The notes below the pieces were generated by a model. That model saw nothing but the letters and a program-made list of their open reading frames with translations. It had not been told where the DNA came from and did not search any database. 64,000 bases of DNA from NCBI RefSeq assembly GCF_012184415.1, contig NZ_VTOX01000001.1, positions 310,001-374,000 on the forward strand, read 5' to 3'. This DNA comes from Ramlibacter lithotrophicus. GTDB lineage: Bacteria > Pseudomonadota > Gammaproteobacteria > Burkholderiales > Burkholderiaceae_C. The position numbers and the translations under genes were made by a program. Positions 1 through 64,000 of this stretch are shown here, piece after piece; position 1 is the first letter of the stretch, and each line of letters opens with the position of its first letter.

Positions 1-434
1 CCTACCGCGAGCGCAACCAGACCGAGGCGATCATCAACTACCTGCAGGCGGTCGGCATCAAGGCCAAGCTGAACTTCCTGCAATACGCCGCGATGCGCGA
101 CCAGGTGCGGGCCAACAAGACCGCGCTGGTGCACCAGACCTGGGGCTCGAACCTGGTGAACGACGTGTCGGCATCCACGCCGGTCTACTACGGCTTCGGC
201 GCGGACGACGTCACGCGCAACGCGCAGGTCAAGGAACTGCTGGACAAGGGCGACCAGACCGTGGATCCGAAGGCGCGCAACGAGGTGTACAAGAAGGCGC
301 TTGGGATCATTTCCGAGAACGCCTACTCGGTGCCGCTGTGGTCGCTGCCGGTGTACTACGTCGCCAGCAGGGAAGTGGCGTTCAAGCCGTATTCCGACGA
401 GCTGCTGCGCTTCTGGGAGATGGGCTGGAAGTGA
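1..434 (+). CDS. ABC transporter solute-binding protein, family 5 (3' part)
   Basis: This is the C-terminal end of a periplasmic peptide/oligopeptide-binding protein; the 5' part lies before the window. The frame is open from base 3 and ends in TGA at 432-434. The visible 143 or so residues have the usual end of SBP family 5: a lobe with aromatic residues, the motif ending in FWEMGWK, and a PLWSLPVYYVAS strand. It is followed after 44 bases by a DppB-type permease, two further transporter genes and an M20 peptidase on the same strand, so it should be the periplasmic receptor of that importer. The substrate cannot be read from the fragment; peptides are inferred from the linked peptidase. Confidence 0.85.
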   Translation, partial: YRERNQTEAIINYLQAVGIKAKLNFLQYAAMRDQVRANKTALVHQTWGSNLVNDVSASTPVYYGFGADDVTRNAQVKELLDKGDQTVDPKARNEVYKKALGIISENAYSVPLWSLPVYYVASREVAFKPYSDELLRFWEMGWK

Positions 435-478
435 GCGACGCCGGCCCCGCGCTGGCCGCCCGCGCGGCCTGATCCGCC

Positions 479-1396
479 ATGCTGTTCTACATCGTCAAGC
501 GCCTCGGGCTGGCGCTGCTGGTCGCCCTCACGGTGTCCTTCCTCGCCTACATGCTGGTGTTCCTCTCCGGGGACCCGGCACTGGCGCTGGCGGGCGAGGG
601 CGCCCGGCAGGCCGACATCGAGATGGTCCGCAAGACCTATGGCCTGGACCGGCCGATCCCGGTGCAGTACGCCGATTGGCTTGGCAAGCTGGTGCGCGGC
701 AACCTCGGCATGTCGGTCTACTTCAAGACCGAGGTCGGTCCGCTCGTGCTGGACAAGCTCGGCACCACGCTGTGGCTCGGCCTGGCCGCGCTGGGGGTCG
801 CACTCGTGATCTCCGTCCCGCTGGGCGTGCTGGCGGCGATCTACAAGAACAGCTGGATCGACCGCCTGTGCCTTGGCGTCGCCGTGCTGGGCCAGGCCCT
901 GCCGAACTTCTTCTTCGCGCTGCTGCTGATGATGCTGTTCTCGATCACCTGGCGCCTGCTGCCGGTGTCGGGCAGCGGCACCTGGCAGCACTTCGTCATG
1001 CCCGCGCTGGCGCTGGGCTATTACGCCGCGCCGGCGTTCATGCGCCTGATCCGGGCCGGCATGATCGAGGTGCTGGGCGCCGACTACATCCGCACCGCGC
1101 GGGCCAAGGGCCTGCCGCCGGCCACCGTCGTCTTCAAGCACGCCCTGCGCAACGCGATCGTGCCCGTGGTGGCGCTGGCGGCCGTGCAGCTCGGCTTCCT
1201 GCTCGGCGGCTCGGTGGTGATCGAGACCATCTTCGCGCTCGACGGCCTGGGCTACCTCGCCTACCAGAGCATCACCTACAAGGACTTCCCGGTGATGCAG
1301 ATCATCGTGCTGCTGCTGTCGGTGATCTACGTGCTGCTCACGCTGGCGGCCGACGTCGCCAACGCCTGGCTCGACCCCCGCATCCGCGTCGCCTGA
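479..1396 (+). CDS. ABC transporter permease, DppB/OppB type
   Basis: This 305-residue inner-membrane permease starts with the hallmark of the family, a membrane segment at residues 8-30 reading LGLALLVALTVSFLAYMLVF, and has about six membrane segments. The cytoplasmic EAA-type loop that contacts the ATPases is visible at about residues 200-235 (GADYIRTARAKGLP, then LRNAIVPV). Length matches DppB. It pairs with the DppC-type permease downstream to form the channel. The gap to that gene (88 bases) is filled by a GC-rich palindromic repeat rather than being a tight junction. Confidence 0.93.
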   Translation: MLFYIVKRLGLALLVALTVSFLAYMLVFLSGDPALALAGEGARQADIEMVRKTYGLDRPIPVQYADWLGKLVRGNLGMSVYFKTEVGPLVLDKLGTTLWLGLAALGVALVISVPLGVLAAIYKNSWIDRLCLGVAVLGQALPNFFFALLLMMLFSITWRLLPVSGSGTWQHFVMPALALGYYAAPAFMRLIRAGMIEVLGADYIRTARAKGLPPATVVFKHALRNAIVPVVALAAVQLGFLLGGSVVIETIFALDGLGYLAYQSITYKDFPVMQIIVLLLSVIYVLLTLAADVANAWLDPRIRVA

Positions 1397-1403
1397 AATA
1401 TGC

Positions 1404-1482
1404 GCCCCCACGCTCGTCACTGCGTGTACTCGCTGCCCCCCGAGGGGGCCTCAGCCTCCTTGAGGCGGCTCGGCGGAGGCTG
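1404..1482. repeat. GC-rich palindromic intergenic repeat
   Basis: The gap between the two permease genes is almost wholly a structured repeat. Its core is the palindrome GCCCCCCGAGGGGGC at 1435-1449, flanked by arms related to CCCCCACGCTC and GAGGCGGCTCGGCGGAGG. A reverse-strand relative of the same element lies inside hrpA at about 15,000-15,075. Such elements are common between genes in Comamonadaceae. Here it may form a hairpin in the operon transcript. Confidence 0.75.
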
Positions 1483-1484
1483 AC

Positions 1485-2390
1485 ATGTCCGCACAACTTC
1501 CCGCCGTCGCCGTCCTGCCCGAACTCGAGGCCGTGCCCGCACCGCCGGCCGCCTGGCGCCAGCTTCTCTCGAACAAGGCGCTCGTCGTCGGCGGCGGGAT
1601 CCTGCTGCTGATGATCGTGCTCGCCGTGCTGGCGCCGGTGTTTGCGCCGTACGACCCGTACGTGCAGGACCTCGCCAACCGCACCGTGCCGCCGGTCTGG
1701 TACGACCAGGGGGCATGGCTGCATCCGCTGGGCACCGACCAGCTCGGGCGAGACTATCTCTCGCGCCTGATCTACGGCGCCCGCATCTCGCTGCTGATCG
1801 GCCTGAGCGTGGCATTGATCTCCGGGCTCATCGGCACGACCATGGGCATGCTGGCAGGGTACTTTGGCGGCAAGACCGACATGGTCGTGTCGTTCCTGGT
1901 CACCACGCGGCTGTCGATGCCGGTGATCCTGGTCGCCCTGGCCACCGTGGCGCTGGTCGGCGGCTCGCTGTGGGTCGTGATCCTGGTGCTGGGGCTGTTG
2001 AAGTGGGACCGCTTCGCCGTCGTGATGCGCAGCGCCACCCAGCAGGTGCGGTCGCTGGAATACGTGGCGGCCGCGCAGTCGGCGGGCGCGTCCACCACTC
2101 GCATCGTGCTGACCGAGGTGCTCCCCAACGTGCTGCCGCACCTGATCGTCATCGCCACGCTGGAAGCCGCGAGCGCGATCCTGCTGGAGGCGTCGCTGTC
2201 CTTCCTGGGACTGGGCGTCCAGCCGCCGCTGCCGTCGTGGGGCCTGATGATCTCGGAGGCCAAGGCCTACATGTTCTTCTCGTTCTGGCTGATCGCCATT
2301 CCGGGCACGGCGCTGGCGCTGCTGATCTTCGCGATCAACCTGGCCGGGGACGGCCTGCACCAGGTCTTCATCCCGCGCGAGAGGACCTGA
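1485..2390 (+). CDS. ABC transporter permease, DppC/OppC type
   Basis: This 301-residue permease has the DppC layout: a cytoplasmic N-terminus with a membrane segment at about residues 37-58, a periplasmic stretch with the conserved HPLGTDQLGRDYLSRLIYGA signature at about residues 80-100, and further membrane segments. The EAA loop (EYVAAAQSAGAS, then LPNVLPHLIV) is at about residues 190-220. It forms the second half of the channel. The ATPase gene starts at a GTG only two bases after the stop, indicating tight coupling. Confidence 0.93.
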   Translation: MSAQLPAVAVLPELEAVPAPPAAWRQLLSNKALVVGGGILLLMIVLAVLAPVFAPYDPYVQDLANRTVPPVWYDQGAWLHPLGTDQLGRDYLSRLIYGARISLLIGLSVALISGLIGTTMGMLAGYFGGKTDMVVSFLVTTRLSMPVILVALATVALVGGSLWVVILVLGLLKWDRFAVVMRSATQQVRSLEYVAAAQSAGASTTRIVLTEVLPNVLPHLIVIATLEAASAILLEASLSFLGLGVQPPLPSWGLMISEAKAYMFFSFWLIAIPGTALALLIFAINLAGDGLHQVFIPRERT

Positions 2391-2392
2391 CC

Positions 2393-3379
2393 GTGGCCGC
2401 CGAAACAGTGCTCGAAGTACAGGGTCTTCACGTCGACATTCCCACGCCGGCCGGCGTGCTGCACCCGGTGCGCGACGTGTCGTTCCAGGTGCGCCGCGGC
2501 GAAACGCTGTGCCTGGTCGGCGAGTCCGGGTGCGGCAAGTCCATGACGTCGCTGGCCCTGATGGACCTGTTGCCGCGGGCGGCGACGCGCCGCGCCACCA
2601 CCTTGCGCTTCCTCGGCGAGGACCTGGCCCAGGCCAGCCGCAAGCGCATCAACGCGCTGCGCGGCGACCGCATGGCGATGATCTTCCAGGAGCCGATGAC
2701 GGCGCTCAATCCCGCGTACACCATCGGCGAGCAACTGGTCGAGCACTACCGGCACCACCGCGGAGCCGGCCCCGCCGACGCACGAACGCGCGCCGTCGAA
2801 CTGCTGGAGAAGGTCGGCATTGCCTCGGCGGCCAAGCGCCTCGGACAGTATCCGCACCAGCTCTCCGGCGGCCTGCGCCAGCGGGTGATGATCGCCATGG
2901 CGCTGATGTGCGGACCCGAGCTGCTGATCGCCGACGAGCCCAGCACCGCGCTGGACGTGACGATCCAGGCGCAGATCCTGCGGCTGCTGGCCGACCTGCA
3001 GAAGGAGCTGGGCATCGCCATGGTGCTGATCACGCACGACCTCGGCGTGGTCGCGCGCATCGCCGACCGCGTGGCCGTGATGTACGCGGGCGAGGTCGTG
3101 GAGGAGGGGCCTGCCACCGAGATCTTCGCGACGCCGCGACACCCGTACACGGTGGGGCTGCTCAGCTGCATTCCCGTGCCCGGACGCACGCCGCCGGGCG
3201 GCAAGCTGGGCACAATTCCCGGCGTGGTTCCGTCACTGGTGGGCGACTTGCAGGGCTGCTCGTTCCGCGACCGCTGCGCCCACGCGCAGCCGGGCTGTTC
3301 GCGCACCATCCCGCTGCGCGAGTCGCCGGCGGGGCAGCAATGGCGCTGCGTGCTGGCGCCTGAGGCGGAGGCGGCATGA
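2393..3379 (+). CDS. ABC transporter ATP-binding protein, DppD/OppD type
   Basis: This 328-residue cytoplasmic ATPase powers the importer. Walker A is GESGCGKS at residues 43-50, followed by the Q-loop ([11 protein letters not shown]), the signature [15 protein letters not shown], Walker B with catalytic Glu ([12 protein letters not shown]) and the switch His (LITHDLG). The C-terminal oligopeptide/dipeptide extension has the usual cysteine cluster ([14 protein letters not shown]) seen in peptide-type and metal-type ATPases. A GTG start at 2393 is chosen because it lies two bases after the permease stop and gives the normal family length; the frame is open much further upstream but in shadow of the permease gene. 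Confidence 0.92.
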
Positions 3380-4341
3380 GCTCCCTGATCCAGGCCCGAG
3401 GGCTGCACCGCACGTTTTCCGTGAACGCCGGCGTGTTCCGCCCGCGCCAGCTGCTGCATGCCGTCAACGGCGTCGACGTCAGCGTCGAGCGTGGCGGCGT
3501 GCTGGGCATCGTCGGCGAATCCGGCTGCGGCAAGTCGACGCTGGCGCGAATGCTGCTCGGACTGACGCCCCCCAGCGCCGGCAGCATCTTCCTGGCCGGC
3601 GAGGATGTCGCGGGAATGGACCGGCGCGCCCTGGCGCGGCGCGTGCAACCGGTCTTCCAGGACCCGTATTCGTCGCTGAACCCGCGCCGCACCGTCGCCT
3701 CGATCGTCGCGTTCCCGCTCGACGTGCACCGCGTGGGCACCAAGGCGCAGCGGCGCCGGCAGGCCATCGAGATGCTGGAGCGCGTCGGGTTGCCGGCGCG
3801 CTATGCCGATCTCACGCCGGGCCAGCTCTCCGGCGGCCAGCGGCAGCGTGTCGGCATCGCCCGCGCGCTCGTGATGAAGCCGGAGATCGTGGTCTGCGAC
3901 GAGCCGACGTCCGCGCTCGACGTCTCGGTGCAGGCGCAGATCCTGAACCTGCTGCTGGACCTGCGCCAGGAGTTCAACCTCACGTACGTCTTCATCAGCC
4001 ACAACCTGGCCGTCGTCGAGCACATCGCGACGCAGGTCGCGGTGATGTACCTGGGACGCGTGGTCGAATTGGCGGACACCCGGACGCTGTTTCGCGACCC
4101 GCAGCATCCCTACACGAAGGCCTTGCTCGCCTCGGTGCTCACGCCCGACACCAGCCTCGGGATTCCGGAGACGGGCCTGGGACTGTCGTTCCCCGATCCG
4201 CTCCATCCCCCGGCCGGCTGCCCGTTCCATCCGCGCTGTCCGCAGCGCTTCGCCGGCTGCGACCAGGTGCGGCCGGAACTGCTGGACACCGGCGCCGGCC
4301 GGGTTGCCTGCCACCTGTATTCCAACGCCACCAGACAATGA
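3376..4341 (+). CDS. ABC transporter ATP-binding protein, DppF/OppF type
   Basis: This is the second ATPase of the importer, 321 residues. It has Walker A GESGCGKS at residues 47-54, signature LSGGQRQRVGIARAL, Walker B IVVCDEPTSALD, and the C-terminal extension with CPFHPRCPQRFAGC. Its start overlaps the previous stop by four bases (ATGA at 3376-3379), and its own stop overlaps the next start in the same way, so the five genes are translationally linked. It should form a heterodimer with the DppD-type protein. Confidence 0.93.
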   Translation: MSSLIQARGLHRTFSVNAGVFRPRQLLHAVNGVDVSVERGGVLGIVGESGCGKSTLARMLLGLTPPSAGSIFLAGEDVAGMDRRALARRVQPVFQDPYSSLNPRRTVASIVAFPLDVHRVGTKAQRRRQAIEMLERVGLPARYADLTPGQLSGGQRQRVGIARALVMKPEIVVCDEPTSALDVSVQAQILNLLLDLRQEFNLTYVFISHNLAVVEHIATQVAVMYLGRVVELADTRTLFRDPQHPYTKALLASVLTPDTSLGIPETGLGLSFPDPLHPPAGCPFHPRCPQRFAGCDQVRPELLDTGAGRVACHLYSNATRQ

Positions 4342-5744
4342 ACACTGCCACCAACAGCCGGGACGCCGCCGTCGCCCACGCCCAGCGGGGCTTCGATGCC
4401 GGCGAGTTCCGGGCCACGATCGCGCGCCGCGTCGGGATCCCCACGGAGAGCCAGAACCCCGAGCGCGGCCCGGTGCTGCGGCAGTACCTGGAAGCGGAGA
4501 TGCGGCCGGCCTTCGAGGCGATGGGCTTCACCTGCCGCGTCCTGGAGCAGGCCAAGGCCAAGGCGCCGTTTCTCTTCGCCGAGCGCATCGAGTCGCCAGC
4601 CGCCACCACGGTGCTGGGATACGGCCACGGCGACGTGATCCGGGGCCTGGACCGCGAGTGGCACGAGGGCCTCTCGCCCTGGACGCTCACGGACCGCGAC
4701 GGCCGCTGGTACGGCCGCGGCATCGCCGACAACAAGGGCCAGCACAGCGTCAACATGGAGGCGATGCGCAGTGTGCTGGCCACGCGCGGCAAGCTCGGCT
4801 TCAACGCGAAATACCTGATCGAGATGGGCGAGGAGACCGGATCGGAAGGCCTTCGCGAGCTGTGCACCGAACACCGCGACCTGCTGCGCGCGGATCTCCT
4901 GATCGCCTCCGACGGCCCCCGCCTCGCGACGGAGCGCCCCACGGTATTCCTCGGTTCGCGCGGCAGCATCAACTTCGACCTGAGCATCGAGGCGCGCGCC
5001 GGCGGCCACCACTCCGGCAACTGGGGCGGCCTCATTTCCAACCCGGGGCTGCAGCTGGCCCATGCGATCGCCTCCATCGCGTCGCCCACCGGCCAGATCC
5101 GCATCCCGGAGTGGGTGCCCAGCGAACTGCCCGCCTCGGTGCGCCGGGTGCTGGCCGACTGCGAGGTCGACGGCGGCGCCGACGGCCCGGCGGTCGAACC
5201 CGGCTGGGGCGAGCCGGGCCTGTCACCGGCCGAGCGCGTCTTCGGCTGGTGCAGCTTCGAGGTGCTGGCGTACAAGACCGGCAATCCCGACACGCCCGTC
5301 AACGCGATTCCGCCGCGCGCCTGGGCGCGTTGCCAGTTGCGGTTCGTGGTCGGCATCGACCCGGCGCAGATCCTGCCCGCGCTGCGCCGGCACCTGGACC
5401 GCCACGGCTTCCCCATGGTGAAGATCGCCACCACGCGCGAGACGATGTTCACCGCCACGCGCATCGACCCGGACGACGAATGGGTGCAATGGGCGGTGGC
5501 TTCGATGGCGCGCACCACCGGCAAGAAGCCCGCGATCCTGCCCAACCTGGGCGGCTCGCTGCCCAACGACATCTTCACCGACGTGCTGGGCCTGCGCACG
5601 ATCTGGGTGCCGCATTCCTATGCCGGCTGCTCTCAGCATGCCCCCAACGAGCACCTGCCGCCGCAGCTCCTGCGCGAAGCGCTTGGGGTCATGGCGGGGC
5701 TGTACTGGGATCTCGGGTCGGGGGACACGCCAGCGCGGGGCTGA
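4338..5744 (+). CDS. M20 family metallopeptidase
   Basis: This 468-residue protein is a zinc-dependent M20 peptidase/deacylase. The metal-binding framework is visible: HGD at residues 97-99, the bridging Asp at D131 in GRGIADNKGQ, and the catalytic Glu pair at E165-E166 in EMGEETGSEG. The dimerisation domain follows from about residue 210 (SRGSINFDLSIEARAGGHHSG). There is no signal peptide, so it should act in the cytoplasm. It overlaps the transporter ATPase gene by four bases, which suggests that it hydrolyses what the importer brings in (peptide or acylated amino acid; not determined). Confidence 0.9.
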   Translation: MNTATNSRDAAVAHAQRGFDAGEFRATIARRVGIPTESQNPERGPVLRQYLEAEMRPAFEAMGFTCRVLEQAKAKAPFLFAERIESPAATTVLGYGHGDVIRGLDREWHEGLSPWTLTDRDGRWYGRGIADNKGQHSVNMEAMRSVLATRGKLGFNAKYLIEMGEETGSEGLRELCTEHRDLLRADLLIASDGPRLATERPTVFLGSRGSINFDLSIEARAGGHHSGNWGGLISNPGLQLAHAIASIASPTGQIRIPEWVPSELPASVRRVLADCEVDGGADGPAVEPGWGEPGLSPAERVFGWCSFEVLAYKTGNPDTPVNAIPPRAWARCQLRFVVGIDPAQILPALRRHLDRHGFPMVKIATTRETMFTATRIDPDDEWVQWAVASMARTTGKKPAILPNLGGSLPNDIFTDVLGLRTIWVPHSYAGCSQHAPNEHLPPQLLREALGVMAGLYWDLGSGDTPARG

Positions 5745-6221
5745 GGCTGGCGACGGGCCGAAATTGGCCGGCTGCGCGTAGCCGTGGTTTGCGTCACCTG
5801 GCCGCGGTCCTCCCTGGCTGGCATGGCCGGCCGTGCCACCTTGAGTGGCAGGGCCGGCGACCGGGGGTATCGTTCTCCGCTCTTCTCGCGGGCGACCGCC
5901 CGGGCACGAATGACCATCGCGTCACCACCGCCGGAGCGCACCTGCGTACGGGCAACCGCCAATGGGTCGCTGCGCCCGACACCCCCGATCACCGGCCTTG
6001 GCGGCGCGTCGTGCCGATCCTCGAGGAAGCCACGTGCTCAAGGAAGTTTGCTGGCGCGCGACGGATGCACTGCGGAATGAATCAGTTTGGGGGCGCGGCA
6101 GGACGCCACGATGAGGCCGGAGTCCGAGGTACCCCCGGTCGCCGGCCGATGCCACCCACATTCGAGCATAGAACCCGGCCCACGGCACTCACTTCCGCGA
6201 GCGGCTGACTGCCACCAAAAA
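5745..6221. repeat. Non-coding gap with a long-range inverted repeat
   Basis: No convincing gene is seen in these 477 bases. The sequence GGCCGGCGACCGGGGGTA at 5852-5869 recurs exactly as its reverse complement at 6130-6147, and the similarity extends outward (GTGGCA flanks). A short hairpin TGCCAC-cttga-GTGGCA sits beside the left copy at 5834-5850. It looks like two oppositely oriented copies of a small repeat element. Confidence 0.6.
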
Positions 6222-7580
6222 CTACACCCCCGACGGATACGTCTCCGGCGGCTCCTCGGTCGCCCAGACCTGGCCCTTGTCGAGCGGCTCGAGGGCCGTG
6301 GTCTCGTCGATGTGGATCAAGGCGTCGAACTGGTCGGCCAGGCGCGTCTCGAAGTAGTGGCTGTGGCGCTCGGTCTCGGGCCGGTAGATGACGCCGATGG
6401 CGCGTTGCAGCCGGCTCGGCGCCGCGAGCCGGCGCAGTTCCTCGTCGTCGCGCAGGCGCAGCAGGAAGCGTTCGGTGCCCACCTGGTGCAGCACGTCTTC
6501 CCAGCTGCCCGGCAAGCCGTCGCGTACCCGCTTGCGCTGGGGCGGCTCGTCCCACTCGGACGCCGCGGTGACCCAGCCGCGGTGGGTGCTGAAGCCGACC
6601 AGCACCGCGTCGGCGCCATACCGGTCGCGCACCAGCTGGCCGACGTTCCATTCGCCGCTGTCGCCCATTTCGGTGGCGCTGGCGTCGCCGAGGTGCGAAT
6701 TGTGGGCCCACACCGCGAAGCGGGGCGCCGTGCCCAGCCCGGTCAGGTGCCGGTCCAGCGCCTGCAAGGTCTCCACCATGTGGCTGTCGCGCAGGTTCCA
6801 GGACGAGACGCGGCCGCGGAACATGGTGCGGTAGTACTCCTCGGCGTTGCGAACGAGCCGGGCGTTCTGCTGGGCGAAGAAGGCTTCGTCGCGTTCGAGC
6901 CCGCGCGTGGTCTGCATGGCCAGCGCCACCTTGTTCAGCTCGCGCATTTGCTGCACGGCCTCATCCTCGCAACTGGGGGTCAGGCCGTAACTGGCACCGT
7001 AGCCATAGGCCTGGCTGTCCTCGCGGGCGTGGTCGAAGCAGGCATAGCGGGCCCGCGCGCGCCGCGCTGCGTCCGGATCGGTGCTGTCCAGGTAGGCCAG
7101 CACCGCCTGCATCGAGCTGAACAGGCTGTACAGGTCGATGCCGTAGAAGCCGACCTGGGCATGGCTGCCCCGTGCCGCGTTGTAGTCGCGCAGCCACTCC
7201 ACGAAGTCGCGCACTTCGGTGTTTCGCCACATCCAGGCTGGAAAGCGCCGGAAGCCCGAGAGCGCGCCCTCGGCGTCGCCATCGTCGGACAGGCCGCGCA
7301 CGTACCGGTTCACGCGCCAGGCGTCCGGCCAGTCCGCCTCCGCGGCGATCGCGGTGAAGCCTTGCTCGGCGATCAGCCGCTTGGTGATGCGGATGCGCTC
7401 GCGGTAGAACTCGTGGGTGCCATGCGAGGCTTCGCCGAGCAGCGCGAAACGGGCGCTGCCGACCACCTGCCGCAGCGCATCATGCTCGTCGTTGTCGCCG
7501 GCCAGCGGCACCAGGCCGCGCCGCAATCCGTCCAGCAGTTGCTCGTCCGCGCGCGCCGGGTCCTTGCGAAAGAGGGTCAT
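6222..7580 (-). CDS. Erythromycin esterase family protein
   Basis: This 452-residue protein belongs to the erythromycin esterase (EreA/EreB-like) fold family. The family's N-terminal catalytic signature is present as GEASHGTHEFYR at residues 49-60, with E50, H53 and H56 in the expected places; further conserved pieces are GFYGIDLYSLFSSM and WAHNSHLGDA. True macrolide esterases are a small part of this family, and this protein is not likely to be a resistance enzyme simply by membership. It is the last gene of a minus-strand trio with a phosphoribosyltransferase and an alpha/beta hydrolase. The three domains are known to occur as neighbours or fusions in stress-related loci. Confidence 0.85.
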   Translation of the reverse strand: MTLFRKDPARADEQLLDGLRRGLVPLAGDNDEHDALRQVVGSARFALLGEASHGTHEFYRERIRITKRLIAEQGFTAIAAEADWPDAWRVNRYVRGLSDDGDAEGALSGFRRFPAWMWRNTEVRDFVEWLRDYNAARGSHAQVGFYGIDLYSLFSSMQAVLAYLDSTDPDAARRARARYACFDHAREDSQAYGYGASYGLTPSCEDEAVQQMRELNKVALAMQTTRGLERDEAFFAQQNARLVRNAEEYYRTMFRGRVSSWNLRDSHMVETLQALDRHLTGLGTAPRFAVWAHNSHLGDASATEMGDSGEWNVGQLVRDRYGADAVLVGFSTHRGWVTAASEWDEPPQRKRVRDGLPGSWEDVLHQVGTERFLLRLRDDEELRRLAAPSRLQRAIGVIYRPETERHSHYFETRLADQFDALIHIDETTALEPLDKGQVWATEEPPETYPSGV

Positions 7581-7595
7581 CGATTCCCCCGGCCG

Positions 7596-8264
7596 TCAAT
7601 GCAACGCGGCCGCCTGCTGGCGGCGCGCTTCGTCCAGCAGTTCGTGCACCTCCTGGTCAGTCGCCTGCGGGAAGTCGCGATACCACAGCCCGACTGCGCG
7701 GAAAAGGTCCGGCATGGCAGGACATACCAGGTCGTCGGCCTCCTGGCGCAGGGACCGGCAGGTCTCCGGCGCCCCGACCGGCACCGCGATCGCCAGGTGG
7801 GCCGGGCGCTGGCGGCGGATCGCCGTCACCGCCGCCCGCATCGTCGATCCGGTCGCCAGGCCGTCGTCGACCACGATCACGGTGCGGCCGCGCACGTCGA
7901 TGGCCGGCCGGTCGCCGCGGTACAGCCGCTCCCGCCGCGCCAGTTCGGCCTCCTCGCGCTCGAGCACGCGCGCGACGGCGTCCGGCGGGGCGTCCATGCC
8001 CGGCAGCGGGCTCATCACGCGCACGCCGCCGCTGGCGATGGCGCCCATCGCGTATTCCTCGTGGCCGGGATGGCCGAGCTTGCGGACGATGAAGACGTCC
8101 AGCGGCGCTTCCAGCGCGTGGGCGACCTCGAAGCCGACGGCGACGCCGCCGCGCGGCAAGGCCAGCACCAGCAGCCCGTTGCGTCCGCGGTAGTGCCCCA
8201 GCGCCTGCGCCAGCACGAGGCCGGCCTCGCGCCGGTCGCGATACGGCAGGCGGATGTCGCTCAT
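7596..8264 (-). CDS. Phosphoribosyltransferase family protein
   Basis: This 222-residue protein has the type I PRTase PRPP-binding loop VIVVDDGLATGSTM at roughly residues 120-133 and a flexible hood region (ALPRGGVAVGFEVA). The start at 8264 is preferred because its ATG overlaps the TGA of the upstream hydrolase gene (ATGA, 8261-8264); the open frame runs further upstream but only inside that gene. Fifteen bases separate its stop from the esterase-like gene. The base or other substrate is unknown. Such lone PRTases next to a dienelactone-hydrolase-like protein are widespread in soil proteobacteria. Confidence 0.88.
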   Translation of the reverse strand: MSDIRLPYRDRREAGLVLAQALGHYRGRNGLLVLALPRGGVAVGFEVAHALEAPLDVFIVRKLGHPGHEEYAMGAIASGGVRVMSPLPGMDAPPDAVARVLEREEAELARRERLYRGDRPAIDVRGRTVIVVDDGLATGSTMRAAVTAIRRQRPAHLAIAVPVGAPETCRSLRQEADDLVCPAMPDLFRAVGLWYRDFPQATDQEVHELLDEARRQQAAALH

Positions 8265-8941
8265 GCCGACTGCTCCACCCTGGCCATGTGTTCGCTGAAC
8301 CAGGCGGCGGCGAGTTCCGCTACCTGCTCGAGCGTTCCCGGCTCCTCGAACAGGTGGGTCGCGCCGGGCACCACGGCCAGCCGCTTTTCGCACTGCATGC
8401 GCGCCAACGCCTCGCGGTTCAGGTCCAGGACGGTGCCATCGGCGCCGCCGACGATCAGCAGCGTGGGCGCTGTGACGGCGGCCAGTGCCGCCGGGCCGGC
8501 GAGGTCGGGCCGGCCGCCGCGCGAAACCAGGGCCCGGATGCGGTGGCCGAGCCGCGCCGCCGCGATCAGCGCCGCCGCGCTGCCGGTGCTGGCGCCGAAG
8601 TAGCCGACCGGCAGGTCGCGCAGCTCCGGCTGGGCCTGCACCCAGGCCGTCGCGTCCTGCATGCGGCCGGTGAGCAGGGGAATGTCGAAGCGGTGCTCGC
8701 GCGTGTGCACGTCCACCTGCTCCTCCTGGGCCGTGAGCAGGTCGAACAGCAGGGTGGCGATCGCCGCGCGCTGCAGGTGCGAGGCTACTTGCCGGTTGCG
8801 CGCGCTGTGGCGTCCGCTGCCGCTGCCGTGGGCGAACAGCACCAGCCCGGTGGCGCCGGCGGGCACGCAGAGGTCGCCATACAGCCAGGCTGCGCCGGCG
8901 GGAATGCGGACTTCGCGGGTGGCGGGAGTGTTGCTCATCAT
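8261..8941 (-). CDS. Alpha/beta hydrolase, dienelactone hydrolase-like
   Basis: This 226-residue protein has an alpha/beta hydrolase fold. An oxyanion region is seen at LFAHGSGSGRHSARN (residues 36-49) and the nucleophile elbow at GASTG with Ser118; a later Asp (VGGADGTVLD) and His (PGATHLFEEPGTLEQV) complete the triad. It is the first gene of the trio. A GGAGG sequence lies ten bases before the ATG at 8941; an ATG three bases further in or a GTG two codons upstream are alternatives. Substrate unknown. Confidence 0.87.
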   Translation of the reverse strand: MMSNTPATREVRIPAGAAWLYGDLCVPAGATGLVLFAHGSGSGRHSARNRQVASHLQRAAIATLLFDLLTAQEEQVDVHTREHRFDIPLLTGRMQDATAWVQAQPELRDLPVGYFGASTGSAAALIAAARLGHRIRALVSRGGRPDLAGPAALAAVTAPTLLIVGGADGTVLDLNREALARMQCEKRLAVVPGATHLFEEPGTLEQVAELAAAWFSEHMARVEQSA

Positions 8942-9128
8942 GGTCACCGTGCCTCCAAGCTAGGCGCTCGCGCCCGCCGTGGCTGTCGGATCATGTCCAT
9001 TCCCGTGTAGGAATGAGTCCCGGCGCGGGGCGCGCCGCCGGAGTGGCTCTGACAGTAGGCGCCGGCCGGGTCCCTGCCTTGACGCCGGTCAAGCCGCCAT
9101 GCGCGCGTCGAGTGCCGGCCCGAGGGCC

Positions 9129-10478
9129 TCAGGCCAGCTTCTTGACGAACACCAGGCTCTTGCGGTCCCAGTTGTACTTGCGCTTGCGCGCCTCGGGCAG
9201 CCAGTCGGGATCGACCTGCACGAAGCCGCGCTTGAGGAACCAGTGCATGGTGCGCGTCGTGAGCACGAAGATGCTCTCCAGGCCCATCGCGCGGGCCCGC
9301 TGCTCGACGCGCTTGAGGACCTTCTCGCCGTCGCCCTGGCCCTGCACCTGCGGCGACACCGTGAGCGCCGCCATCTCGCCCGTCTTCGCCTCCGGGTACG
9401 GATACAGCGCCGCGCAGGCGAAGATCACGCCGTCGTGTTCGATGATGCTGTAGTTGGCGATGTCGCGCTCGATCTCGGTGCGGCTGCGCGTGACCAGCGT
9501 CCCGTCCTTCTCGAACGGCTCGATCAGCTGCAGGATGCCGCCCACGTCGTCGGAAGTCGCCTCGCGCAGGTTCTCCAGCTTCTCGTCGACCACCATGGTG
9601 CCGATGCCGTCGTGCACGTAGATCTCCAGCAGCAGCGAGCCGTCGGTCGCGAACGGCACGATGTGGCTGCGCTCCACGCCCGCCTTGCATGCCTTGACGC
9701 AATGCTGCAGGTAGAACGCGGTGTCGGTCGGATGCTGCGCTCCGGGCAGGCGGGCCAGCAGTTCCTCGGCGGCCGCCAGCGGCAGTTCGGTGTCGATCGG
9801 GTTGTCGTCGCCTTCGGGTTCGTCGGGCCGCACCCGCACGCCCGGGATCTCCGCCAGGAAGATCAGCTTGTCGGCCTGCAGGGCGATGGCGACGCTGGTC
9901 GCCACTTCCTCCATCGTCAGGTTGAACGCTTCCCCGGTCGGCGAGAAGCCGAAGGGCGACAGCAGCACCATCGCGCCGAAGTCGAGCGCGCGAGCGATGC
10001 CGGCGACGTCCACCTTGCGCACCATGCCAGAGTGCTGGAAGTCCACGCCGTCCAGGACGCCGATGGGGCGCGCGGTGATGAAGTTGCCCGAGATGATCCG
10101 GACGGTGGAACCGGCCATCGGGGTGTTGGGCAGGCCCTGGCTGAAGGCGGCCTCGATCTCGTAGCGCAGCTGGCCGGCGGCCTCCTGCGCGCTGTCGAGG
10201 GTCACTTCGTCGGTGATGCGCATGCCGTGCGAGAACCGCGAGGCGTGGCCCTTGGCCTTGAGCTGCTCGTTGACCTGCGGCCGGAAACCGTGCACCAGCA
10301 CGATCCTGACGCCCATGCTCTGGATCAGGGCGAGGTCCTGCGCGATGTGCTGCAGCTTCCCGGCGGCAATCGCCTCGCCCGCGACGCCGACCACGAAGGT
10401 CTTGCCCCGGTGCATGTGGATGTAGGGCGCCACCGACCGGAACCAGGGCACGAAAGTGAAGTGGAAGACCGTGGACAT
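9129..10478 (-). CDS. argA: N-acetylglutamate synthase (amino-acid N-acetyltransferase)
   Basis: This enzyme makes N-acetylglutamate from glutamate and acetyl-CoA, the first step of arginine biosynthesis. The 449-residue protein has the classical ArgA layout: an amino-acid-kinase-like domain (FVVGVAGEAI near residue 28, VRIVLVHGFRPQVNEQL) that binds arginine for feedback control, and a C-terminal GNAT domain with the acetyl-CoA loop (SPQVQGQGDGEKVL). The start at 10478 gives the usual N-terminus (FVPWFRSVAPYIHMHRGKTF is the family's typical opening); the frame stays open far upstream without support. It is divergent from the GGDEF-like triplet, with 97 bases between. Confidence 0.95.
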   Translation of the reverse strand: MSTVFHFTFVPWFRSVAPYIHMHRGKTFVVGVAGEAIAAGKLQHIAQDLALIQSMGVRIVLVHGFRPQVNEQLKAKGHASRFSHGMRITDEVTLDSAQEAAGQLRYEIEAAFSQGLPNTPMAGSTVRIISGNFITARPIGVLDGVDFQHSGMVRKVDVAGIARALDFGAMVLLSPFGFSPTGEAFNLTMEEVATSVAIALQADKLIFLAEIPGVRVRPDEPEGDDNPIDTELPLAAAEELLARLPGAQHPTDTAFYLQHCVKACKAGVERSHIVPFATDGSLLLEIYVHDGIGTMVVDEKLENLREATSDDVGGILQLIEPFEKDGTLVTRSRTEIERDIANYSIIEHDGVIFACAALYPYPEAKTGEMAALTVSPQVQGQGDGEKVLKRVEQRARAMGLESIFVLTTRTMHWFLKRGFVQVDPDWLPEARKRKYNWDRKSLVFVKKLA

Positions 10479-10575
10479 TCGGCGGCGGCAGGCGGGCGTG
10501 AGGGCGAGCGCAAAGTGTAAGGGATCGCCCAGGCGGGCGATTGCGTCGCGGCCCGCGGACGGGTATGGTCGCCGC

Positions 10576-11793
10576 ATGCATCCGCTGGCCATCGGCTTCT
10601 GGGGAGCCTTCTTCGGCGCCGTCGGTCTGATGCTGCTCGGTGCGGCCGCCGCGTTCGCGCAGGCGCACCGCCGCGTCGCCCTCTCCGCGGCGCTCGCCGC
10701 GGTCGTTTCGGCGCTGTTCGTCGTCACCTGCCTGGGCTGGCTGCCGATCGACCACCCGGTCGCCGAAGCCAGGCTCGCAGCCCACGTCGGCATCTTCACG
10801 GCCCTGGTGCTCTGGGTGATGCTGATGCTCGACCTGGGCCTGCTGCGCGAGCGCCGCGCGCGGCGGCGGCTCCTGCTGCTCGCCGGCATGGCGGCGCTCG
10901 CGGCAGCCAGCGTCGTCTGGTGGCTGACGCCGCGCGATGGCGTGATCTACGGCACCTTCCTGGCATTTGCCGCCGGCCTCGGCGCGTTGCCGGTCGCGGT
11001 GGTCACCGCGAGGCACGGCGACCGCATCGCGTGGTTCGGCGTGCTGGCGATTGCCTCGATGCTGCTTGGACTGGTGGGCTGCATCTGGATCGTGCTCGAC
11101 CGCCACGCCGTCCCTTGGCAGACCCATGCCTCCGCCGCGCTGGCGGGCATCGCGTACGTGATCTCGGTCGGCGTGATGCTGTGGCAGCGCTACTCGTTCC
11201 TGATCGAGCTGCGCGAGGCACAGGCCCAGGGGCCGCGCTACGACCCCATCACCCGCATGCAGTCGAACGCGGCCACCGGGCACATGCTGGCGCAGGCGTT
11301 CGGGCGGCAGCAGCAGGCGCGGCCGGTGGTGCTGATCGCGGTGAGCATCGGCAACCTGTACGCCCTGGAGAACCTGCACGGACGCGCCGCGCTCAATCAC
11401 GCCCTGTTCATCTGCGCCAGCCGGTTGCGCCGGTGCGTGCCGGCGGGCATCGACATGAGCCGCCTGTTCGACGACGGCTTCCTGCTGGTCTCGCGCAATG
11501 CGCGGGACCTCGAGCGCTTCTACCGCCTCGGGCACCTGCTGGCCAGGCGGCTCTCGCGGCCCCTCCATCTCGCGACCGCCGGCGCCGGCGATCCCGGCCC
11601 GCAGGAGCCGTCGCCCTGGGTCGCGCAGGTGGGCGTCGGCGTGCTCGCGACCATCGCGCTCGCCAATCCGGCCGCCGTGGTGGGCAAGGTGCGCGACATG
11701 TCGCGCACGGCGTGGACCTTTCCGAGCCGGGTGGCCTGGCATGACCAGTCCTCGGGACGGATCACGGAAGTGCCGGACCTGGACACGGCCTGA
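10576..11793 (+). CDS. Membrane protein with degenerate GGDEF domain (copy 1 of 3)
   Basis: This 405-residue protein has about seven hydrophobic segments in residues 1-210, followed by a cytoplasmic domain of about 190 residues. That domain resembles a diguanylate cyclase GGDEF domain: the opening YDPITRMQSNAA mirrors the usual YDPLTGLPNR, and the strand before the signature is kept. The signature itself is RLFDDGFLL at residues 296-304 instead of R-x-GGDEF, so c-di-GMP synthesis is not expected. It could bind nucleotide or act as a signalling scaffold. Two close paralogues follow directly on the same strand with gaps of 66 and 70 bases. I assign no function. Confidence 0.85.
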   Translation: MHPLAIGFWGAFFGAVGLMLLGAAAAFAQAHRRVALSAALAAVVSALFVVTCLGWLPIDHPVAEARLAAHVGIFTALVLWVMLMLDLGLLRERRARRRLLLLAGMAALAAASVVWWLTPRDGVIYGTFLAFAAGLGALPVAVVTARHGDRIAWFGVLAIASMLLGLVGCIWIVLDRHAVPWQTHASAALAGIAYVISVGVMLWQRYSFLIELREAQAQGPRYDPITRMQSNAATGHMLAQAFGRQQQARPVVLIAVSIGNLYALENLHGRAALNHALFICASRLRRCVPAGIDMSRLFDDGFLLVSRNARDLERFYRLGHLLARRLSRPLHLATAGAGDPGPQEPSPWVAQVGVGVLATIALANPAAVVGKVRDMSRTAWTFPSRVAWHDQSSGRITEVPDLDTA

Positions 11794-11859
11794 GGGGGCG
11801 CCGGCAACACCCGCCGCGTCCTTGTTGCCATGGCGAGGCTTGCGGGGTAAGGTCGGCCC

Positions 11860-13089
11860 ATGCATGTGCTGGCGGTGGGCTTCTGGGGGGCGTTCTTCGG
11901 CACGGTGGCACTGATGCTCGCCGGCGGCCTCGTCGCCTACGCCCAGTCGCACCGCAGCGTCGCGCTGGCCGCCGGGATGACGGGCGTGCTCTCCACCGTG
12001 TTCGTCGCCAGCTACCTGCGCCTGCTGCCGCTCGCGGACCCGGCGCGCGAGGCGCGGATCATGGCCGCAGCCGCCATCGTCAGCGCCAGCCTGCTGCGGC
12101 TGATGCTGCTGCTCGACCTGCGGCTGTTGCGCGAGCGCCGGCGCCGCAGCCGCATCCTCGCGGCGGCCGCGGCGATCGCGGCGGGGGGCGTCGTCGCCAC
12201 CTGGTTCGTCGGTCCGTTCGAAGCGCTGGTGATCGGCACCACGGTCACCCTCGCACTCAGCGCGGACGTGCTGGTGCGGGCGCTGCGCAGCGCGCTGGAG
12301 GGCGACCGGCAGGCGTGGCTCGCCGTGTTCGCCCTCGTGTGCATGCTGATCGCGATCGCCGGCCTGAGCTGGATCGCCTTTGCCGGGACCAGCGTCGCCT
12401 GGCCGGTGCATGCGGCCAGCGCGGTGGCCGCCATGTGCTACCTGTGCGGGATCGGGGCCATGGTCTGGTCGCGCTATTCGTACCTGCTGGAACTGCGCGA
12501 GGTGCTGGCGCAGGGGCCGCGCTACGACCCGATCACCCGCATGCCCTCCAACGCGGCGATCGTGCAGCTGGTGGCGCAGAAGTTCCAGCGCCAGCAGCAC
12601 CAGGGGGCGTCGCGGCCGGTGGTGCTGATGGCGATCTCGGTCGGGAACTTCTATGCCCTGGAGAACCTGCACGGGCGCGCGTCGCTGAACCACGCGCTGT
12701 TCGTCTGCGCCAGCCGGCTGCGCCGCTGCGTGCCGGCCGACGTCGCGATGGGGCGCCTGTTCGAAGACTGTTTTCTGCTCGTCTCGCGCAACGCGCGTGA
12801 CCTCGACGGGCTGGTGCGCCTGGGCCGCACCGTCGCCGAGCGCCTCTCGCGGCCGGTCACGCTGCGCACGGCGGCCGGCGACGATGGCTCCGAGGAAGGC
12901 CAGGCCGAGTGGGCGGCGCAGGTCGGCGTCGGCCTGCTGGCCACGACCGGACACGCCCAGCCGGCGGTCGCGCTGGCAACCGTGCGCGACATGTCGCGCA
13001 CCGCCTGGAGCTTCGCCAGCCGTGTCGCGTGGTACGACCAGGCATCCGAGCGGATCGCGGAGGTGCCGGCGGTGGACTCCCAGCGATGA
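11860..13089 (+). CDS. Membrane protein with degenerate GGDEF domain (copy 2 of 3)
   Basis: This 409-residue paralogue of the flanking genes has the same N-terminal opening (GFWGAFFGTVALMLAGG), multi-pass membrane region and C-terminal degenerate GGDEF-like domain beginning YDPITRMPSNAA at about residue 223. The signature position reads RLFEDCFLL from residue 299, so the catalytic Gly-Gly-Asp/Glu pair is lost here too and a Cys is present. The end of the domain keeps a stretch shared by all three copies (VRDMSRTAWSFASRVAWYDQ), which suggests selection on the fold rather than decay. Function unknown. Confidence 0.85.
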   Translation: MHVLAVGFWGAFFGTVALMLAGGLVAYAQSHRSVALAAGMTGVLSTVFVASYLRLLPLADPAREARIMAAAAIVSASLLRLMLLLDLRLLRERRRRSRILAAAAAIAAGGVVATWFVGPFEALVIGTTVTLALSADVLVRALRSALEGDRQAWLAVFALVCMLIAIAGLSWIAFAGTSVAWPVHAASAVAAMCYLCGIGAMVWSRYSYLLELREVLAQGPRYDPITRMPSNAAIVQLVAQKFQRQQHQGASRPVVLMAISVGNFYALENLHGRASLNHALFVCASRLRRCVPADVAMGRLFEDCFLLVSRNARDLDGLVRLGRTVAERLSRPVTLRTAAGDDGSEEGQAEWAAQVGVGLLATTGHAQPAVALATVRDMSRTAWSFASRVAWYDQASERIAEVPAVDSQR

Positions 13090-13159
13090 GGCTCGACGTC
13101 GCCACCGGTGCGGCCCGCCCGCCGTGGACGGCCGGCCCGCGCGCCGCCATGATGCAGCT

Positions 13160-14386
13160 GTGAACACGGCGACGATCAGCTTCTTCTGGGGCGCCTTCTT
13201 CGGGACGGTGACCCTGATGCTCGCGGGCGCGCTGGCCGCGTTCGCGCAGTCGCACCACCGGGTCGCGCTCGCGGCCGCCCTCTCCGCGCTCGTCTCGGGC
13301 CTGTTCGTCGTGGGCTACCTCGGCTGGCTGCCCATCGCCGACCCCGACCACGAGGCGCGCCTGCTTGCGCACATCGGCATCTTCAGTGCGACGATGCTGG
13401 GCCTCATGCTGCTGGGCGAGCTCGGGCTGCTGCGCGAACGCGACAGCCGCCGCCGGGTGTTCGCGGCGATGCTGGCGACGGCCGCCGCCGCGGTCGCCGC
13501 CAGCTGGATGGTGGCGCCGAGGCAGGCGCTGGTCTTGAGTTCGGTCATGGCGATCACGGTTGCGGTCACCGGATTGCTGATCGGCATCCGCAGCGCCCAG
13601 CGCGGCGACCGGCTGGCCTGGCTCGCGGTCTTCTCGGTCGCCAGCATGCTGGTGTCGCTGGGCGGCGTGGTCTGGATCGCGCTGGACCGCCGCGGCGTCC
13701 CGTGGCCGGTGCACGCGGCCAGCGCCGTCGCCGGCATGGCCTACCTCACCGCCATCGGGGCGATGCTGTGGCAGCGCTACTCCTACCTGATCGAATTGCG
13801 CGAGGTGCGCTCCCAGGGGCCGCGCTACGACCCGATCACGCGCATGCAGTCGAGTGCGGCCACGGGCCACATGGTGACCCAGGCCTTCCAGCACCAGGCG
13901 CACCACCCGACCCGGCCGGTGCTGCTCATTGCCGTTTCGATCGGCAATCTCTACGCGCTGGAGAACCTGCATGGCCGCGCCGCGCTGAACCATGCGCTGT
14001 TCGTCTGCGCGAGCCGGCTGCGCCGCTGCGCGCCGGGGGACATGGAGGTCGGGCGGCTGTTCGACGACGGGTTCCTGCTCGTTTCGCGCGACGCGCGCGA
14101 GCTGGAACGGCTGGTGAAACTGGGCCGGCTGCTGGCCCGGCGGCTGTCCCAGCCGCTCACGCTGGCCATCAGCGACGGCAGTCCGCAGGCCCAGGAGCGC
14201 CGCACGGAGTGGGTGGCCCAGATCGGCGTCGGGGTGCTCGCCACCACCGTCCATGCCCAGCCGACCGTGGCGATCGGCAAGGTCCGCGACATGTCGCGCA
14301 CCGCGTGGAGCTTCGCCAGCCGCGTTGCCTGGCACGACCAGGCGTCCGACATGATCGCCGAGCTGCCGGCCTCCGACACGCGCTGA
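13160..14386 (+). CDS. Membrane protein with degenerate GGDEF domain (copy 3 of 3)
   Basis: This 408-residue paralogue starts at a GTG (13160); the frame upstream is open but unrelated to the other copies, and the opening after GTG (ISFFWGAFFGTVTLMLAG) aligns with theirs. It has the membrane region, then YDPITRMQSSAATGHM and RLFDDGFLL at about residue 299. It is closer to copy 1 in the signature and domain opening than to copy 2. All three sit between argA and hrpA, all on the plus strand, so they may be one transcription unit. Function unknown. Confidence 0.83.
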   Translation: MNTATISFFWGAFFGTVTLMLAGALAAFAQSHHRVALAAALSALVSGLFVVGYLGWLPIADPDHEARLLAHIGIFSATMLGLMLLGELGLLRERDSRRRVFAAMLATAAAAVAASWMVAPRQALVLSSVMAITVAVTGLLIGIRSAQRGDRLAWLAVFSVASMLVSLGGVVWIALDRRGVPWPVHAASAVAGMAYLTAIGAMLWQRYSYLIELREVRSQGPRYDPITRMQSSAATGHMVTQAFQHQAHHPTRPVLLIAVSIGNLYALENLHGRAALNHALFVCASRLRRCAPGDMEVGRLFDDGFLLVSRDARELERLVKLGRLLARRLSQPLTLAISDGSPQAQERRTEWVAQIGVGVLATTVHAQPTVAIGKVRDMSRTAWSFASRVAWHDQASDMIAELPASDTR

Positions 14387-14411
14387 GGCCGCGCGGCGGG
14401 GCGCCAGCGCC

Positions 14412-14417
14412 GATAAT
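14412..14417 (+). promoter_or_regulatory. Possible -10 box for hrpA
   Basis: The hexamer GATAAT at 14412-14417 lies nine bases before the TTG chosen as the hrpA start. If it is the -10 element, transcription would begin at or within a few bases of the start codon, giving a leaderless or nearly leaderless message. No good -35 box is visible. Confidence 0.35.
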
Positions 14418-14425
14418 CACGGGCT

Positions 14426-17400
14426 TTGCCCCGGTTTCGCCCCTTGCTGCGCATCACCTTTCCCGAATCCCTGCCGGTTTCCGCGCGCCGCGAGGAGATC
14501 GCGGCCGCCATTGCCGCCAACCAGGTCGTCATCGTCTGCGGCGAGACCGGGTCCGGCAAGACGACCCAGCTGCCCAAGATCGCGCTGCAGCTCGGTCGCG
14601 GGACGCTCAACGCGCCGCCGGGGCAGGGGCGCCTGATCGGCCATACGCAGCCGCGCCGCATTGCCGCGTCGAGCGTGGCGCGCCGCATCGCCGAGGAACT
14701 CGGGACGCCGCTGGGCGAGGTCGTGGGCTACAAGGTGCGCTTCCAGGACCGGCTGGCGCGGGGTGCGTCGGTGAAGCTGATGACCGACGGCATCCTGCTT
14801 GCGGAGACGCAGACCGATCCGCTGCTGAAGGCCTACGACACCATCATCATCGACGAGGCGCACGAGCGCAGCCTCAACATCGACTTCCTGCTCGGCTACC
14901 TGCGCCAGATCCTGCCGCGGCGGCCGGACCTGAAGGTGATCGTGACCTCGGCCACCATCGACGCCGAGCGCTTCGCTCGCCACTTCGCGTCGGCTCGCCC
15001 GGCGCCGGGCCGCCCCAAGCCGGGCGACGCCCCCTCGGGGGGCAGCGACGGGCCGCAGGCCGGAGCGTGGGGGGATCAGTTGCTGCCGGCACCGGTCATT
15101 TACGTCTCCGGCCGGATGTACCCGGTGGAGCAGCGCTGGCGGCCCTTCGAGGAGACGCGGGACTTCGGCCTGAACGAGGCGATCGCCGCTGCCGTCGACG
15201 AACTGTGGCAAGGGGGACCGTCGGGCTTCGGCGACATCCTGGTCTTCCTCCCCGGCGAGCGCGAGATCCGCGAGGCGGCGGACCACCTGCGCAAGCACCT
15301 GGCGCATCGCCCCGTCACGCGGCAGGCCGAGGTGGTGCCCTTGTTCGCGCGCCTGTCGCAGCCCGAGCAGGACCGCATCTTCGAGGCGCACAGCGGCCCG
15401 CGCATCGTGCTGGCCACCAACGTCGCCGAGACCTCGCTGACGGTGCCCGGCATCCGCTACGTGATCGACACCGGCACCGCGCGCGTCAAGCGCTACAGTT
15501 TTCGCAGCAAGGTGGAGCAGTTGCTGGTCGAGCCGGTGAGCCAGGCGGCCGCCAACCAGCGCGCCGGACGCTGCGGCCGGGTGGCCAACGGCATCTGCAT
15601 CCGCCTGTACGACGAGCAGGACTACGCCAAGCGGCCGGCGTTCACCGATCCCGAGATCCTGCGCTCCTCGCTCGCCGGGGTGATCCTGCGCATGAAGGCG
15701 CTGCGCCTTGGTGCAGTGGAAGACTTCCCCTTCCTCGAGGCGCCGGCTCGGCGCGCCATCACCGACGGCTATCTCCTGCTCAACGAGCTGGGCGCGGTCG
15801 ACGACGACAACGAGCTGACGCCGGTCGGCAACGAGCTGGCGAAGCTGCCGCTCGATCCGCGGGTGGGCCGCATGATCCTGGAAGCCCGCGAGCGCGGCGC
15901 GCTGCAGGAGGTGCTGGTGATCGCCTCGGCGCTGTCGGTGCAGGACGTGCGCGACCGGCCCATGGACCTGCAGGCGCAGGCCGACCAGCAGCACGCCAAG
16001 TTCGACGACGAGAAGAGCGAGTTCTCGGGCTACCTGCGGCTGTGGGAGTGGCTGGAGGTGTCGCGGGGCGGACGGGTGACTCCCTCCCCCTCTCGGAGGG
16101 GGAGGGCCGGGGAGGGGGAGCGACATGACCCACCTGTGGTGGGGGCCGAAGGCCCCCACCACAAGCTCTCCAACCGCCAGTACGAGCAGCTGCTGCGCCA
16201 GAACTTCGTCAACGTGCGCCGCGTGCGCGAATGGCGCGACATCCACAGCCAGTTGCACACGGTGGTGAACGAACACAAGTGGCCGCTGAACAGCCGGCCC
16301 GCCAGCTACGAGCAACTCCACAAGGCGATGCTCGCGGGCCTGCTGGGGAACGTCGGGTGGAAGCCGGACGAGGAGGACGTCTACCTCGGTGCGCGCGGCA
16401 TCAAGTTTCACCGCCACCCGGGCGCACACCTGAAGCGCCGCCCCGGCCGGTGGGTCGTGTGCGCCGAGCTGGTGGAGACCACGCGGCTGTTCGGCCGGGG
16501 CATCGCGACGATCGAGCCCGGGTGGATCGAGGAGGTCGCGGGCCACTTGCTGAAGAAGCAGCTGCTCGACCCGCACTGGGAGAAGAAGGCCGCCGAAGTG
16601 ATCGCGCTCGAACGCGCGACGCTGTACGGCCTGGTGATCTACAGCGGCCGCCGGGTGCCGTTCGCACGGGTGGACGTGCAAGGCGCCCGCGAGATCTTCA
16701 TCCGCGAGGGGCTGGTCGCCGGCCAGTGGGAGACCAGCCTTGCGTTCCTCGCCGCGAACGAGAAGCTGGTGAAGCAGGTCGAGGAGCTCGAACACAAGTC
16801 GCGCCGGCAGGACGTGCTGGTGGACGAGGAGCTGATCTACGCCTTCTACGACAAGCTGATCCCGCGCGATGTGTTCGGCGGCGCCACGTTCGACCGCTGG
16901 TACCGGCAGGCGAGCCGGGCCGACCCGGGGCTGCTGAAGCTCACGCGCGACGAACTGATGCGGCACGAGGCCGCGGGCATCACGACCGAGTCGTTCCCGC
17001 GCACGGTCCGCCTGGGCGGCGTCGACTGCACGGCCGGCTACCTGCATGAGCCGGGCGATGCGCGCGACGGCCTCACGGTGACGGTACCCCTGTTCGTGCT
17101 GAACCAGGTCAGCGAGGACCGTGCCGAATGGCTGGTTCCGGGCATGTTGAAGGACAAGATCCAGGCGCTACTCAAGAGCCTGCCGCAACGGCCGCGATCG
17201 CGCCTGGTGCCACTGCCGGAATCGGCGACGCGCCTGGCCGGCACGCTCACGGCGCCCGAGGCGTGGGCCCGTGGCTCGCTCACCGACGCCGTGCTGAAGA
17301 TCGTGCGCGACGAGACCAGCCTCGACGTCAAGCGCGCGGACTTCAAGCTGGACATGCTGCCCGCGCACCTGTTCATGAACTTCCGGGTGGTCGACGAGCA

Positions 17401-18451
17401 TGGCCGCCAGCTGGGCATGGGACGCAACCTCGCCGCGCTGAAGGCGGAGCTCGGCAAGCAGGCGCGGGGCGCGTTCCAGGCGCTGGCCGACATGAAGGGC
17501 GTGCCGGCGGCAACCGCGCCGCCTGCTGCGGCGCCATCGGGTGCCGCGCCGGGCACGGGCAGGGTGCCGGCTCCCGTCCAGGCGACGGCGGCGGGCGCCG
17601 CCGACCAGCGCTGCACGGCCTGGACCTTCGGCGAGCTGCCCGAGCTGATGGAGATCCGCAAGGGCGGCACCCGGCTGATCGGCTTCCCGGCGCTGATCGA
17701 CCAGGGCGACGCGGTGACGATCGAGGTGTTCGACGAACCCGAGGTGGCGGCGGCGAAGCATCGGGCCGGGCTGCGGCGCCTGTTCGCGCTGCAGATTCGC
17801 GACGCGCTGAAGTATCTCGAGAAGAACATTCCCGACCTGCAGAAGATGGCCGTCGCCTACATGGCGCTCGGCACGCAGGAAGAGCTGCGCGACCAGGTCA
17901 TCGAGGTGGCGCTGGACCGCGCGTTCATGCTCGATCCGCTGCCCGCCAACGAGGCCGACTTCAAGCGGCGCGTGGACGAGGGGCGCGGCCGGCTCACGCT
18001 GATCGCCAACGAGGTGGCTCGCCTCGCAGCGACGATCCTGGCCGAATACGCCGCGGCCCTGCGCAAGATCAAGGACACGAAGAACCAGCCCGAGGCGACG
18101 GCGGACGCGACGCAGCAACTGCAGCGGCTGGTGCCCAGGCGCTTCCTCGCGCTCACGCCCTGGGCGCAGTTGCAGCATTTCCCCCGGTACCTGAAGGCCG
18201 TCACGCTGCGCCTGGACAAGCTGCGCGCCGATCCGGCGCGCGACGCCGCCCGCCTGGCGGAGCTCAAGCCGCAGGAGCAGCGCTACTGGCGGCTGGTCGC
18301 CGAGCGCAAGGGCGCGGCCGACCCGCGCCTGCAGGAGTTTCGCTGGCTGCTGGAGGAGTTGCGGGTGAGCTTCTTCGCTCAGGAACTGCGCACGCCGCAA
18401 CCCGTGAGCCTCAAGCGGCTGGACAAGCTGTGGCATCAGCTGAATAGCTGA
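14426..18451 (+). CDS. hrpA: ATP-dependent RNA helicase HrpA
   Basis: This 1341-residue DEAH/RHA helicase has Walker A GETGSGKT at residues 39-46, DEAH at 143-146, motif III SAT (VTSATIDAERF), and motif VI QRAGRCGRVANG, followed by the HA2/OB-fold regions and the long HrpA-specific C-terminal domain. It unwinds RNA and in other bacteria acts on mRNA and stalled ribosomes. The start is a TTG, the first candidate in the open frame. Two low-complexity stretches break the helicase region: about residues 190-217 and 549-580. Their DNA is repeat sequence, yet both keep the frame. Domain motifs are otherwise intact, so the gene is probably functional. Confidence 0.93.
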   Translation: MPRFRPLLRITFPESLPVSARREEIAAAIAANQVVIVCGETGSGKTTQLPKIALQLGRGTLNAPPGQGRLIGHTQPRRIAASSVARRIAEELGTPLGEVVGYKVRFQDRLARGASVKLMTDGILLAETQTDPLLKAYDTIIIDEAHERSLNIDFLLGYLRQILPRRPDLKVIVTSATIDAERFARHFASARPAPGRPKPGDAPSGGSDGPQAGAWGDQLLPAPVIYVSGRMYPVEQRWRPFEETRDFGLNEAIAAAVDELWQGGPSGFGDILVFLPGEREIREAADHLRKHLAHRPVTRQAEVVPLFARLSQPEQDRIFEAHSGPRIVLATNVAETSLTVPGIRYVIDTGTARVKRYSFRSKVEQLLVEPVSQAAANQRAGRCGRVANGICIRLYDEQDYAKRPAFTDPEILRSSLAGVILRMKALRLGAVEDFPFLEAPARRAITDGYLLLNELGAVDDDNELTPVGNELAKLPLDPRVGRMILEARERGALQEVLVIASALSVQDVRDRPMDLQAQADQQHAKFDDEKSEFSGYLRLWEWLEVSRGGRVTPSPSRRGRAGEGERHDPPVVGAEGPHHKLSNRQYEQLLRQNFVNVRRVREWRDIHSQLHTVVNEHKWPLNSRPASYEQLHKAMLAGLLGNVGWKPDEEDVYLGARGIKFHRHPGAHLKRRPGRWVVCAELVETTRLFGRGIATIEPGWIEEVAGHLLKKQLLDPHWEKKAAEVIALERATLYGLVIYSGRRVPFARVDVQGAREIFIREGLVAGQWETSLAFLAANEKLVKQVEELEHKSRRQDVLVDEELIYAFYDKLIPRDVFGGATFDRWYRQASRADPGLLKLTRDELMRHEAAGITTESFPRTVRLGGVDCTAGYLHEPGDARDGLTVTVPLFVLNQVSEDRAEWLVPGMLKDKIQALLKSLPQRPRSRLVPLPESATRLAGTLTAPEAWARGSLTDAVLKIVRDETSLDVKRADFKLDMLPAHLFMNFRVVDEHGRQLGMGRNLAALKAELGKQARGAFQALADMKGVPAATAPPAAAPSGAAPGTGRVPAPVQATAAGAADQRCTAWTFGELPELMEIRKGGTRLIGFPALIDQGDAVTIEVFDEPEVAAAKHRAGLRRLFALQIRDALKYLEKNIPDLQKMAVAYMALGTQEELRDQVIEVALDRAFMLDPLPANEADFKRRVDEGRGRLTLIANEVARLAATILAEYAAALRKIKDTKNQPEATADATQQLQRLVPRRFLALTPWAQLQHFPRYLKAVTLRLDKLRADPARDAARLAELKPQEQRYWRLVAERKGAADPRLQEFRWLLEELRVSFFAQELRTPQPVSLKRLDKLWHQLNS
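15000..15075. repeat. GC-rich palindromic repeat inside hrpA, in frame
   Basis: This stretch within hrpA is a reverse-oriented relative of the intergenic element at 1404-1482. Read on the minus strand it begins CCCCCACGCTCC and contains the GCCCCCCGAGGGGGC core (15029-15043 on this strand). It encodes a Pro/Gly-rich linker between motif III and the strand APVIYVSG, and does not shift the frame. Confidence 0.7.
16081..16163. repeat. Double perfect hairpin inside hrpA, in frame
   Basis: Two perfect inverted repeats lie side by side in the coding sequence. The first has 11-bp arms (CCCTCCCCCTC at 16082-16092, its complement at 16096-16106, 3-base loop). The second has 13-bp arms (TGTGGTGGGGGCC at 16135-16147, its complement at 16151-16163, loop GAA). 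The translated peptide (about residues 549-580) is low complexity and looks inserted between two conserved helicase blocks. Confidence 0.8.
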
Positions 18452-18634
18452 TCCCAAAGCTTTCAGCGCAGGGTCACATTTGCCCGACGGGCCTGTGAGC
18501 CGGAACTGCAAACGCGGTCTCAGCTCAATAGCTGACTGCCCGGCGGCCCAGCCCGGCCGTAGGTCCGCACACTTTCGTGCTCGGTACAAAGCCGTTTGAC
18601 AGCCGAAGGGGCGCTGATCTACCGTCTGCGCCCT

Positions 18635-19339
18635 ATGGACAGGCGCAACTTCATCGGATCCTGCACGGCCGGCGCGGCGTGCATTTCGGCGGCCGCCGCG
18701 ATGCCGGCGTTCGGGGCGGACGCACGACCCCGAACGTATGCACGGGCGGTGCTGGTGGACGAACGAGGAGACCGGCTCAAGGCTTCGGGGCTGCAGCCGC
18801 TCACCAACTACGTCTTCCACTATCCCTACGTGGCCACGCCGGTGTTCCTGCTGGACTTGCAGCGCCCCGCCTTGCCGCAATCGCTCACCACCCAGGCACG
18901 CGACACCTACGCCTGGCCTGGCGGCGTGGGCCGCCGCCGCAGCCTGGTGGCGTTCTCGGCCATCTGCGCGCACCAGCTGGTCTACCCGACACCGCAAGTG
19001 AGCTTCATCAGTTTCCGCCGCACCCGCGCCACGCGCGGCCTGCAGGACGGCCTGATCCACTGTTGCGCCGAACACAGCCAGTACGACCCGGCGCGCGGCG
19101 CGCAGGTGCTGTCCGGGCCGGCGACGCAGCCGCTGTGCGCGGTGCTGCTGGAGCACGATCCGAAGGACGACAGCCTCACCGCCTACGGCACGCTGGGCGG
19201 CGAGCTGTTCGACGACTTCTTCCGCAAGTACGAGATGAAGCTGAGCCTGGACGTCGGCGCGAAGGCAAGGAACCCCGTTGCGGATCGCACGACGGTGCAG
19301 CTGCTCGACACCTTCTGCCGCAATCCGATCCAGTGCTGA
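18635..19339 (+). CDS. Rieske-type [2Fe-2S] protein with Tat-like signal
   Basis: This 234-residue protein opens with a twin-arginine-like signal (MDRRNFIGSC, then an Ala-rich hydrophobic stretch), which argues for the ATG at 18635 over an upstream start that would bury the arginines. Rieske ligands are visible as C111-A-H113 and C144-A-E-H147, after an extra Cys143. It should be a periplasmic or membrane-anchored iron-sulfur protein in electron transfer. No cytochrome or oxygenase partner is adjacent, and the following gene is on the other strand, so the partner is unknown. Folding before export is the reason such proteins use Tat. Confidence 0.8.
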   Translation: MDRRNFIGSCTAGAACISAAAAMPAFGADARPRTYARAVLVDERGDRLKASGLQPLTNYVFHYPYVATPVFLLDLQRPALPQSLTTQARDTYAWPGGVGRRRSLVAFSAICAHQLVYPTPQVSFISFRRTRATRGLQDGLIHCCAEHSQYDPARGAQVLSGPATQPLCAVLLEHDPKDDSLTAYGTLGGELFDDFFRKYEMKLSLDVGAKARNPVADRTTVQLLDTFCRNPIQC

Positions 19340-19349
19340 CGGTTCGTGC

Positions 19350-20516
19350 CTAGAGCTTCGCCAGCCGGTCCAGCGCCGTGTTCAACGTCTCTTCCTTCTT
19401 GGCGAAGCAGAAGCGCACCACGCGCTGGTCGAAGCCGTTGCCGTAGAACGCCGACAGCGGGATCGCCGCCACCCCGATCTCGGTCGTGAGCCACTTGCAG
19501 AAATCGTCCTCGGCCAGGTCGCTCACGCCAGAAATGTCCACGCACTGGAAGAAGCTGCCTTCGCTCGGCAGGATCTCGAACCTGGTGCGCTTCAGGCCCT
19601 CGCGGAACAGGTCGCGCTTGCGCTGGTAAAAAGCCGGCAGCGTGAGATAGCGCTGCGGGTCGCCCATGTAGGTCGCGAGGCCGTGCTGGACCGGCGTGTT
19701 GACGGTGAACACGTTGAACTGGTGCACCTTGCGGAATTCGGCCGTCAGCGGCGCCGGCGCGGCGACGTAACCGACCTTCCACCCGGTGACGTGGTAGGTC
19801 TTGCCGAAGCTCGAGACGATGAACGCCCGCGCGGCCAGGCCCGGGAAGCGCGCGGCGCTCTGGTGCTCCTGGCCGTCGTACACCATGTGCTCGTAGACCT
19901 CATCGCTGATCAGCAGCACGTCGGTCGGCGCGAGCAGGTCCTGCAACCTCAGCATGTCCTCGCGCGACCAGATGGTGGCGCTCGGGTTGTGCGGGCTGTT
20001 GATCAGCATCGCGCGCGTGCGGCCGGTGATGGCGGCGGCGATCCTGTCGAAGTCGGGGCGGAACGTGTGCGGCACCAGCGGCACGCGGACCACGGTGCCG
20101 CCGGCCAGCTCGATGTTCGGCACGTAGCTGTCGTAGCACGGTTCCAGCACGATCACCTCGTCGCCCGGGCGCACCACGGCCAGGATGGCGGTGATGATGG
20201 CCTGTGTCGCGCCCGCGGTGATGGTGACTTCGCTGCCGGCGTCGTAGCGCCGGCCGTGGCTGGCGGCGATCTTGCCGGCCACCGCCTCGCGCAACGGCGC
20301 GATCCCGGCCATCGGCGGGTACTGGTTGAGCCCCTTGCGCATGGCGTCGCAGACGGCGTTCACCAGCAGCGGGTCGCAGTCGAAGTCCGGAAAGCCCTGG
20401 CCGAGGTTGACGGCGTCCTTCTCGGTGGCGAGGGCCGACATGACGGTGAAGATCGTCGTTCCCATGTCGGGGAACTTGCTCTGGACGGGCGGGGTGTGGG
20501 CGGGAACTTGGGTCAT
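19350..20516 (-). CDS. PLP-dependent aminotransferase, class I/II (methionine aminotransferase-like)
   Basis: This 388-residue fold-type I aminotransferase has the family opening VNLGQGFPDFDCDP, the Asn of SPHNPSATIW, the Asp of LLISDEVYEHM, and the PLP lysine in SSFGKTYHVTGWKVGY. The pattern is that of the YbdL/kynurenine aminotransferase branch, which often acts on methionine or aromatic amino acids with 2-oxo acids. It lies 42 bases downstream of cysB on the same strand; an operon with a sulfur regulator makes a methionine-related role plausible, but that is inference. Confidence 0.88.
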   Translation of the reverse strand: MTQVPAHTPPVQSKFPDMGTTIFTVMSALATEKDAVNLGQGFPDFDCDPLLVNAVCDAMRKGLNQYPPMAGIAPLREAVAGKIAASHGRRYDAGSEVTITAGATQAIITAILAVVRPGDEVIVLEPCYDSYVPNIELAGGTVVRVPLVPHTFRPDFDRIAAAITGRTRAMLINSPHNPSATIWSREDMLRLQDLLAPTDVLLISDEVYEHMVYDGQEHQSAARFPGLAARAFIVSSFGKTYHVTGWKVGYVAAPAPLTAEFRKVHQFNVFTVNTPVQHGLATYMGDPQRYLTLPAFYQRKRDLFREGLKRTRFEILPSEGSFFQCVDISGVSDLAEDDFCKWLTTEIGVAAIPLSAFYGNGFDQRVVRFCFAKKEETLNTALDRLAKL

Positions 20517-20558
20517 GGTGAAGCAGGAGTCGGCGGGCCGGTGCCGGCCCGGTCGGGT

Positions 20559-21503
20559 TCAGAGTTCGTAGTCGCTCTCGTGGCCGGCCATGGCCTTGGC
20601 GATCAGGTTGCGGTCGAGGCGGTCGGACAGCAGTTCGGCGAACTTGTAGACGAAGTTGCGCAGATAGGCGCTGCGCTTGAACGCGACGCGCGCGACGTTC
20701 TGTCCGAACAGGTGGCCCAGCGGTCGCACCGCGAGGTCGGGGTGGCTGCCTTCCTCGCGCACGGCCATCTCGGCCACGATGCCCAGGCCCAGGCCCAGGC
20801 CGACGTAGGTCTTGATCACGTCGGAATCGATCGCCTCCAGCGCGATGCGCGGTTGCAGCTTGCGCTGGGCGAAGGCGGCGTCGATGCGGGTGCGGCCGGT
20901 GAAGGCCGGGTGGTAGGTGACCAGCGGCTCGGCGGCCAGGTCTTCCAGGCTGATCCGCTCCTTGCGGACCAGGGGATGCGAAAGCGGCAGCACCAGCATG
21001 TGCTGCCATTCGTAGCAGGGCAGGGTGACCAGTTCCCGCTGATCGGGCAGCGCCTCGGTCGCGATGCCGATCTCGGCGACTTCGTCGATCACCATGCGCG
21101 CCACCTGCTCGGGCGAGCCCTGGTGCAGGCTGATGTTCACCTTGGGATAGGCCTCCCGCAGTTTCGCGACCGGAACCGGCAGGACGTAGCGAGCCTGCGT
21201 GTGGGTGGTCGCGATCGAGAGGGTTCCGCTGTCCTGGGCGCTGAACTGCTCGCCGATGCGCTTGAGGTTGCCCACCTCCCGCATGATCAGCTCGATGCTG
21301 CGCAGCACGTGCTGGCCGGGCTCGGTAATCCGCTTCAGCCGCTTGCCGTGGCGGGCGAAGATCTCCACGCCCAGTTCCTCTTCCAGTTCGATGATCGCCT
21401 TGGAGACGCCCGGCTGGGAGGTGTGCAGGGCCTTGGCGGCTTCGGTGAGGTTGAGGTTGCGGCGCGCGGCTTCCTGGACGAACCGGAACTGATGCAGATT
21501 CAT
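20559..21503 (-). CDS. cysB: LysR-type transcriptional regulator CysB
   Basis: This 314-residue regulator of sulfur assimilation has the N-terminal winged helix (MNLHQFRFVQEAARRNLNLT, TSQPGVSKAIIELEEELG) and a periplasmic-binding-like effector domain that in CysB senses O-/N-acetylserine. The stretch IATTHTQARYVLP is typical of CysB/Cbl. It is transcribed away from the CbiX-like and lptG genes but on the same strand. No cys genes are in the window, so targets lie elsewhere. Confidence 0.92.
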   Translation of the reverse strand: MNLHQFRFVQEAARRNLNLTEAAKALHTSQPGVSKAIIELEEELGVEIFARHGKRLKRITEPGQHVLRSIELIMREVGNLKRIGEQFSAQDSGTLSIATTHTQARYVLPVPVAKLREAYPKVNISLHQGSPEQVARMVIDEVAEIGIATEALPDQRELVTLPCYEWQHMLVLPLSHPLVRKERISLEDLAAEPLVTYHPAFTGRTRIDAAFAQRKLQPRIALEAIDSDVIKTYVGLGLGLGIVAEMAVREEGSHPDLAVRPLGHLFGQNVARVAFKRSAYLRNFVYKFAELLSDRLDRNLIAKAMAGHESDYEL

Positions 21504-21608
21504 GCCGGATAGCTTCTAAGAGAGGCGATCATTATGCCTTGCCGAGCCGCCGGATCCGCCGGCGTTGCGCGCTCGATGGGCATCAGCGGATTGCGCGTTC
21601 AGGACCCG

Positions 21609-21968
21609 CTATTCCGCCGCGATGCGGGCGAGCAGGTCCAGCAGGCGCGGGTCCTCGCCCACGGAGGGCTGGAGCGTGAACGCCACCTCCGGATGCTCGG
21701 CGCGGACCTGGTCCAGCAGGCGCGGAAGGTCGGCGCGGGCGTGCTTGCCGGTGCCGAGGAACATGGGCACCAGCGTGACTTCACGCACGCCGAGTTGCGC
21801 GAGATCGGCAGCCGCGGCCGGCACGTCGGGTTGCTGCAGTTCGAGATAGGCGCAGCGGGTGGCGACTTTCGGCTGCGACGCGGCGAGCCGCGCCGCCACC
21901 GCCTCGATGGGCGCGCGCCAGAGCGGATCGCGCGATCCGTGGCCGACGAGGATGACGCCCTTGGCCAT
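21609..21968 (-). CDS. CbiX/sirohydrochlorin chelatase-like protein
   Basis: This 119-residue single-domain protein has the CbiX signature at its start, GVILVGHGSRDPLWRAPIE, with the metal-binding His10 region, and a second conserved block VTLVPMFLGTGKHARADLP with His. Short CbiX (CbiX-S type) proteins insert cobalt, nickel or iron into sirohydrochlorin. The ATG at 21968 lies six bases downstream of the lptG stop, so it is likely co-transcribed with lptFG; its nearness to cysB may reflect siroheme need for sulfite reduction. Confidence 0.85.
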   Translation of the reverse strand: MAKGVILVGHGSRDPLWRAPIEAVAARLAASQPKVATRCAYLELQQPDVPAAAADLAQLGVREVTLVPMFLGTGKHARADLPRLLDQVRAEHPEVAFTLQPSVGEDPRLLDLLARIAAE

Positions 21969-21973
21969 GGTCG

Positions 21974-23077
21974 TCACCGCCGCAGCACCAGCCAGCCGAA
22001 CGCGCCGAGCGACAACATCGTGTAGATCAGCCCGGGCGCGGCCGCGGTGATCCAGGGCTGCCAGTTGCGCAGGTTGCCGATGTAGCCGAACACGTTGTTC
22101 AACAGGAAGAAGCTGATGCCGATCAGCACCCCGCCGAACACGTACCCGGTGATCCCGCGCGTGCGGAAGTGCAGGTAGGCGAAGGGCAGGGCCAGCACCA
22201 CCATCACCATGCAGCTGAGCGGGTAGAACACCTTGCGCCAGAACTCGATCTCGTAGCGCTGCGAGGTCTGCTGGTTGGCCTCGAGGTGCCGGATGTACTG
22301 GAACAGGTCGATGGTGCTCATGCGATCGGGCTTGAGCAGCGCCACGGACACCATCTCGGGGCTGATCTCGGTGGGCCAGCGCAGTTCCGGCACCATGCGC
22401 CGCTCCACCCGCACCAGGGTGCTGCCCCGCCGCGGGAACTCGGTGCGCTCGGCCTGGCGCAGCAGCCACGCGCCGTCCGGCGCGAACTGCGCGTTGGCGG
22501 CCTGGGTCACCGAAACGATGTAGCCGCGCGCGTCGGATTCGAAGATGCGCACGCCCTTCATGTCGCCCTCGGGCGTGAGGGCGCCGACGTTGACGCTGTA
22601 CGTGCGCTCCGGCTGCCGCTCCTTCAGCCAGGCGCCGGTCCAGCCGATGCTGATGCGGCCCTCCAGCCGCGCCTTCAGCAACTGGGCGGTGCGGTCCGCC
22701 ACCGGCGCCAGGTAGTCGCCGGCGGCGAACGTGAGCAGGGTGAAGATCACGCCCAGGGCGAGCAGCGTGCGCATCGCGCGCCAGGGGCCCAGCCCGCTGG
22801 TACGCAGGATGGTGTACTCGGAACTCTGCGCCAGCCGCGCCATGACGAAGATCGTGCCGATCAGCACGGCAATCGGCAGCAGCTCGTACAGGTGGGCCGG
22901 GATCATCAGCGTCACGTACGCCAGCGCCTGTGTCAGCCGGTACTGGTCCGTGCCGCGGCTGACGTTGGGCAGTTCGTCGACGAAGTCGAAGAAGAAGAAC
23001 AGGGCCAGGAAGCCGATGGCGACGAACACCACCGCGGCGAGCACTTCGCGGTAGATCAGGCGGCGAATGGTCCTCAC
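21974..23077 (-). CDS. lptG: LPS export permease LptG
   Basis: This 367-residue inner-membrane protein is one half of the LptFG permease that extracts lipopolysaccharide and passes it through LptC-A to the outer membrane. It has the YjgP/YjgQ layout: three membrane segments at the N-terminus (VFVAIGFLALFFFFDFVDEL near residue 18), a periplasmic beta-jellyroll, and three at the C-terminus. The GTG start at 23077 overlaps the lptF stop (GTGA, 23074-23077). Confidence 0.93.
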   Translation of the reverse strand: MRTIRRLIYREVLAAVVFVAIGFLALFFFFDFVDELPNVSRGTDQYRLTQALAYVTLMIPAHLYELLPIAVLIGTIFVMARLAQSSEYTILRTSGLGPWRAMRTLLALGVIFTLLTFAAGDYLAPVADRTAQLLKARLEGRISIGWTGAWLKERQPERTYSVNVGALTPEGDMKGVRIFESDARGYIVSVTQAANAQFAPDGAWLLRQAERTEFPRRGSTLVRVERRMVPELRWPTEISPEMVSVALLKPDRMSTIDLFQYIRHLEANQQTSQRYEIEFWRKVFYPLSCMVMVVLALPFAYLHFRTRGITGYVFGGVLIGISFFLLNNVFGYIGNLRNWQPWITAAAPGLIYTMLSLGAFGWLVLRR

Positions 23078-24177
23078 GAGGCCGCTTCCCCGGGCCGGCG
23101 GCGCCGCAGCAGGTGCCGCAGCGTCCAGTTGTTGTGCTGCTTGGCCAGCCACGCGATCGCGCCCGCGAGCACGCCCCCGTGCAGCAGCAGCAGGGCGGCG
23201 CCGAACCCCAGCTGCCCATTGCCGACCCAGCTCTGGCCCAGGTTCAGGAGGTTGAAGTACACCACGAATGCGAACAGGGCGAAGATCAGGTTGCCGCTGC
23301 GGCCCGCCCGCGGGTTCACGCTCGACACTGCGACGGCGATCACGGTGAAGTTCAGCGCTGCAAGTGCCAGCCCGACGCGCCACGCCAGTTCGCCCAGGTT
23401 CTGCGGCGTCGGCTCGCGCACGAGGTCCAGGGTGGAACGGGTCTTGGGCGGCGGCGCGTCGCGCGCCGCGAGTTCGCCCGGACCGATCCGGTTGGCCAGT
23501 TCCTCGAATTCGCTCACCTTCATCTCGCCGGTCTTGTCGATCTCCAGGCGCTGCCCGTTGGACAGGACGACGAACTGGCCTTCGCCGCGGGTGACGATCT
23601 GGCCGCTGCGCGCCGAGGTCACCGTCTCCTTGCCCTGCTCGCGGGTGGAAATGAAGATGTTGCGGCCCGACCGGTCGTCCGGCGTGTCCTTGTCCAGGAA
23701 GAAGACGCGGTTGCCGCTGGCCGACTCCTGGAACTGCCCCGGTGCCACGCGCTCGATGTCGCCGCGCTTGCCGTACCGCTCGCGCAGCTCGCGTGTCTGC
23801 TGGTTGGCCCAGGGCCAGACCACCAGGGCGAGCGCCGCGACGACGAGCAGCATCGGCCAGGCAAAGCGCAGCAGCGGGCGCACGAAGGCGAACAGGCCCT
23901 GGCCGGCGGCGAACCAGATCACCATCTCGCTGTCACGGTACATGCGCGAGAGGGTGCCGACGACCGAGATGAACAGGCACAGCGCCAGGATCGGCGGCAG
24001 GTAGCCGAGCACCGTGTACCCCATGACCATCATGATGTCCTGGGGGTTCACGCTGCCGCGGCTGGCCAGGCTCAGCGTGCGCACCAGGGTCATGGTCATG
24101 ACGATGGTGACCAGCACCACCAGCGTGGCGCCGAAACTGCGGGCCAGCTCCTTGCGCAGCGACGAATGGAATAACAT
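23074..24177 (-). CDS. lptF: LPS export permease LptF
   Basis: This 367-residue partner of LptG has six membrane segments around a periplasmic domain (ERVAPGQFQESASGNRVFF). The start ATG at 24177 gives the usual opening MLFHSSLRKELARSFG. It is divergent from pepA across only 34 bases, an arrangement conserved in many proteobacteria. Confidence 0.94.
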   Translation of the reverse strand: MLFHSSLRKELARSFGATLVVLVTIVMTMTLVRTLSLASRGSVNPQDIMMVMGYTVLGYLPPILALCLFISVVGTLSRMYRDSEMVIWFAAGQGLFAFVRPLLRFAWPMLLVVAALALVVWPWANQQTRELRERYGKRGDIERVAPGQFQESASGNRVFFLDKDTPDDRSGRNIFISTREQGKETVTSARSGQIVTRGEGQFVVLSNGQRLEIDKTGEMKVSEFEELANRIGPGELAARDAPPPKTRSTLDLVREPTPQNLGELAWRVGLALAALNFTVIAVAVSSVNPRAGRSGNLIFALFAFVVYFNLLNLGQSWVGNGQLGFGAALLLLHGGVLAGAIAWLAKQHNNWTLRHLLRRRRPGEAAS

Positions 24178-24211
24178 CGACCGGATCGGTACAAAAACAA
24201 TCCGGGGGATT

Positions 24212-25726
24212 ATGGACTTCGAACTCAAGACACTGAGCCTGGACCGGGCGGCCGCCGAGAAATGCGACGCGCTGATCCTGCTGGTGGGGGAATCGTTCAA
24301 GCCGGGCAAGGACCCGCTCTCGCGCCTCGCGGCGGACGCGCTGAAGTCGCGCGACCTCGACCCCAAGCCGGGCAAGCTGCTGCATGCCTACCGGTCCCCC
24401 GGGATCGCCGCCACGCGGCTCGTCCTGGCCGGCGCCGGCGACGGCTCGGGCAAGCGGGTGCATGCCGCCGTGCAGGCGGCGGTCGGCGCGCTGCGATCGA
24501 GCACCGTCAAGCGCCTGGTGATCTGCGTGGCCCCCGATGCCGGCGAAGCGGCCGTGCGCGCCGCCGTGACGGCCACGGCCGAGAGCAGTTATGTCTACGT
24601 GGCCACCAAGTCCAAGCCCGAGGGCCGGGAACTGCAGCGCGTGACGATCGCCGTCGCCGACGCGGCCGCGCACCAGCCGGCCTTCAAGGCGGCCCGCGCC
24701 GCGGCCGAGGGCATCGAGTTCGCGCGCGAGCTGGGCAACCTGCCGCCCAACTTCGCCACGCCGACGCGGCTGGGCGAGGAGGCGCAGAAGCTGGCCAGGG
24801 CCCACAAGTTCCAGTGCGAGGTGCTGGGTCCCAGGGAGATCGGCAAGGCCAAGATGGGTTCGTTCCTGGCGGTGGCGCAAGGTTCCGAGCAGCCGCCGCG
24901 CTTCATCGTGCTGCGCTACCAGGGCGCGGCGGCAAGCGAGCCGCCGGTGGTCCTGGTCGGCAAGGGGATCACGTTCGACAGCGGCGGCATCTCGATCAAG
25001 CCGTCGGCCGACATGGACGAGATGAAGTTCGACATGGGCGGCGCGGCCAGCGTGCTGGGCACCTTCCGCGCGCTCGGCGAACTGAAGCCGGCGATCAACG
25101 TCGTCGGCCTGGTCCCGAGTTGCGAGAACATGCCCGATGGCCGCTCGGTGAAGCCGGGCGACATCGTCACCAGCATGAGCGGCCAGACGATCGAGATCCT
25201 CAACACCGACGCCGAAGGCCGCCTGATCCTGTGCGACGCCTTGACCTACGCGGAGCGCTTCAAGCCGCAGGCCGTGGTCGACATCGCGACGCTGACCGGC
25301 GCCTGCGTGGTGGCGCTCGGCGGCGTGCGCAGCGGCATGTTCGCGAGCGAGGACGGCCTGGCCGCCGAACTGCTGGCCGCCGGCGACGCGGCGCTCGATC
25401 CGTGCTGGCGCATGCCGCTGGACGATGAATACGCGGAAGGCCTCAAGAGCAATTTCGCGGATGCGGCCAACGTCGGCGGGCGCGCCGGCGGCGCCGTGAC
25501 CGCGGCCAAGTTCCTGCAGCGGTTTGCCGGCGCCTACCCGTGGGCCCACCTGGACATCGCCGGCACGGCGTGGAAAGGCGGGCCGGCCAAGGGTTCCACC
25601 GGCCGCCCGGTCGGCCTGCTCCTGCAGTTCCTGCTGGGCCGGCAGCAGGCCGCGGGCAAGGGAACGAAGCAGGCCGCGAAACAGGCCGCGAAACAGGCCG
25701 CGAAAGGGCGCCGCGCGAAAGCGTAG
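24212..25726 (+). CDS. pepA: Leucyl aminopeptidase (cytosol aminopeptidase)
   Basis: This 504-residue M17 enzyme removes N-terminal residues from peptides using two metal ions. The family signature NTDAEGRLIL is at about residues 330-339, with metal ligands in GKGITFDSGGISIKPS and FDMGGAAS. Some PepA proteins also bind DNA. The C-terminus beyond the catalytic domain ends in a Lys/Ala-rich tail (AAKQAAKQAAKGRRAKA) made by a 12-bp tandem DNA repeat. The start at 24212 fits the MDFELKTLSL opening. holC follows after 31 bases. Confidence 0.95.
   Translation: MDFELKTLSLDRAAAEKCDALILLVGESFKPGKDPLSRLAADALKSRDLDPKPGKLLHAYRSPGIAATRLVLAGAGDGSGKRVHAAVQAAVGALRSSTVKRLVICVAPDAGEAAVRAAVTATAESSYVYVATKSKPEGRELQRVTIAVADAAAHQPAFKAARAAAEGIEFARELGNLPPNFATPTRLGEEAQKLARAHKFQCEVLGPREIGKAKMGSFLAVAQGSEQPPRFIVLRYQGAAASEPPVVLVGKGITFDSGGISIKPSADMDEMKFDMGGAASVLGTFRALGELKPAINVVGLVPSCENMPDGRSVKPGDIVTSMSGQTIEILNTDAEGRLILCDALTYAERFKPQAVVDIATLTGACVVALGGVRSGMFASEDGLAAELLAAGDAALDPCWRMPLDDEYAEGLKSNFADAANVGGRAGGAVTAAKFLQRFAGAYPWAHLDIAGTAWKGGPAKGSTGRPVGLLLQFLLGRQQAAGKGTKQAAKQAAKQAAKGRRAKA
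25668..25714 (+). repeat. 12-bp tandem repeat at the 3' end of pepA
   Basis: The unit GCGAAACAGGCC is repeated about three times (first copy AAGCAGGCC with one variant) and encodes the AAKQ pattern at the C-terminal tail of PepA. It is a likely length-variable tail. Confidence 0.7.
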
Positions 25727-25757
25727 GCCCTGCCCCTGGCCCCTACACCCCGGACGA

Positions 25758-26192
25758 GTGACCGAAGTCGCCTTCCACTTCAACACGCCCGACAAGGTCG
25801 GCTATGCCTGCCGGCTGCTGCGCAAGGCGGTCGGGGCGGGCGCCGCGGTGGTGGTGACGGGCGAGCCCGGGCTGCTCGACGAGCTCGACGCCACCTTGTG
25901 GACCTTCTCGGCGCTCGATTTCGTACCGCACTGCCGCGATGGCGCGGCGCCGGCACGGGTTGTCGCCGTGTCCCCGGTGGTGCTGACCGGCACGCCGCGG
26001 GCCGCGCCACACCACCAGGTGCTGGTGAACCTCGGCGAGACCGTGCCCGAGGGGTTCGAGACCTTCGAGCGACTGATCGAAGTGGTCACCGGCGACGAAG
26101 GCGACCGGCAGTCCGCGCGGCAGCGCTGGAAGCACTACGCGGCGCGCGGGTACGACATCAGGCGCCACGACCGGGCGCAGGAGCCGCAGTGA
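25758..26192 (+). CDS. holC: DNA polymerase III subunit chi
   Basis: This 144-residue protein matches HolC, the clamp-loader-associated subunit that links polymerase III to SSB. Visible blocks are EVAFHFNTPDKVGYACRLLR at the start, WTFSALDFVPHC, and the acidic-aromatic end with RWKHYAARGYDIRRHD. The GTG at 25758 is the first start in the frame that matches the family. The pepA-holC order is usual. Confidence 0.9.
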   Translation: MTEVAFHFNTPDKVGYACRLLRKAVGAGAAVVVTGEPGLLDELDATLWTFSALDFVPHCRDGAAPARVVAVSPVVLTGTPRAAPHHQVLVNLGETVPEGFETFERLIEVVTGDEGDRQSARQRWKHYAARGYDIRRHDRAQEPQ

Positions 26193-26500
26193 CCGGCCGG
26201 CGCCCACCGCGCTACGTGCCGACGCTGACGGAGGTGGTTCCGCCGCCGGCGTCGCCCGCGAGCGATCCGGGCGGTGGGGGGGAGGCCGCCGCCATGGCGC
26301 AGGAGGAGGTCGTCCGGCGGGTCCTTCAGCGCGTGGATGCGATGCTGGAGCGCCGCCTGCGCGAACGGGTCGCGGCCGTCGTGATGGAGCAGACCCAGGC
26401 GCTTGCCCCGCTGCTGCAGGCCGAGATCGAAGCGTCGGTGCGGCAGGCGGTGGCCGAGGCGTTCGAGCAGGAATTCGGGCGCCGCCCGGGCGGCAACTGA
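26189..26500 (+). CDS. Small conserved protein downstream of holC
   Basis: This 103-residue protein starts at a GTG that overlaps the holC stop (GTGA, 26189-26192). The first 45 residues are Pro/Gly-rich and probably disordered; residues 45-95 form a predicted amphipathic helix rich in Glu, Arg and Ala (VVRRVLQRVDAMLERRLRER). No known domain is recognised. Coupling to holC suggests a role linked to replication, but that is only context. Confidence 0.7.
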   Translation: MTGRRPPRYVPTLTEVVPPPASPASDPGGGGEAAAMAQEEVVRRVLQRVDAMLERRLRERVAAVVMEQTQALAPLLQAEIEASVRQAVAEAFEQEFGRRPGGN

Positions 26501-26694
26501 CCGGGCTGGGCGCCGAGCCGCCGCGCCAGCCGCCGGCTGCTTTCTGCGCTGGCGCAACGATGTGCGCTGCTGCCGGCCGCGGACGGCTCGTCCTAGCTGT
26601 TTCCCTCTGGTTGCGGTCCGCGAATTGCGCTATGTTCGCGCCCGTTGAGCACATTACCAATTTCTCAACTTTTCAGAAACTCTGGAGGTTTCCC

Positions 26695-27825
26695 ATGCAG
26701 ATGAAGATGAAGGTGACGGTGGCGGCGGCGATTGCGGCCGTGGCGGGAATTGCCGCCGCGCAGGACATGGTCGTGAAGATCGGCCATGTGGCGCCGATGT
26801 CCGGCCCGCAGGCGCACTACGGCAAGGACAACGAAAATGGCGCCCGCCTGGCCATCGAGGACCTGAACGCCAAGGGCGTGACGATCGGCGGCAAGAAGGT
26901 GAAGTTCGAGCTGCAGGCCGAGGACGACGCCGCCGACCCGAAGCAGGGAACCGCCGTGGCGCAGAAGCTGTGCGACGCGAAGGTCGCCGGCGTCGTGGGG
27001 CACCTGAACTCCGGGACGACCATCCCGGCCGCCAAGATCTACAACGACTGCGGCATCCCGCACGTCACCGGCGCCGCGACGAACCCCAACCTGACCAAGC
27101 CCGGCTACAAGACCACGTTCCGGATCATCGCCAACGACAACGCGCTGGGCGCCGGCCTGGCCTTCCACGCCGCCGACAAGCTGAAGCTGAAGAAGGTCGC
27201 CGTCATCGACGACCGCACCGCGTACGGGCAGGGCGTGGCCGACATCTTCAAGAAGACCGCCCAGTCCAAGGGCATGCAAGTCGTCGACTCGCAGTTCACC
27301 AACGACAAGGCGACCGACTTCATGGCGATCCTCACGGCCATCAAGTCCAAGAGTCCCGACGCGATCTTCTTCGGCGGCATGGACACGCAGGGCGGCCCGA
27401 TGCTGCGCCAGATGGAGCAGCTCGGCCTCACGAACGCCAAGTTCTTCGGCGGCGACGGCATCTGCACCCAGAAGATCATCGAACTGGCCGCCGGCGCCAA
27501 GTCGCTCGCCAACGTGGTCTGCGCCGAAGGCGGCGCGTCGCTGAACAAGATGCCCGGCGGCGCGGCCTGGAAGGAGCGCTACGACAAGAAGTTCCCGGGC
27601 CAGTTCCAGGTGTACAGCCCGTACACCTACGACGCCACCATGCTGCTGGCGGACGCGATGGTGCGCGCCAAGTCGATCGATCCGAAGGTGTACATCCCGC
27701 ACCTGCAGAAGTCGAACTACAAGGGCGTGACGGCCACCATCCAGTTCGAAACCAACGGCGAACTGAAGAACCCGGCCATGACGCTCTATACGTACAAGGA
27801 CGGCAAGAAAGTCGCGCTGGACTGA
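26695..27825 (+). CDS. Branched-chain amino-acid-type ABC transporter binding protein
   Basis: This 376-residue periplasmic binding protein has a signal peptide (MQMKMKVTVAAAIAAVAGIA, cleaved near AAAQD) and the Peripla_BP_6 (LivJ/LivK) fold: IGHVAPMSGPQAHYGKDNEN near the start and repeated Rossmann-like blocks. A strong Shine-Dalgarno (CTGGAGG, 26682-26688) precedes the ATG. No permease or ATPase genes follow; a terminator closes the unit, so this is an orphan receptor. Ligand is not determined; Leu/Ile/Val are usual. Confidence 0.92.
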   Translation: MQMKMKVTVAAAIAAVAGIAAAQDMVVKIGHVAPMSGPQAHYGKDNENGARLAIEDLNAKGVTIGGKKVKFELQAEDDAADPKQGTAVAQKLCDAKVAGVVGHLNSGTTIPAAKIYNDCGIPHVTGAATNPNLTKPGYKTTFRIIANDNALGAGLAFHAADKLKLKKVAVIDDRTAYGQGVADIFKKTAQSKGMQVVDSQFTNDKATDFMAILTAIKSKSPDAIFFGGMDTQGGPMLRQMEQLGLTNAKFFGGDGICTQKIIELAAGAKSLANVVCAEGGASLNKMPGGAAWKERYDKKFPGQFQVYSPYTYDATMLLADAMVRAKSIDPKVYIPHLQKSNYKGVTATIQFETNGELKNPAMTLYTYKDGKKVALD

Positions 27826-27846
27826 GCCGCCGGCTCCCCCGGGAAG

Positions 27847-27870
27847 AAGCCGCCGCGAGGCGGCTTTTTT
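27847..27870 (+). terminator. Rho-independent terminator
   Basis: The hairpin AAGCCGCC-GCGA-GGCGGCTT is followed by a run of T to 27870, directly after the binding-protein gene. It is a textbook intrinsic terminator. Confidence 0.92.
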
Positions 27871-28127
27871 CATGGTGCGCCCCGTCGCTTCTACTCGGGG
27901 CAATCCGTGTGCCGCACGTCTGCGGTCCGCGACATGACCTGTAGTGCATTGGCGGCTCTTTCTGTAGGAGCACTCCTACGGGCCGCACCCTGCCTCGGTT
28001 TGCAGGGAGGGCATTGCCGAGCACGGTTGTCGCTGCGCGCGGAAGACAGTAATCTCGCCCGATTTATTGCCGTGCCGGCTGGTGCCCGATCGTGCTCCGG
28101 CGGCGTGTTGCTCAGTAGGGGGACAGC
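27871..28127. promoter_or_regulatory. Upstream region of the poly-HAMP kinase with inverted repeat
   Basis: This gap separates the terminator from the hybrid kinase and holds no gene. It contains a perfect 7-bp inverted repeat GTAGGAG-CA-CTCCTAC at 27964-27979, a plausible operator. The spacing to the start (about 150 bases) leaves room for a promoter, but I see no confident -35/-10 pair. Confidence 0.4.
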
Positions 28128-34168
<6,041 letters not shown>

Positions 34169-34172
<4 letters not shown>

Positions 34173-36253
34173 GCCCCCGGTTGGAATCGAACGCCGCCCC
34201 GCCGCCGGAACAGGAGCAGGTCAACATCCTGGTGGTGGACGACCTGCCCGAAAAGCATGTCGTCTTCCGGACCATCCTGGACGAGCTGGGGCAGAACATC
34301 GTCAGTGCCCGCTCGGGCAAGGAGGCGCTGGCCTACATCCTCGAGATGGAGTTCGCGGTCATCCTGCTCGACGTCAACATGCCGGACATCGACGGCCTGG
34401 AGACGGCGGGGCTGATCCGGCAGTACAAGAAGTCCGCGCAGACGCCGATCGTGTTCATCACGGCCTACGTCGACGAGGTGCAGGCCAAGCGCGGCTATGC
34501 GCTGGGTGCGGTCGACTACATCCCGTCGCCGGTGGTGCCGGAGGTGCTGCGCTCGAAGATCCGCGTCTTCGTCGAGCTGTTCCGGATGAACCGGCAGCTG
34601 CAGGTGCAGGCCGCCGCGCGGGAGGCGCTGGCGCGGTCCGAAGCGGCGCGTGCCGCCGCCGAGGAAGCCATCCACCGCGCCGACTACCTGGCCGAGGCGA
34701 GCCAGCTGCTCGCGCGCTCGCTCGACCTCGACGACACGATCCGGGCCCTGTTCGAGGTGGCGGTGCCCATGCTGGGGGATCGCGCCGTGCTGGCGCTCGC
34801 CAATCCCGATGGCAGCCTGGCGCGAATCGAAACCCATCCGGCGCCGCCCGATGCCAGCGACCCGCTTCCGGAGGGGTTGCGCGCGGCATTGGCGCGCGTC
34901 ATGGAGTCGCGCCAGTTCGAACTGCGGCGCGATGGCCGCCAGGCGATGGCGTTCTGCCCCCTGCTGGGCGGCGACCGCTCGCGCGGCGCCGTGGTGCTGG
35001 TGGCGGACGCAGACAGGATGGATGCGCCACGGCTCGCGCTCGCCAAGGAAGTGGTGAGCCGCGCCTCGATCGCGATGGAGAACGCCCGCCTGTACTTCGC
35101 CGTGCAGGAGGCCGACCGTCGCAAGAACGAGTTCCTGGCGATGCTGGCGCACGAGTTGCGCAATCCGCTGGCGCCGATCCGCAATGCCGTGCACATCATG
35201 CAGGGCGGGGACGTGACGCAGCTGACCATGAACTGGGCGCGCGACGTCATCGGCCGCCAGGCGGACCACATGGCGCGGCTGATCGACGACCTGCTCGACG
35301 TGTCGCGGATCGTGCAGGGCAAGGTCGTGGTCAAGCCGGAGCGGCTGACGCTGCGCGAACTGGTCGACCGGGCCGTGGAAGGCAGTTCGCCGCGGGTGGC
35401 CGGCCGTGACCAGTTGCTGTCGGTGCAGCTGCCACCCGAGGAGATCGAGCTCGACGGCGATGCGGTGCGGCTGGCGCAGGTGCTGGCCAACCTGATCAAC
35501 AACGCGTCGAAATTCTCCGGGCCCAACACCCGGATCGCCCTCACAGCGACCTATTTCGCCGGCGAGCTGAAGATCTCCGTGCGCGACGAGGGCTCCGGCA
35601 TCGAGCCGGCCTTCCTGCCCCACATCTTCGACCTGTTCGCCCAGGGCGACCAGTCGCTGGACCGGTCCCAGGGCGGCCTGGGCATCGGCCTCACGCTGGT
35701 CAAGCACCTGGTGGAGCTCCATGGCGGGCGCGTCGCTGCCCACAGCGACGGGCCCGGGACCGGCACCGAGGTCGAGGTCTACCTCCCGGCCCGCCCGGCG
35801 CCGGCCGCCGAGGCGGTCACGGTGGCGACGGACGGCCGCGAAAGCATTTCGCGCGGCAAGGCGCCCGGCCGGATCCTGGTCGTCGACGACCTGGCGGCGT
35901 CGGCCGAGACGCTGATGACGCTGCTGGAGATGGAAGGCTTCGAGGTCAAGGTGGCCAACGAAGGCATGAGTGCGCTGCAGATCGCCGAGCAGTTCCGGCC
36001 CGACGTCGTGCTGCTGGACATCGGCTTGCCGGGCATGAACGGCTTCGAGGTCGCGCACCGCCTGCGCCTGCAGCCGGGGTCGCGCGATGCGCTGCTGATC
36101 GCGCTCACCGGCTACGGCGAGGCGGAGAGCCGCTCCCGTTCGGCCAAGGCGGGGTTCGATTTCCACATGGTCAAGCCAGCGGACGTCAACCTGCTGCTGT
36201 CCATGCTCGCCAACCCGCAGCAGGCGCGGCGTGCCAGCGCGAAAGTGGCGTGA
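34169..36253 (+). CDS. Hybrid histidine kinase (receiver - GAF-like - HisKA - HATPase - receiver)
   Basis: This 694-residue soluble kinase starts at a GTG overlapping the previous stop (GTGA, 34169-34172). An N-terminal receiver ([17 protein letters not shown]) is followed by a coiled coil, a GAF-like region, HisKA with His328 ([12 protein letters not shown]), HATPase ([24 protein letters not shown]) and a C-terminal receiver ([17 protein letters not shown]). In the first receiver the usual Lys before Pro is replaced by Ser (VDYIPSPVV), so its phosphotransfer may be altered. Coupling to the poly-HAMP kinase suggests the two form one phosphorelay; the first receiver could take phosphate from it. 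Confidence 0.92.
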
Positions 36254-36281
36254 CGCGGCCGGAAAGCGGGCGGCCCGCTGC

Positions 36282-36287
36282 TACAAT
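36282..36287 (+). promoter_or_regulatory. Probable -10 box of tRNA-Ser
   Basis: TACAAT at 36282-36287 lies 14 bases before the mature 5' end of the tRNA, a suitable place for its -10 box. No clear -35 is visible. Confidence 0.5.
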
Positions 36288-36300
36288 GGCGGGCTTCGCA

Positions 36301-36391
36301 GGAGAGGTGGATGAGCGGTTTAAGTCGCACGCCTGGAAAGCGTGTGAGGGTTCATAGCCCTCCGCGGGTTCGAATCCCGCCCTCTCCGCCA
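36301..36391 (+). tRNA. tRNA-Ser (anticodon GGA)
   Basis: The sequence folds as a type II tRNA with acceptor stem GGAGAGG/CCTCTCC, anticodon stem CACGC/GCGTG around loop CTGGAAA (anticodon GGA, reads UCC and UCU), a long variable arm, T-arm CGGGTTCGAATCCCG, discriminator G and encoded CCA at 36389-36391. It is intact. Its 3' end is the left attachment site of the integrated element. Confidence 0.97.
36378..36391 (+). other. attL: attachment core within tRNA-Ser
   Basis: The last 14 bases of the tRNA (CGCCCTCTCCGCCA) recur exactly at 51191-51204, next to the integrase gene. The left copy is the one that completes the tRNA gene. The element is therefore bounded by 36392 and 51204. Confidence 0.85.
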
Positions 36392-36401
36392 GGACACTAG
36401 G

Positions 36402-36426
36402 AAACACGGGCCTTTGCGGCCTGTTT
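36402..36426 (+). terminator. Hairpin after tRNA-Ser at the element's left end
   Basis: AAACA (36402-36406) pairs with TGTTT (36422-36426) and GGCC (36409-36412) with GGCC (36418-36421), loop TTTGC, with a two-base bulge. The element may supply this as a replacement 3' end for the tRNA transcript. The T-run is weak. Confidence 0.4.
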
Positions 36427-36511
36427 CTCTTATGTACCCAACAAAAAATCCACCTTTAATTTAGCGCCTGAGCGGCGGTCGCTGCTCGACGCGCTGTTGC
36501 AATATCCACTG

Positions 36512-36739
36512 ATGCGCCATCTCTGGAAGGTCTGGAAAGCAAAATACTGGGGCCTGTCGATGCGGACGGACCTAGAGGACCTGAGCTTTTGGGAGGAAGG
36601 CGGCCGGCTCGACTACCCCCGCTGGCGTCGGGCACTGCGCAAAGTTAGAACCTGGGGCGCGGCGCATCCGTACGCGGCCAGCATGTGGCTGATCACGCTC
36701 CTGGGCACACTGGCCAGCATCATGGCGGCTTTGCGATAA
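36512..36739 (+). CDS. Small membrane protein, hypothetical
   Basis: This 75-residue open frame encodes a basic N-terminal half rich in Trp and Arg and a C-terminal hydrophobic segment (MWLITLLGTLASIMAAL). A TTG five codons upstream is an alternative start. It is the only plus-strand gene candidate in the element. Base composition is less extreme than in the flanking repeats. I do not recognise it; no clear ribosome-binding site. Confidence 0.45.
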   Translation: MRHLWKVWKAKYWGLSMRTDLEDLSFWEEGGRLDYPRWRRALRKVRTWGAAHPYAASMWLITLLGTLASIMAALR

Positions 36740-36769
36740 ACAGCAGGCGCCGGTTGTGGAGCTGGCGCC

Positions 36770-37550
36770 ACTATCTCCCGCGGCGATCGACGTCGGCACG
36801 AGGCCCTGGCGCTGCCCGGCGGACACGTGGCCGGCAAGAGGCCCCGGCGGTGCCGCTCTGGTGGCCGCCTGCGGCGATCGACGTCAGCACGGGCTCTCGC
36901 GCTGCTGCCGGCGCACCGTGCCCAGCACGCGGCGCTGGCGGCACGGCCGGCGCACGCGGCTCTGGTGGCCGCCCGCTGCGATCGACGCCAGCACGCGGCT
37001 CTGGTGGTGCTGCCGGGCGATCGACGTCGGCACGAGGCGCTGGCGGTGCACGCCGTGGTCGGCATGAGGTGCTGCCGGTGCTGCCGGCCGGCGCACGATG
37101 CGGTCGGCATGAGACTGGTGGTGAGAGAGGAGCCGGTGGTGCTGCCGCGCTGATCGACGTCAGTACGAGGACCTGGTGGTGCTGCCGGCGCGCACGCCGT
37201 GGTTGGCACGAGGCGGCGCTGCAGCGATCGGCGTCAGCACGAGGCTCTGGTGGCCGCCCCGCGGCGCATGCCGTGGCCGGCATGAGTGCCTGGCGGTGCT
37301 GCCGCCCGCAAGCCGTGGCCAGCACGACGCGGTGCTGCGGCGATTGACGTCAGCACGAGGCCCTGGCGGTGCCGCCGACGCGCACGCCGTGGCCAGCACG
37401 AGGCGGCGCTGCAGTGATCGGCGTCAGCACGAAGCTCTGGCGGCCCGCCCGCGGCGCACGCGCGTGGCCAGCACGAGGAGCTGGTGCCGGCGCACGCCAT
37501 GGCTGGCACGAGGCCCTGGCGGTGCTGCCGTCGCCCGGCGCCGCGGCCTC
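36770..37550. repeat. Degenerate GC-rich repeat array, left block
   Basis: These 780 bases hold no credible gene. They are built from about 17 degenerate copies of a core close to CAGCACGAGGC, usually preceded by GATCGACGT (type A, e.g. 36785, 36876, 36980, 37019, 37152, 37226, 37342, 37416) or by GCACGCCGTGGC (type B), and often followed by TCTGGTGG. Spacing varies from about 30 to 90 bases. A higher-order 180-bp repeat is clear: 37201-37290 matches 37381-37470 closely. Translations in no frame keep a constant peptide along the array. Confidence 0.8.
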
Positions 37551-37577
37551 GCAACGCCGCGGCGCGAGGCGCGCAGG

Positions 37578-38426
37578 CTACGCGGTCTTTTCGCCGGGCG
37601 CCCCCGCTCCCGGCCCATCCGCTTCGCCTGGCACGAAGCGAATCCCAGACTCCGCGCCATGGGTCTTCGCTGGCCTCACGGTGATTGCGCGCAGCGCCTT
37701 GGCTGCCGCCTTCCCGATCTTCTTGCGCGCCTCATCGGCCTTGTCGCCCTCGAGGACCTCTCGCTTGATGACTTCCGCGGTAAGAACGTCGCGGATCTGG
37801 TCCGTGTCGATCTTCACGTCCGGCGACACGCGGCGCAGTTCGCGGCGGATCACGTCGAGCACTGGTTCACTCAGCAGCAGCGCGCCCACGAAGAAGCGCG
37901 ACAAAGCTTGGCGCTGAGTGTGGTAGTCGTTCAGGACCGACTTCTGCCAACCCTCTTTGCAGAGGAGGAACAGCAACTCCAGATCCGCCTCCGACCTGGG
38001 GTTGATCGTGGTGAAGTCGATATTCACCACGAGCTCCTGCTCGATGGGCTTCAAGAATGCAATGTGATAGACGCGCCACGACACGCCATTGGTGAGCAGG
38101 ACCCAGTCGACGCCTTGGTTCGCGGCATAGTCAACTGCCTGCTTCACGTGGGCCTCTTTCAGATCGAGCCCGATGGCCTTGACCTCGATCAGCGTCTGCA
38201 ACACGCCCTCGATCTTGACGGCCAAGTCGCAGAAGGTTCCCCGGATGGCGAACTCTGAAGTGACCTCCGCGTACTTGTCGTACCCGAACAGCTCCGCGAG
38301 CATGTCCTTGACGATCGTCACGGTGTCCGCTTCGCCGACGTCGCGCGCCCGCGCGGCGTTGACGATAGGCTGGTAACGCTTGACGGCGGCCACGAGCCGC
38401 TCTGCGACCTTCTTCGGGATTGCCAT
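37578..38426 (-). CDS. PD-(D/E)XK nuclease-like protein (HsdR N-terminal / type IV restriction-like)
   Basis: This 282-residue protein resembles the N-terminal nuclease domain of type I restriction subunit HsdR and the predicted type IV restriction endonucleases. The motif is intact: D67 in GTFCDLAV, then E81-V-K83 in TLIEVKAIG, followed by the usual VKQAVDYAANQGVDWVLLTNG. No helicase domain is present, and no methylase or specificity gene is next to it. The start at 38426 is an ATG with the family-like opening MAIPKKVAERL. It lies alone between two repeat blocks at the end of the element after the tail genes, the usual place for cargo genes. A role in defence against other phages is inference. 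Confidence 0.8.
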   Translation of the reverse strand: MAIPKKVAERLVAAVKRYQPIVNAARARDVGEADTVTIVKDMLAELFGYDKYAEVTSEFAIRGTFCDLAVKIEGVLQTLIEVKAIGLDLKEAHVKQAVDYAANQGVDWVLLTNGVSWRVYHIAFLKPIEQELVVNIDFTTINPRSEADLELLFLLCKEGWQKSVLNDYHTQRQALSRFFVGALLLSEPVLDVIRRELRRVSPDVKIDTDQIRDVLTAEVIKREVLEGDKADEARKKIGKAAAKALRAITVRPAKTHGAESGIRFVPGEADGPGAGAPGEKTA

Positions 38427-38499
38427 GTCGGTCTCCTGCAGGGACCTCGGAATTAAGGGCGCTCGGGTGGCACGTGTCAATCGGCAAAGACGAGCCCGC

Positions 38500-39190
38500 T
38501 GCCGCGCAGGCGACAGCCGACGGGGCGCCGGTAGGACGGGGCGGCGCCGCAGTGATCGGCCCGCACGAGGCTCTGGCGGTGCCGCCGGCGGTCGACGTCA
38601 GCACGGAGCTGGTGCCGGAGGCGCGCACGCCGTGGCTGGCATGAGGCGGCGCTGCAGTGATCGGCGTCAGCTCGAAGCGCCCCGTCACCGCGCCGCCTCT
38701 CGGGCGGCGGCAGGGCCATCGCGCGCGAAGCGGCGTGCCCCTCGGCTGACGCCGATGCGAGCGGCGAGCTGCAGTGGCAGGGACAGGGGCAGCGCCCAAG
38801 GCTGGCCACCATCGGCGCCGGCAGCGATCGGCAAGGCCATCGCGTGCCGTGCACCCAGTCGACGGGAGGACCACTGCGCGAGCAACCGTCACTGATGCCA
38901 ACCTCGAGCCGCGCGGGGGCAGCACGATCAACCAGGGCGGCCGGCGTGCGTGTGCGCAGCCCTGGGCGGGGTGTGACACGGTCATCCGCTCGCGCGAGCG
39001 CAGGGCACCAAACGGCAGGGCCATCGCGCGCGAAGCGGCGTGCACAGGCCGGCGCCGATGCGAGCGGCGCGCGGCAGTTGCAGGGCTGCGCCGAAGGCTG
39101 GCCCACCATGAGCGCCCGTCGCGCGCCGGCCTCGAGGGCAGCGCAGGGCCGGACGATGGAAACGATCAGCCGCAGGGAGGCGCGCGCAGG
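38500..39190. repeat. Degenerate GC-rich repeat blocks, right side
   Basis: Two repeat types fill this gene-free stretch. At 38545-38680 the same cores as in the left array recur (CAGTGATCGG, GTCGACGTCAGCACG, GCACGCCGTGGCTGGCATGAGG). From 38709 on, a different unit appears: CAGGGCCATCGCGCGCGAAG and what follows occurs at 38711 and again at 39016, 305 bases apart, with a shorter relative near 38,832. No supported gene lies here. Confidence 0.75.
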
Positions 39191-39212
39191 GCGCTAAGCA
39201 ACCGCGCTCGGC

Positions 39213-39605
39213 TCAATGCACTTGCTGCTGATGGTGCCCACCCCGCCCGGCAGCAAGCACAGCCCAGCGCGCCACGTGGTTGACGCCCAGCCCCAGGCGG
39301 CGTAACTCGAACCCGTTCGGCGCCACGCCGATACGCGAGCGCAAGAACGTCCCGAGTGGGTACGCGCCTTCGATGCCCAGCTCCTCGAGCGTGGTCAAGA
39401 GTCTCCGCGCTTCGACGTTGTCGCACGAGCGCGCGTGCTGAATGAGCCCGGCACAAGTCCACTCGCCTTCGCCCATGAGCGCCCAAACGTCTTGCAGCAG
39501 CGCGAAGAACCCAGTCGATGGCCGAGCGGCCGGCGTACCCTCGACCGCTCGCCGCAGCGCGCGCACCTCGATCAGCAGCGCCTGAAGAAGAAGCTCACTC
39601 GTCAT
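39213..39605 (-). CDS. Phage hypothetical protein
   Basis: This 130-residue protein follows the 109-residue gene and the tail-tip genes on the minus strand. It has an N-terminal amphipathic helix (LLLQALLIEVRALRRAVE) and a basic, His/Gln-rich end. I recognise no domain. Codon use fits a real gene, and the ATG at 39605 is 18 bases after the preceding stop. Confidence 0.6.
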   Translation of the reverse strand: MTSELLLQALLIEVRALRRAVEGTPAARPSTGFFALLQDVWALMGEGEWTCAGLIQHARSCDNVEARRLLTTLEELGIEGAYPLGTFLRSRIGVAPNGFELRRLGLGVNHVARWAVLAAGRGGHHQQQVH

Positions 39606-39623
39606 ATGCGGCCCCGCGACCCG

Positions 39624-39953
39624 TCACACCTGGTCCAGTTTGCGCTGCACTTCCGCCGCCTCTTCGGCCGCCGCCTTGATGCGGTCCATGAAGTACCAGA
39701 GATCGTCGTTGCGGTAGGTGCCGTCCGGCTTGTCCGGCGCCCACTCGGCGGCCGGGCCCACCAGCGCCTCGAACATCTTGCCGCGAATTTCGTAGGTCTC
39801 GAACTGCTGCGGGATGATGAACGCGCCGGCATCGTCCACGCGGCCGACATCCACGCGAACGTATCCGGGCTCGCGCGGCGACGCCGGAACCTCCTGCAAA
39901 GCGCGGATCTCGAGGCGAAGGGTTTGGGCTGGGACGCTGATGATGCGAGGCAT
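39624..39953 (-). CDS. Phage hypothetical protein next to tail-tip gene
   Basis: This 109-residue protein lies 20 bases downstream of the gpJ-like gene. It has a beta-rich middle (YVRVDVGRVDDAGAFIIPQQ) and a helical, acidic C-terminal end (FMDRIKAAAEEAAEVQRKL). It may be a tail accessory or chaperone protein, judging only from position. Confidence 0.65.
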   Translation of the reverse strand: MPRIISVPAQTLRLEIRALQEVPASPREPGYVRVDVGRVDDAGAFIIPQQFETYEIRGKMFEALVGPAAEWAPDKPDGTYRNDDLWYFMDRIKAAAEEAAEVQRKLDQV

Positions 39954-39973
39954 GTGTTGCTCCTTAGAAAAAA

Positions 39974-42900
39974 TTACCGCGGCCAGGCGGCGATGTCGTA
40001 CGTGGTGCCGTCAATGACCATGGCGAGCCAGATATTGGCCGTTGAAGTGCCGGGCTTGTTGGCGCTCGAAAACGTGGCGGTGGCAGCCCCGGATGCCGAT
40101 CCACCGCTGAACGTGTACGTGTGTCCGGAGTTGCTGATCTGAACTGCACTGGCGGCAGTCCCGCCCGCGGGCAGGTAGACGCCAGTGTGGTTGTGGGTCG
40201 CCGCAGCAAATGCAGTTGCAACGTTGCCGTCGAAATATTTCGCGTTGAGGTTCCCTACGACCGTCGTGTTGTCCGTGTACATCGGACCGCTGACGCTCAA
40301 CCCATAAGCACCGCCGGATCCATACGCGAGAACACCCGCGCCGCTCGCCGCCACTGCAACGCCCTCCACGCCGTAGCCACTGCCGCCAGTGGTGGACCCA
40401 AACACGCCGTCGCCTCCGGCGCTCGCGTAACCGCCCAACGCGATACCGCCAGAACCTCGTGCGGCGCTGGTGCCAGCTTCAACGCCGCCAGCCGTAGCGC
40501 GCAGCGTGTTCACCCTAAGTGCTTGGTACACAGAGCCGTCGAAGTTCGAGCCATTGATGATCGCAGAGCCTGTGACGGCGAGGTTCCCGCTTAGCGTGGC
40601 GTTGCCGGTGCTGCCGTCGATCGTGAACGTCGAGGTGCCACTGCTGTTCTTGCCAGTGAGTCCGCCCGCCCCGATGAAAACACCGCCCACACCGCTGCTG
40701 CTCTTGAACAGGTTGGCGTTGCTCATCACGATGCTGGTGCCGCTGCTCGCGAGGATCGAAGACGTCACGTCGGCATAGTCCGCAGGCCTGCCGCCGCTGT
40801 CCGTCACCTTGTTCCACGCCAGCGCCGCGATCTGCGCGCTGCTCGCCTGCCCGGCCGTCGCACTCACCGGCCCGACATACGCGCCGGCCGTGCCGCTCGT
40901 GTTGACGCACCGCGCCCAGAAGTACCGCGCGCCATCGGTGGGGAGTAGCCCGAGCTGGTCATAGCTGCTGGCCAGCCCCCAGGTGATCCGGCTCGCGGCG
41001 CCGAGCACGTTCGTCGTGCCCATCCAGAGCTCGACGTAGGCGAGATCGTCTTCGGCCGGTAGCGTGCCGCTCACCCTGATGCCGCCGATGATGGCCGTGG
41101 CCGACAACCCCGTCACGGACCCCGGCGTCGCCGTGATGCCGGCCACAGCGCTCACCGGCCCGACGAAGTCGCCCAAGTTGCCGCTGGTGTCGACGCAGCG
41201 CACCCAGAAGTATTTCGTGCCATCGCTCGCCGCCAGCCCGAGCTGGTCGTAGCTGCTGGCCAGCCCCCAGGTGATGCGGCTCGCGTTCGCGATGTTGCTG
41301 TCCGGTCCCATCCAGACCTCGGCATACGCCAGATCCGGGTCGCTCGGCAGGATGCCGCTGATCCTGATGCCGTGCTCGATGCCGGTCGCCGCGAGGCTGG
41401 TCACGTCGCCCGGCGCGTCACTCTTCCCCGCCACCTGGTGTGTGATCTGCAGCGACCAGTCCGACACCGCGATGCTGTTCCTGGTGCGCAGCTGGCAGTA
41501 GCCGACGTCACCTTCCTTCGCGCCCAGCAGGTAGACGTAGGTCTCGGCCGCCGGCACGCTGACGGTGTGCCAGCCCGCCTCGGTGGCCAGCCGGTAGCGC
41601 ACCTCCACCTGGCCGCCGAACAGCAGGCTCTGGTCCGTGATCGCGTCCCACGCCACCTTGACGCGCGGCACGATGGTGCCGTCCCCCTGGCGCAGCAGAT
41701 CCGCCGTGCCGCTGGTGACGGCGATGTTGGCCGGCGGATCGATGTCCCAGGGGCTGGGCAAGTTGGTGTTCGCGGCGTAGCCCTGCGGATCGAACGCGGC
41801 GTCGAGCTGGTAGATCGCCGCGGCGGTTTCCTTCAGCGTGAGCTGGATGCTGCCGTCGTGCGTCCAGGTGTAGCCCAGCACGATGAATTCCTTGGCGCTC
41901 CACCCGTAGCGGGCCAGCGTCAAGGCGACTGTGTCGAAGAGCTCGATGGGGTAGGCGCGCAGCTTGAATGGCAGCGTCACGCGCAGGCTGTCGCGGTCGT
42001 CCCGGATGATGATGCCGGCAACGTGCAGCGCCTGCGGCGAGTAGGTCACCGCCGGCATGTCCACTTCCTGCGCCAGCCAGGCGCCGTCGCGCGCGATCAG
42101 CGCGGCCGGCGCCAGTGGCGTCAGCGCCACCTGCTTGTACCCCTGCGCGCCGTCCCAGATGCGCGGCGTGATGACGTTGACCTTGTCGGCCCGCGCCTTG
42201 TGGGCGCCGATCACGATGGGGCTCTGCTGCTCGCTGCCGTCCGAGCCGCGCCGCACCACCGCCAGGTCGGCCTCGGTGAGCGTCATCACGGACGCGGTGT
42301 GCACGCCGGCCCGCAGGTAGAACTGGCCGCCGGCGTACGCCCACATGCCGCCCATGGCCTGGCAGAGGTCGTCGAGCGCGTCCTTGGCCGGCGCGCCGTA
42401 GGGGAGGACATAGCCGGCCGTGAACAGCTCGCGGGTGTCGGTGACGCCGCTGACGACGTAGCCGGTGGAGATGTCGCAGGCGTTCGCCGCCGCTGCGATG
42501 CGGGCATCCTCCGCGGCCGTGATGCTGGTGCGCTTGCCGAAGCTGGGGTGCGTCAGCAGATGCCGCACCATCAACGCCGGGTTCTCGCTGAAGGCGGTGC
42601 TGGCGTCGCGCGGGTCGTACAGCTTGGCGCCGCGGATCAGCGCCGACACGGACGGCAGGCCGGACGGGAATGCGGTCTCGTCGTAATCGAACTCGCACAC
42701 CAGGTAGGCCACGCCCCGGGCCCGGTGGTCGGCCGTCCAGTCACCGGGGAACAGCGCCTGCAGGTCGGCGTCGGCCGTCTGGTCTGCCGTGCCCAGGTAG
42801 ATGCGAACCTGGGCCTTGCTGACCTGGTCCTCGTACTGGTAGGTGATCGAGCCGTCGCCGGTGTACGGGGTGCTGCCGTCCGTGGTGATCGTGGCCGTGG

Positions 42901-43492
42901 TGCCGACGACGGACACCTGCAGCTGCGTGGTCACCGCGTCCTGCCCGGTGCCGGTGGTGTAGGTGGCCGAGATCGTGTCGGCGACCGGCGTGTGGCCCAG
43001 CGTGACGGTGGGCCCGGCGGCGAACGGCTCGATGGCCGTGCCCTTGCGGGTGAGCATGTACGGCTCGCTGGTGACGTTGCCGGAGCCGTCCAGCGTCACG
43101 GCCTGGTCGTTGAAGTAGACCGTCTCGACGCCGTCGATCTCATGGCCGGCCAGCGCGATGGCCAGGCAGAACTTTTCCTTGGTGGCCCCGGTCGACGCCC
43201 GGGCGAACACCGTGCCGGCCTTGCGCACGCGGCCCATGACCAGGTCGCGCTGGCCGATGGTGGTCACCACGTTGTGCATGCGGTCCACCTGGCTGGCGTT
43301 GTAGGCCTCGCGCTGCTTGCGCTGGGCCTTGCGGGCCTGCGACTGGGACATCGCGGCGCTGCCCAGGAGCATGCCGCCCGCCCAGATCGTTGCGGCGTAG
43401 TCGACCAGAAACGCGCCGATGGCGTAGGCGAGCGAGGACACGGCGACCTTGGCCGTGAGCGCGTAGCCGATGGCGGAGATGAATACGGGCAT
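39974..43492 (-). CDS. Phage tail tip / host specificity protein (gpJ-like)
   Basis: This 1172-residue protein is the central tail-tip or receptor-binding component. It has a hydrophobic N-terminal stretch with an Ala-rich helix (residues 5-50), a long tail-protein region (residues about 60-620), then two fibronectin-III-like repeats carrying the same peptide SRITWGLASSYDQLGL in each, and a fibre-like C-terminus rich in Gly, Ser and Ala with LSGNLAVTGSAIINGS. The repeats are also evident in DNA, 278 bases apart (about 40,960 and 41,238). The stop-start order with the DUF6950-like gene is TAA overlapping ATG by one base. It is long and complete. Confidence 0.9.
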   Translation of the reverse strand: MPVFISAIGYALTAKVAVSSLAYAIGAFLVDYAATIWAGGMLLGSAAMSQSQARKAQRKQREAYNASQVDRMHNVVTTIGQRDLVMGRVRKAGTVFARASTGATKEKFCLAIALAGHEIDGVETVYFNDQAVTLDGSGNVTSEPYMLTRKGTAIEPFAAGPTVTLGHTPVADTISATYTTGTGQDAVTTQLQVSVVGTTATITTDGSTPYTGDGSITYQYEDQVSKAQVRIYLGTADQTADADLQALFPGDWTADHRARGVAYLVCEFDYDETAFPSGLPSVSALIRGAKLYDPRDASTAFSENPALMVRHLLTHPSFGKRTSITAAEDARIAAAANACDISTGYVVSGVTDTRELFTAGYVLPYGAPAKDALDDLCQAMGGMWAYAGGQFYLRAGVHTASVMTLTEADLAVVRRGSDGSEQQSPIVIGAHKARADKVNVITPRIWDGAQGYKQVALTPLAPAALIARDGAWLAQEVDMPAVTYSPQALHVAGIIIRDDRDSLRVTLPFKLRAYPIELFDTVALTLARYGWSAKEFIVLGYTWTHDGSIQLTLKETAAAIYQLDAAFDPQGYAANTNLPSPWDIDPPANIAVTSGTADLLRQGDGTIVPRVKVAWDAITDQSLLFGGQVEVRYRLATEAGWHTVSVPAAETYVYLLGAKEGDVGYCQLRTRNSIAVSDWSLQITHQVAGKSDAPGDVTSLAATGIEHGIRISGILPSDPDLAYAEVWMGPDSNIANASRITWGLASSYDQLGLAASDGTKYFWVRCVDTSGNLGDFVGPVSAVAGITATPGSVTGLSATAIIGGIRVSGTLPAEDDLAYVELWMGTTNVLGAASRITWGLASSYDQLGLLPTDGARYFWARCVNTSGTAGAYVGPVSATAGQASSAQIAALAWNKVTDSGGRPADYADVTSSILASSGTSIVMSNANLFKSSSGVGGVFIGAGGLTGKNSSGTSTFTIDGSTGNATLSGNLAVTGSAIINGSNFDGSVYQALRVNTLRATAGGVEAGTSAARGSGGIALGGYASAGGDGVFGSTTGGSGYGVEGVAVAASGAGVLAYGSGGAYGLSVSGPMYTDNTTVVGNLNAKYFDGNVATAFAAATHNHTGVYLPAGGTAASAVQISNSGHTYTFSGGSASGAATATFSSANKPGTSTANIWLAMVIDGTTYDIAAWPR

Positions 43493-43896
43493 TACCCTAC
43501 CCTCCAGGCCGCCTTCGCGAAGCCCATACCGCAAGCCACCATGCCGCCGGCGCCCGGGCCCAGCAGGCTGGTGCCGTTGCACACGCCCACGGCGGGATGG
43601 TTGCCCATGTCGAGCAGCACGATGTCGCCCACATTTGCCATGAGTGGCGGCACGCGCTCGCCAAGCTGTGAATCCACCAACGCCGCCAGCCCGCCACGTT
43701 CACGCAGGATCCGGCCGGCTTGCCGCTCGTCGCTGTAGGTGCCGCGCAGGCCAGCCGCCATGTCGTATCCGGTGACGGCCATGACAGCGTCGGCGCTGAA
43801 GAGAAAGCAGTCGTTCACGCCCCAGGCGAACGGCATGTCTTGCCGCTCGCGGGCGAACTCCGCCAGGCGCAGTTGCCAATCGTGCAGGCGTTTCAT
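43492..43896 (-). CDS. DUF6950-like phage protein (NlpC/P60-like fold)
   Basis: This 134-residue protein has the pattern FAWGVNDCFLFSADAV, with a Cys at the position of the NlpC/P60 nucleophile, and a later NHPAVGV with His. Proteins of this type sit between a DUF2163-like protein and the tail-tip protein in many phages and in gene transfer agents, where they may cut peptidoglycan during injection. The ATG at 43896 overlaps the preceding stop (ATGA). Confidence 0.82.
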   Translation of the reverse strand: MKRLHDWQLRLAEFARERQDMPFAWGVNDCFLFSADAVMAVTGYDMAAGLRGTYSDERQAGRILRERGGLAALVDSQLGERVPPLMANVGDIVLLDMGNHPAVGVCNGTSLLGPGAGGMVACGMGFAKAAWRVG

Positions 43897-44465
43897 CGCA
43901 GGAACCACTCCCGCGAAGGCCAGATGATTTGCTTGTCGGACTGATCGTTCACGAACTGGAACGCCAGGTCGCCTGGGTAGAACACCTGCTGATCCGCGTG
44001 GGTGTAGGTCACGGGCACGCCGCGCAGGAGGTCGACGGCGGTGCTCTCGGCGGTGGCCGCAACAGAGCAGGTTTCGCCGTCCTCCTGGATGGTCAGGGTG
44101 TCGCCCAGCCCGGACCAGACGACGTCGGCGTCGATGACGGCGTAAGTGGTCGGGTCCAGCAGCGCGACGTAGATCGTGACCGGCGTGCCCTGCCACTCAT
44201 CGGCGCCGTCCAGCGCCAGCGAAACGTCGGAGGCGGCTACACCACTGATCTCGAAGGAAAGGCCCTTGATCTCGCCGGGCGAGTTGTCGACTTGGCTGAT
44301 GCTGCCCAGCCCGCCGGCGGCGTAGGTAGTACCGCCCCAGGTCAGGGCGAGGTTGCCGCTGTTGCGCGCGATGGTGCCGCTGGCAAATTCCATCTTGACG
44401 AGCAGCGCCATGGGCACCAGCCCGCCGGCGAGCGCGTTGGTCACGTCAGAGGTGAGGGTCTTCAT
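43893..44465 (-). CDS. DUF2163-like phage tail protein
   Basis: This 190-residue protein starts MKTLTSDVTNALAGGLVPMA and has the beta-rich body typical of the tail hub proteins found before an NlpC/P60-like gene (YVALLDPTTYAVIDADVVWSG, VTYTHADQQVFYPGD). It is the first gene of the tail-tip module present here. The upstream tail genes (tape measure, tube, DUF2460-like) that normally precede it are missing. Confidence 0.82.
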   Translation of the reverse strand: MKTLTSDVTNALAGGLVPMALLVKMEFASGTIARNSGNLALTWGGTTYAAGGLGSISQVDNSPGEIKGLSFEISGVAASDVSLALDGADEWQGTPVTIYVALLDPTTYAVIDADVVWSGLGDTLTIQEDGETCSVAATAESTAVDLLRGVPVTYTHADQQVFYPGDLAFQFVNDQSDKQIIWPSREWFLR

Positions 44466-44599
44466 GCTGCCCTCCGCATCGTCTGGCCACGCACAGGCAA
44501 GGCGCTGCGCGCCTCTGCGGAGGTGAGGGGCAAGCCCCCCAAGTCAACACGCGTCGAAGTCATGACAATCCTTGAGATTGAAAGCAAGTCCAATAAAGA

Positions 44600-44727
44600 G
44601 GTGGCACCGTGCCCGCTGCCCCGGCGCAGCGGTCCCGAGGTGCCTCGCCTTGCGGCCGGGCAAAAAAGGTGGCACCGTGCCCGCCGCCCCCGCAGCGGTC
44701 CCGAGGTGCCTCGCCTTGCGGCCGGGA
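44600..44727. repeat. 68-bp tandem repeat at the early/tail junction
   Basis: Two direct copies start at 44600 and 44668. Each runs GGTGGCACCGTGCCCGC, a short variable part, then GCAGCGGTCCCGAGGTGCC and TCGCCTTGCGGCCGGG. Coding on either strand would give only repeated low-complexity peptide. The repeat lies exactly where the missing structural genes would be. Confidence 0.85.
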
Positions 44728-44737
44728 TTTGCATACA

Positions 44738-44923
44738 TCAGCGTGTCGGCGGCGGGAGCGTCACCGATCCCGCGCCGAGCCAGAACAGCACGGCGCCGAC
44801 AGCGACCCATGCCAGCGGGACGTAGACGAGCGCCAGGCCGTAGCCGATCATGGCCAGCCCGCCGAAGGCGAGCAGGTCCCGCAGGTCGACCAGGCGTGCG
44901 AGGAGTGTGAGCTTCGCCCTCAT
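44738..44923 (-). CDS. Small phage membrane protein
   Basis: This 61-residue protein has two hydrophobic segments (LLAFGGLAMIGYGLALVYVP, then WVAVGAVLFWLGA). Its ATG overlaps the TGA of the original frame of the upstream gene (TGATG at 44925-44921), a sign of translational coupling. A holin-like role is possible but unsupported. Confidence 0.65.
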   Translation of the reverse strand: MRAKLTLLARLVDLRDLLAFGGLAMIGYGLALVYVPLAWVAVGAVLFWLGAGSVTLPPPTR

Positions 44924-45143
44924 CAGCGCTTCGCCTTGAGCGTCACGTAGCGCGCTTGGAGCGTGAGGTGCTCGTGCTCGGCGGCCGGATCGGGCGACCG
45001 GCGCGCGGACTCGTCGCGCGCCTGGCCGCTTCCCACTCGGCCAGATTGCGCAGGCCCTTGCGTTTCAGGTGCTGACGGAAGGCCGCAACATCCTCGATGT
45101 CTCGTTGGCCGCGGTGGGGATTCTTGGCGTATTCAGTAGCCAT
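44923..45143 (-). pseudogene. Small phage protein with apparent 2-base frameshift
   Basis: From the ATG at 45143 the frame encodes 66 residues and stops at 44943. After residue 41 (about 45,020, in a GCGCGC run) the sequence stops looking like protein in this frame, while the frame two bases on reads RDESARRSPDPAAEHEHLTL and ends TGA at 44925-44923, overlapping the next ATG. The simplest reading is a 2-base insertion (or a sequence error) in a gene of about 72 codons. Function unknown. Confidence 0.6.
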
Positions 45144-45178
45144 GGTGCGTTCTCAGTTGGGTGGTGGTGTGGGTCGAG

Positions 45179-45865
45179 TCAGGCGGCGTTCAGCCAGCCC
45201 TCTTTGGCGGCCCTCTTGGCGGGCTTCACAGCAGGGACCTGCTGCGGTGCGGGCGGGATCCACTTCCGCACGTGCTCGGGCAGCTCCGCGGCCTCGATAA
45301 ACCCGTAACGCGCCGCCTCGAGCAGGAACTGCGAAATGGTGCTGTTCGGCTCCGTGAGGTTGAAGCCCCGAAGGGGCATCGGGCGCAGGTGGCCGCCGAG
45401 TACTCCGTTCTGTGCCAGCCGGTCCCGCAGTTCCCACTCAGTGCGGACGTGGTCGGCCAGGCCGATGGCGGCCAGGGCCACGGCCCGCACGTGCGCCTGA
45501 TGAGTCGGCAGCAGATCGGCGCAGATCGCCAGGCTCACCTCGGCGCGCAGGCCTTCGACCACTTGCTTCTGCAGGCCAACGGCCTCGCGCAGGACAGCAA
45601 TGCGGTGCGTCACCTCGCCGAGGCTGCGCGCGACCTCATCGCGCTTGGCGATGCCGGCCGCGGCGGACTCCGAGAGCAGCGCATTCGCTTCGGCGCGAAT
45701 TGCATTGCGCGTGTCCGATCCCGTGTTGCCCATCTGCTGCTGGATCTCCTGCCGCTGCCTTTCGGCCTCGCGCAGCTGCAGCTGCAGCTCGGTGTACCGA
45801 TTCCAGGCGGCCGAGTAACGCGGGTCGCGCTCCAGGCGAGTGTCGACGGTGGTGGCTTGGTTCAT
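45179..45865 (-). CDS. Phage hypothetical protein, coiled coil
   Basis: This 228-residue protein has a coiled-coil region at residues 18-110 (LREAERQRQEIQQQMG, VGLQKQVVEGLRAEV) and a C-terminal part with WIPPAPQQVPAVKPAKR. The ATG at 45865 is preceded by the GAGAGAG motif of the shared leader. No known domain is recognised. The first start in the open frame is more than 100 codons upstream and runs through the leader repeat, so it is unlikely. Confidence 0.7.
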   Translation of the reverse strand: MNQATTVDTRLERDPRYSAAWNRYTELQLQLREAERQRQEIQQQMGNTGSDTRNAIRAEANALLSESAAAGIAKRDEVARSLGEVTHRIAVLREAVGLQKQVVEGLRAEVSLAICADLLPTHQAHVRAVALAAIGLADHVRTEWELRDRLAQNGVLGGHLRPMPLRGFNLTEPNSTISQFLLEAARYGFIEAAELPEHVRKWIPPAPQQVPAVKPAKRAAKEGWLNAA

Positions 45866-46134
45866 GGTGGCTCTCTCTTTCGAGGTTGATGCCGCAGTGC
45901 GGCGGATGTGCGAAGCCGCCGGCCATGGCGACTCCGCGGGAACACTGGATAAGGCTCGCCGCGCCGGGTCGGAGTGAGTCGCAGAAGTTGACCCCCCCCC
46001 TCCGAAACTCGCGCGCGCAAAAAAATGACTAGGGGCTCGGTTTCCGGTGTGGGGTCCCAAGGAATTGACCCACCCCTCCCCCTGGGCTTCTTCACGTGGA
46101 ACATGCGAGGCCACTCGCTGAGCCGCGGCGCTCG
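45866..46134. repeat. Gap with copy 1 of two element-specific leader repeats
   Basis: On the minus strand, the leader of the coiled-coil gene contains GCCGCACTGCGGC (about 45,895-45,907), part of a block starting TTCGCACATCC that recurs near 47,150-47,185. Further upstream, CTAGGGGCTCGGTTTCCGG at 46029-46047 recurs exactly at 47677-47695 together with flanking GGA-TTGACCCACCCC. No gene is supported here. Confidence 0.7.
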
Positions 46135-47019
46135 TCATGTGGCGGCGACCTCTTGCCGACGAAGGGCCTCGCGAACTCGGTCGGTGTACTGGGCGAAGCT
46201 TTCGCCGCCGTGCGCTGGCCATGCCGCCTGGTCCCACTTGCCGAGCCCGAGCTCGACTCCCTTCGCCTCGATGCTGGTCCGCCCGGCGTCCCATGCCTTC
46301 GTGGCTGCGTCGGGCAGCCGCGCAATCGCCTCCGCCTCCCGCAGCTGCTGGCGCAGCACGCCGATGGCGTAAGGGACGCCCTTGGCGACGCCTGCCGCGA
46401 TGCGAGCCGCGCCCGCGAACTGCTCAACGGCCACGCCTTTCTGCAGGAGCGCAATCACGCTCGGGTTGCCGACCACCGCATCCTGCAGGCCGGCCTCCCG
46501 CATTGCCTTCACGGCTTGCGCATCAACACACACAACGGCGTCGTGCGCTGGCAGTGTGTGTGGTTCTTGGAGTCTGGAGTCTGGAGTCTGGAGAGCATTA
46601 CATTTGCCATGCTCCGCTGATGCGGTCGCATCCTCCGGAACATGCGACCGCATCGAGGAGGATGCTTCCGACGCGTGCGCAGGCAACGCTTTCTTGTCGC
46701 CGCCGTGCCACCGCGCATTTGCGCTCGACCGAGCCTTGCTCTGCTTGGAATGGAAGCGCGCAATCTCCGCGTCGCAGCGCGTCTGGTGCCAGCCGTCCTC
46801 GCGCTTTTCAAAGAACTCTTGCAGCACGGTCTGGACGGCCTCGCGCTCTTCGCGCGTCCTTGCTCCGACCAGCCGCTGAACCTCCTTCAGCTCGAGCGGT
46901 AGCGCCGCCTCCGTCTTGTACACCTTGCGGATCAGGCGGCCGAGGGCCGCGTCCTCGACGAAAGACAGGTGCGCCGTTGCCTCCGAGTAGTCGCCGATGT
47001 GAAACTCGAAGTAGTTCAC
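46135..47019 (-). CDS. DUF1376-domain phage protein, probable replication accessory
   Basis: This 294-residue protein opens VNYFEFHIGDYSEATAHLSF, the signature of DUF1376 proteins that phages place with replication genes. The GTG start at 47019 has a GGAGG eight bases upstream. Residues 1-95 form the domain (LELKEVQRLVGARTREEREA, VLQEFFEKREDGWHQTRCD); the rest is hydrophilic with a helical C-terminus. The frame stays open upstream into the AlpA-like gene, so a fused product from 47535 (466 residues) cannot be excluded. Confidence 0.8.
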   Translation of the reverse strand: MNYFEFHIGDYSEATAHLSFVEDAALGRLIRKVYKTEAALPLELKEVQRLVGARTREEREAVQTVLQEFFEKREDGWHQTRCDAEIARFHSKQSKARSSANARWHGGDKKALPAHASEASSSMRSHVPEDATASAEHGKCNALQTPDSRLQEPHTLPAHDAVVCVDAQAVKAMREAGLQDAVVGNPSVIALLQKGVAVEQFAGAARIAAGVAKGVPYAIGVLRQQLREAEAIARLPDAATKAWDAGRTSIEAKGVELGLGKWDQAAWPAHGGESFAQYTDRVREALRRQEVAAT

Positions 47020-47129
47020 GCGGCTACCCTCCATGGGCCGGACCGCGCCTGGTGCAGCACGGAGTGCCCGTTTCGCGCCCGCGCGAAGGTGGGCGCGCGC
47101 ACCCGCCCGGCGGCGTCGATAGTGGCCAT
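47016..47129 (-). CDS. Mini-gene coupled to the DUF1376 gene
   Basis: This 37-residue frame starts with ATG at 47129, four bases after AGAGGGG, and ends in TGA overlapping the GTG of the DUF1376 gene (47016-47019). The product (MATIDAAGRVRAPTFARARN, then a short end) is basic. It could be a leader peptide that couples translation. It lies in a different frame from the long open frame around it. Confidence 0.5.
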   Translation of the reverse strand: MATIDAAGRVRAPTFARARNGHSVLHQARSGPWRVAA

Positions 47130-47535
47130 TGAGCCCCTCTCTTTCGGGATTGGTGCCGCGGTGCGGCGGATGTGCGAAGCCGGCAGAGGCGGCCCCGCGT
47201 GAACTCTGGACGCGGCGCGCAGAGCCGGCGCACGCTGAGGCGCTGATCGCTTCCATCAACATCGAGGCGCCGAGAATCGCGAAGCCGGCGGCGTGCTCGC
47301 GCAGCGCGTTCGCGAACAGCTCCGGACCGCTCCCGCGTTCGCATGTGGAGTCGTCCGGTGCGCGGCGCTGGACGTCCTGCAGCCAGGCGTGAACGTCGGC
47401 GGGATGCCAGCGGCCGTCCGCGATCGGGGCAGGGAACGCGCCCGCCGTGACGAGCGCGGCCAGCGTGCCCGGCGCGAGCTTGCACCTGCGAAGAACCTCT
47501 CGCTTCGGGATCAGGGTAGTGGCCTTGCGGCTCAC
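47130..47535 (-). CDS. AlpA-like DNA-binding protein, 3' end uncertain
   Basis: A GTG at 47535 with GGAGG five bases upstream begins a protein whose first 60 residues look like an AlpA/MerR-type helix-turn-helix: REVLRRCKLAPGTLAALVTA, then WHPADVHAWLQDV. After about residue 110 the translation becomes leader-repeat sequence, and there is no stop before the DUF1376 gene in the same frame. Either the protein is longer than expected, fused to DUF1376, or a stop codon has been lost. The end given here is only where the next leader starts. Confidence 0.5.
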
Positions 47536-47795
47536 CCCGACCTCCGCAACAGCGCAGCGCGCGGCCGCTGCACCCACTCCGCCATCTGCGCAAGGGAGGA
47601 GGGCGCTCCCGCTTCGCCTTGCTGCCTCCTGCCTTCAACCCCCCCGGGGTAGTTTTTCTTTTCCATAAAACTCAAGCTAGGGGCTCGGTTTCCGGACGCC
47701 GGCGTGAAGGATCTGACCCACCCCCGCCCCCCGGGATGCCTCCCGCGGAACATCGCCCCCGGCCCTTGAGCACGCTGCTGCGTCACTGCGAACCT
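47536..47795. repeat. Gap with copy 2 of the leader repeat
   Basis: CTAGGGGCTCGGTTTCCGG at 47677-47695 is identical to 46029-46047, followed in both by AAGGA-(A/T)-TGACCCACCCC and later GGAACAT. It lies between the two AlpA-like genes. No gene is supported. Confidence 0.65.
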
Positions 47796-48014
47796 TCAGC
47801 GCGGATGGCCGGCGGCGGAGGAGGCGGCGCCCGCCTGCGCATCCCTGAATGCCGCGAGCGAGGCGATCTTCCACACGGTGGTGCGCGGCCCCAGCTTGAT
47901 CGGAGGGGGAAAGTCGGCGCGCTCTTTGGCCCAGCGCCACAGGGTTGATTCGCCGATACCAAGGAACTGCGCAGCCTGGCGCGGCCTCACCGAGTTCGTT
48001 TCTTGAGTATTCAT
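47796..48014 (-). CDS. AlpA family phage regulator
   Basis: This 72-residue protein is an AlpA-type winged helix-turn-helix: VRPRQAAQFLGIGESTLWRW, then KERADFPPPIKLGPRTTVWK, and SLAAFRDA. In prophages and satellites these proteins control integrase or excision genes. The ATG at 48014 gives the usual length; a start 14 codons upstream is less likely. Confidence 0.85.
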   Translation of the reverse strand: MNTQETNSVRPRQAAQFLGIGESTLWRWAKERADFPPPIKLGPRTTVWKIASLAAFRDAQAGAASSAAGHPR

Positions 48015-48089
48015 GCTGCGTCCCATGCTGCCCCGCGACAAGCGGTATGGGGCCAATTGGACGCAAGCTCAGCGATTTACGCCATTACG

Positions 48090-48782
48090 CTATTCACGAA
48101 AGTCTGTGCGACTGCGTAATGCATTGGCGCTGGCGCGGGCGCGGTCGATCGCATCGCGAACGGGGCGCGCCCCAGTTTGCAGGCCGAAGTGCGCGCCGAG
48201 CCGCTGCATGAACGCGACGAACCAACCGTCCTGGCTTATCGGCGGCAGCGTGCCGAAGCGGCGCCAGTACGCCTGCACCACAAGTCGTGTGAGCTCCGCT
48301 GCCGTCAGCGCATCGGGCTTCGACCTGGTGTCAGCGGGAATCGACTCAACGGCGTCGCGGGTAGCCGCTTCGAGCACCTCAACCCAATCCCAAGTGCGGG
48401 ACAGCAGCCCCGTCGGATGAATCGTGTGCGCCTCGATCCCCTCGACGGCGTCACCGCCCAGCCGTTGCATCGCCTTCAGCAGATCTCCGGCCGCGACGAC
48501 GACTGCCTCGACCTGCTCACGCTCGTGCGCGAACGTCAGGCGGCGCCGACCCTCCATGACAACTTGCGCGATCCTCCCGCAGGCAGCGAGGAAATCGTCA
48601 GCTTCCTGCGGGGTGTGCCGCTGCCGCTCCAGGATCACGGGAAGCAGCTGCAGGCGCAGGGAAGCCGGCAGGAACTCGGGATCCTCCCACCCGCCAGCGT
48701 CACCGAGAAAGGCCGGCTTCCGCAGCGGCAGCGCCCGTCGGCCGAGGGCCTTCGCCCCGGCTGGTTTCTTGGCCGGCGTCAT
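48090..48782 (-). CDS. Phage hypothetical protein
   Basis: This 230-residue protein opens MTPAKKPAGAKALGRRALPL and is predicted to be mainly helical, with no signal or membrane segment. No domain is recognised. Its ATG overlaps the stop of the upstream gene (ATGA, 48779-48782), so it belongs to the early leftward operon that starts near the integrase. Confidence 0.7.
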   Translation of the reverse strand: MTPAKKPAGAKALGRRALPLRKPAFLGDAGGWEDPEFLPASLRLQLLPVILERQRHTPQEADDFLAACGRIAQVVMEGRRRLTFAHEREQVEAVVVAAGDLLKAMQRLGGDAVEGIEAHTIHPTGLLSRTWDWVEVLEAATRDAVESIPADTRSKPDALTAAELTRLVVQAYWRRFGTLPPISQDGWFVAFMQRLGAHFGLQTGARPVRDAIDRARASANALRSRTDFRE

Positions 48783-49399
48783 TGGATCCTGCGGAGGTGC
48801 CGCACGTTCTGGTCCGGATCGCGCAACTGGTGGAGCGGAAAGACGTAGGCCCTGTCGCCCGGCGCTTTTGCGAGGTACCCGTGGAAGTACGTCACCCGCT
48901 TACCGTGCTGGTCCATGTACTCGCCGCACGAGGTGGTGACCCTCCTCAACCGATATTCGTCGACGATCTCCACCAACTGGAGGTGATAGTCCTCGCCGGG
49001 CGCCCAGATTGCCGCGGCGTCACCGACCTTGAAGCGGGCCGGACTGGGCGGTGCTGCCGTCAGCATCGCATCCCGCCCCGGATCAGGGAGCGTTTGCGAC
49101 TCATGGAACCGCCGCAGCTCCCCCGTGATCTGCCTCACGAGGGCCGTGTACGCGGCGCGATTGCCGCGCGGGCCGTCTGACGTAAACCTTTGCTCTCTGG
49201 CATCCTCGAGGATCTCCTCCGCGAACTCGACGCAGACGCCCCTGTGCACGAAAGCGCCGCCAGGCATGACCTTGTCGGCTCGCTCGCTCCACATTTCCTC
49301 AAACACATTTCGCCTGCGGTAATCACGCTCGATGGTGGGCGTGATCAAGATGGTGACTTCGTCGTCAGCTTCAGTCGGGTTGCGCTGTTGTTCAGCCAT
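48779..49399 (-). CDS. Phage hypothetical protein
   Basis: This 206-residue protein starts MAEQQRNPTEADDEVTILIT. The second half contains a small beta-rich module (FKVGDAAAIWAPGEDYHLQL, VEIVDEYRLRRVTTSCGEYM) that looks like an SH3-like or Tudor-like barrel, but I do not recognise a named family. It overlaps the preceding gene by eight bases. Confidence 0.68.
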   Translation of the reverse strand: MAEQQRNPTEADDEVTILITPTIERDYRRRNVFEEMWSERADKVMPGGAFVHRGVCVEFAEEILEDAREQRFTSDGPRGNRAAYTALVRQITGELRRFHESQTLPDPGRDAMLTAAPPSPARFKVGDAAAIWAPGEDYHLQLVEIVDEYRLRRVTTSCGEYMDQHGKRVTYFHGYLAKAPGDRAYVFPLHQLRDPDQNVRHLRRIQ

Positions 49400-49640
49400 G
49401 GCCGAACTCCGCGATGAAGCTCTCTTGCAGGGCGCCCCCAATCGCTTGGGCGAGCTCTCGGGAGGCCTGTACGGTGTCAGTGCAGGCCGCCAAGTAGTCG
49501 TCCTGCGACGCGGGGGCCATCTGGGTAAACGCCTCGCGGCCGGGGCCGAACGTCATCAGGAGAAAGGCCTCGAGCTGGTTGAGCTTCGTGATCAGCTCTC
49601 GATGAGCCTCGCAGGCCTGGGCTATGCTTGTGGTAGCCAT
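49392..49640 (-). CDS. Small phage hypothetical protein
   Basis: This 82-residue helical protein (MATTSIAQACEAHRELITKL to FIAEFGHG) is the first gene after the integrase on the same strand; a 111-base gap with no gene lies between. No domain is recognised. Confidence 0.62.
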   Translation of the reverse strand: MATTSIAQACEAHRELITKLNQLEAFLLMTFGPGREAFTQMAPASQDDYLAACTDTVQASRELAQAIGGALQESFIAEFGHG

Positions 49641-49751
49641 GATGTGCGGTTCCTTTCAGGGTTGCACGTTGTGGTCAGAGGGGGATCGCGTGTGCCGCAC
49701 GCCTTCCCCCTCGCTTTGCCGCTGCGCCGCGCGGCCCGGTTGCCTGGTGCC

Positions 49752-50996
49752 TCAGGCGGCGTGTTTTCTCCCCTTGATCGGAACGACCGCTGCGCCCTTC
49801 GTGTGCGGCGCGGCGCAGAACCGCGCCCAGTCGTTCATCATCCGGCGGCGCTTGTCCATCAGCTCGCCGCGACGGTATGCCGCTTCAACCTTGTCGCCGA
49901 TCGCGTGCGCGAGGGCCATCTCGGCCACGTCGCGCGGGTGGTTTGTGAACTCGGACGCCCAGTCGCGGAACGTCGAGCGAAACCCGTGCGGGACCGCATC
50001 CACCTTCATGCGGCGCATCACGGCCGTGAGGGTCATATCGCTCAGGGTCTTGCCAGTCGGCGATGGGAAAACGAGTTCCGAGCCTTCGATGCGGGGCAGG
50101 GCGCGCAGCAACTTGAGCGCGGCCGGCGACAGGGGCACGCGGTGCTCCTTGCCGGCCTTCATGCGCTCGCCTGGAATGGTCCAGACGCCGTCCTCGAGGT
50201 CGAGCTCTGGCCAGGTCGCGCCGCGCACCTCACCGGAGCGGGCGGCCGTCAGGATCGCGAATTCCAGTGCGCGGGCGCCCATGCCGTTCTGCTCGCGCAG
50301 CGCCGCCATGAATCCCGGAAGCTCCTTCACATCGAGCGCGGCGTGATGCTCCACCTTGGCGACCTTCGTCGGTGCCGGCAGGAGCTTGTCGAGGTGCCCA
50401 CGCCAGCGCGCCGGGTTCTCGCCGCTACGATAGCCGCGGACGGTGGCCCAGTTCAACACGGATTCAATGCGGCCGCGCACGCGCGAGGCGGTCTCCGTCT
50501 TCGTGGTCCAGATCGGCTCCAGTATTTTGAGCACATGCGCCAGGGTGACGTCGCGCACCAGCAGTTTCCCGACGACGGGGTTCGCGTACAGCTCAAGGGT
50601 GTTGCTCCACTGCTGACGGTGCTTGTCGTTGCGCCACTCGGCCGACTTCGCGTCGACGTAGCTGATGACGCATTCGGCGAAGGTCTTCGCAGCGGCCGCG
50701 GTGGCACGCAGGGCGCTGCGCGCTTCCTTGCGCTCCTCGATCGGGTCTATTCCGGCGTCGATCTTGGTGCGCGCCGCCCGTGCCTTGTCGCGCGCGGTGG
50801 CCAGCGTCACATCAGGGAAGCCGCCGAGCCCCATGTCCCGCCGGCGACCGGCGAAGGTGAACCGCAACACCCACGTTCGCGCGCCACTATCCGTTACCTG
50901 CAAGTGCAGCCCCGAGACGCCGCCCACGGCGTGCAATCCGGGCGTCTTGAGGCGGCCGACCTGCAGCGCCGACAGTTCAGGAGCCTTGCGAGGCAT
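49752..50996 (-). CDS. Tyrosine-type integrase, P4 family
   Basis: This 414-residue integrase has the P4-type arm-binding N-terminus (LSALQVGRLKTPGLHAVGGV, RRRDMGLGGFPDVTLATARD), a core-binding SAM-like domain and the catalytic domain with Arg in TAARSGEVRG, Lys-containing turn, HGFRSTFRDWA (HxxR), a second His in ALAHAIGDKVEAAYRRG and the Tyr of that same block. Start at 50996 has GAGGAG six bases upstream; an earlier in-frame ATG would add 34 residues not typical of the family. It reads inward from attR and should catalyse integration into tRNA-Ser. Confidence 0.93.
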   Translation of the reverse strand: MPRKAPELSALQVGRLKTPGLHAVGGVSGLHLQVTDSGARTWVLRFTFAGRRRDMGLGGFPDVTLATARDKARAARTKIDAGIDPIEERKEARSALRATAAAAKTFAECVISYVDAKSAEWRNDKHRQQWSNTLELYANPVVGKLLVRDVTLAHVLKILEPIWTTKTETASRVRGRIESVLNWATVRGYRSGENPARWRGHLDKLLPAPTKVAKVEHHAALDVKELPGFMAALREQNGMGARALEFAILTAARSGEVRGATWPELDLEDGVWTIPGERMKAGKEHRVPLSPAALKLLRALPRIEGSELVFPSPTGKTLSDMTLTAVMRRMKVDAVPHGFRSTFRDWASEFTNHPRDVAEMALAHAIGDKVEAAYRRGELMDKRRRMMNDWARFCAAPHTKGAAVVPIKGRKHAA

Positions 50997-51061
50997 GTAG
51001 TCTCCTCGTTGGTACTTCGGTATCTGGAATTTTCTCCGCCATGTCTTGGTATCCAACGTGA

Positions 51062-51086
51062 TACCCAACAATCTAGCGTAGATTGT
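51062..51086. promoter_or_regulatory. Inverted repeat and arm-like site between int and attR
   Basis: ACAATCT-AGCGT-AGATTGT at 51068-51086 is a perfect 7-bp inverted repeat. It overlaps TACCCAACAA at 51062-51071, which also occurs at 36435-36444 near the left end. These may be integrase or excisionase binding sites, or the int operator. Confidence 0.45.
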
Positions 51087-51190
51087 GCGAGAGTGCAAGA
51101 GAGGATGCGAGAGGGATTATCGGCGCCGCTCCTCTGGAAATCAGCGCGCGCGAGAGTTTGCAAGACTTCCTGAAGTTCTATTCCGGCAGA

Positions 51191-51204
51191 CGCCCTCTCC
51201 GCCA
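51191..51204 (+). other. attR: attachment core
   Basis: CGCCCTCTCCGCCA is identical to the last 14 bases of tRNA-Ser (36378-36391). The bases before it differ from the tRNA, and the bases after it run into a terminator, as expected for the chromosomal side. Confidence 0.85.
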
Positions 51205-51210
51205 AAACAG

Positions 51211-51240
51211 AAAGCCCGCCATCGGCGGGCTTTGTGTTTT
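51211..51240 (+). terminator. Terminator displaced from tRNA-Ser by the integration
   Basis: AAAGCCCGCC (51211-51220), loop ATC, GGCGGGCTTT (51224-51233), then GTGTTTT. It begins six bases after attR, and before integration would have followed the tRNA. The left end of the element has its own weaker hairpin. Confidence 0.85.
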
Positions 51241-51542
51241 GGTGAACAGGCGGGATGCAGAACCCGCGCCGCGGGTTCGCTCGGCACGGCCGCGGGACGG
51301 CCGTGACGGACGGCGCAGCCGGGCCCAGCGGGCCGCCGAGGCGGTGAGCCGCCGCAGCGCAATCCCGCCCTCTCCGGCCCGCCATCGGCGGGCTTTGTGT
51401 TTTGGTGAACAGGCGGGATGCAGAACCCGCGCCGCGGGTTCGCTCGGCACGGCCGCGGGACGGCCGTGACGGACGGCGCAGCCGGGCCCAGCGGGCCGCC
51501 AAGTCGGTGAGCCGCCGCAGCGCAACCCCGGCCGCTCCGCCA
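51214..51542 (+). repeat. 163-bp tandem repeat containing split tRNA T-arm sequence
   Basis: Copy 1 is 51214-51376 and copy 2 is 51377-51539, nearly identical until the last 45 bases. Each has the terminator-like hairpin, then GCCGCGGGTTCG (as in the tRNA T-arm), about 90 bases of GC-rich palindromic sequence, then AATCCCGCCCTCTCCG in copy 1 (exact 16-base match to tRNA 36373-36388) or a degenerate form ending CCGCTCCGCCA in copy 2. No gene is seen between 51205 and 51720. Confidence 0.8.
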
Positions 51543-51720
51543 GAACCGGTTGCCGTGTCTCGGCCCATGGCATCGATAACGGGCGGCCGTGGACCGTGCG
51601 GCGCTCGCGACGGCAGGTTGACGAAACGCAACAATCAGATCGCCGACGTGGACGCGCGATAAAAGTCGAGGCAGAGTTCGGCACCGACAAGCTCAGCCAT
51701 TGGGTGTGTCGCAGATCCAC

Positions 51721-54612
51721 ATGCCATCGCCAGCCACCTCCAGCAGCACCAGCGTTGTTCGCCTCTCTTCCGATTCCCAGATTGATGCCCTGCTGGCGCA
51801 GGTGAAGTGGGGCGGCGCCGTCGGCACCGGCGCAAGCCTCACCTTCAGTTTTCCGTGGACGACCAACTCGTCTGCGTTATTTTCCGGCTACGACGGCGCG
51901 ACATATTCCTCGCTTGGTGAAAACACGGCGGCGTACCGCTTTGGATTGAATGCCACCCAGCCCGCCGCGGCCACGGGCGCCTTGCGGGCATGGGCCAACG
52001 TGGCCAACATCAGCTTCTCCGAGGTCACGGACACCAGCAGCAGCGTGGGAGACATCCGCTTCGGCTGGACCTCGGCGACGGAGAGCACCAGCACCGGCAA
52101 CGAGCCCTGGGGCTGGGCCTACTATCCCAACGCGTACTGGCCGAGCGGCGGAGACATCTGGATCAGCACGCTGTCCTCCGGCGCCAGCGCCTCGTCGTGG
52201 GCGGTCGGCTCGTACAACTACATGTCGCTGATCCACGAGATCGGCCATGCGATCGGACTGAAGCACACCTTCGAAGACAGCCCGACGCTAGCGGCGTCGC
52301 TGGACACGCGCCAGTACTCCGTCATGTCCTACACCGACGCGGCGCACAGCCTCTTCGTGGACCTGACTCAAAACGCGAACGGCTCGGTCTCGTGGCGGTC
52401 CTATAACGTGCAGCCCGAAACGCCGATGGTGCTGGACATCGCGGCGATGCAATACATCTACGGCCCCAATCTGGGCCACAGGACCGGGGACGACGTCTAC
52501 ACCTTCGATCCGGCGACGCCGTTCCTGAAGACCATCTGGGACGCGGGCGGCAACGACACGATCTCGGTGGCGAATTTCTCCCGGGGCTCCACGATCGACC
52601 TGCGGCCGGGTCACTATTCCAGCATCGCCATCCTCTCGGACTCGACGGCAGGGTACAACTGGACGACGCCCCCGCCAACGCCCACTTACGACGGGACGGA
52701 CAACCTCGGCATCGCTTACAACGCCATGATCGAGAACGCCGTCGGCGGCGCCGGCAGCGACGTCCTGCGAGGGAACGACGTGGCCAACCACCTGGATGGC
52801 GGCGCTGGCAACGACGTCCTCTACGGCGGGGCCGGTAACGATTTCTTCGACTGGGACGCCACGAAGCGCGGCGGCACAGACGTCTTCTATGGCGGAACGG
52901 GGGACGACCAGTTCGTGCTCACGCCGGGGGATCAGGTGATCGAGTACGCCGACGAGGGCGCCGACACCGTCTACGTGAGCATGTCGTACACGCTCGGCGA
53001 CAACCTGGAGAACCTCTTCCTGCTGGGTTCCGCGGGCCTGGCGCTCACCGGCAATGTGCTGGACAACCTGATCAAGGGTGGTGCCGGAAACGACACGATC
53101 AGCGGTGGGGCCGGCAATGACGTTGCCGTCTACGACCGGCCGAGTTCCGAGTACGTGATCGTCGTCACCTCCAGCAGCAGCACCCTCTCGTCGACCGCCA
53201 GCGGCAACGATGTGCTCTACGGTGTCGAGTTCGCGCAATTCTCCGACAAGCGCGTCGCGCTGATCGACACCGTCGCGCCCACGCTTGTTGCGCTCAACCC
53301 GGCGGACGAATCCACGCGCGTTGCGATTGGTACGAACGTGGTGTTGACGTTCAGCGAGGCGATCCAGCGCGGCACGGGCAGCATTGTCCTGAAGACTGCT
53401 GCCGGCACGGTGGTCGCCACCTATGACGCTGCCAGCAGTGCCAACGTGAGCATCTCAGGTAGTACGCTGACGATCAACCCCAGCGCCGATCTGTCGTACA
53501 GCACAAGCTACAAGGTCGAATTCGCCAGTGGCTCGATCAAGGACCTGGCCGGCAACAGCTACTCGGGCACCGCCGACTACAACTTCACGACGGCGGCACC
53601 GCCCGATCTGATTGCGCCCGCAGCGATCACGTTCAGCCCCGCCGACGCGGCAACCGGCGTGACGGTTGAGAGCAACGTGGTGGTCACCTTCAGCGAGCCG
53701 ATCCAGCGCGGCACGGGCAGCATCATCCTGAAGACGGCAGCTGGCGTCACGGTGGAGACGTACAACGCGGCGACCAGCGCCAACCTGAGCATCTCGGGCA
53801 GCACCCTGACGATCAGTCCGGGCGCCGACCTGAGCTACGGCACCGGTTACAAGGTGGAGTTCGCTGCCGGCACGATCAAGGACCCGGCGGGCAACAGCTA
53901 TGCGGGCACCACAAGCTATGACTTCGCCACGATAGCGGGCTTGAAAATCATCGGCACGCAAGCGGCCGACACTCTCAGTGGGGGAGCGGGGGTCGATCAA
54001 ATATTTGGCCAATCCGGGGACGACGTGCTGAGCGGACTGGGGGCCGAGGACCACCTGGATGGCGGCGCCGGCACCGACACGGCGGCTTACCTCGGACAGC
54101 GCGACCAGTACAGCCTCGGCGCCATCCTGACCGGCGGCTCCGCTGGCTTTCAAGTGATCGGCTGGCCGACCCGAGAAGGCACGGACACCCTGGTCAACAT
54201 CGAACGGCTGCGATTCACAGACACCAAAGTGGCGCTGGATCTCGATGGCAATGCAGGTACGGTAGCCAGGATTCTGGGGGCTGTCTTTGGCGCGCCCATG
54301 CTCCAGAACCAGGCATTCGTAGGGATCGGCCTGAGCCTCGCGGACACTGGCTTGTCCTCCGAGCAGTTGATGCAGCTGGCGCTTGATGTCAGGCTGGGGC
54401 AGGGCGTCCGAAGTGCGCAGGTGGTGGAACTGCTCTACACCAACATCGTTGGCGTGGCACCCGATGCGGACACCATGGCAAGTTTCGTCCAGCTGATCGA
54501 GGGAGGCACCTTCACCAACGCAGGCTTGGGCGTCTACGCGGCCGAGACCGACTACAACGCCGAACACATTGGCCTGGCAGGTCTGGCGCAGACCGGGATT
54601 GCGTACTTGTAA
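51721..54612 (+). CDS. Serralysin-like RTX metalloprotease with Ig-like repeats
   Basis: This 963-residue protein is a predicted secreted zinc protease. The M10B motif HEIGHAIGLKH is at residues 172-182 and the Met-turn at M202 (SVMSY). RTX calcium-binding nonapeptides follow at about 341-377 and 450-472, two Ig-like (SbsA/Big_5) domains at about 516-627 and 630-738 that are close duplicates, more RTX at 744-793, and a DUF4214-like end at about 865-963. There is no N-terminal signal, consistent with type I export through the C-terminal region. No type I secretion genes are next to it. The ATG at 51721 is chosen; TTG 51700 or GTG 51706 would add a few residues. It lies 179 bases past the tandem repeat. 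Confidence 0.9.
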   Translation: MPSPATSSSTSVVRLSSDSQIDALLAQVKWGGAVGTGASLTFSFPWTTNSSALFSGYDGATYSSLGENTAAYRFGLNATQPAAATGALRAWANVANISFSEVTDTSSSVGDIRFGWTSATESTSTGNEPWGWAYYPNAYWPSGGDIWISTLSSGASASSWAVGSYNYMSLIHEIGHAIGLKHTFEDSPTLAASLDTRQYSVMSYTDAAHSLFVDLTQNANGSVSWRSYNVQPETPMVLDIAAMQYIYGPNLGHRTGDDVYTFDPATPFLKTIWDAGGNDTISVANFSRGSTIDLRPGHYSSIAILSDSTAGYNWTTPPPTPTYDGTDNLGIAYNAMIENAVGGAGSDVLRGNDVANHLDGGAGNDVLYGGAGNDFFDWDATKRGGTDVFYGGTGDDQFVLTPGDQVIEYADEGADTVYVSMSYTLGDNLENLFLLGSAGLALTGNVLDNLIKGGAGNDTISGGAGNDVAVYDRPSSEYVIVVTSSSSTLSSTASGNDVLYGVEFAQFSDKRVALIDTVAPTLVALNPADESTRVAIGTNVVLTFSEAIQRGTGSIVLKTAAGTVVATYDAASSANVSISGSTLTINPSADLSYSTSYKVEFASGSIKDLAGNSYSGTADYNFTTAAPPDLIAPAAITFSPADAATGVTVESNVVVTFSEPIQRGTGSIILKTAAGVTVETYNAATSANLSISGSTLTISPGADLSYGTGYKVEFAAGTIKDPAGNSYAGTTSYDFATIAGLKIIGTQAADTLSGGAGVDQIFGQSGDDVLSGLGAEDHLDGGAGTDTAAYLGQRDQYSLGAILTGGSAGFQVIGWPTREGTDTLVNIERLRFTDTKVALDLDGNAGTVARILGAVFGAPMLQNQAFVGIGLSLADTGLSSEQLMQLALDVRLGQGVRSAQVVELLYTNIVGVAPDADTMASFVQLIEGGTFTNAGLGVYAAETDYNAEHIGLAGLAQTGIAYL

Positions 54613-54838
54613 GGCAGATGGCGCCTGACGGGCGGGAGCCATGCCACCTGGCTGATCCTGGTGAGCAAGAGGGCCGTCGACGATGTCGACATCGCGCGGC
54701 ACGCAACACGAGAGGCGACGGGCGGATCTACGAAGCCGTTGACGCGGCCGTGGCCCGCTCCGGCCGAACACGAAGGCGCGCGGCAGTGGCCCTTGCTGTT
54801 TCTGGCTCTGGGCGGGACGCCGGAGCCGGGCAGCCGCT

Positions 54839-55150
54839 TCAGTACCCGATGCTCAGCGCCGGAACGTCCACGTGCACGACCGGCTTGCCCAGCGCCGCGC
54901 TGGCCGCACGGGCGAATTCGCCGGCCCAGCCGGCATCCGTGAACTTCGACGGCCCGGCGGCCTGCGCCACCACGACTACCTTGTCGGCCGTGAGCACCTT
55001 GCCGGTCGGGCGCAACGGCTCGCAGCCCATCTCGGTGAATTGCCGGTCCAGCCAGGCCCGAGCCGCCTCGGCGCTCATGGGCTCGGCCTTCTCGAGGTCC
55101 ATCCGCAGCGGGGCGGTGTCCTTGAACGTGACGGTCACTTCACTCCTCAT
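54839..55150 (-). CDS. Small conserved hypothetical protein
   Basis: This 103-residue protein (start MRSEVTVTFKDTAPLRMDLE) has an alternating beta-alpha pattern (KVVVVAQAAG, then PVVHVDVPALSIGY). I recognise no domain. It has no partner on its strand; the protease gene ends on the opposite strand 226 bases away, with no feature seen between. Confidence 0.6.
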   Translation of the reverse strand: MRSEVTVTFKDTAPLRMDLEKAEPMSAEAARAWLDRQFTEMGCEPLRPTGKVLTADKVVVVAQAAGPSKFTDAGWAGEFARAASAALGKPVVHVDVPALSIGY

Positions 55151-55331
55151 GGCAGCTCCTGTTGCCTCGGCCGGCGGCCGATGCCCGGATTATGGCTGGC
55201 GCGCGGAGCCGGTTTCGTCAGAGCCGGCAGGAGCGGCCGCAAGGCAAGGCCACGTGAGCACCTGCCGCTGACGGCATGCTGACGTGCGTCAAACAATGCC
55301 GGGAGCCCTCGGCTTCAAATAGCCGGCAGAC

Positions 55332-55571
55332 ATGGACGAGATGGCCCAGTTCTTTCTCCTGTTCGAGGAGTGGGAAGTCGCCGATCACGCGGCGGCCCGG
55401 GCGGAGTGCTGCCTGGGCCGGACGCTGGACGCCTTCTGCGACGGCCGCGGCCCGGCGCCCAGCGTCGTCAGCGTCCAGGAGGCCAGGCGCCTGCGCCTGG
55501 CCGCCGTCGATCGGCTGCGCGCCCTGCGGGCGCTGGCCGAGCGGGCGCGCAGGAACGCCCGGGTGCTCTGA
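55332..55571 (+). CDS. Small hypothetical protein, helical
   Basis: This 79-residue frame starts with ATG at 55332 and encodes an acidic helix (MAQFFLLFEEWEVADHAAAR) followed by an Arg/Ala-rich helix. Two adjacent cysteines (AECCLG) are present. No clear Shine-Dalgarno. Function unknown. Confidence 0.5.
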   Translation: MDEMAQFFLLFEEWEVADHAAARAECCLGRTLDAFCDGRGPAPSVVSVQEARRLRLAAVDRLRALRALAERARRNARVL

Positions 55572-55685
55572 CTCTTCTGTAGGACAACATCCATTCTTTC
55601 GGCTGAGCCAACACAGCCAAGCTGTGCAGCAGTAAAGTCTGCCGAACGTCCAGCGCTTGTGCTGGGTTGTCAACGGGAGAAGAGC

Positions 55686-55895
55686 ATGATCGAGACCACG
55701 AACGAAACCCCACGGCCGCGTGCGAAGCGCGGTTTTGCCGTCATGGACCCGACCCGCGTGCGCGAGATCGCGAGCATGGGTGGCCGTACGGCCCATGCGA
55801 ACGGCCGGGCCCATGAATTCACGTCCGAGGAGGCGCGAGCCGCCGGCAAGAAGCGCCACCAGCGCCGCGTCGAGGCCACGCCCACGGCCACCTGA
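55686..55895 (+). CDS. KGG-type stress-induced protein
   Basis: This 69-residue hydrophilic protein has the KGG-repeat style: GFAVMDPTRVREIASMGGRT, then AHANGRAHEFTSEEARAAGK. Such proteins (GsiB/con-10 like) are made under general stress and are thought to protect by disorder. The ATG at 55686 follows GGAGA by five bases; a terminator lies 42 bases after the stop. Confidence 0.8.
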   Translation: MIETTNETPRPRAKRGFAVMDPTRVREIASMGGRTAHANGRAHEFTSEEARAAGKKRHQRRVEATPTAT

Positions 55896-55937
55896 GCCCG
55901 ACCGCGGCGCGCCCGCAGCGCGTACCGCCCCGAGAAG

Positions 55938-55963
55938 ACGGCGCCCACCCAGGGCGCCGTTTT
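55938..55963 (+). terminator. Rho-independent terminator
   Basis: ACGGCGCCC (55938-55946), loop ACCCA, GGGCGCCGT (55952-55960), then TTT. It ends the KGG-protein unit. Confidence 0.85.
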
Positions 55964-56211
55964 CATTCCGGTCCAGCCAACAGTGGTGACCGGCAGTCCG
56001 GCCCACGGACGGTGTCGCTTGAGTGACACCGCTCCCCGCGCCGGCCCTGGGCGCCTGATCTTCCCGTCGAGCTTTCCACTCCGGCACCACCGCACGGTCC
56101 GCGCCGCGTGCTCCCGCGTACATTCCTCGATGGCGCAAGGACGGGGCTGCTTCTTTGCATACACTTCGCGCCTCGATTCACGATTTTGGCCGCAGCAGTG
56201 AAAGGCCCGCC
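55964..56211. other. Gap upstream of the decarboxylase gene
   Basis: No gene is supported. A hairpin CGGTGTC-n8-GACACCG lies at 56010-56031. The sequence TGCATACACT about 50 bases before the ATG could be an extended -10 box, but without a good -35 it remains a guess. Confidence 0.4.
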
Positions 56212-58476
56212 ATGAGATTCCGCTTTCCGATCGTCATCATCGACGAGGACTACCGCTCGGAGAATACGTCCGGCCTGGGCATCCGTGCCCTGGCGCAGGC
56301 GATCGAAAGCGAAGGCTTCGAAGTGCTGGGCGTCACCAGCTACGGCGACCTGTCGCAGTTCGCGCAGCAGCAGAGCCGCGCCAGCGCCTTCATCCTGTCG
56401 ATCGACGACGAGGAGTTCACGCCCGGCCCCGACCTGGACCCCGCCGTGCTGAACCTGCGCCAGTTCATCGAGCAGGTGCGCCGCAAGAACGCCGACGTGC
56501 CGATCTACCTGTACGGCGAGACCAAGACGTCGCGCCACATCCCGAACGACATCCTGCGCGAGCTGCACGGGTTCATCCACATGTTCGAGGACACGCCGGA
56601 GTTCGTCGCGCGCCACATCATCCGGGAAGCGAAGAGCTACCTCGAGGGCGTGCAGCCGCCGTTCTTCAAGGCGCTGCTCGATTACGCCGAGGACGGCTCG
56701 TACTCGTGGCACTGCCCGGGCCACTCGGGCGGCGTGGCGTTCCTCAAGAGCCCGGTCGGACAGATGTTCCACCAGTTCTTCGGCGAGAACATGCTGCGCG
56801 CCGACGTCTGCAACGCGGTGGACGAACTGGGGCAGCTGCTCGATCACACCGGGCCGGTGGCGGCCAGCGAGCGCAACGCGGCGCGCATCTTCAACGCCGA
56901 CCACTGCTTCTTCGTCACCAACGGCACCAGCACGTCCAACAAGATCGTGTGGCACCACACGGTGGCGCCGGGCGACGTGGTGGTCGTGGACCGCAACTGC
57001 CACAAGTCGATCCTGCACGCGATCATCATGACCGGCGCGATCCCCGTGTTCATGAAGCCGACGCGCAACCACTTCGGCATCATCGGGCCGATCCCGCAGA
57101 GCGAGTTCGAGCCGGCCGCGATCAAGGCCAAGATCAAGGCAAATCCGCTGCTGCAGGGCGTGGACCCGGAATCGGTCCAGCCGCGCGTGATGACGCTGAC
57201 GCAGTCGACCTACGACGGCGTTCTCTACAACACCGAGACGATCAAGAAGATGCTCGACGGCTACGTCGACACGCTGCACTTCGACGAGGCCTGGCTGCCG
57301 CACGCGGCGTTCCATCCGTTCTACGGCACCTACCATGCGATGGGCAAGAAGCGCACCAAGCCGCGCGACTCGCTGGTCTTCTCCACGCAGTCGACGCACA
57401 AGCTGCTGGCCGGCATCAGCCAGGCGAGCCACGTGCTGGTGCAGGACTCGCAGAACCGCAAGCTCGACCGGCACCTGTTCAACGAGTCGTTCCTGATGCA
57501 CACGTCGACCAGTCCGCAGTACGCGATCATCGCCAGCTGCGACGTGGCGGCGGCGATGATGGAGCCGCCGGGCGGCACCGCCCTGGTGGAGGAGTCGATC
57601 GTCGAGGCGCTCGACTTCCGCCGGGCCATGCGCAAGGTGGAGGGCGAGTACGGCAAGGACTGGTGGTTCAAGGTCTGGGGGCCGGACAAGCTGGTGGAGG
57701 AGGGCATCGGGCGCGCCGACGACTGGATCATCAAGGGCGAGGCCCGCACGGCGAAATGGCATGGCTTCGGCAGCCTGGCCGAGGGATTCAACATGCTGGA
57801 CCCGATCAAGGCCACGATCGTGACGCCCGGCCTCGACCTGAACGGCAAGTTCGCCAAGACCGGCATTCCCGCGTCGATCGTCACCCGGTTCCTGGCCGAG
57901 CACGGGATCATCGTGGAGAAGACCGGCCTCTACAGCTTCTTCATCCTGTTCACGATCGGGATCACCAAGGGCCGCTGGAACACGCTGCTGTCGGCGCTGC
58001 AGCAGTTCAAGGACGACTTCGCCAAGAACCAGCCGATGTGGCGCATCCTGCCCGAGTTCTGCCAGCAGTTCCCGCGCTACGAGCGGATGGGCCTGGCCGA
58101 CCTGTGCCAGCACGTCCACGAGCTGTACGCCAGGTACGACATCGCCCGCCTGACCACCGACATGTACCTGAGCGAGCTGACGCCGGCGATGAAGCCGAGC
58201 GACGCCTTCGCCTACATTGCCCACCGCAAGACGGTGCGCGTTCCGATCGATGACCTGGAAGGGCGGATCACCACCTCGCTGGTGACGCCGTACCCGCCCG
58301 GCATCCCGCTGCTGATCCCGGGCGAGGTCTTCAACAAGAAGATCGTCGACTACCTGAAGTTCTCGCGGGAGTTCAACGCGCAGTGCCCCGGGTTCGAGAC
58401 CGACATCCACGGCCTGGTCGAGGAGGTGGGGGCCGACGGCCAGATCCGCTATTTCGCCGACTGCGTCCCGCTCTGA
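56212..58476 (+). CDS. Basic amino-acid decarboxylase (Arg/Lys/Orn, biodegradative type)
   Basis: This 754-residue PLP enzyme belongs to the fold-type I acid-inducible decarboxylases. It has a CheY-like wing domain (residues 1-130, IVIIDEDYRSENTSGLGIRA), a PLP domain with the Schiff-base lysine K397 in STQSTHKLLAG and Asp/His of DEAWLPHAAFHP, and the C-terminal domain. It converts arginine, lysine or ornithine to the amine and CO2, consuming a proton. The family cannot be separated by substrate from what I see. No antiporter gene is adjacent. The ATG at 56212 gives the usual opening MRFRFPIVIID. Confidence 0.92.
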   Translation: MRFRFPIVIIDEDYRSENTSGLGIRALAQAIESEGFEVLGVTSYGDLSQFAQQQSRASAFILSIDDEEFTPGPDLDPAVLNLRQFIEQVRRKNADVPIYLYGETKTSRHIPNDILRELHGFIHMFEDTPEFVARHIIREAKSYLEGVQPPFFKALLDYAEDGSYSWHCPGHSGGVAFLKSPVGQMFHQFFGENMLRADVCNAVDELGQLLDHTGPVAASERNAARIFNADHCFFVTNGTSTSNKIVWHHTVAPGDVVVVDRNCHKSILHAIIMTGAIPVFMKPTRNHFGIIGPIPQSEFEPAAIKAKIKANPLLQGVDPESVQPRVMTLTQSTYDGVLYNTETIKKMLDGYVDTLHFDEAWLPHAAFHPFYGTYHAMGKKRTKPRDSLVFSTQSTHKLLAGISQASHVLVQDSQNRKLDRHLFNESFLMHTSTSPQYAIIASCDVAAAMMEPPGGTALVEESIVEALDFRRAMRKVEGEYGKDWWFKVWGPDKLVEEGIGRADDWIIKGEARTAKWHGFGSLAEGFNMLDPIKATIVTPGLDLNGKFAKTGIPASIVTRFLAEHGIIVEKTGLYSFFILFTIGITKGRWNTLLSALQQFKDDFAKNQPMWRILPEFCQQFPRYERMGLADLCQHVHELYARYDIARLTTDMYLSELTPAMKPSDAFAYIAHRKTVRVPIDDLEGRITTSLVTPYPPGIPLLIPGEVFNKKIVDYLKFSREFNAQCPGFETDIHGLVEEVGADGQIRYFADCVPL

Positions 58477-58615
58477 CGCCGGCGGCGCCTCCCGTTCGTC
58501 GCGCAACCGCGCAGTCCGTCGCCCCTGCCGGCAATCCGTCGCAAGGCACGAGCGCCCGCTGAGGCGCCTGCCTACAGTCCTCCTCGCCGGCCGACCTGGC
58601 CGTCCAGGAGGACCC

Positions 58616-58933
58616 ATGAACCGCTTCGAAAGCCCCGCCTTCCACCAGCCCGGCGGCCGCTGGCCGGCCGCCGCCATGCGCGGACTGCTCGGCGTCGCCG
58701 CGCTGGCTTTCACCGCCGGACTGTGGGTGGCGGTCGGCACCCAGGCCGGCCAGTTCGGCGAGCACGATGCGCGGGAGCACGTCACCCTGCCGCCGGTCGT
58801 GGTCGCCGGCGGGCGCCTGCCGCCCGAGGCAATGACTGCCACGCTGGGCGCCGGACCGGCCGCCGTGGACTGCGGTCAGAACGCTTTCCCGCTTGACGCG
58901 CGAAGCCTGAATCGCGTTAACCTCGGCCGATGA
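58616..58933 (+). CDS. Small membrane or exported protein upstream of sensor kinase
   Basis: This 105-residue protein has one hydrophobic segment at residues 22-42 (MRGLLGVAALAFTAGLWVAV) and a soluble C-terminal part. A strong Shine-Dalgarno (AGGAGG) precedes the ATG. Its stop overlaps the kinase start (ATGA, 58930-58933), so it could be a sensing partner or modulator of that kinase; this is inference from coupling. No family recognised. Confidence 0.7.
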   Translation: MNRFESPAFHQPGGRWPAAAMRGLLGVAALAFTAGLWVAVGTQAGQFGEHDAREHVTLPPVVVAGGRLPPEAMTATLGAGPAAVDCGQNAFPLDARSLNRVNLGR

Positions 58934-60210
58934 CGAAGAGCTGGGGAAGTTCCGGCCGCAGCCGCGGCGCCATCCTCGACTGGCTGGTGCGCGTCAACGC
59001 GCAGGTGTCGCAATGGGCCGCCTCGATGTCGTGGTGGCGCCTGATCCTGCTGTTCGTCGTGATCCTCGTCGCCGGCTCGATCATCGGCGAGACGCTTGGC
59101 CTCAAGCACGAGCGGGTGCGCGAAGTCAGGTCCGGCCGCGACACGGTGATTTCCATCGGCGGCAAGGACGGCATCCGCATCACCAAGACGCCCCGGGGAG
59201 CGAAGGACGCGGTGCCGGCGCCGCCGCTGCCACCGCGGGTCGGGGCGCCGCCCGAGGCCCCGGGCGGCGGCGACGAGGCCGCCGCCCAGACCCAGGAGAA
59301 GGCCGCCGAACAGGCGATCGAGGACGCCGCGCAGAGCGTCGAGAAGGCCCTGTCGAAGGCGCTGGGGGACGAGGAGGTCGTCGTGCGGCGCCAGGTGGTC
59401 ACCTTCCGCGGCATCGTCGGCGACCTCGGCGCCGCCGCGATGGTGATCCTCTTCGCGTATCTCGTCGCCTCCAAGATCATCGTGAAGAAGGTGGCGCAGG
59501 CCGACGCCAAGGTGCGCACGGCGCAGGACACGGCGGAACGCGAGACCATGGAGCGGCAGCTCGCGCAGGCCCGGCTGCAGGTGCTGCAGGCGCAGGTGGA
59601 GCCGCATTTCCTGTTCAATACCCTGGCCACGGTGGACTACCTGATCGAGACCGATCCGCCGCGCGCCAGCAAGATGCAGAAGGCGCTGATCACCTACCTG
59701 CGCGGCGCGCTGCCGCAGATGCGCCAGCAGTCGTCCACCCTGGGCCGCGAACTGCGGCTGGTGACCTCGTACCTCGACCTGATCAAGATGCGCATCGAGG
59801 AGCGGCTGGAGGTGGAAATCGCCGTGCCCGAGGCGCTGCGGTCGGCGGAGTTCCCCCCCATGATGCTGCAGACGCTCGTGGAGAACGCCATCAAGCACGG
59901 CATCGAGCCCAAGCCGGACGGCGGCAAGGTGCGCGTGGCGGCCTCGCTGCAGAACGGCCAGATCGCGGTGGAGGTGAGCGACACCGGCGTGGGCCTGCCG
60001 GACGGCGAGTTGCTGGACGGGCCGACTTCCGGCACCGGCGTCGGCCTGCAGAACATCCGCGACCGCCTGGCCATGCTCTATCCCGGCCGCAGCACGCTGA
60101 TGCTGCACTCAGGCGCGGCGGGCGGCACGCTGGTGCGCATCACGCTGCCGCATCGGGTGGCGACGGAACCCGCGGCACAGGGGATGCCGCCGGAGGGCAA
60201 GCTCGCATGA
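58930..60210 (+). CDS. Sensor histidine kinase, LytS/YehU type
   Basis: This 426-residue kinase has a membrane segment at residues 36-56, a loop of about 120 residues with Pro/Ala-rich sequence, a second segment at about 165-185, a coiled coil, and the His_kinase domain with phospho-His226 in VEPHFLFNTLATVDYL and the ATPase block VENAIKHGIEP, DTGVGLPDGE. It overlaps the LytTR regulator gene by four bases (ATGA). The loop is predicted to face the periplasm. Confidence 0.9.
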   Translation: MTKSWGSSGRSRGAILDWLVRVNAQVSQWAASMSWWRLILLFVVILVAGSIIGETLGLKHERVREVRSGRDTVISIGGKDGIRITKTPRGAKDAVPAPPLPPRVGAPPEAPGGGDEAAAQTQEKAAEQAIEDAAQSVEKALSKALGDEEVVVRRQVVTFRGIVGDLGAAAMVILFAYLVASKIIVKKVAQADAKVRTAQDTAERETMERQLAQARLQVLQAQVEPHFLFNTLATVDYLIETDPPRASKMQKALITYLRGALPQMRQQSSTLGRELRLVTSYLDLIKMRIEERLEVEIAVPEALRSAEFPPMMLQTLVENAIKHGIEPKPDGGKVRVAASLQNGQIAVEVSDTGVGLPDGELLDGPTSGTGVGLQNIRDRLAMLYPGRSTLMLHSGAAGGTLVRITLPHRVATEPAAQGMPPEGKLA

Positions 60211-61022
60211 AGCCGGCGACGGGACCGCTGCGCGCGCTGGTGGCCGACGACGAGCGGTTGCTGCGCGAGCAGCTCAAGACGCGCCTGGCCGGCGTGTGGC
60301 CCGGCCTCGAGGTGATTGCCGAGGCGCGCGACGGCCAGGAGGCACTGGACAAGGCACAGGAGCTGCGCCCGGACGTCGTCTTTCTCGACATCCGGATGCC
60401 GGGCATGACCGGCCTCGAGGCGGCGCGAGAGATCGTGGCGCTGCCGGGCTGGGCCGGGGAGATCGTGTTCGTCACCGCCTACGACGAATATGCGATCGCC
60501 GCCTTCGAGCAGGGGGCGCTCGACTACCTGCTCAAGCCCGTGGAGCCGCAGCGCCTGGCGCAGACGGCGCTGCGGGTGCACGCGCGACTGCAGGGCAAGC
60601 GCGCGGCGGCGCTGCCCGACGATGCAGCGCTGGACGCCCTGCTGGCCAAGCTGGCACGCATCGGGCAGGGCATAGCCCGCGGTGGCGCGCTGGACGAGCC
60701 GCTGCGCTGGATCCAGTGCTCGGTCGGGTCGACGACCCGCCTGATCGACGTGAAGGACGTCCTGTTCTTCCGCTCGGACGAGAAGTACACGCGGGTGCAG
60801 ACGCGACAGCTCGAAGCCTTCATCCGCACGCCGATCCGCGAACTGGTGCCGCGCCTGGACGGCCAGCAGTTCTGGCAGATCCACCGCTCCACGCTGGTGA
60901 ACCTGGCAGCGATTTCGAGGGTGACGCGCGACGAAACCGGGCGCCAGCGTGTGCACATCGAAGGCCACCCCGAGGTGCTCGAGGTGAGCCGCAGCTTCGC
61001 CCACCTGTTTCGCAGCGCGTGA
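60207..61022 (+). CDS. LytTR-family response regulator
   Basis: This 271-residue regulator has an N-terminal receiver (ALVADDERLLREQL, phospho-Asp61 in VVFLDIRMPG, Lys in YLLKPV) and a C-terminal LytTR DNA-binding domain (IDVKDVLFFRSDEKYTRVQT, then FWQIHRSTLVNLAAI). It should be phosphorylated by the overlapping kinase. Targets are unknown; LytTR sites are usually paired direct repeats upstream of target promoters. Confidence 0.92.
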   Translation: MKPATGPLRALVADDERLLREQLKTRLAGVWPGLEVIAEARDGQEALDKAQELRPDVVFLDIRMPGMTGLEAAREIVALPGWAGEIVFVTAYDEYAIAAFEQGALDYLLKPVEPQRLAQTALRVHARLQGKRAAALPDDAALDALLAKLARIGQGIARGGALDEPLRWIQCSVGSTTRLIDVKDVLFFRSDEKYTRVQTRQLEAFIRTPIRELVPRLDGQQFWQIHRSTLVNLAAISRVTRDETGRQRVHIEGHPEVLEVSRSFAHLFRSA

Positions 61023-61052
61023 CGGCCGGCCGCGAATACCGCGACCCGCTGC

Positions 61053-61847
61053 TTACTCGACGACCGCCACGGCGTTGTGGCTGAAGCCGCCGTCGACGTA
61101 GGTGATCTCGGAGGTCATGCCGGCCGACAGGTCGCTGAACAGGAACGCGGCGACGTTGCCGACGTCCTCGATCGTCACGTTGCGCCGCAGGGGCGAACCG
61201 TTGGCGGCGATCGCCAGCAGCTTGGTGAAGTCCTTGATGCCGCTGGCCGCCAGCGTGCGGATCGGGCCGGCGCTGATGCCGTTGACGCGGATGCTGCGGC
61301 CGTCGGGCAGCTTGCCGACCGCCTCGGCCAGGTAGCGCACCGACGCTTCCAGGCTCGCCTTGGCCAGCCCCATCGTGTTGTAGTTCGGGATCGCGCGGAC
61401 CGCCCCCAGGTACGACATCGTCAGCAGCGCCGAGCGGTCGTTCAGGTAGGGCAGCGCCGCCTTCGCCAGCGCCGGGAAGCTGTACGCGCTGATGTCGTGG
61501 GCGATGCGGAAGTTCTCCCGCGACAGGCCGTCGAGGAAACTGCCGCTGATGGCCTCGCGCGGCGCATACCCGATGCTGTGCAGGAACCCGTCGAACTTCG
61601 GCCACCGCGCCGACAGGTCGCGAAACAGGTTCTCGATCTGCGCGTCGTCGCCGACGTCGCAGTCGAAGATCAGGTTCGACCCGAAGTCGGCGGCCAGCTC
61701 CGTGATGCGGTCCCTGAAGCGCTCGCCGACGTAGCTGAATGCCAGTTCAGCCCCCTGGTCGTGGCAGGCCTTGGCGACGCCATACGCGATCGAACGGTTC
61801 GACAGAACGCCGGTGATCAACAATTTCTTGCCGGAGAGGAATCCCAT
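61053..61847 (-). CDS. fabI: Enoyl-ACP reductase (NADH)
   Basis: This 264-residue enzyme completes each cycle of fatty-acid elongation. It has the FabI Rossmann start [20 protein letters not shown], and the catalytic Tyr-x6-Lys as YNTMGLAK. The glycine-containing NSIGYAP-type loop is [15 protein letters not shown]. Length is normal. The ATG at 61847 gives MGFLSGKK, the usual N-terminus. It is divergent from the yejA-like gene with a 39-base gap that must hold both promoters. Confidence 0.95.
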
Positions 61848-61886
61848 AGGCCTCGTTGGTTGCATATTTCTGTGCAGAATTGTCGC

Positions 61887-63707
61887 ATGCGACTTTGGTT
61901 CCTGGTCCTGATGTGGTTTGCGGCCCCCCTTGCCTGGGCCGCGCCGGGGTACGCGGTGTGGGGCACCTTCAAGTACCCGCCAGGCTTCACCCACTTCGAC
62001 TACGTGAATCCCCAGGCCCCCAAGGGCGGCGAACTGCGGCTGGTGGCCGGCTCGCGCATCTCCACGTTCGACAAGTACAACCCGTTCACGCTCAAGGGGA
62101 CGGCCCCCTCGTTCCTGGGCGACCTGCTGTTCGAGGGGCTGCTCACCGGGTCGATGGATGAAATCGGGGTTGCCTACGGGCTGCTTGCGCACGACGTGGA
62201 GGTGGCGCCGGACCTCCTGTCGGTCACGTTCCGGCTGCGTCCGGAGGCCCGCTTCCACAACGGCGACCCGGTGCTGGCCGCCGACGTCAAGCACAGTTAC
62301 GAGACGCTGGTTTCCAAGTACGCGGCGCCCGGCTACGCGACCCTGCTGGTCAACGTCGAGGGCTGCGACGTGCTGGACGAGCGCACGGTGCGCTTCCGGT
62401 TCAGGAAGCCGGACCGGCAGTCGCCGCTGGTGGTCGGCGGCCTGCCGGTCTTCAGCCGCAAGTGGGGCGGCGGCAAGCCGTTCGACCAGGTGGTGACCGA
62501 CGTGCCGATTGCCACCGGCCCGTACCGGATCGGCCAGGTGCGCTTCGGCAAGGACATCACGTACGCCCGCGACCCGAATTACTGGGGGCGCGACCTGCCG
62601 GTGCGCCGCGGCATGAACAACTTCGACCGGATCACCGTCAAGATCTACCGCGACAACACGGCCCAGCTGGAGGCGCTGAAGGCCGGCGAGTTCGACCTGA
62701 TGCTGTTCTTCTCGGCCGGCGACTGGACGCGCCGCCTCAACGGGCCGCGGATCGACAAGGGGGACCTCGTCAAGAGTCCCTTCCGGCACCGCCAGCCGGA
62801 CGGCTTCCAGAGCTATGTCCTGAACAGCCGGCTCGAGAAGTTCCAGGACCGCCGCGTGCGGATGGCCCTGGAACTCGCGATGGACTACGAGTGGATGAAC
62901 CGGCAGCTGTTTCGCAACAGCTACAAGCGCGTGAAGGGCATCTTCGGCAACACCGACTGCGAAGCGAACGGCCTGCCGTCGCCCGAGGAGGTGGCGCTGC
63001 TGGAGCCGTTCCGCCACAAGCTGCCGGCCGACGTGTTCGGGCCCATGGCCCTGCCGCCGCGCACCGACCCGCCGAACTCTCTGCGCGCCAACCTGTTGAA
63101 GGCGCGGGCACTGCTGAACGAGGCCGGCTGGCAGATGCGCGACGGCGCGCTGCGCAACGCCAAAGGCGAGGCGCTGACAGTGGAGTACATGGATTCGACC
63201 GAGGGCCGCGCACTGACAACGACCGTGGCATGGAGGCGTGCGCTGGAGAAACTGGGCATCGAGTTGCGCTATCGCACCGTCGACTTCGCGCTGTACCAGG
63301 AACGGCTCGACACGTTCCAGTTCGAGATGGTGAGCATCGCCTTTCCCGGGACCCATTTCCCCGGAGCCGAGTACGCGGACCTGTTCGGCAGCAAGGCGGC
63401 CGACACCAACGGCTCCGGCAATTACGCCGGCGTGAAGAGTCCGGCGGTCGACGCGCTGATCGCCGGCATCACGGGCGCGGAGAACCGCGGCGAATTCCTG
63501 GCCGCCTGCCGGGCCCTGGACCGCGTGCTCGCCCACGGCCACTACATGGTGCCGGCCTGGACCACCAGCGAGCAGCGCGTCGCGTACAGTCGCTGGAAAC
63601 TCGAGCGGCCGGCCGTCGTGCCGCCCCACCCGCCGGAGGGCGTCGCCTACATGGACTGGCCGATGACCACCTGGTGGGCACGGAACCCGCCGATCACTTC
63701 CAAGTGA
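61887..63707 (+). CDS. yejA: ABC transporter solute-binding protein, YejA type
   Basis: This 606-residue periplasmic binding protein of family 5 has a signal peptide ([19 protein letters not shown]) and the YejA opening of [20 protein letters not shown]. It contains the [20 protein letters not shown] block typical of the YejA branch. YejABEF imports peptides, including antimicrobial peptides such as microcin C in other bacteria. A permease starts five bases after the stop. Confidence 0.9.
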
Positions 63708-63711
63708 CCGA

Positions 63712-64000
63712 ATGACCGCGTACATCGTCAAGCGAATCCTGCTGATGCTGCCGACCCTGTTCGGCGTGCTGCTGCTCACCTTCGTGGTGACCCAGTTCGT
63801 CCCCGGCGGGCCGGTGGAGCAGTACATCGCCGAAGCGCGCCGCGGCGCCGCAGCCGCCGGCGACGCGGGCGGCTACCGGGGAGGGCAGGGGGTCGATCCG
63901 AAGAAGATCGAGCAGATCAAGGCCCTGTACGGCTTCGACAAGCCGCCGGCCGAGCGTTTCTGGCAGATGCTCAAGCAGTTCGCGCAGTTCGACCTGGGAC
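63712..64000 (+). CDS. yejB: ABC transporter permease, YejB type (5' part)
   Basis: The first 96 residues of a DppB-like permease are present: [20 protein letters not shown], then [11 protein letters not shown] and an insert rich in Gly/Ala (about residues 42-55) before [20 protein letters not shown]. That longer loop is typical of YejB. The gene runs off the end of the window. Confidence 0.88.

Follow-up and report, generated by a model that had tools for sequence, protein, structure and literature searches.

The repeats that flank a lone nuclease gene near the tRNA-Ser end of an integrated element are probably the remains of a neutral, decaying minisatellite, lying in a prophage remnant and interrupted by a mobile nuclease gene. 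Duplication of a ~37-bp unit would have produced a 74-bp dimer and, later, blocks of 190 bp; the presumed mechanism is slippage during replication or unequal recombination, of which slippage is the origin that we infer. Point mutations and small indels would then have made the copies drift apart, and a phage-type nuclease gene would have divided the array into two blocks, a long one on the left and a short one on the right. Entry of the gene into the array seems preferable to growth of the array around the gene, and the neutrality of the array, as judged from the one genome that carries it, likewise appears probable. Growth in tandem followed by decay, within non-coding DNA of a prophage, would thereby explain a repeat block as striking as this one.

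Structure of the repeat array

The left block occupies positions 36,770-37,577 of the window (the whole stretch of 64,000 nucleotides that was analysed) and consists of ~37-bp units in two forms, with a 74-bp period, a 190-bp higher-order repeat and a [G + C] content of 73-78%, against 58-67% in windows over the nuclease gene. Its repetitive character, reported in the initial annotation, is real: 293 positions in 36,740-37,580 belong to repeated 10-mers, compared with 0-27 in 20 dinucleotide shuffles, and sites of the core CAGCACGAGGC lie far above background. In 36,770-37,550, 20 sites match this core at 8 or more of 11 positions and 14 at 9 or more, where 3.1 and 0.5 are expected per 780 bp from the rest of the window (excluding 36,001-39,300). 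Periodicity was also recovered, narrowly, by ungapped autocorrelation, in which lags 74, 190 and 116 alone (0.420, 0.401 and 0.394) exceed the maximum of 20 shuffles (0.392). TRF gave periods of 39, 74, 116 and 190.

The two unit forms differ ahead of the core, where one carries CGATCGACGT and the other CACGCCGTGGC. Because these forms alternate, the distances between cores in the centre of the array alternate between 31 and 43 bp, which sum to the 74-bp period; on the left of the array the spacing is less regular (38, 53, 39). The higher-order repeat exists as previously noted, with a period of 190 bp (74 + 116 bp) and not 180 bp: its copies at 37,143-37,271 and 37,333-37,461 are identical at 111 of 129 ungapped positions. 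The array is indeed not CRISPR-like, the best partner of each unit being 54-90% alike without gaps and the spacings being 31, 43, 38, 53, 39 and others. Compared with its own reverse complement, the array reaches a score of 47, equalled in one of 60 shuffles, a weak sign of inverted similarity.

The cores return beyond the nuclease gene, as had been observed. The right block (about 38,535-38,678, the reach of the repeat families) holds four of them, at 38,561, 38,599, 38,637 and 38,668, and its positions 38,558-38,678 are collinear with 37,317-37,435 in the left block; judged by this alignment, it is one further collinear copy of the array. The array starts ~380 bp from the att core, and the last core-like site of its left block (37,560-37,570) lies ~8 bp from the nuclease stop codon (37,578).

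Twenty stretches of contig C1 from outside the window, which together cover 400 kb of this genome, contain no 600-bp stretch with a repetitiveness score above 96, against 198-210 for the array; the lack of an equally repetitive stretch in those 400 kb suggests that the array is a local event. Inside the window its score is exceeded solely by coding repeats (28.8-31.3 kb) and by a tandem module at 51.2 kb. The coding repeats belong to an ORF of 2,014 aa (28,128-34,172) with a nine-copy, 276-bp (92-residue) repeat, the C-terminal part of which we take to resemble a sensor kinase with receiver domains.

With head-to-tail copies, a unit within ~10-100 bp (from TRF and core spacing), non-coding sequence and a single locus (among the 40 of 549 candidates scored in its own genome), the array has the features of a minisatellite. 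A published count of bacterial minisatellites, which are non-coding tandem repeats, used 90% identity (PMC2884548). The array resembles such minisatellites in its head-to-tail units of more than 20 bp, its non-coding nature and its single locus, but differs from them in that its copies are more degenerate (54-90%), occur in two alternating forms and are interrupted by a gene (PMC2884548). Another genome of the genus harbors a GC-rich intergenic tandem repeat like the array (L170:9113-9433), whose period (94 bp), sequence and copies (98% alike) are nevertheless different. It belongs to the set of stretches compared around related integrases and tail-protein relatives (see below), none of which matched the array at E up to 1e-3.

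The unit spaced by 305 bp that was initially reported after the right block has the spacing given, 38,708-38,738 and 39,013-39,043 being identical over 31 bp, and proves to be a separate, simple duplication of ~110 bp (38,708-38,819 and 39,013-39,116; they score 122, whereas the best of 60 shuffles reaches 45). It is unrelated to the array: a derivation from it, direct or inverted, was rejected, as 49 and 48 of 60 shuffles score as high or higher.

The host element and the search for relatives of the array

Both array blocks lie inside a 14.8-kb integrase-bearing element (36,378-51,204) inserted in a tRNA-Ser(GGA) gene, which ARAGORN places at 36,301-36,391 on the plus strand, in keeping with the tRNA end named in the initial annotation. 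The 3' end of this gene (36,378-36,391) forms the left attachment-site repeat, and its exact 14-bp repeat on the plus strand (51,191-51,204), beside the integrase, the right one. The element encodes a tyrosine integrase (49,752-51,098, minus strand; PF13356, PF22022, PF00589; phrog_1), a phage tail protein (39,974-43,582, minus strand; PF13550, phrog_5616) whose relatives among phage records are two Roseobacter phages (28%), and a second phage tail gene (43,893-44,465); between its ends it also holds a DUF6950 gene and a DUF1376/primosome-like gene. Profile searches with a subset of its ORFs gave no match to a head or packaging gene. We call the element a prophage remnant because it has an integrase with att ends and tail genes, and no head or packaging match among the ORFs submitted. 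The motif TACCCAACAA, found on both arms of the element (36,435 and 51,062), is a candidate for an arm-type site of the integrase.

Related integrases (E up to 1e-60) are present in 15 of 59 genomes of the genus, counting the present one. Two of them (G001 and G015) show the arrangement of the window, with a tRNA-Ser gene at one end and, at the opposite end, the integrase next to an att repeat of 16 or 14 bp. In G017, G007 and G003, by contrast, the integrase lies directly beside the tRNA gene, and members of one family thus differ in which side of the att core holds the integrase.

No relative of the array was identified in 59 other genomes of the genus (E up to 0.001), 298 of the family or 398 of the order (both E up to 1e-6, in overlapping samples), with eight first-look candidates scored per genome in the genus and two in the family and the order. 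Matches at E up to 0.001 occur in 40 of 60 genus genomes, the present one included, and nothing exceeds 51 bits besides its own two array blocks. Four places with weak matches were inspected, and those in L005 and L014 were discarded as coincidences between GC-rich sequences, because they lie inside a long open ORF that we take to code for topoisomerase IV subunit A. Phage and plasmid records yielded no relative either (E limit 1e-5). Within the same genome, the 40 of 549 candidates that were scored comprised the array locus and one 32-bp match (E 6e-4), and thus not the many dispersed copies typical of REP/BIME elements.

Two scans of viral contigs for a pattern picked out 11 contigs and one contig, six of these 12 being repeat-rich near the match (71-93 repeated 10-mers), with at most 36 bits to the array among the best 40 matches. 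Five of them (L032, L038, L039, L041 and L042) have a repeat in common which, judged by eye, consists of QHEAA-type coding repeats; the sixth is L043. The surroundings of three tail-protein relatives (19, 19 and 5.3 kb) contain no match to the array at E up to 1e-3. The tRNA-Ser locus is present in 55 of 59 genus genomes, the present one included. Of 29 other loci retrieved, 28 show the end of the tRNA, followed by ~1.5 kb of DNA in 25 and by 1.1 kb, 0.14 kb and 3 bases in one each. None of the 28 is repeat-rich behind the tRNA (highest score 22). The 1.1-1.5 kb available in 26 other genomes is weak as a test, since there is no need for most of these sites to contain an element of this kind. 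Three conceivable sources of the array, namely the tRNA gene, the module that follows attR and the left end of the element, were likewise rejected, the scores lying within those of 100 shuffles. A literature search, which covered titles and the openings of abstracts and for some queries a part of the records, retrieved no published description of the array.

Just outside attR (51,191-51,543) lies a 163-bp tandem duplication with further copies of the tRNA-Ser 3' end, including one of 16 exact bp at 51,361. The same genome has a 176-bp tandem module, 76% alike, after its tRNA-Ser(CGA) gene (L212:1456-1834), and shorter matches (74% and 71%) follow tRNA-Ser(GCT) in two of 58 other genus genomes (L210:1501-1637 and L211:1501-1690). 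Tandem repeats behind the tyrT gene of E. coli are known as RtT, and the 163-176-bp modules are reminiscent of them. The Rfam model of RtT matches L211:1550-1688 alone, below threshold (25.5 versus 45 bits, E 0.18), and neither the window, L210 nor L212. These modules, which carry tRNA 3' ends, look more unusual than the array.

Coding, RNA and protein-binding readings

A decayed coding region for a repeat protein is a very unlikely source of the array. Open runs do extend up to 192 codons, and single copy pairs show uneven numbers of differences over the three codon phases (2/7/4 and 4/0/4). However, 188 of 200 shuffles contain an open run as long or longer, and the 13 stops in the array compare with 14.2 (sd 2.9) in 200 shuffles. 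The periods 74, 116 and 190 shift the reading frame, 39 alone being divisible by three. The favoured position differs among the six copy pairs (8/7/3, 2/7/4, 4/0/4, 4/5/2, 2/1/2 and 1/2/1), with no phase common to all in a comparison made without a formal test, and Pfam matched none of ten ORFs across the array block with an E value of 0.1 or less. The earlier statement that the array is not consistently coding is borne out.

The differences between copies are mostly, but not uniformly, transitions. The two higher-order copies (8/7/3 by phase) differ at 18 positions, by 14 transitions and four transversions, and the ratios in the six pairs are 14:4, 7:6, 5:3, 8:3, 2:3 and 0:4; transitions therefore prevail in four pairs and not in the two from the left part (2:3 and 0:4).

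A structured or regulatory RNA, one of the options initially offered, is extremely improbable. High [G + C] content, and nothing further, speaks for it. Folding of the whole block is slightly worse than that of shuffles on both strands (z +1.55 and +1.08, 20 shuffles each), eight folds of units gave z from +0.07 to +0.97, and Rfam matches neither block of the array with an E value of 1 or less.

The initial annotation also proposed a protein-binding array, that is, a set of sites for a DNA-binding protein such as an integrase arm, partition or packaging site. We regard this as decidedly unlikely. In its favour, when units are anchored on the core, the 22 bp ending with it seem better conserved (0.84-0.91) than the linkers (0.55-0.67). 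This contrast is favoured by the method, because the units were chosen by their core and sorted into forms by those very bases. When copies are compared directly, differences are not depleted in the sites. The three longest pairs have 5 of 18 differences (4.6 expected), 3 of 8 and 4 of 8 (2.6 expected for each) in the 11-bp core, and 10 of 18 (9.2 expected), 5 of 8 and 4 of 8 (5.1 expected for each) in the 22-bp block ending with the core, all about as expected. One of eight such tests falls below expectation, that of the 22-bp block in the pair 36,782 and 37,016 (0 of 4 differences, P 0.033). Moreover, arm sites of an integrase might be sought around its relatives, and nothing similar to the array is found around seven of them at E up to 1e-3 (~40 kb each around those of G001, G017, G007, G015, G003 and G009, and 20 kb for G038; the surroundings of an eighth, in G054, span 7.5 kb). 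The DNA behind the same tRNA in the 26 other genomes, the weak test described above, also argues against this reading.

The nuclease gene inside the array

The gene that separates the two blocks is an intact 282-aa ORF (37,578-38,426, minus strand), a nuclease gene as initially described, with an HSDR_N_2 domain and membership of phrog_17239. In the domain searches, which used a 300-aa reading (from 38,480), it scores narrowly above the cut-off of PF13588 (25.8 bits against 25) and matches phrog_17239 over nearly its full length (E 1.2e-98). Its translation contains CDLAVKIEG...LIEVKAIG, which may be the D...ExK catalytic motif of a predicted nuclease. Neither PADLOC nor NCBIfam gave a match, and among solved structures the sole hit has an E value of 0.38. 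A TTGACA box upstream of the gene (TGTCAA on the plus strand, 38,475-38,480) and an AGGAGA before its start were seen by eye; a promoter scan reported no site. Terminator-like sites number four, against 1.7 (sd 1.6) expected. No convincing target-site duplication was found at the gene, the sole candidate being one 9-mer (37,570 and 38,503).

Relatives of the nuclease occur at 63 genome loci, with many phyla named in their titles, in five viral contigs and in one phage record, that of Thermus phage Riverbug (46%). They are found in one of 59 other genomes of the genus (E 1e-10), the closest being in genome G030, and in none of 298 other genomes of the family (E 1e-30). The best 40 DNA alignments to these relatives, one per locus, all fall within 37,660-38,437. 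Repeat-rich DNA was found in 2 of the 121 tiles (700 bp each) that adjoin the 68 nuclease copies, compared with 6 of the 711 remaining ones (P 0.33, Fisher test; the gene position was set to 6001-6760 for loci without typed coordinates), and the two tiles concerned (L078 and L081) hold repeats other than those of this array. Since the alignments are limited to the ORF and arrays are not enriched beside the relatives, the gene appears to move alone. It agrees with single-gene nucleases of the HSDR_N_2/phrog_17239 type in its domain and phrog matches and differs from them in the array around it, as arrays are not enriched beside its relatives; its presence at the same locus as the array would most simply be a coincidence.

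The remaining suggestion of the initial annotation, a recombination scar that brings in cargo, holds insofar as the nuclease gene does interrupt the array. An active role of the repeats would go further, making the array a preferred entry site for cargo, where recombination from one unit to another would have captured the nuclease. The location of the gene inside the array, the core-like site so close to its stop codon and the collinearity of the two blocks are compatible with this. The tile comparison, in contrast, gives no sign of array-driven entry, and no other such array was found in the searched genomes, where few candidates were scored in each. We consider this role of the array very unlikely. 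A bolder reading, in which a platform of degenerate units at a tRNA end promotes the exchange of single-gene cargo and the nuclease is the present occupant, is very doubtful and is demanded by nothing that was found; if true, it would be a route for single genes into integrated elements that requires no integron or transposon. We accordingly keep to a decaying minisatellite that a nuclease gene probably entered.

Some surroundings of the nuclease relatives have features of their own. Luteimonas mephitis has, upstream of its relative, a worn array of 42 bp that is in part open in frame (L078:5369-5711), and a cyanobacterial MAG has, likewise upstream, a 41-bp tandem array with halves of 20 and 21 bp (L081:1370-1532). 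Finally, four of the 41 loci scanned among the 68 (L058, L069, L092 and L107) have a tRNA gene at a distance of some 450 bp or less from that of the nuclease.
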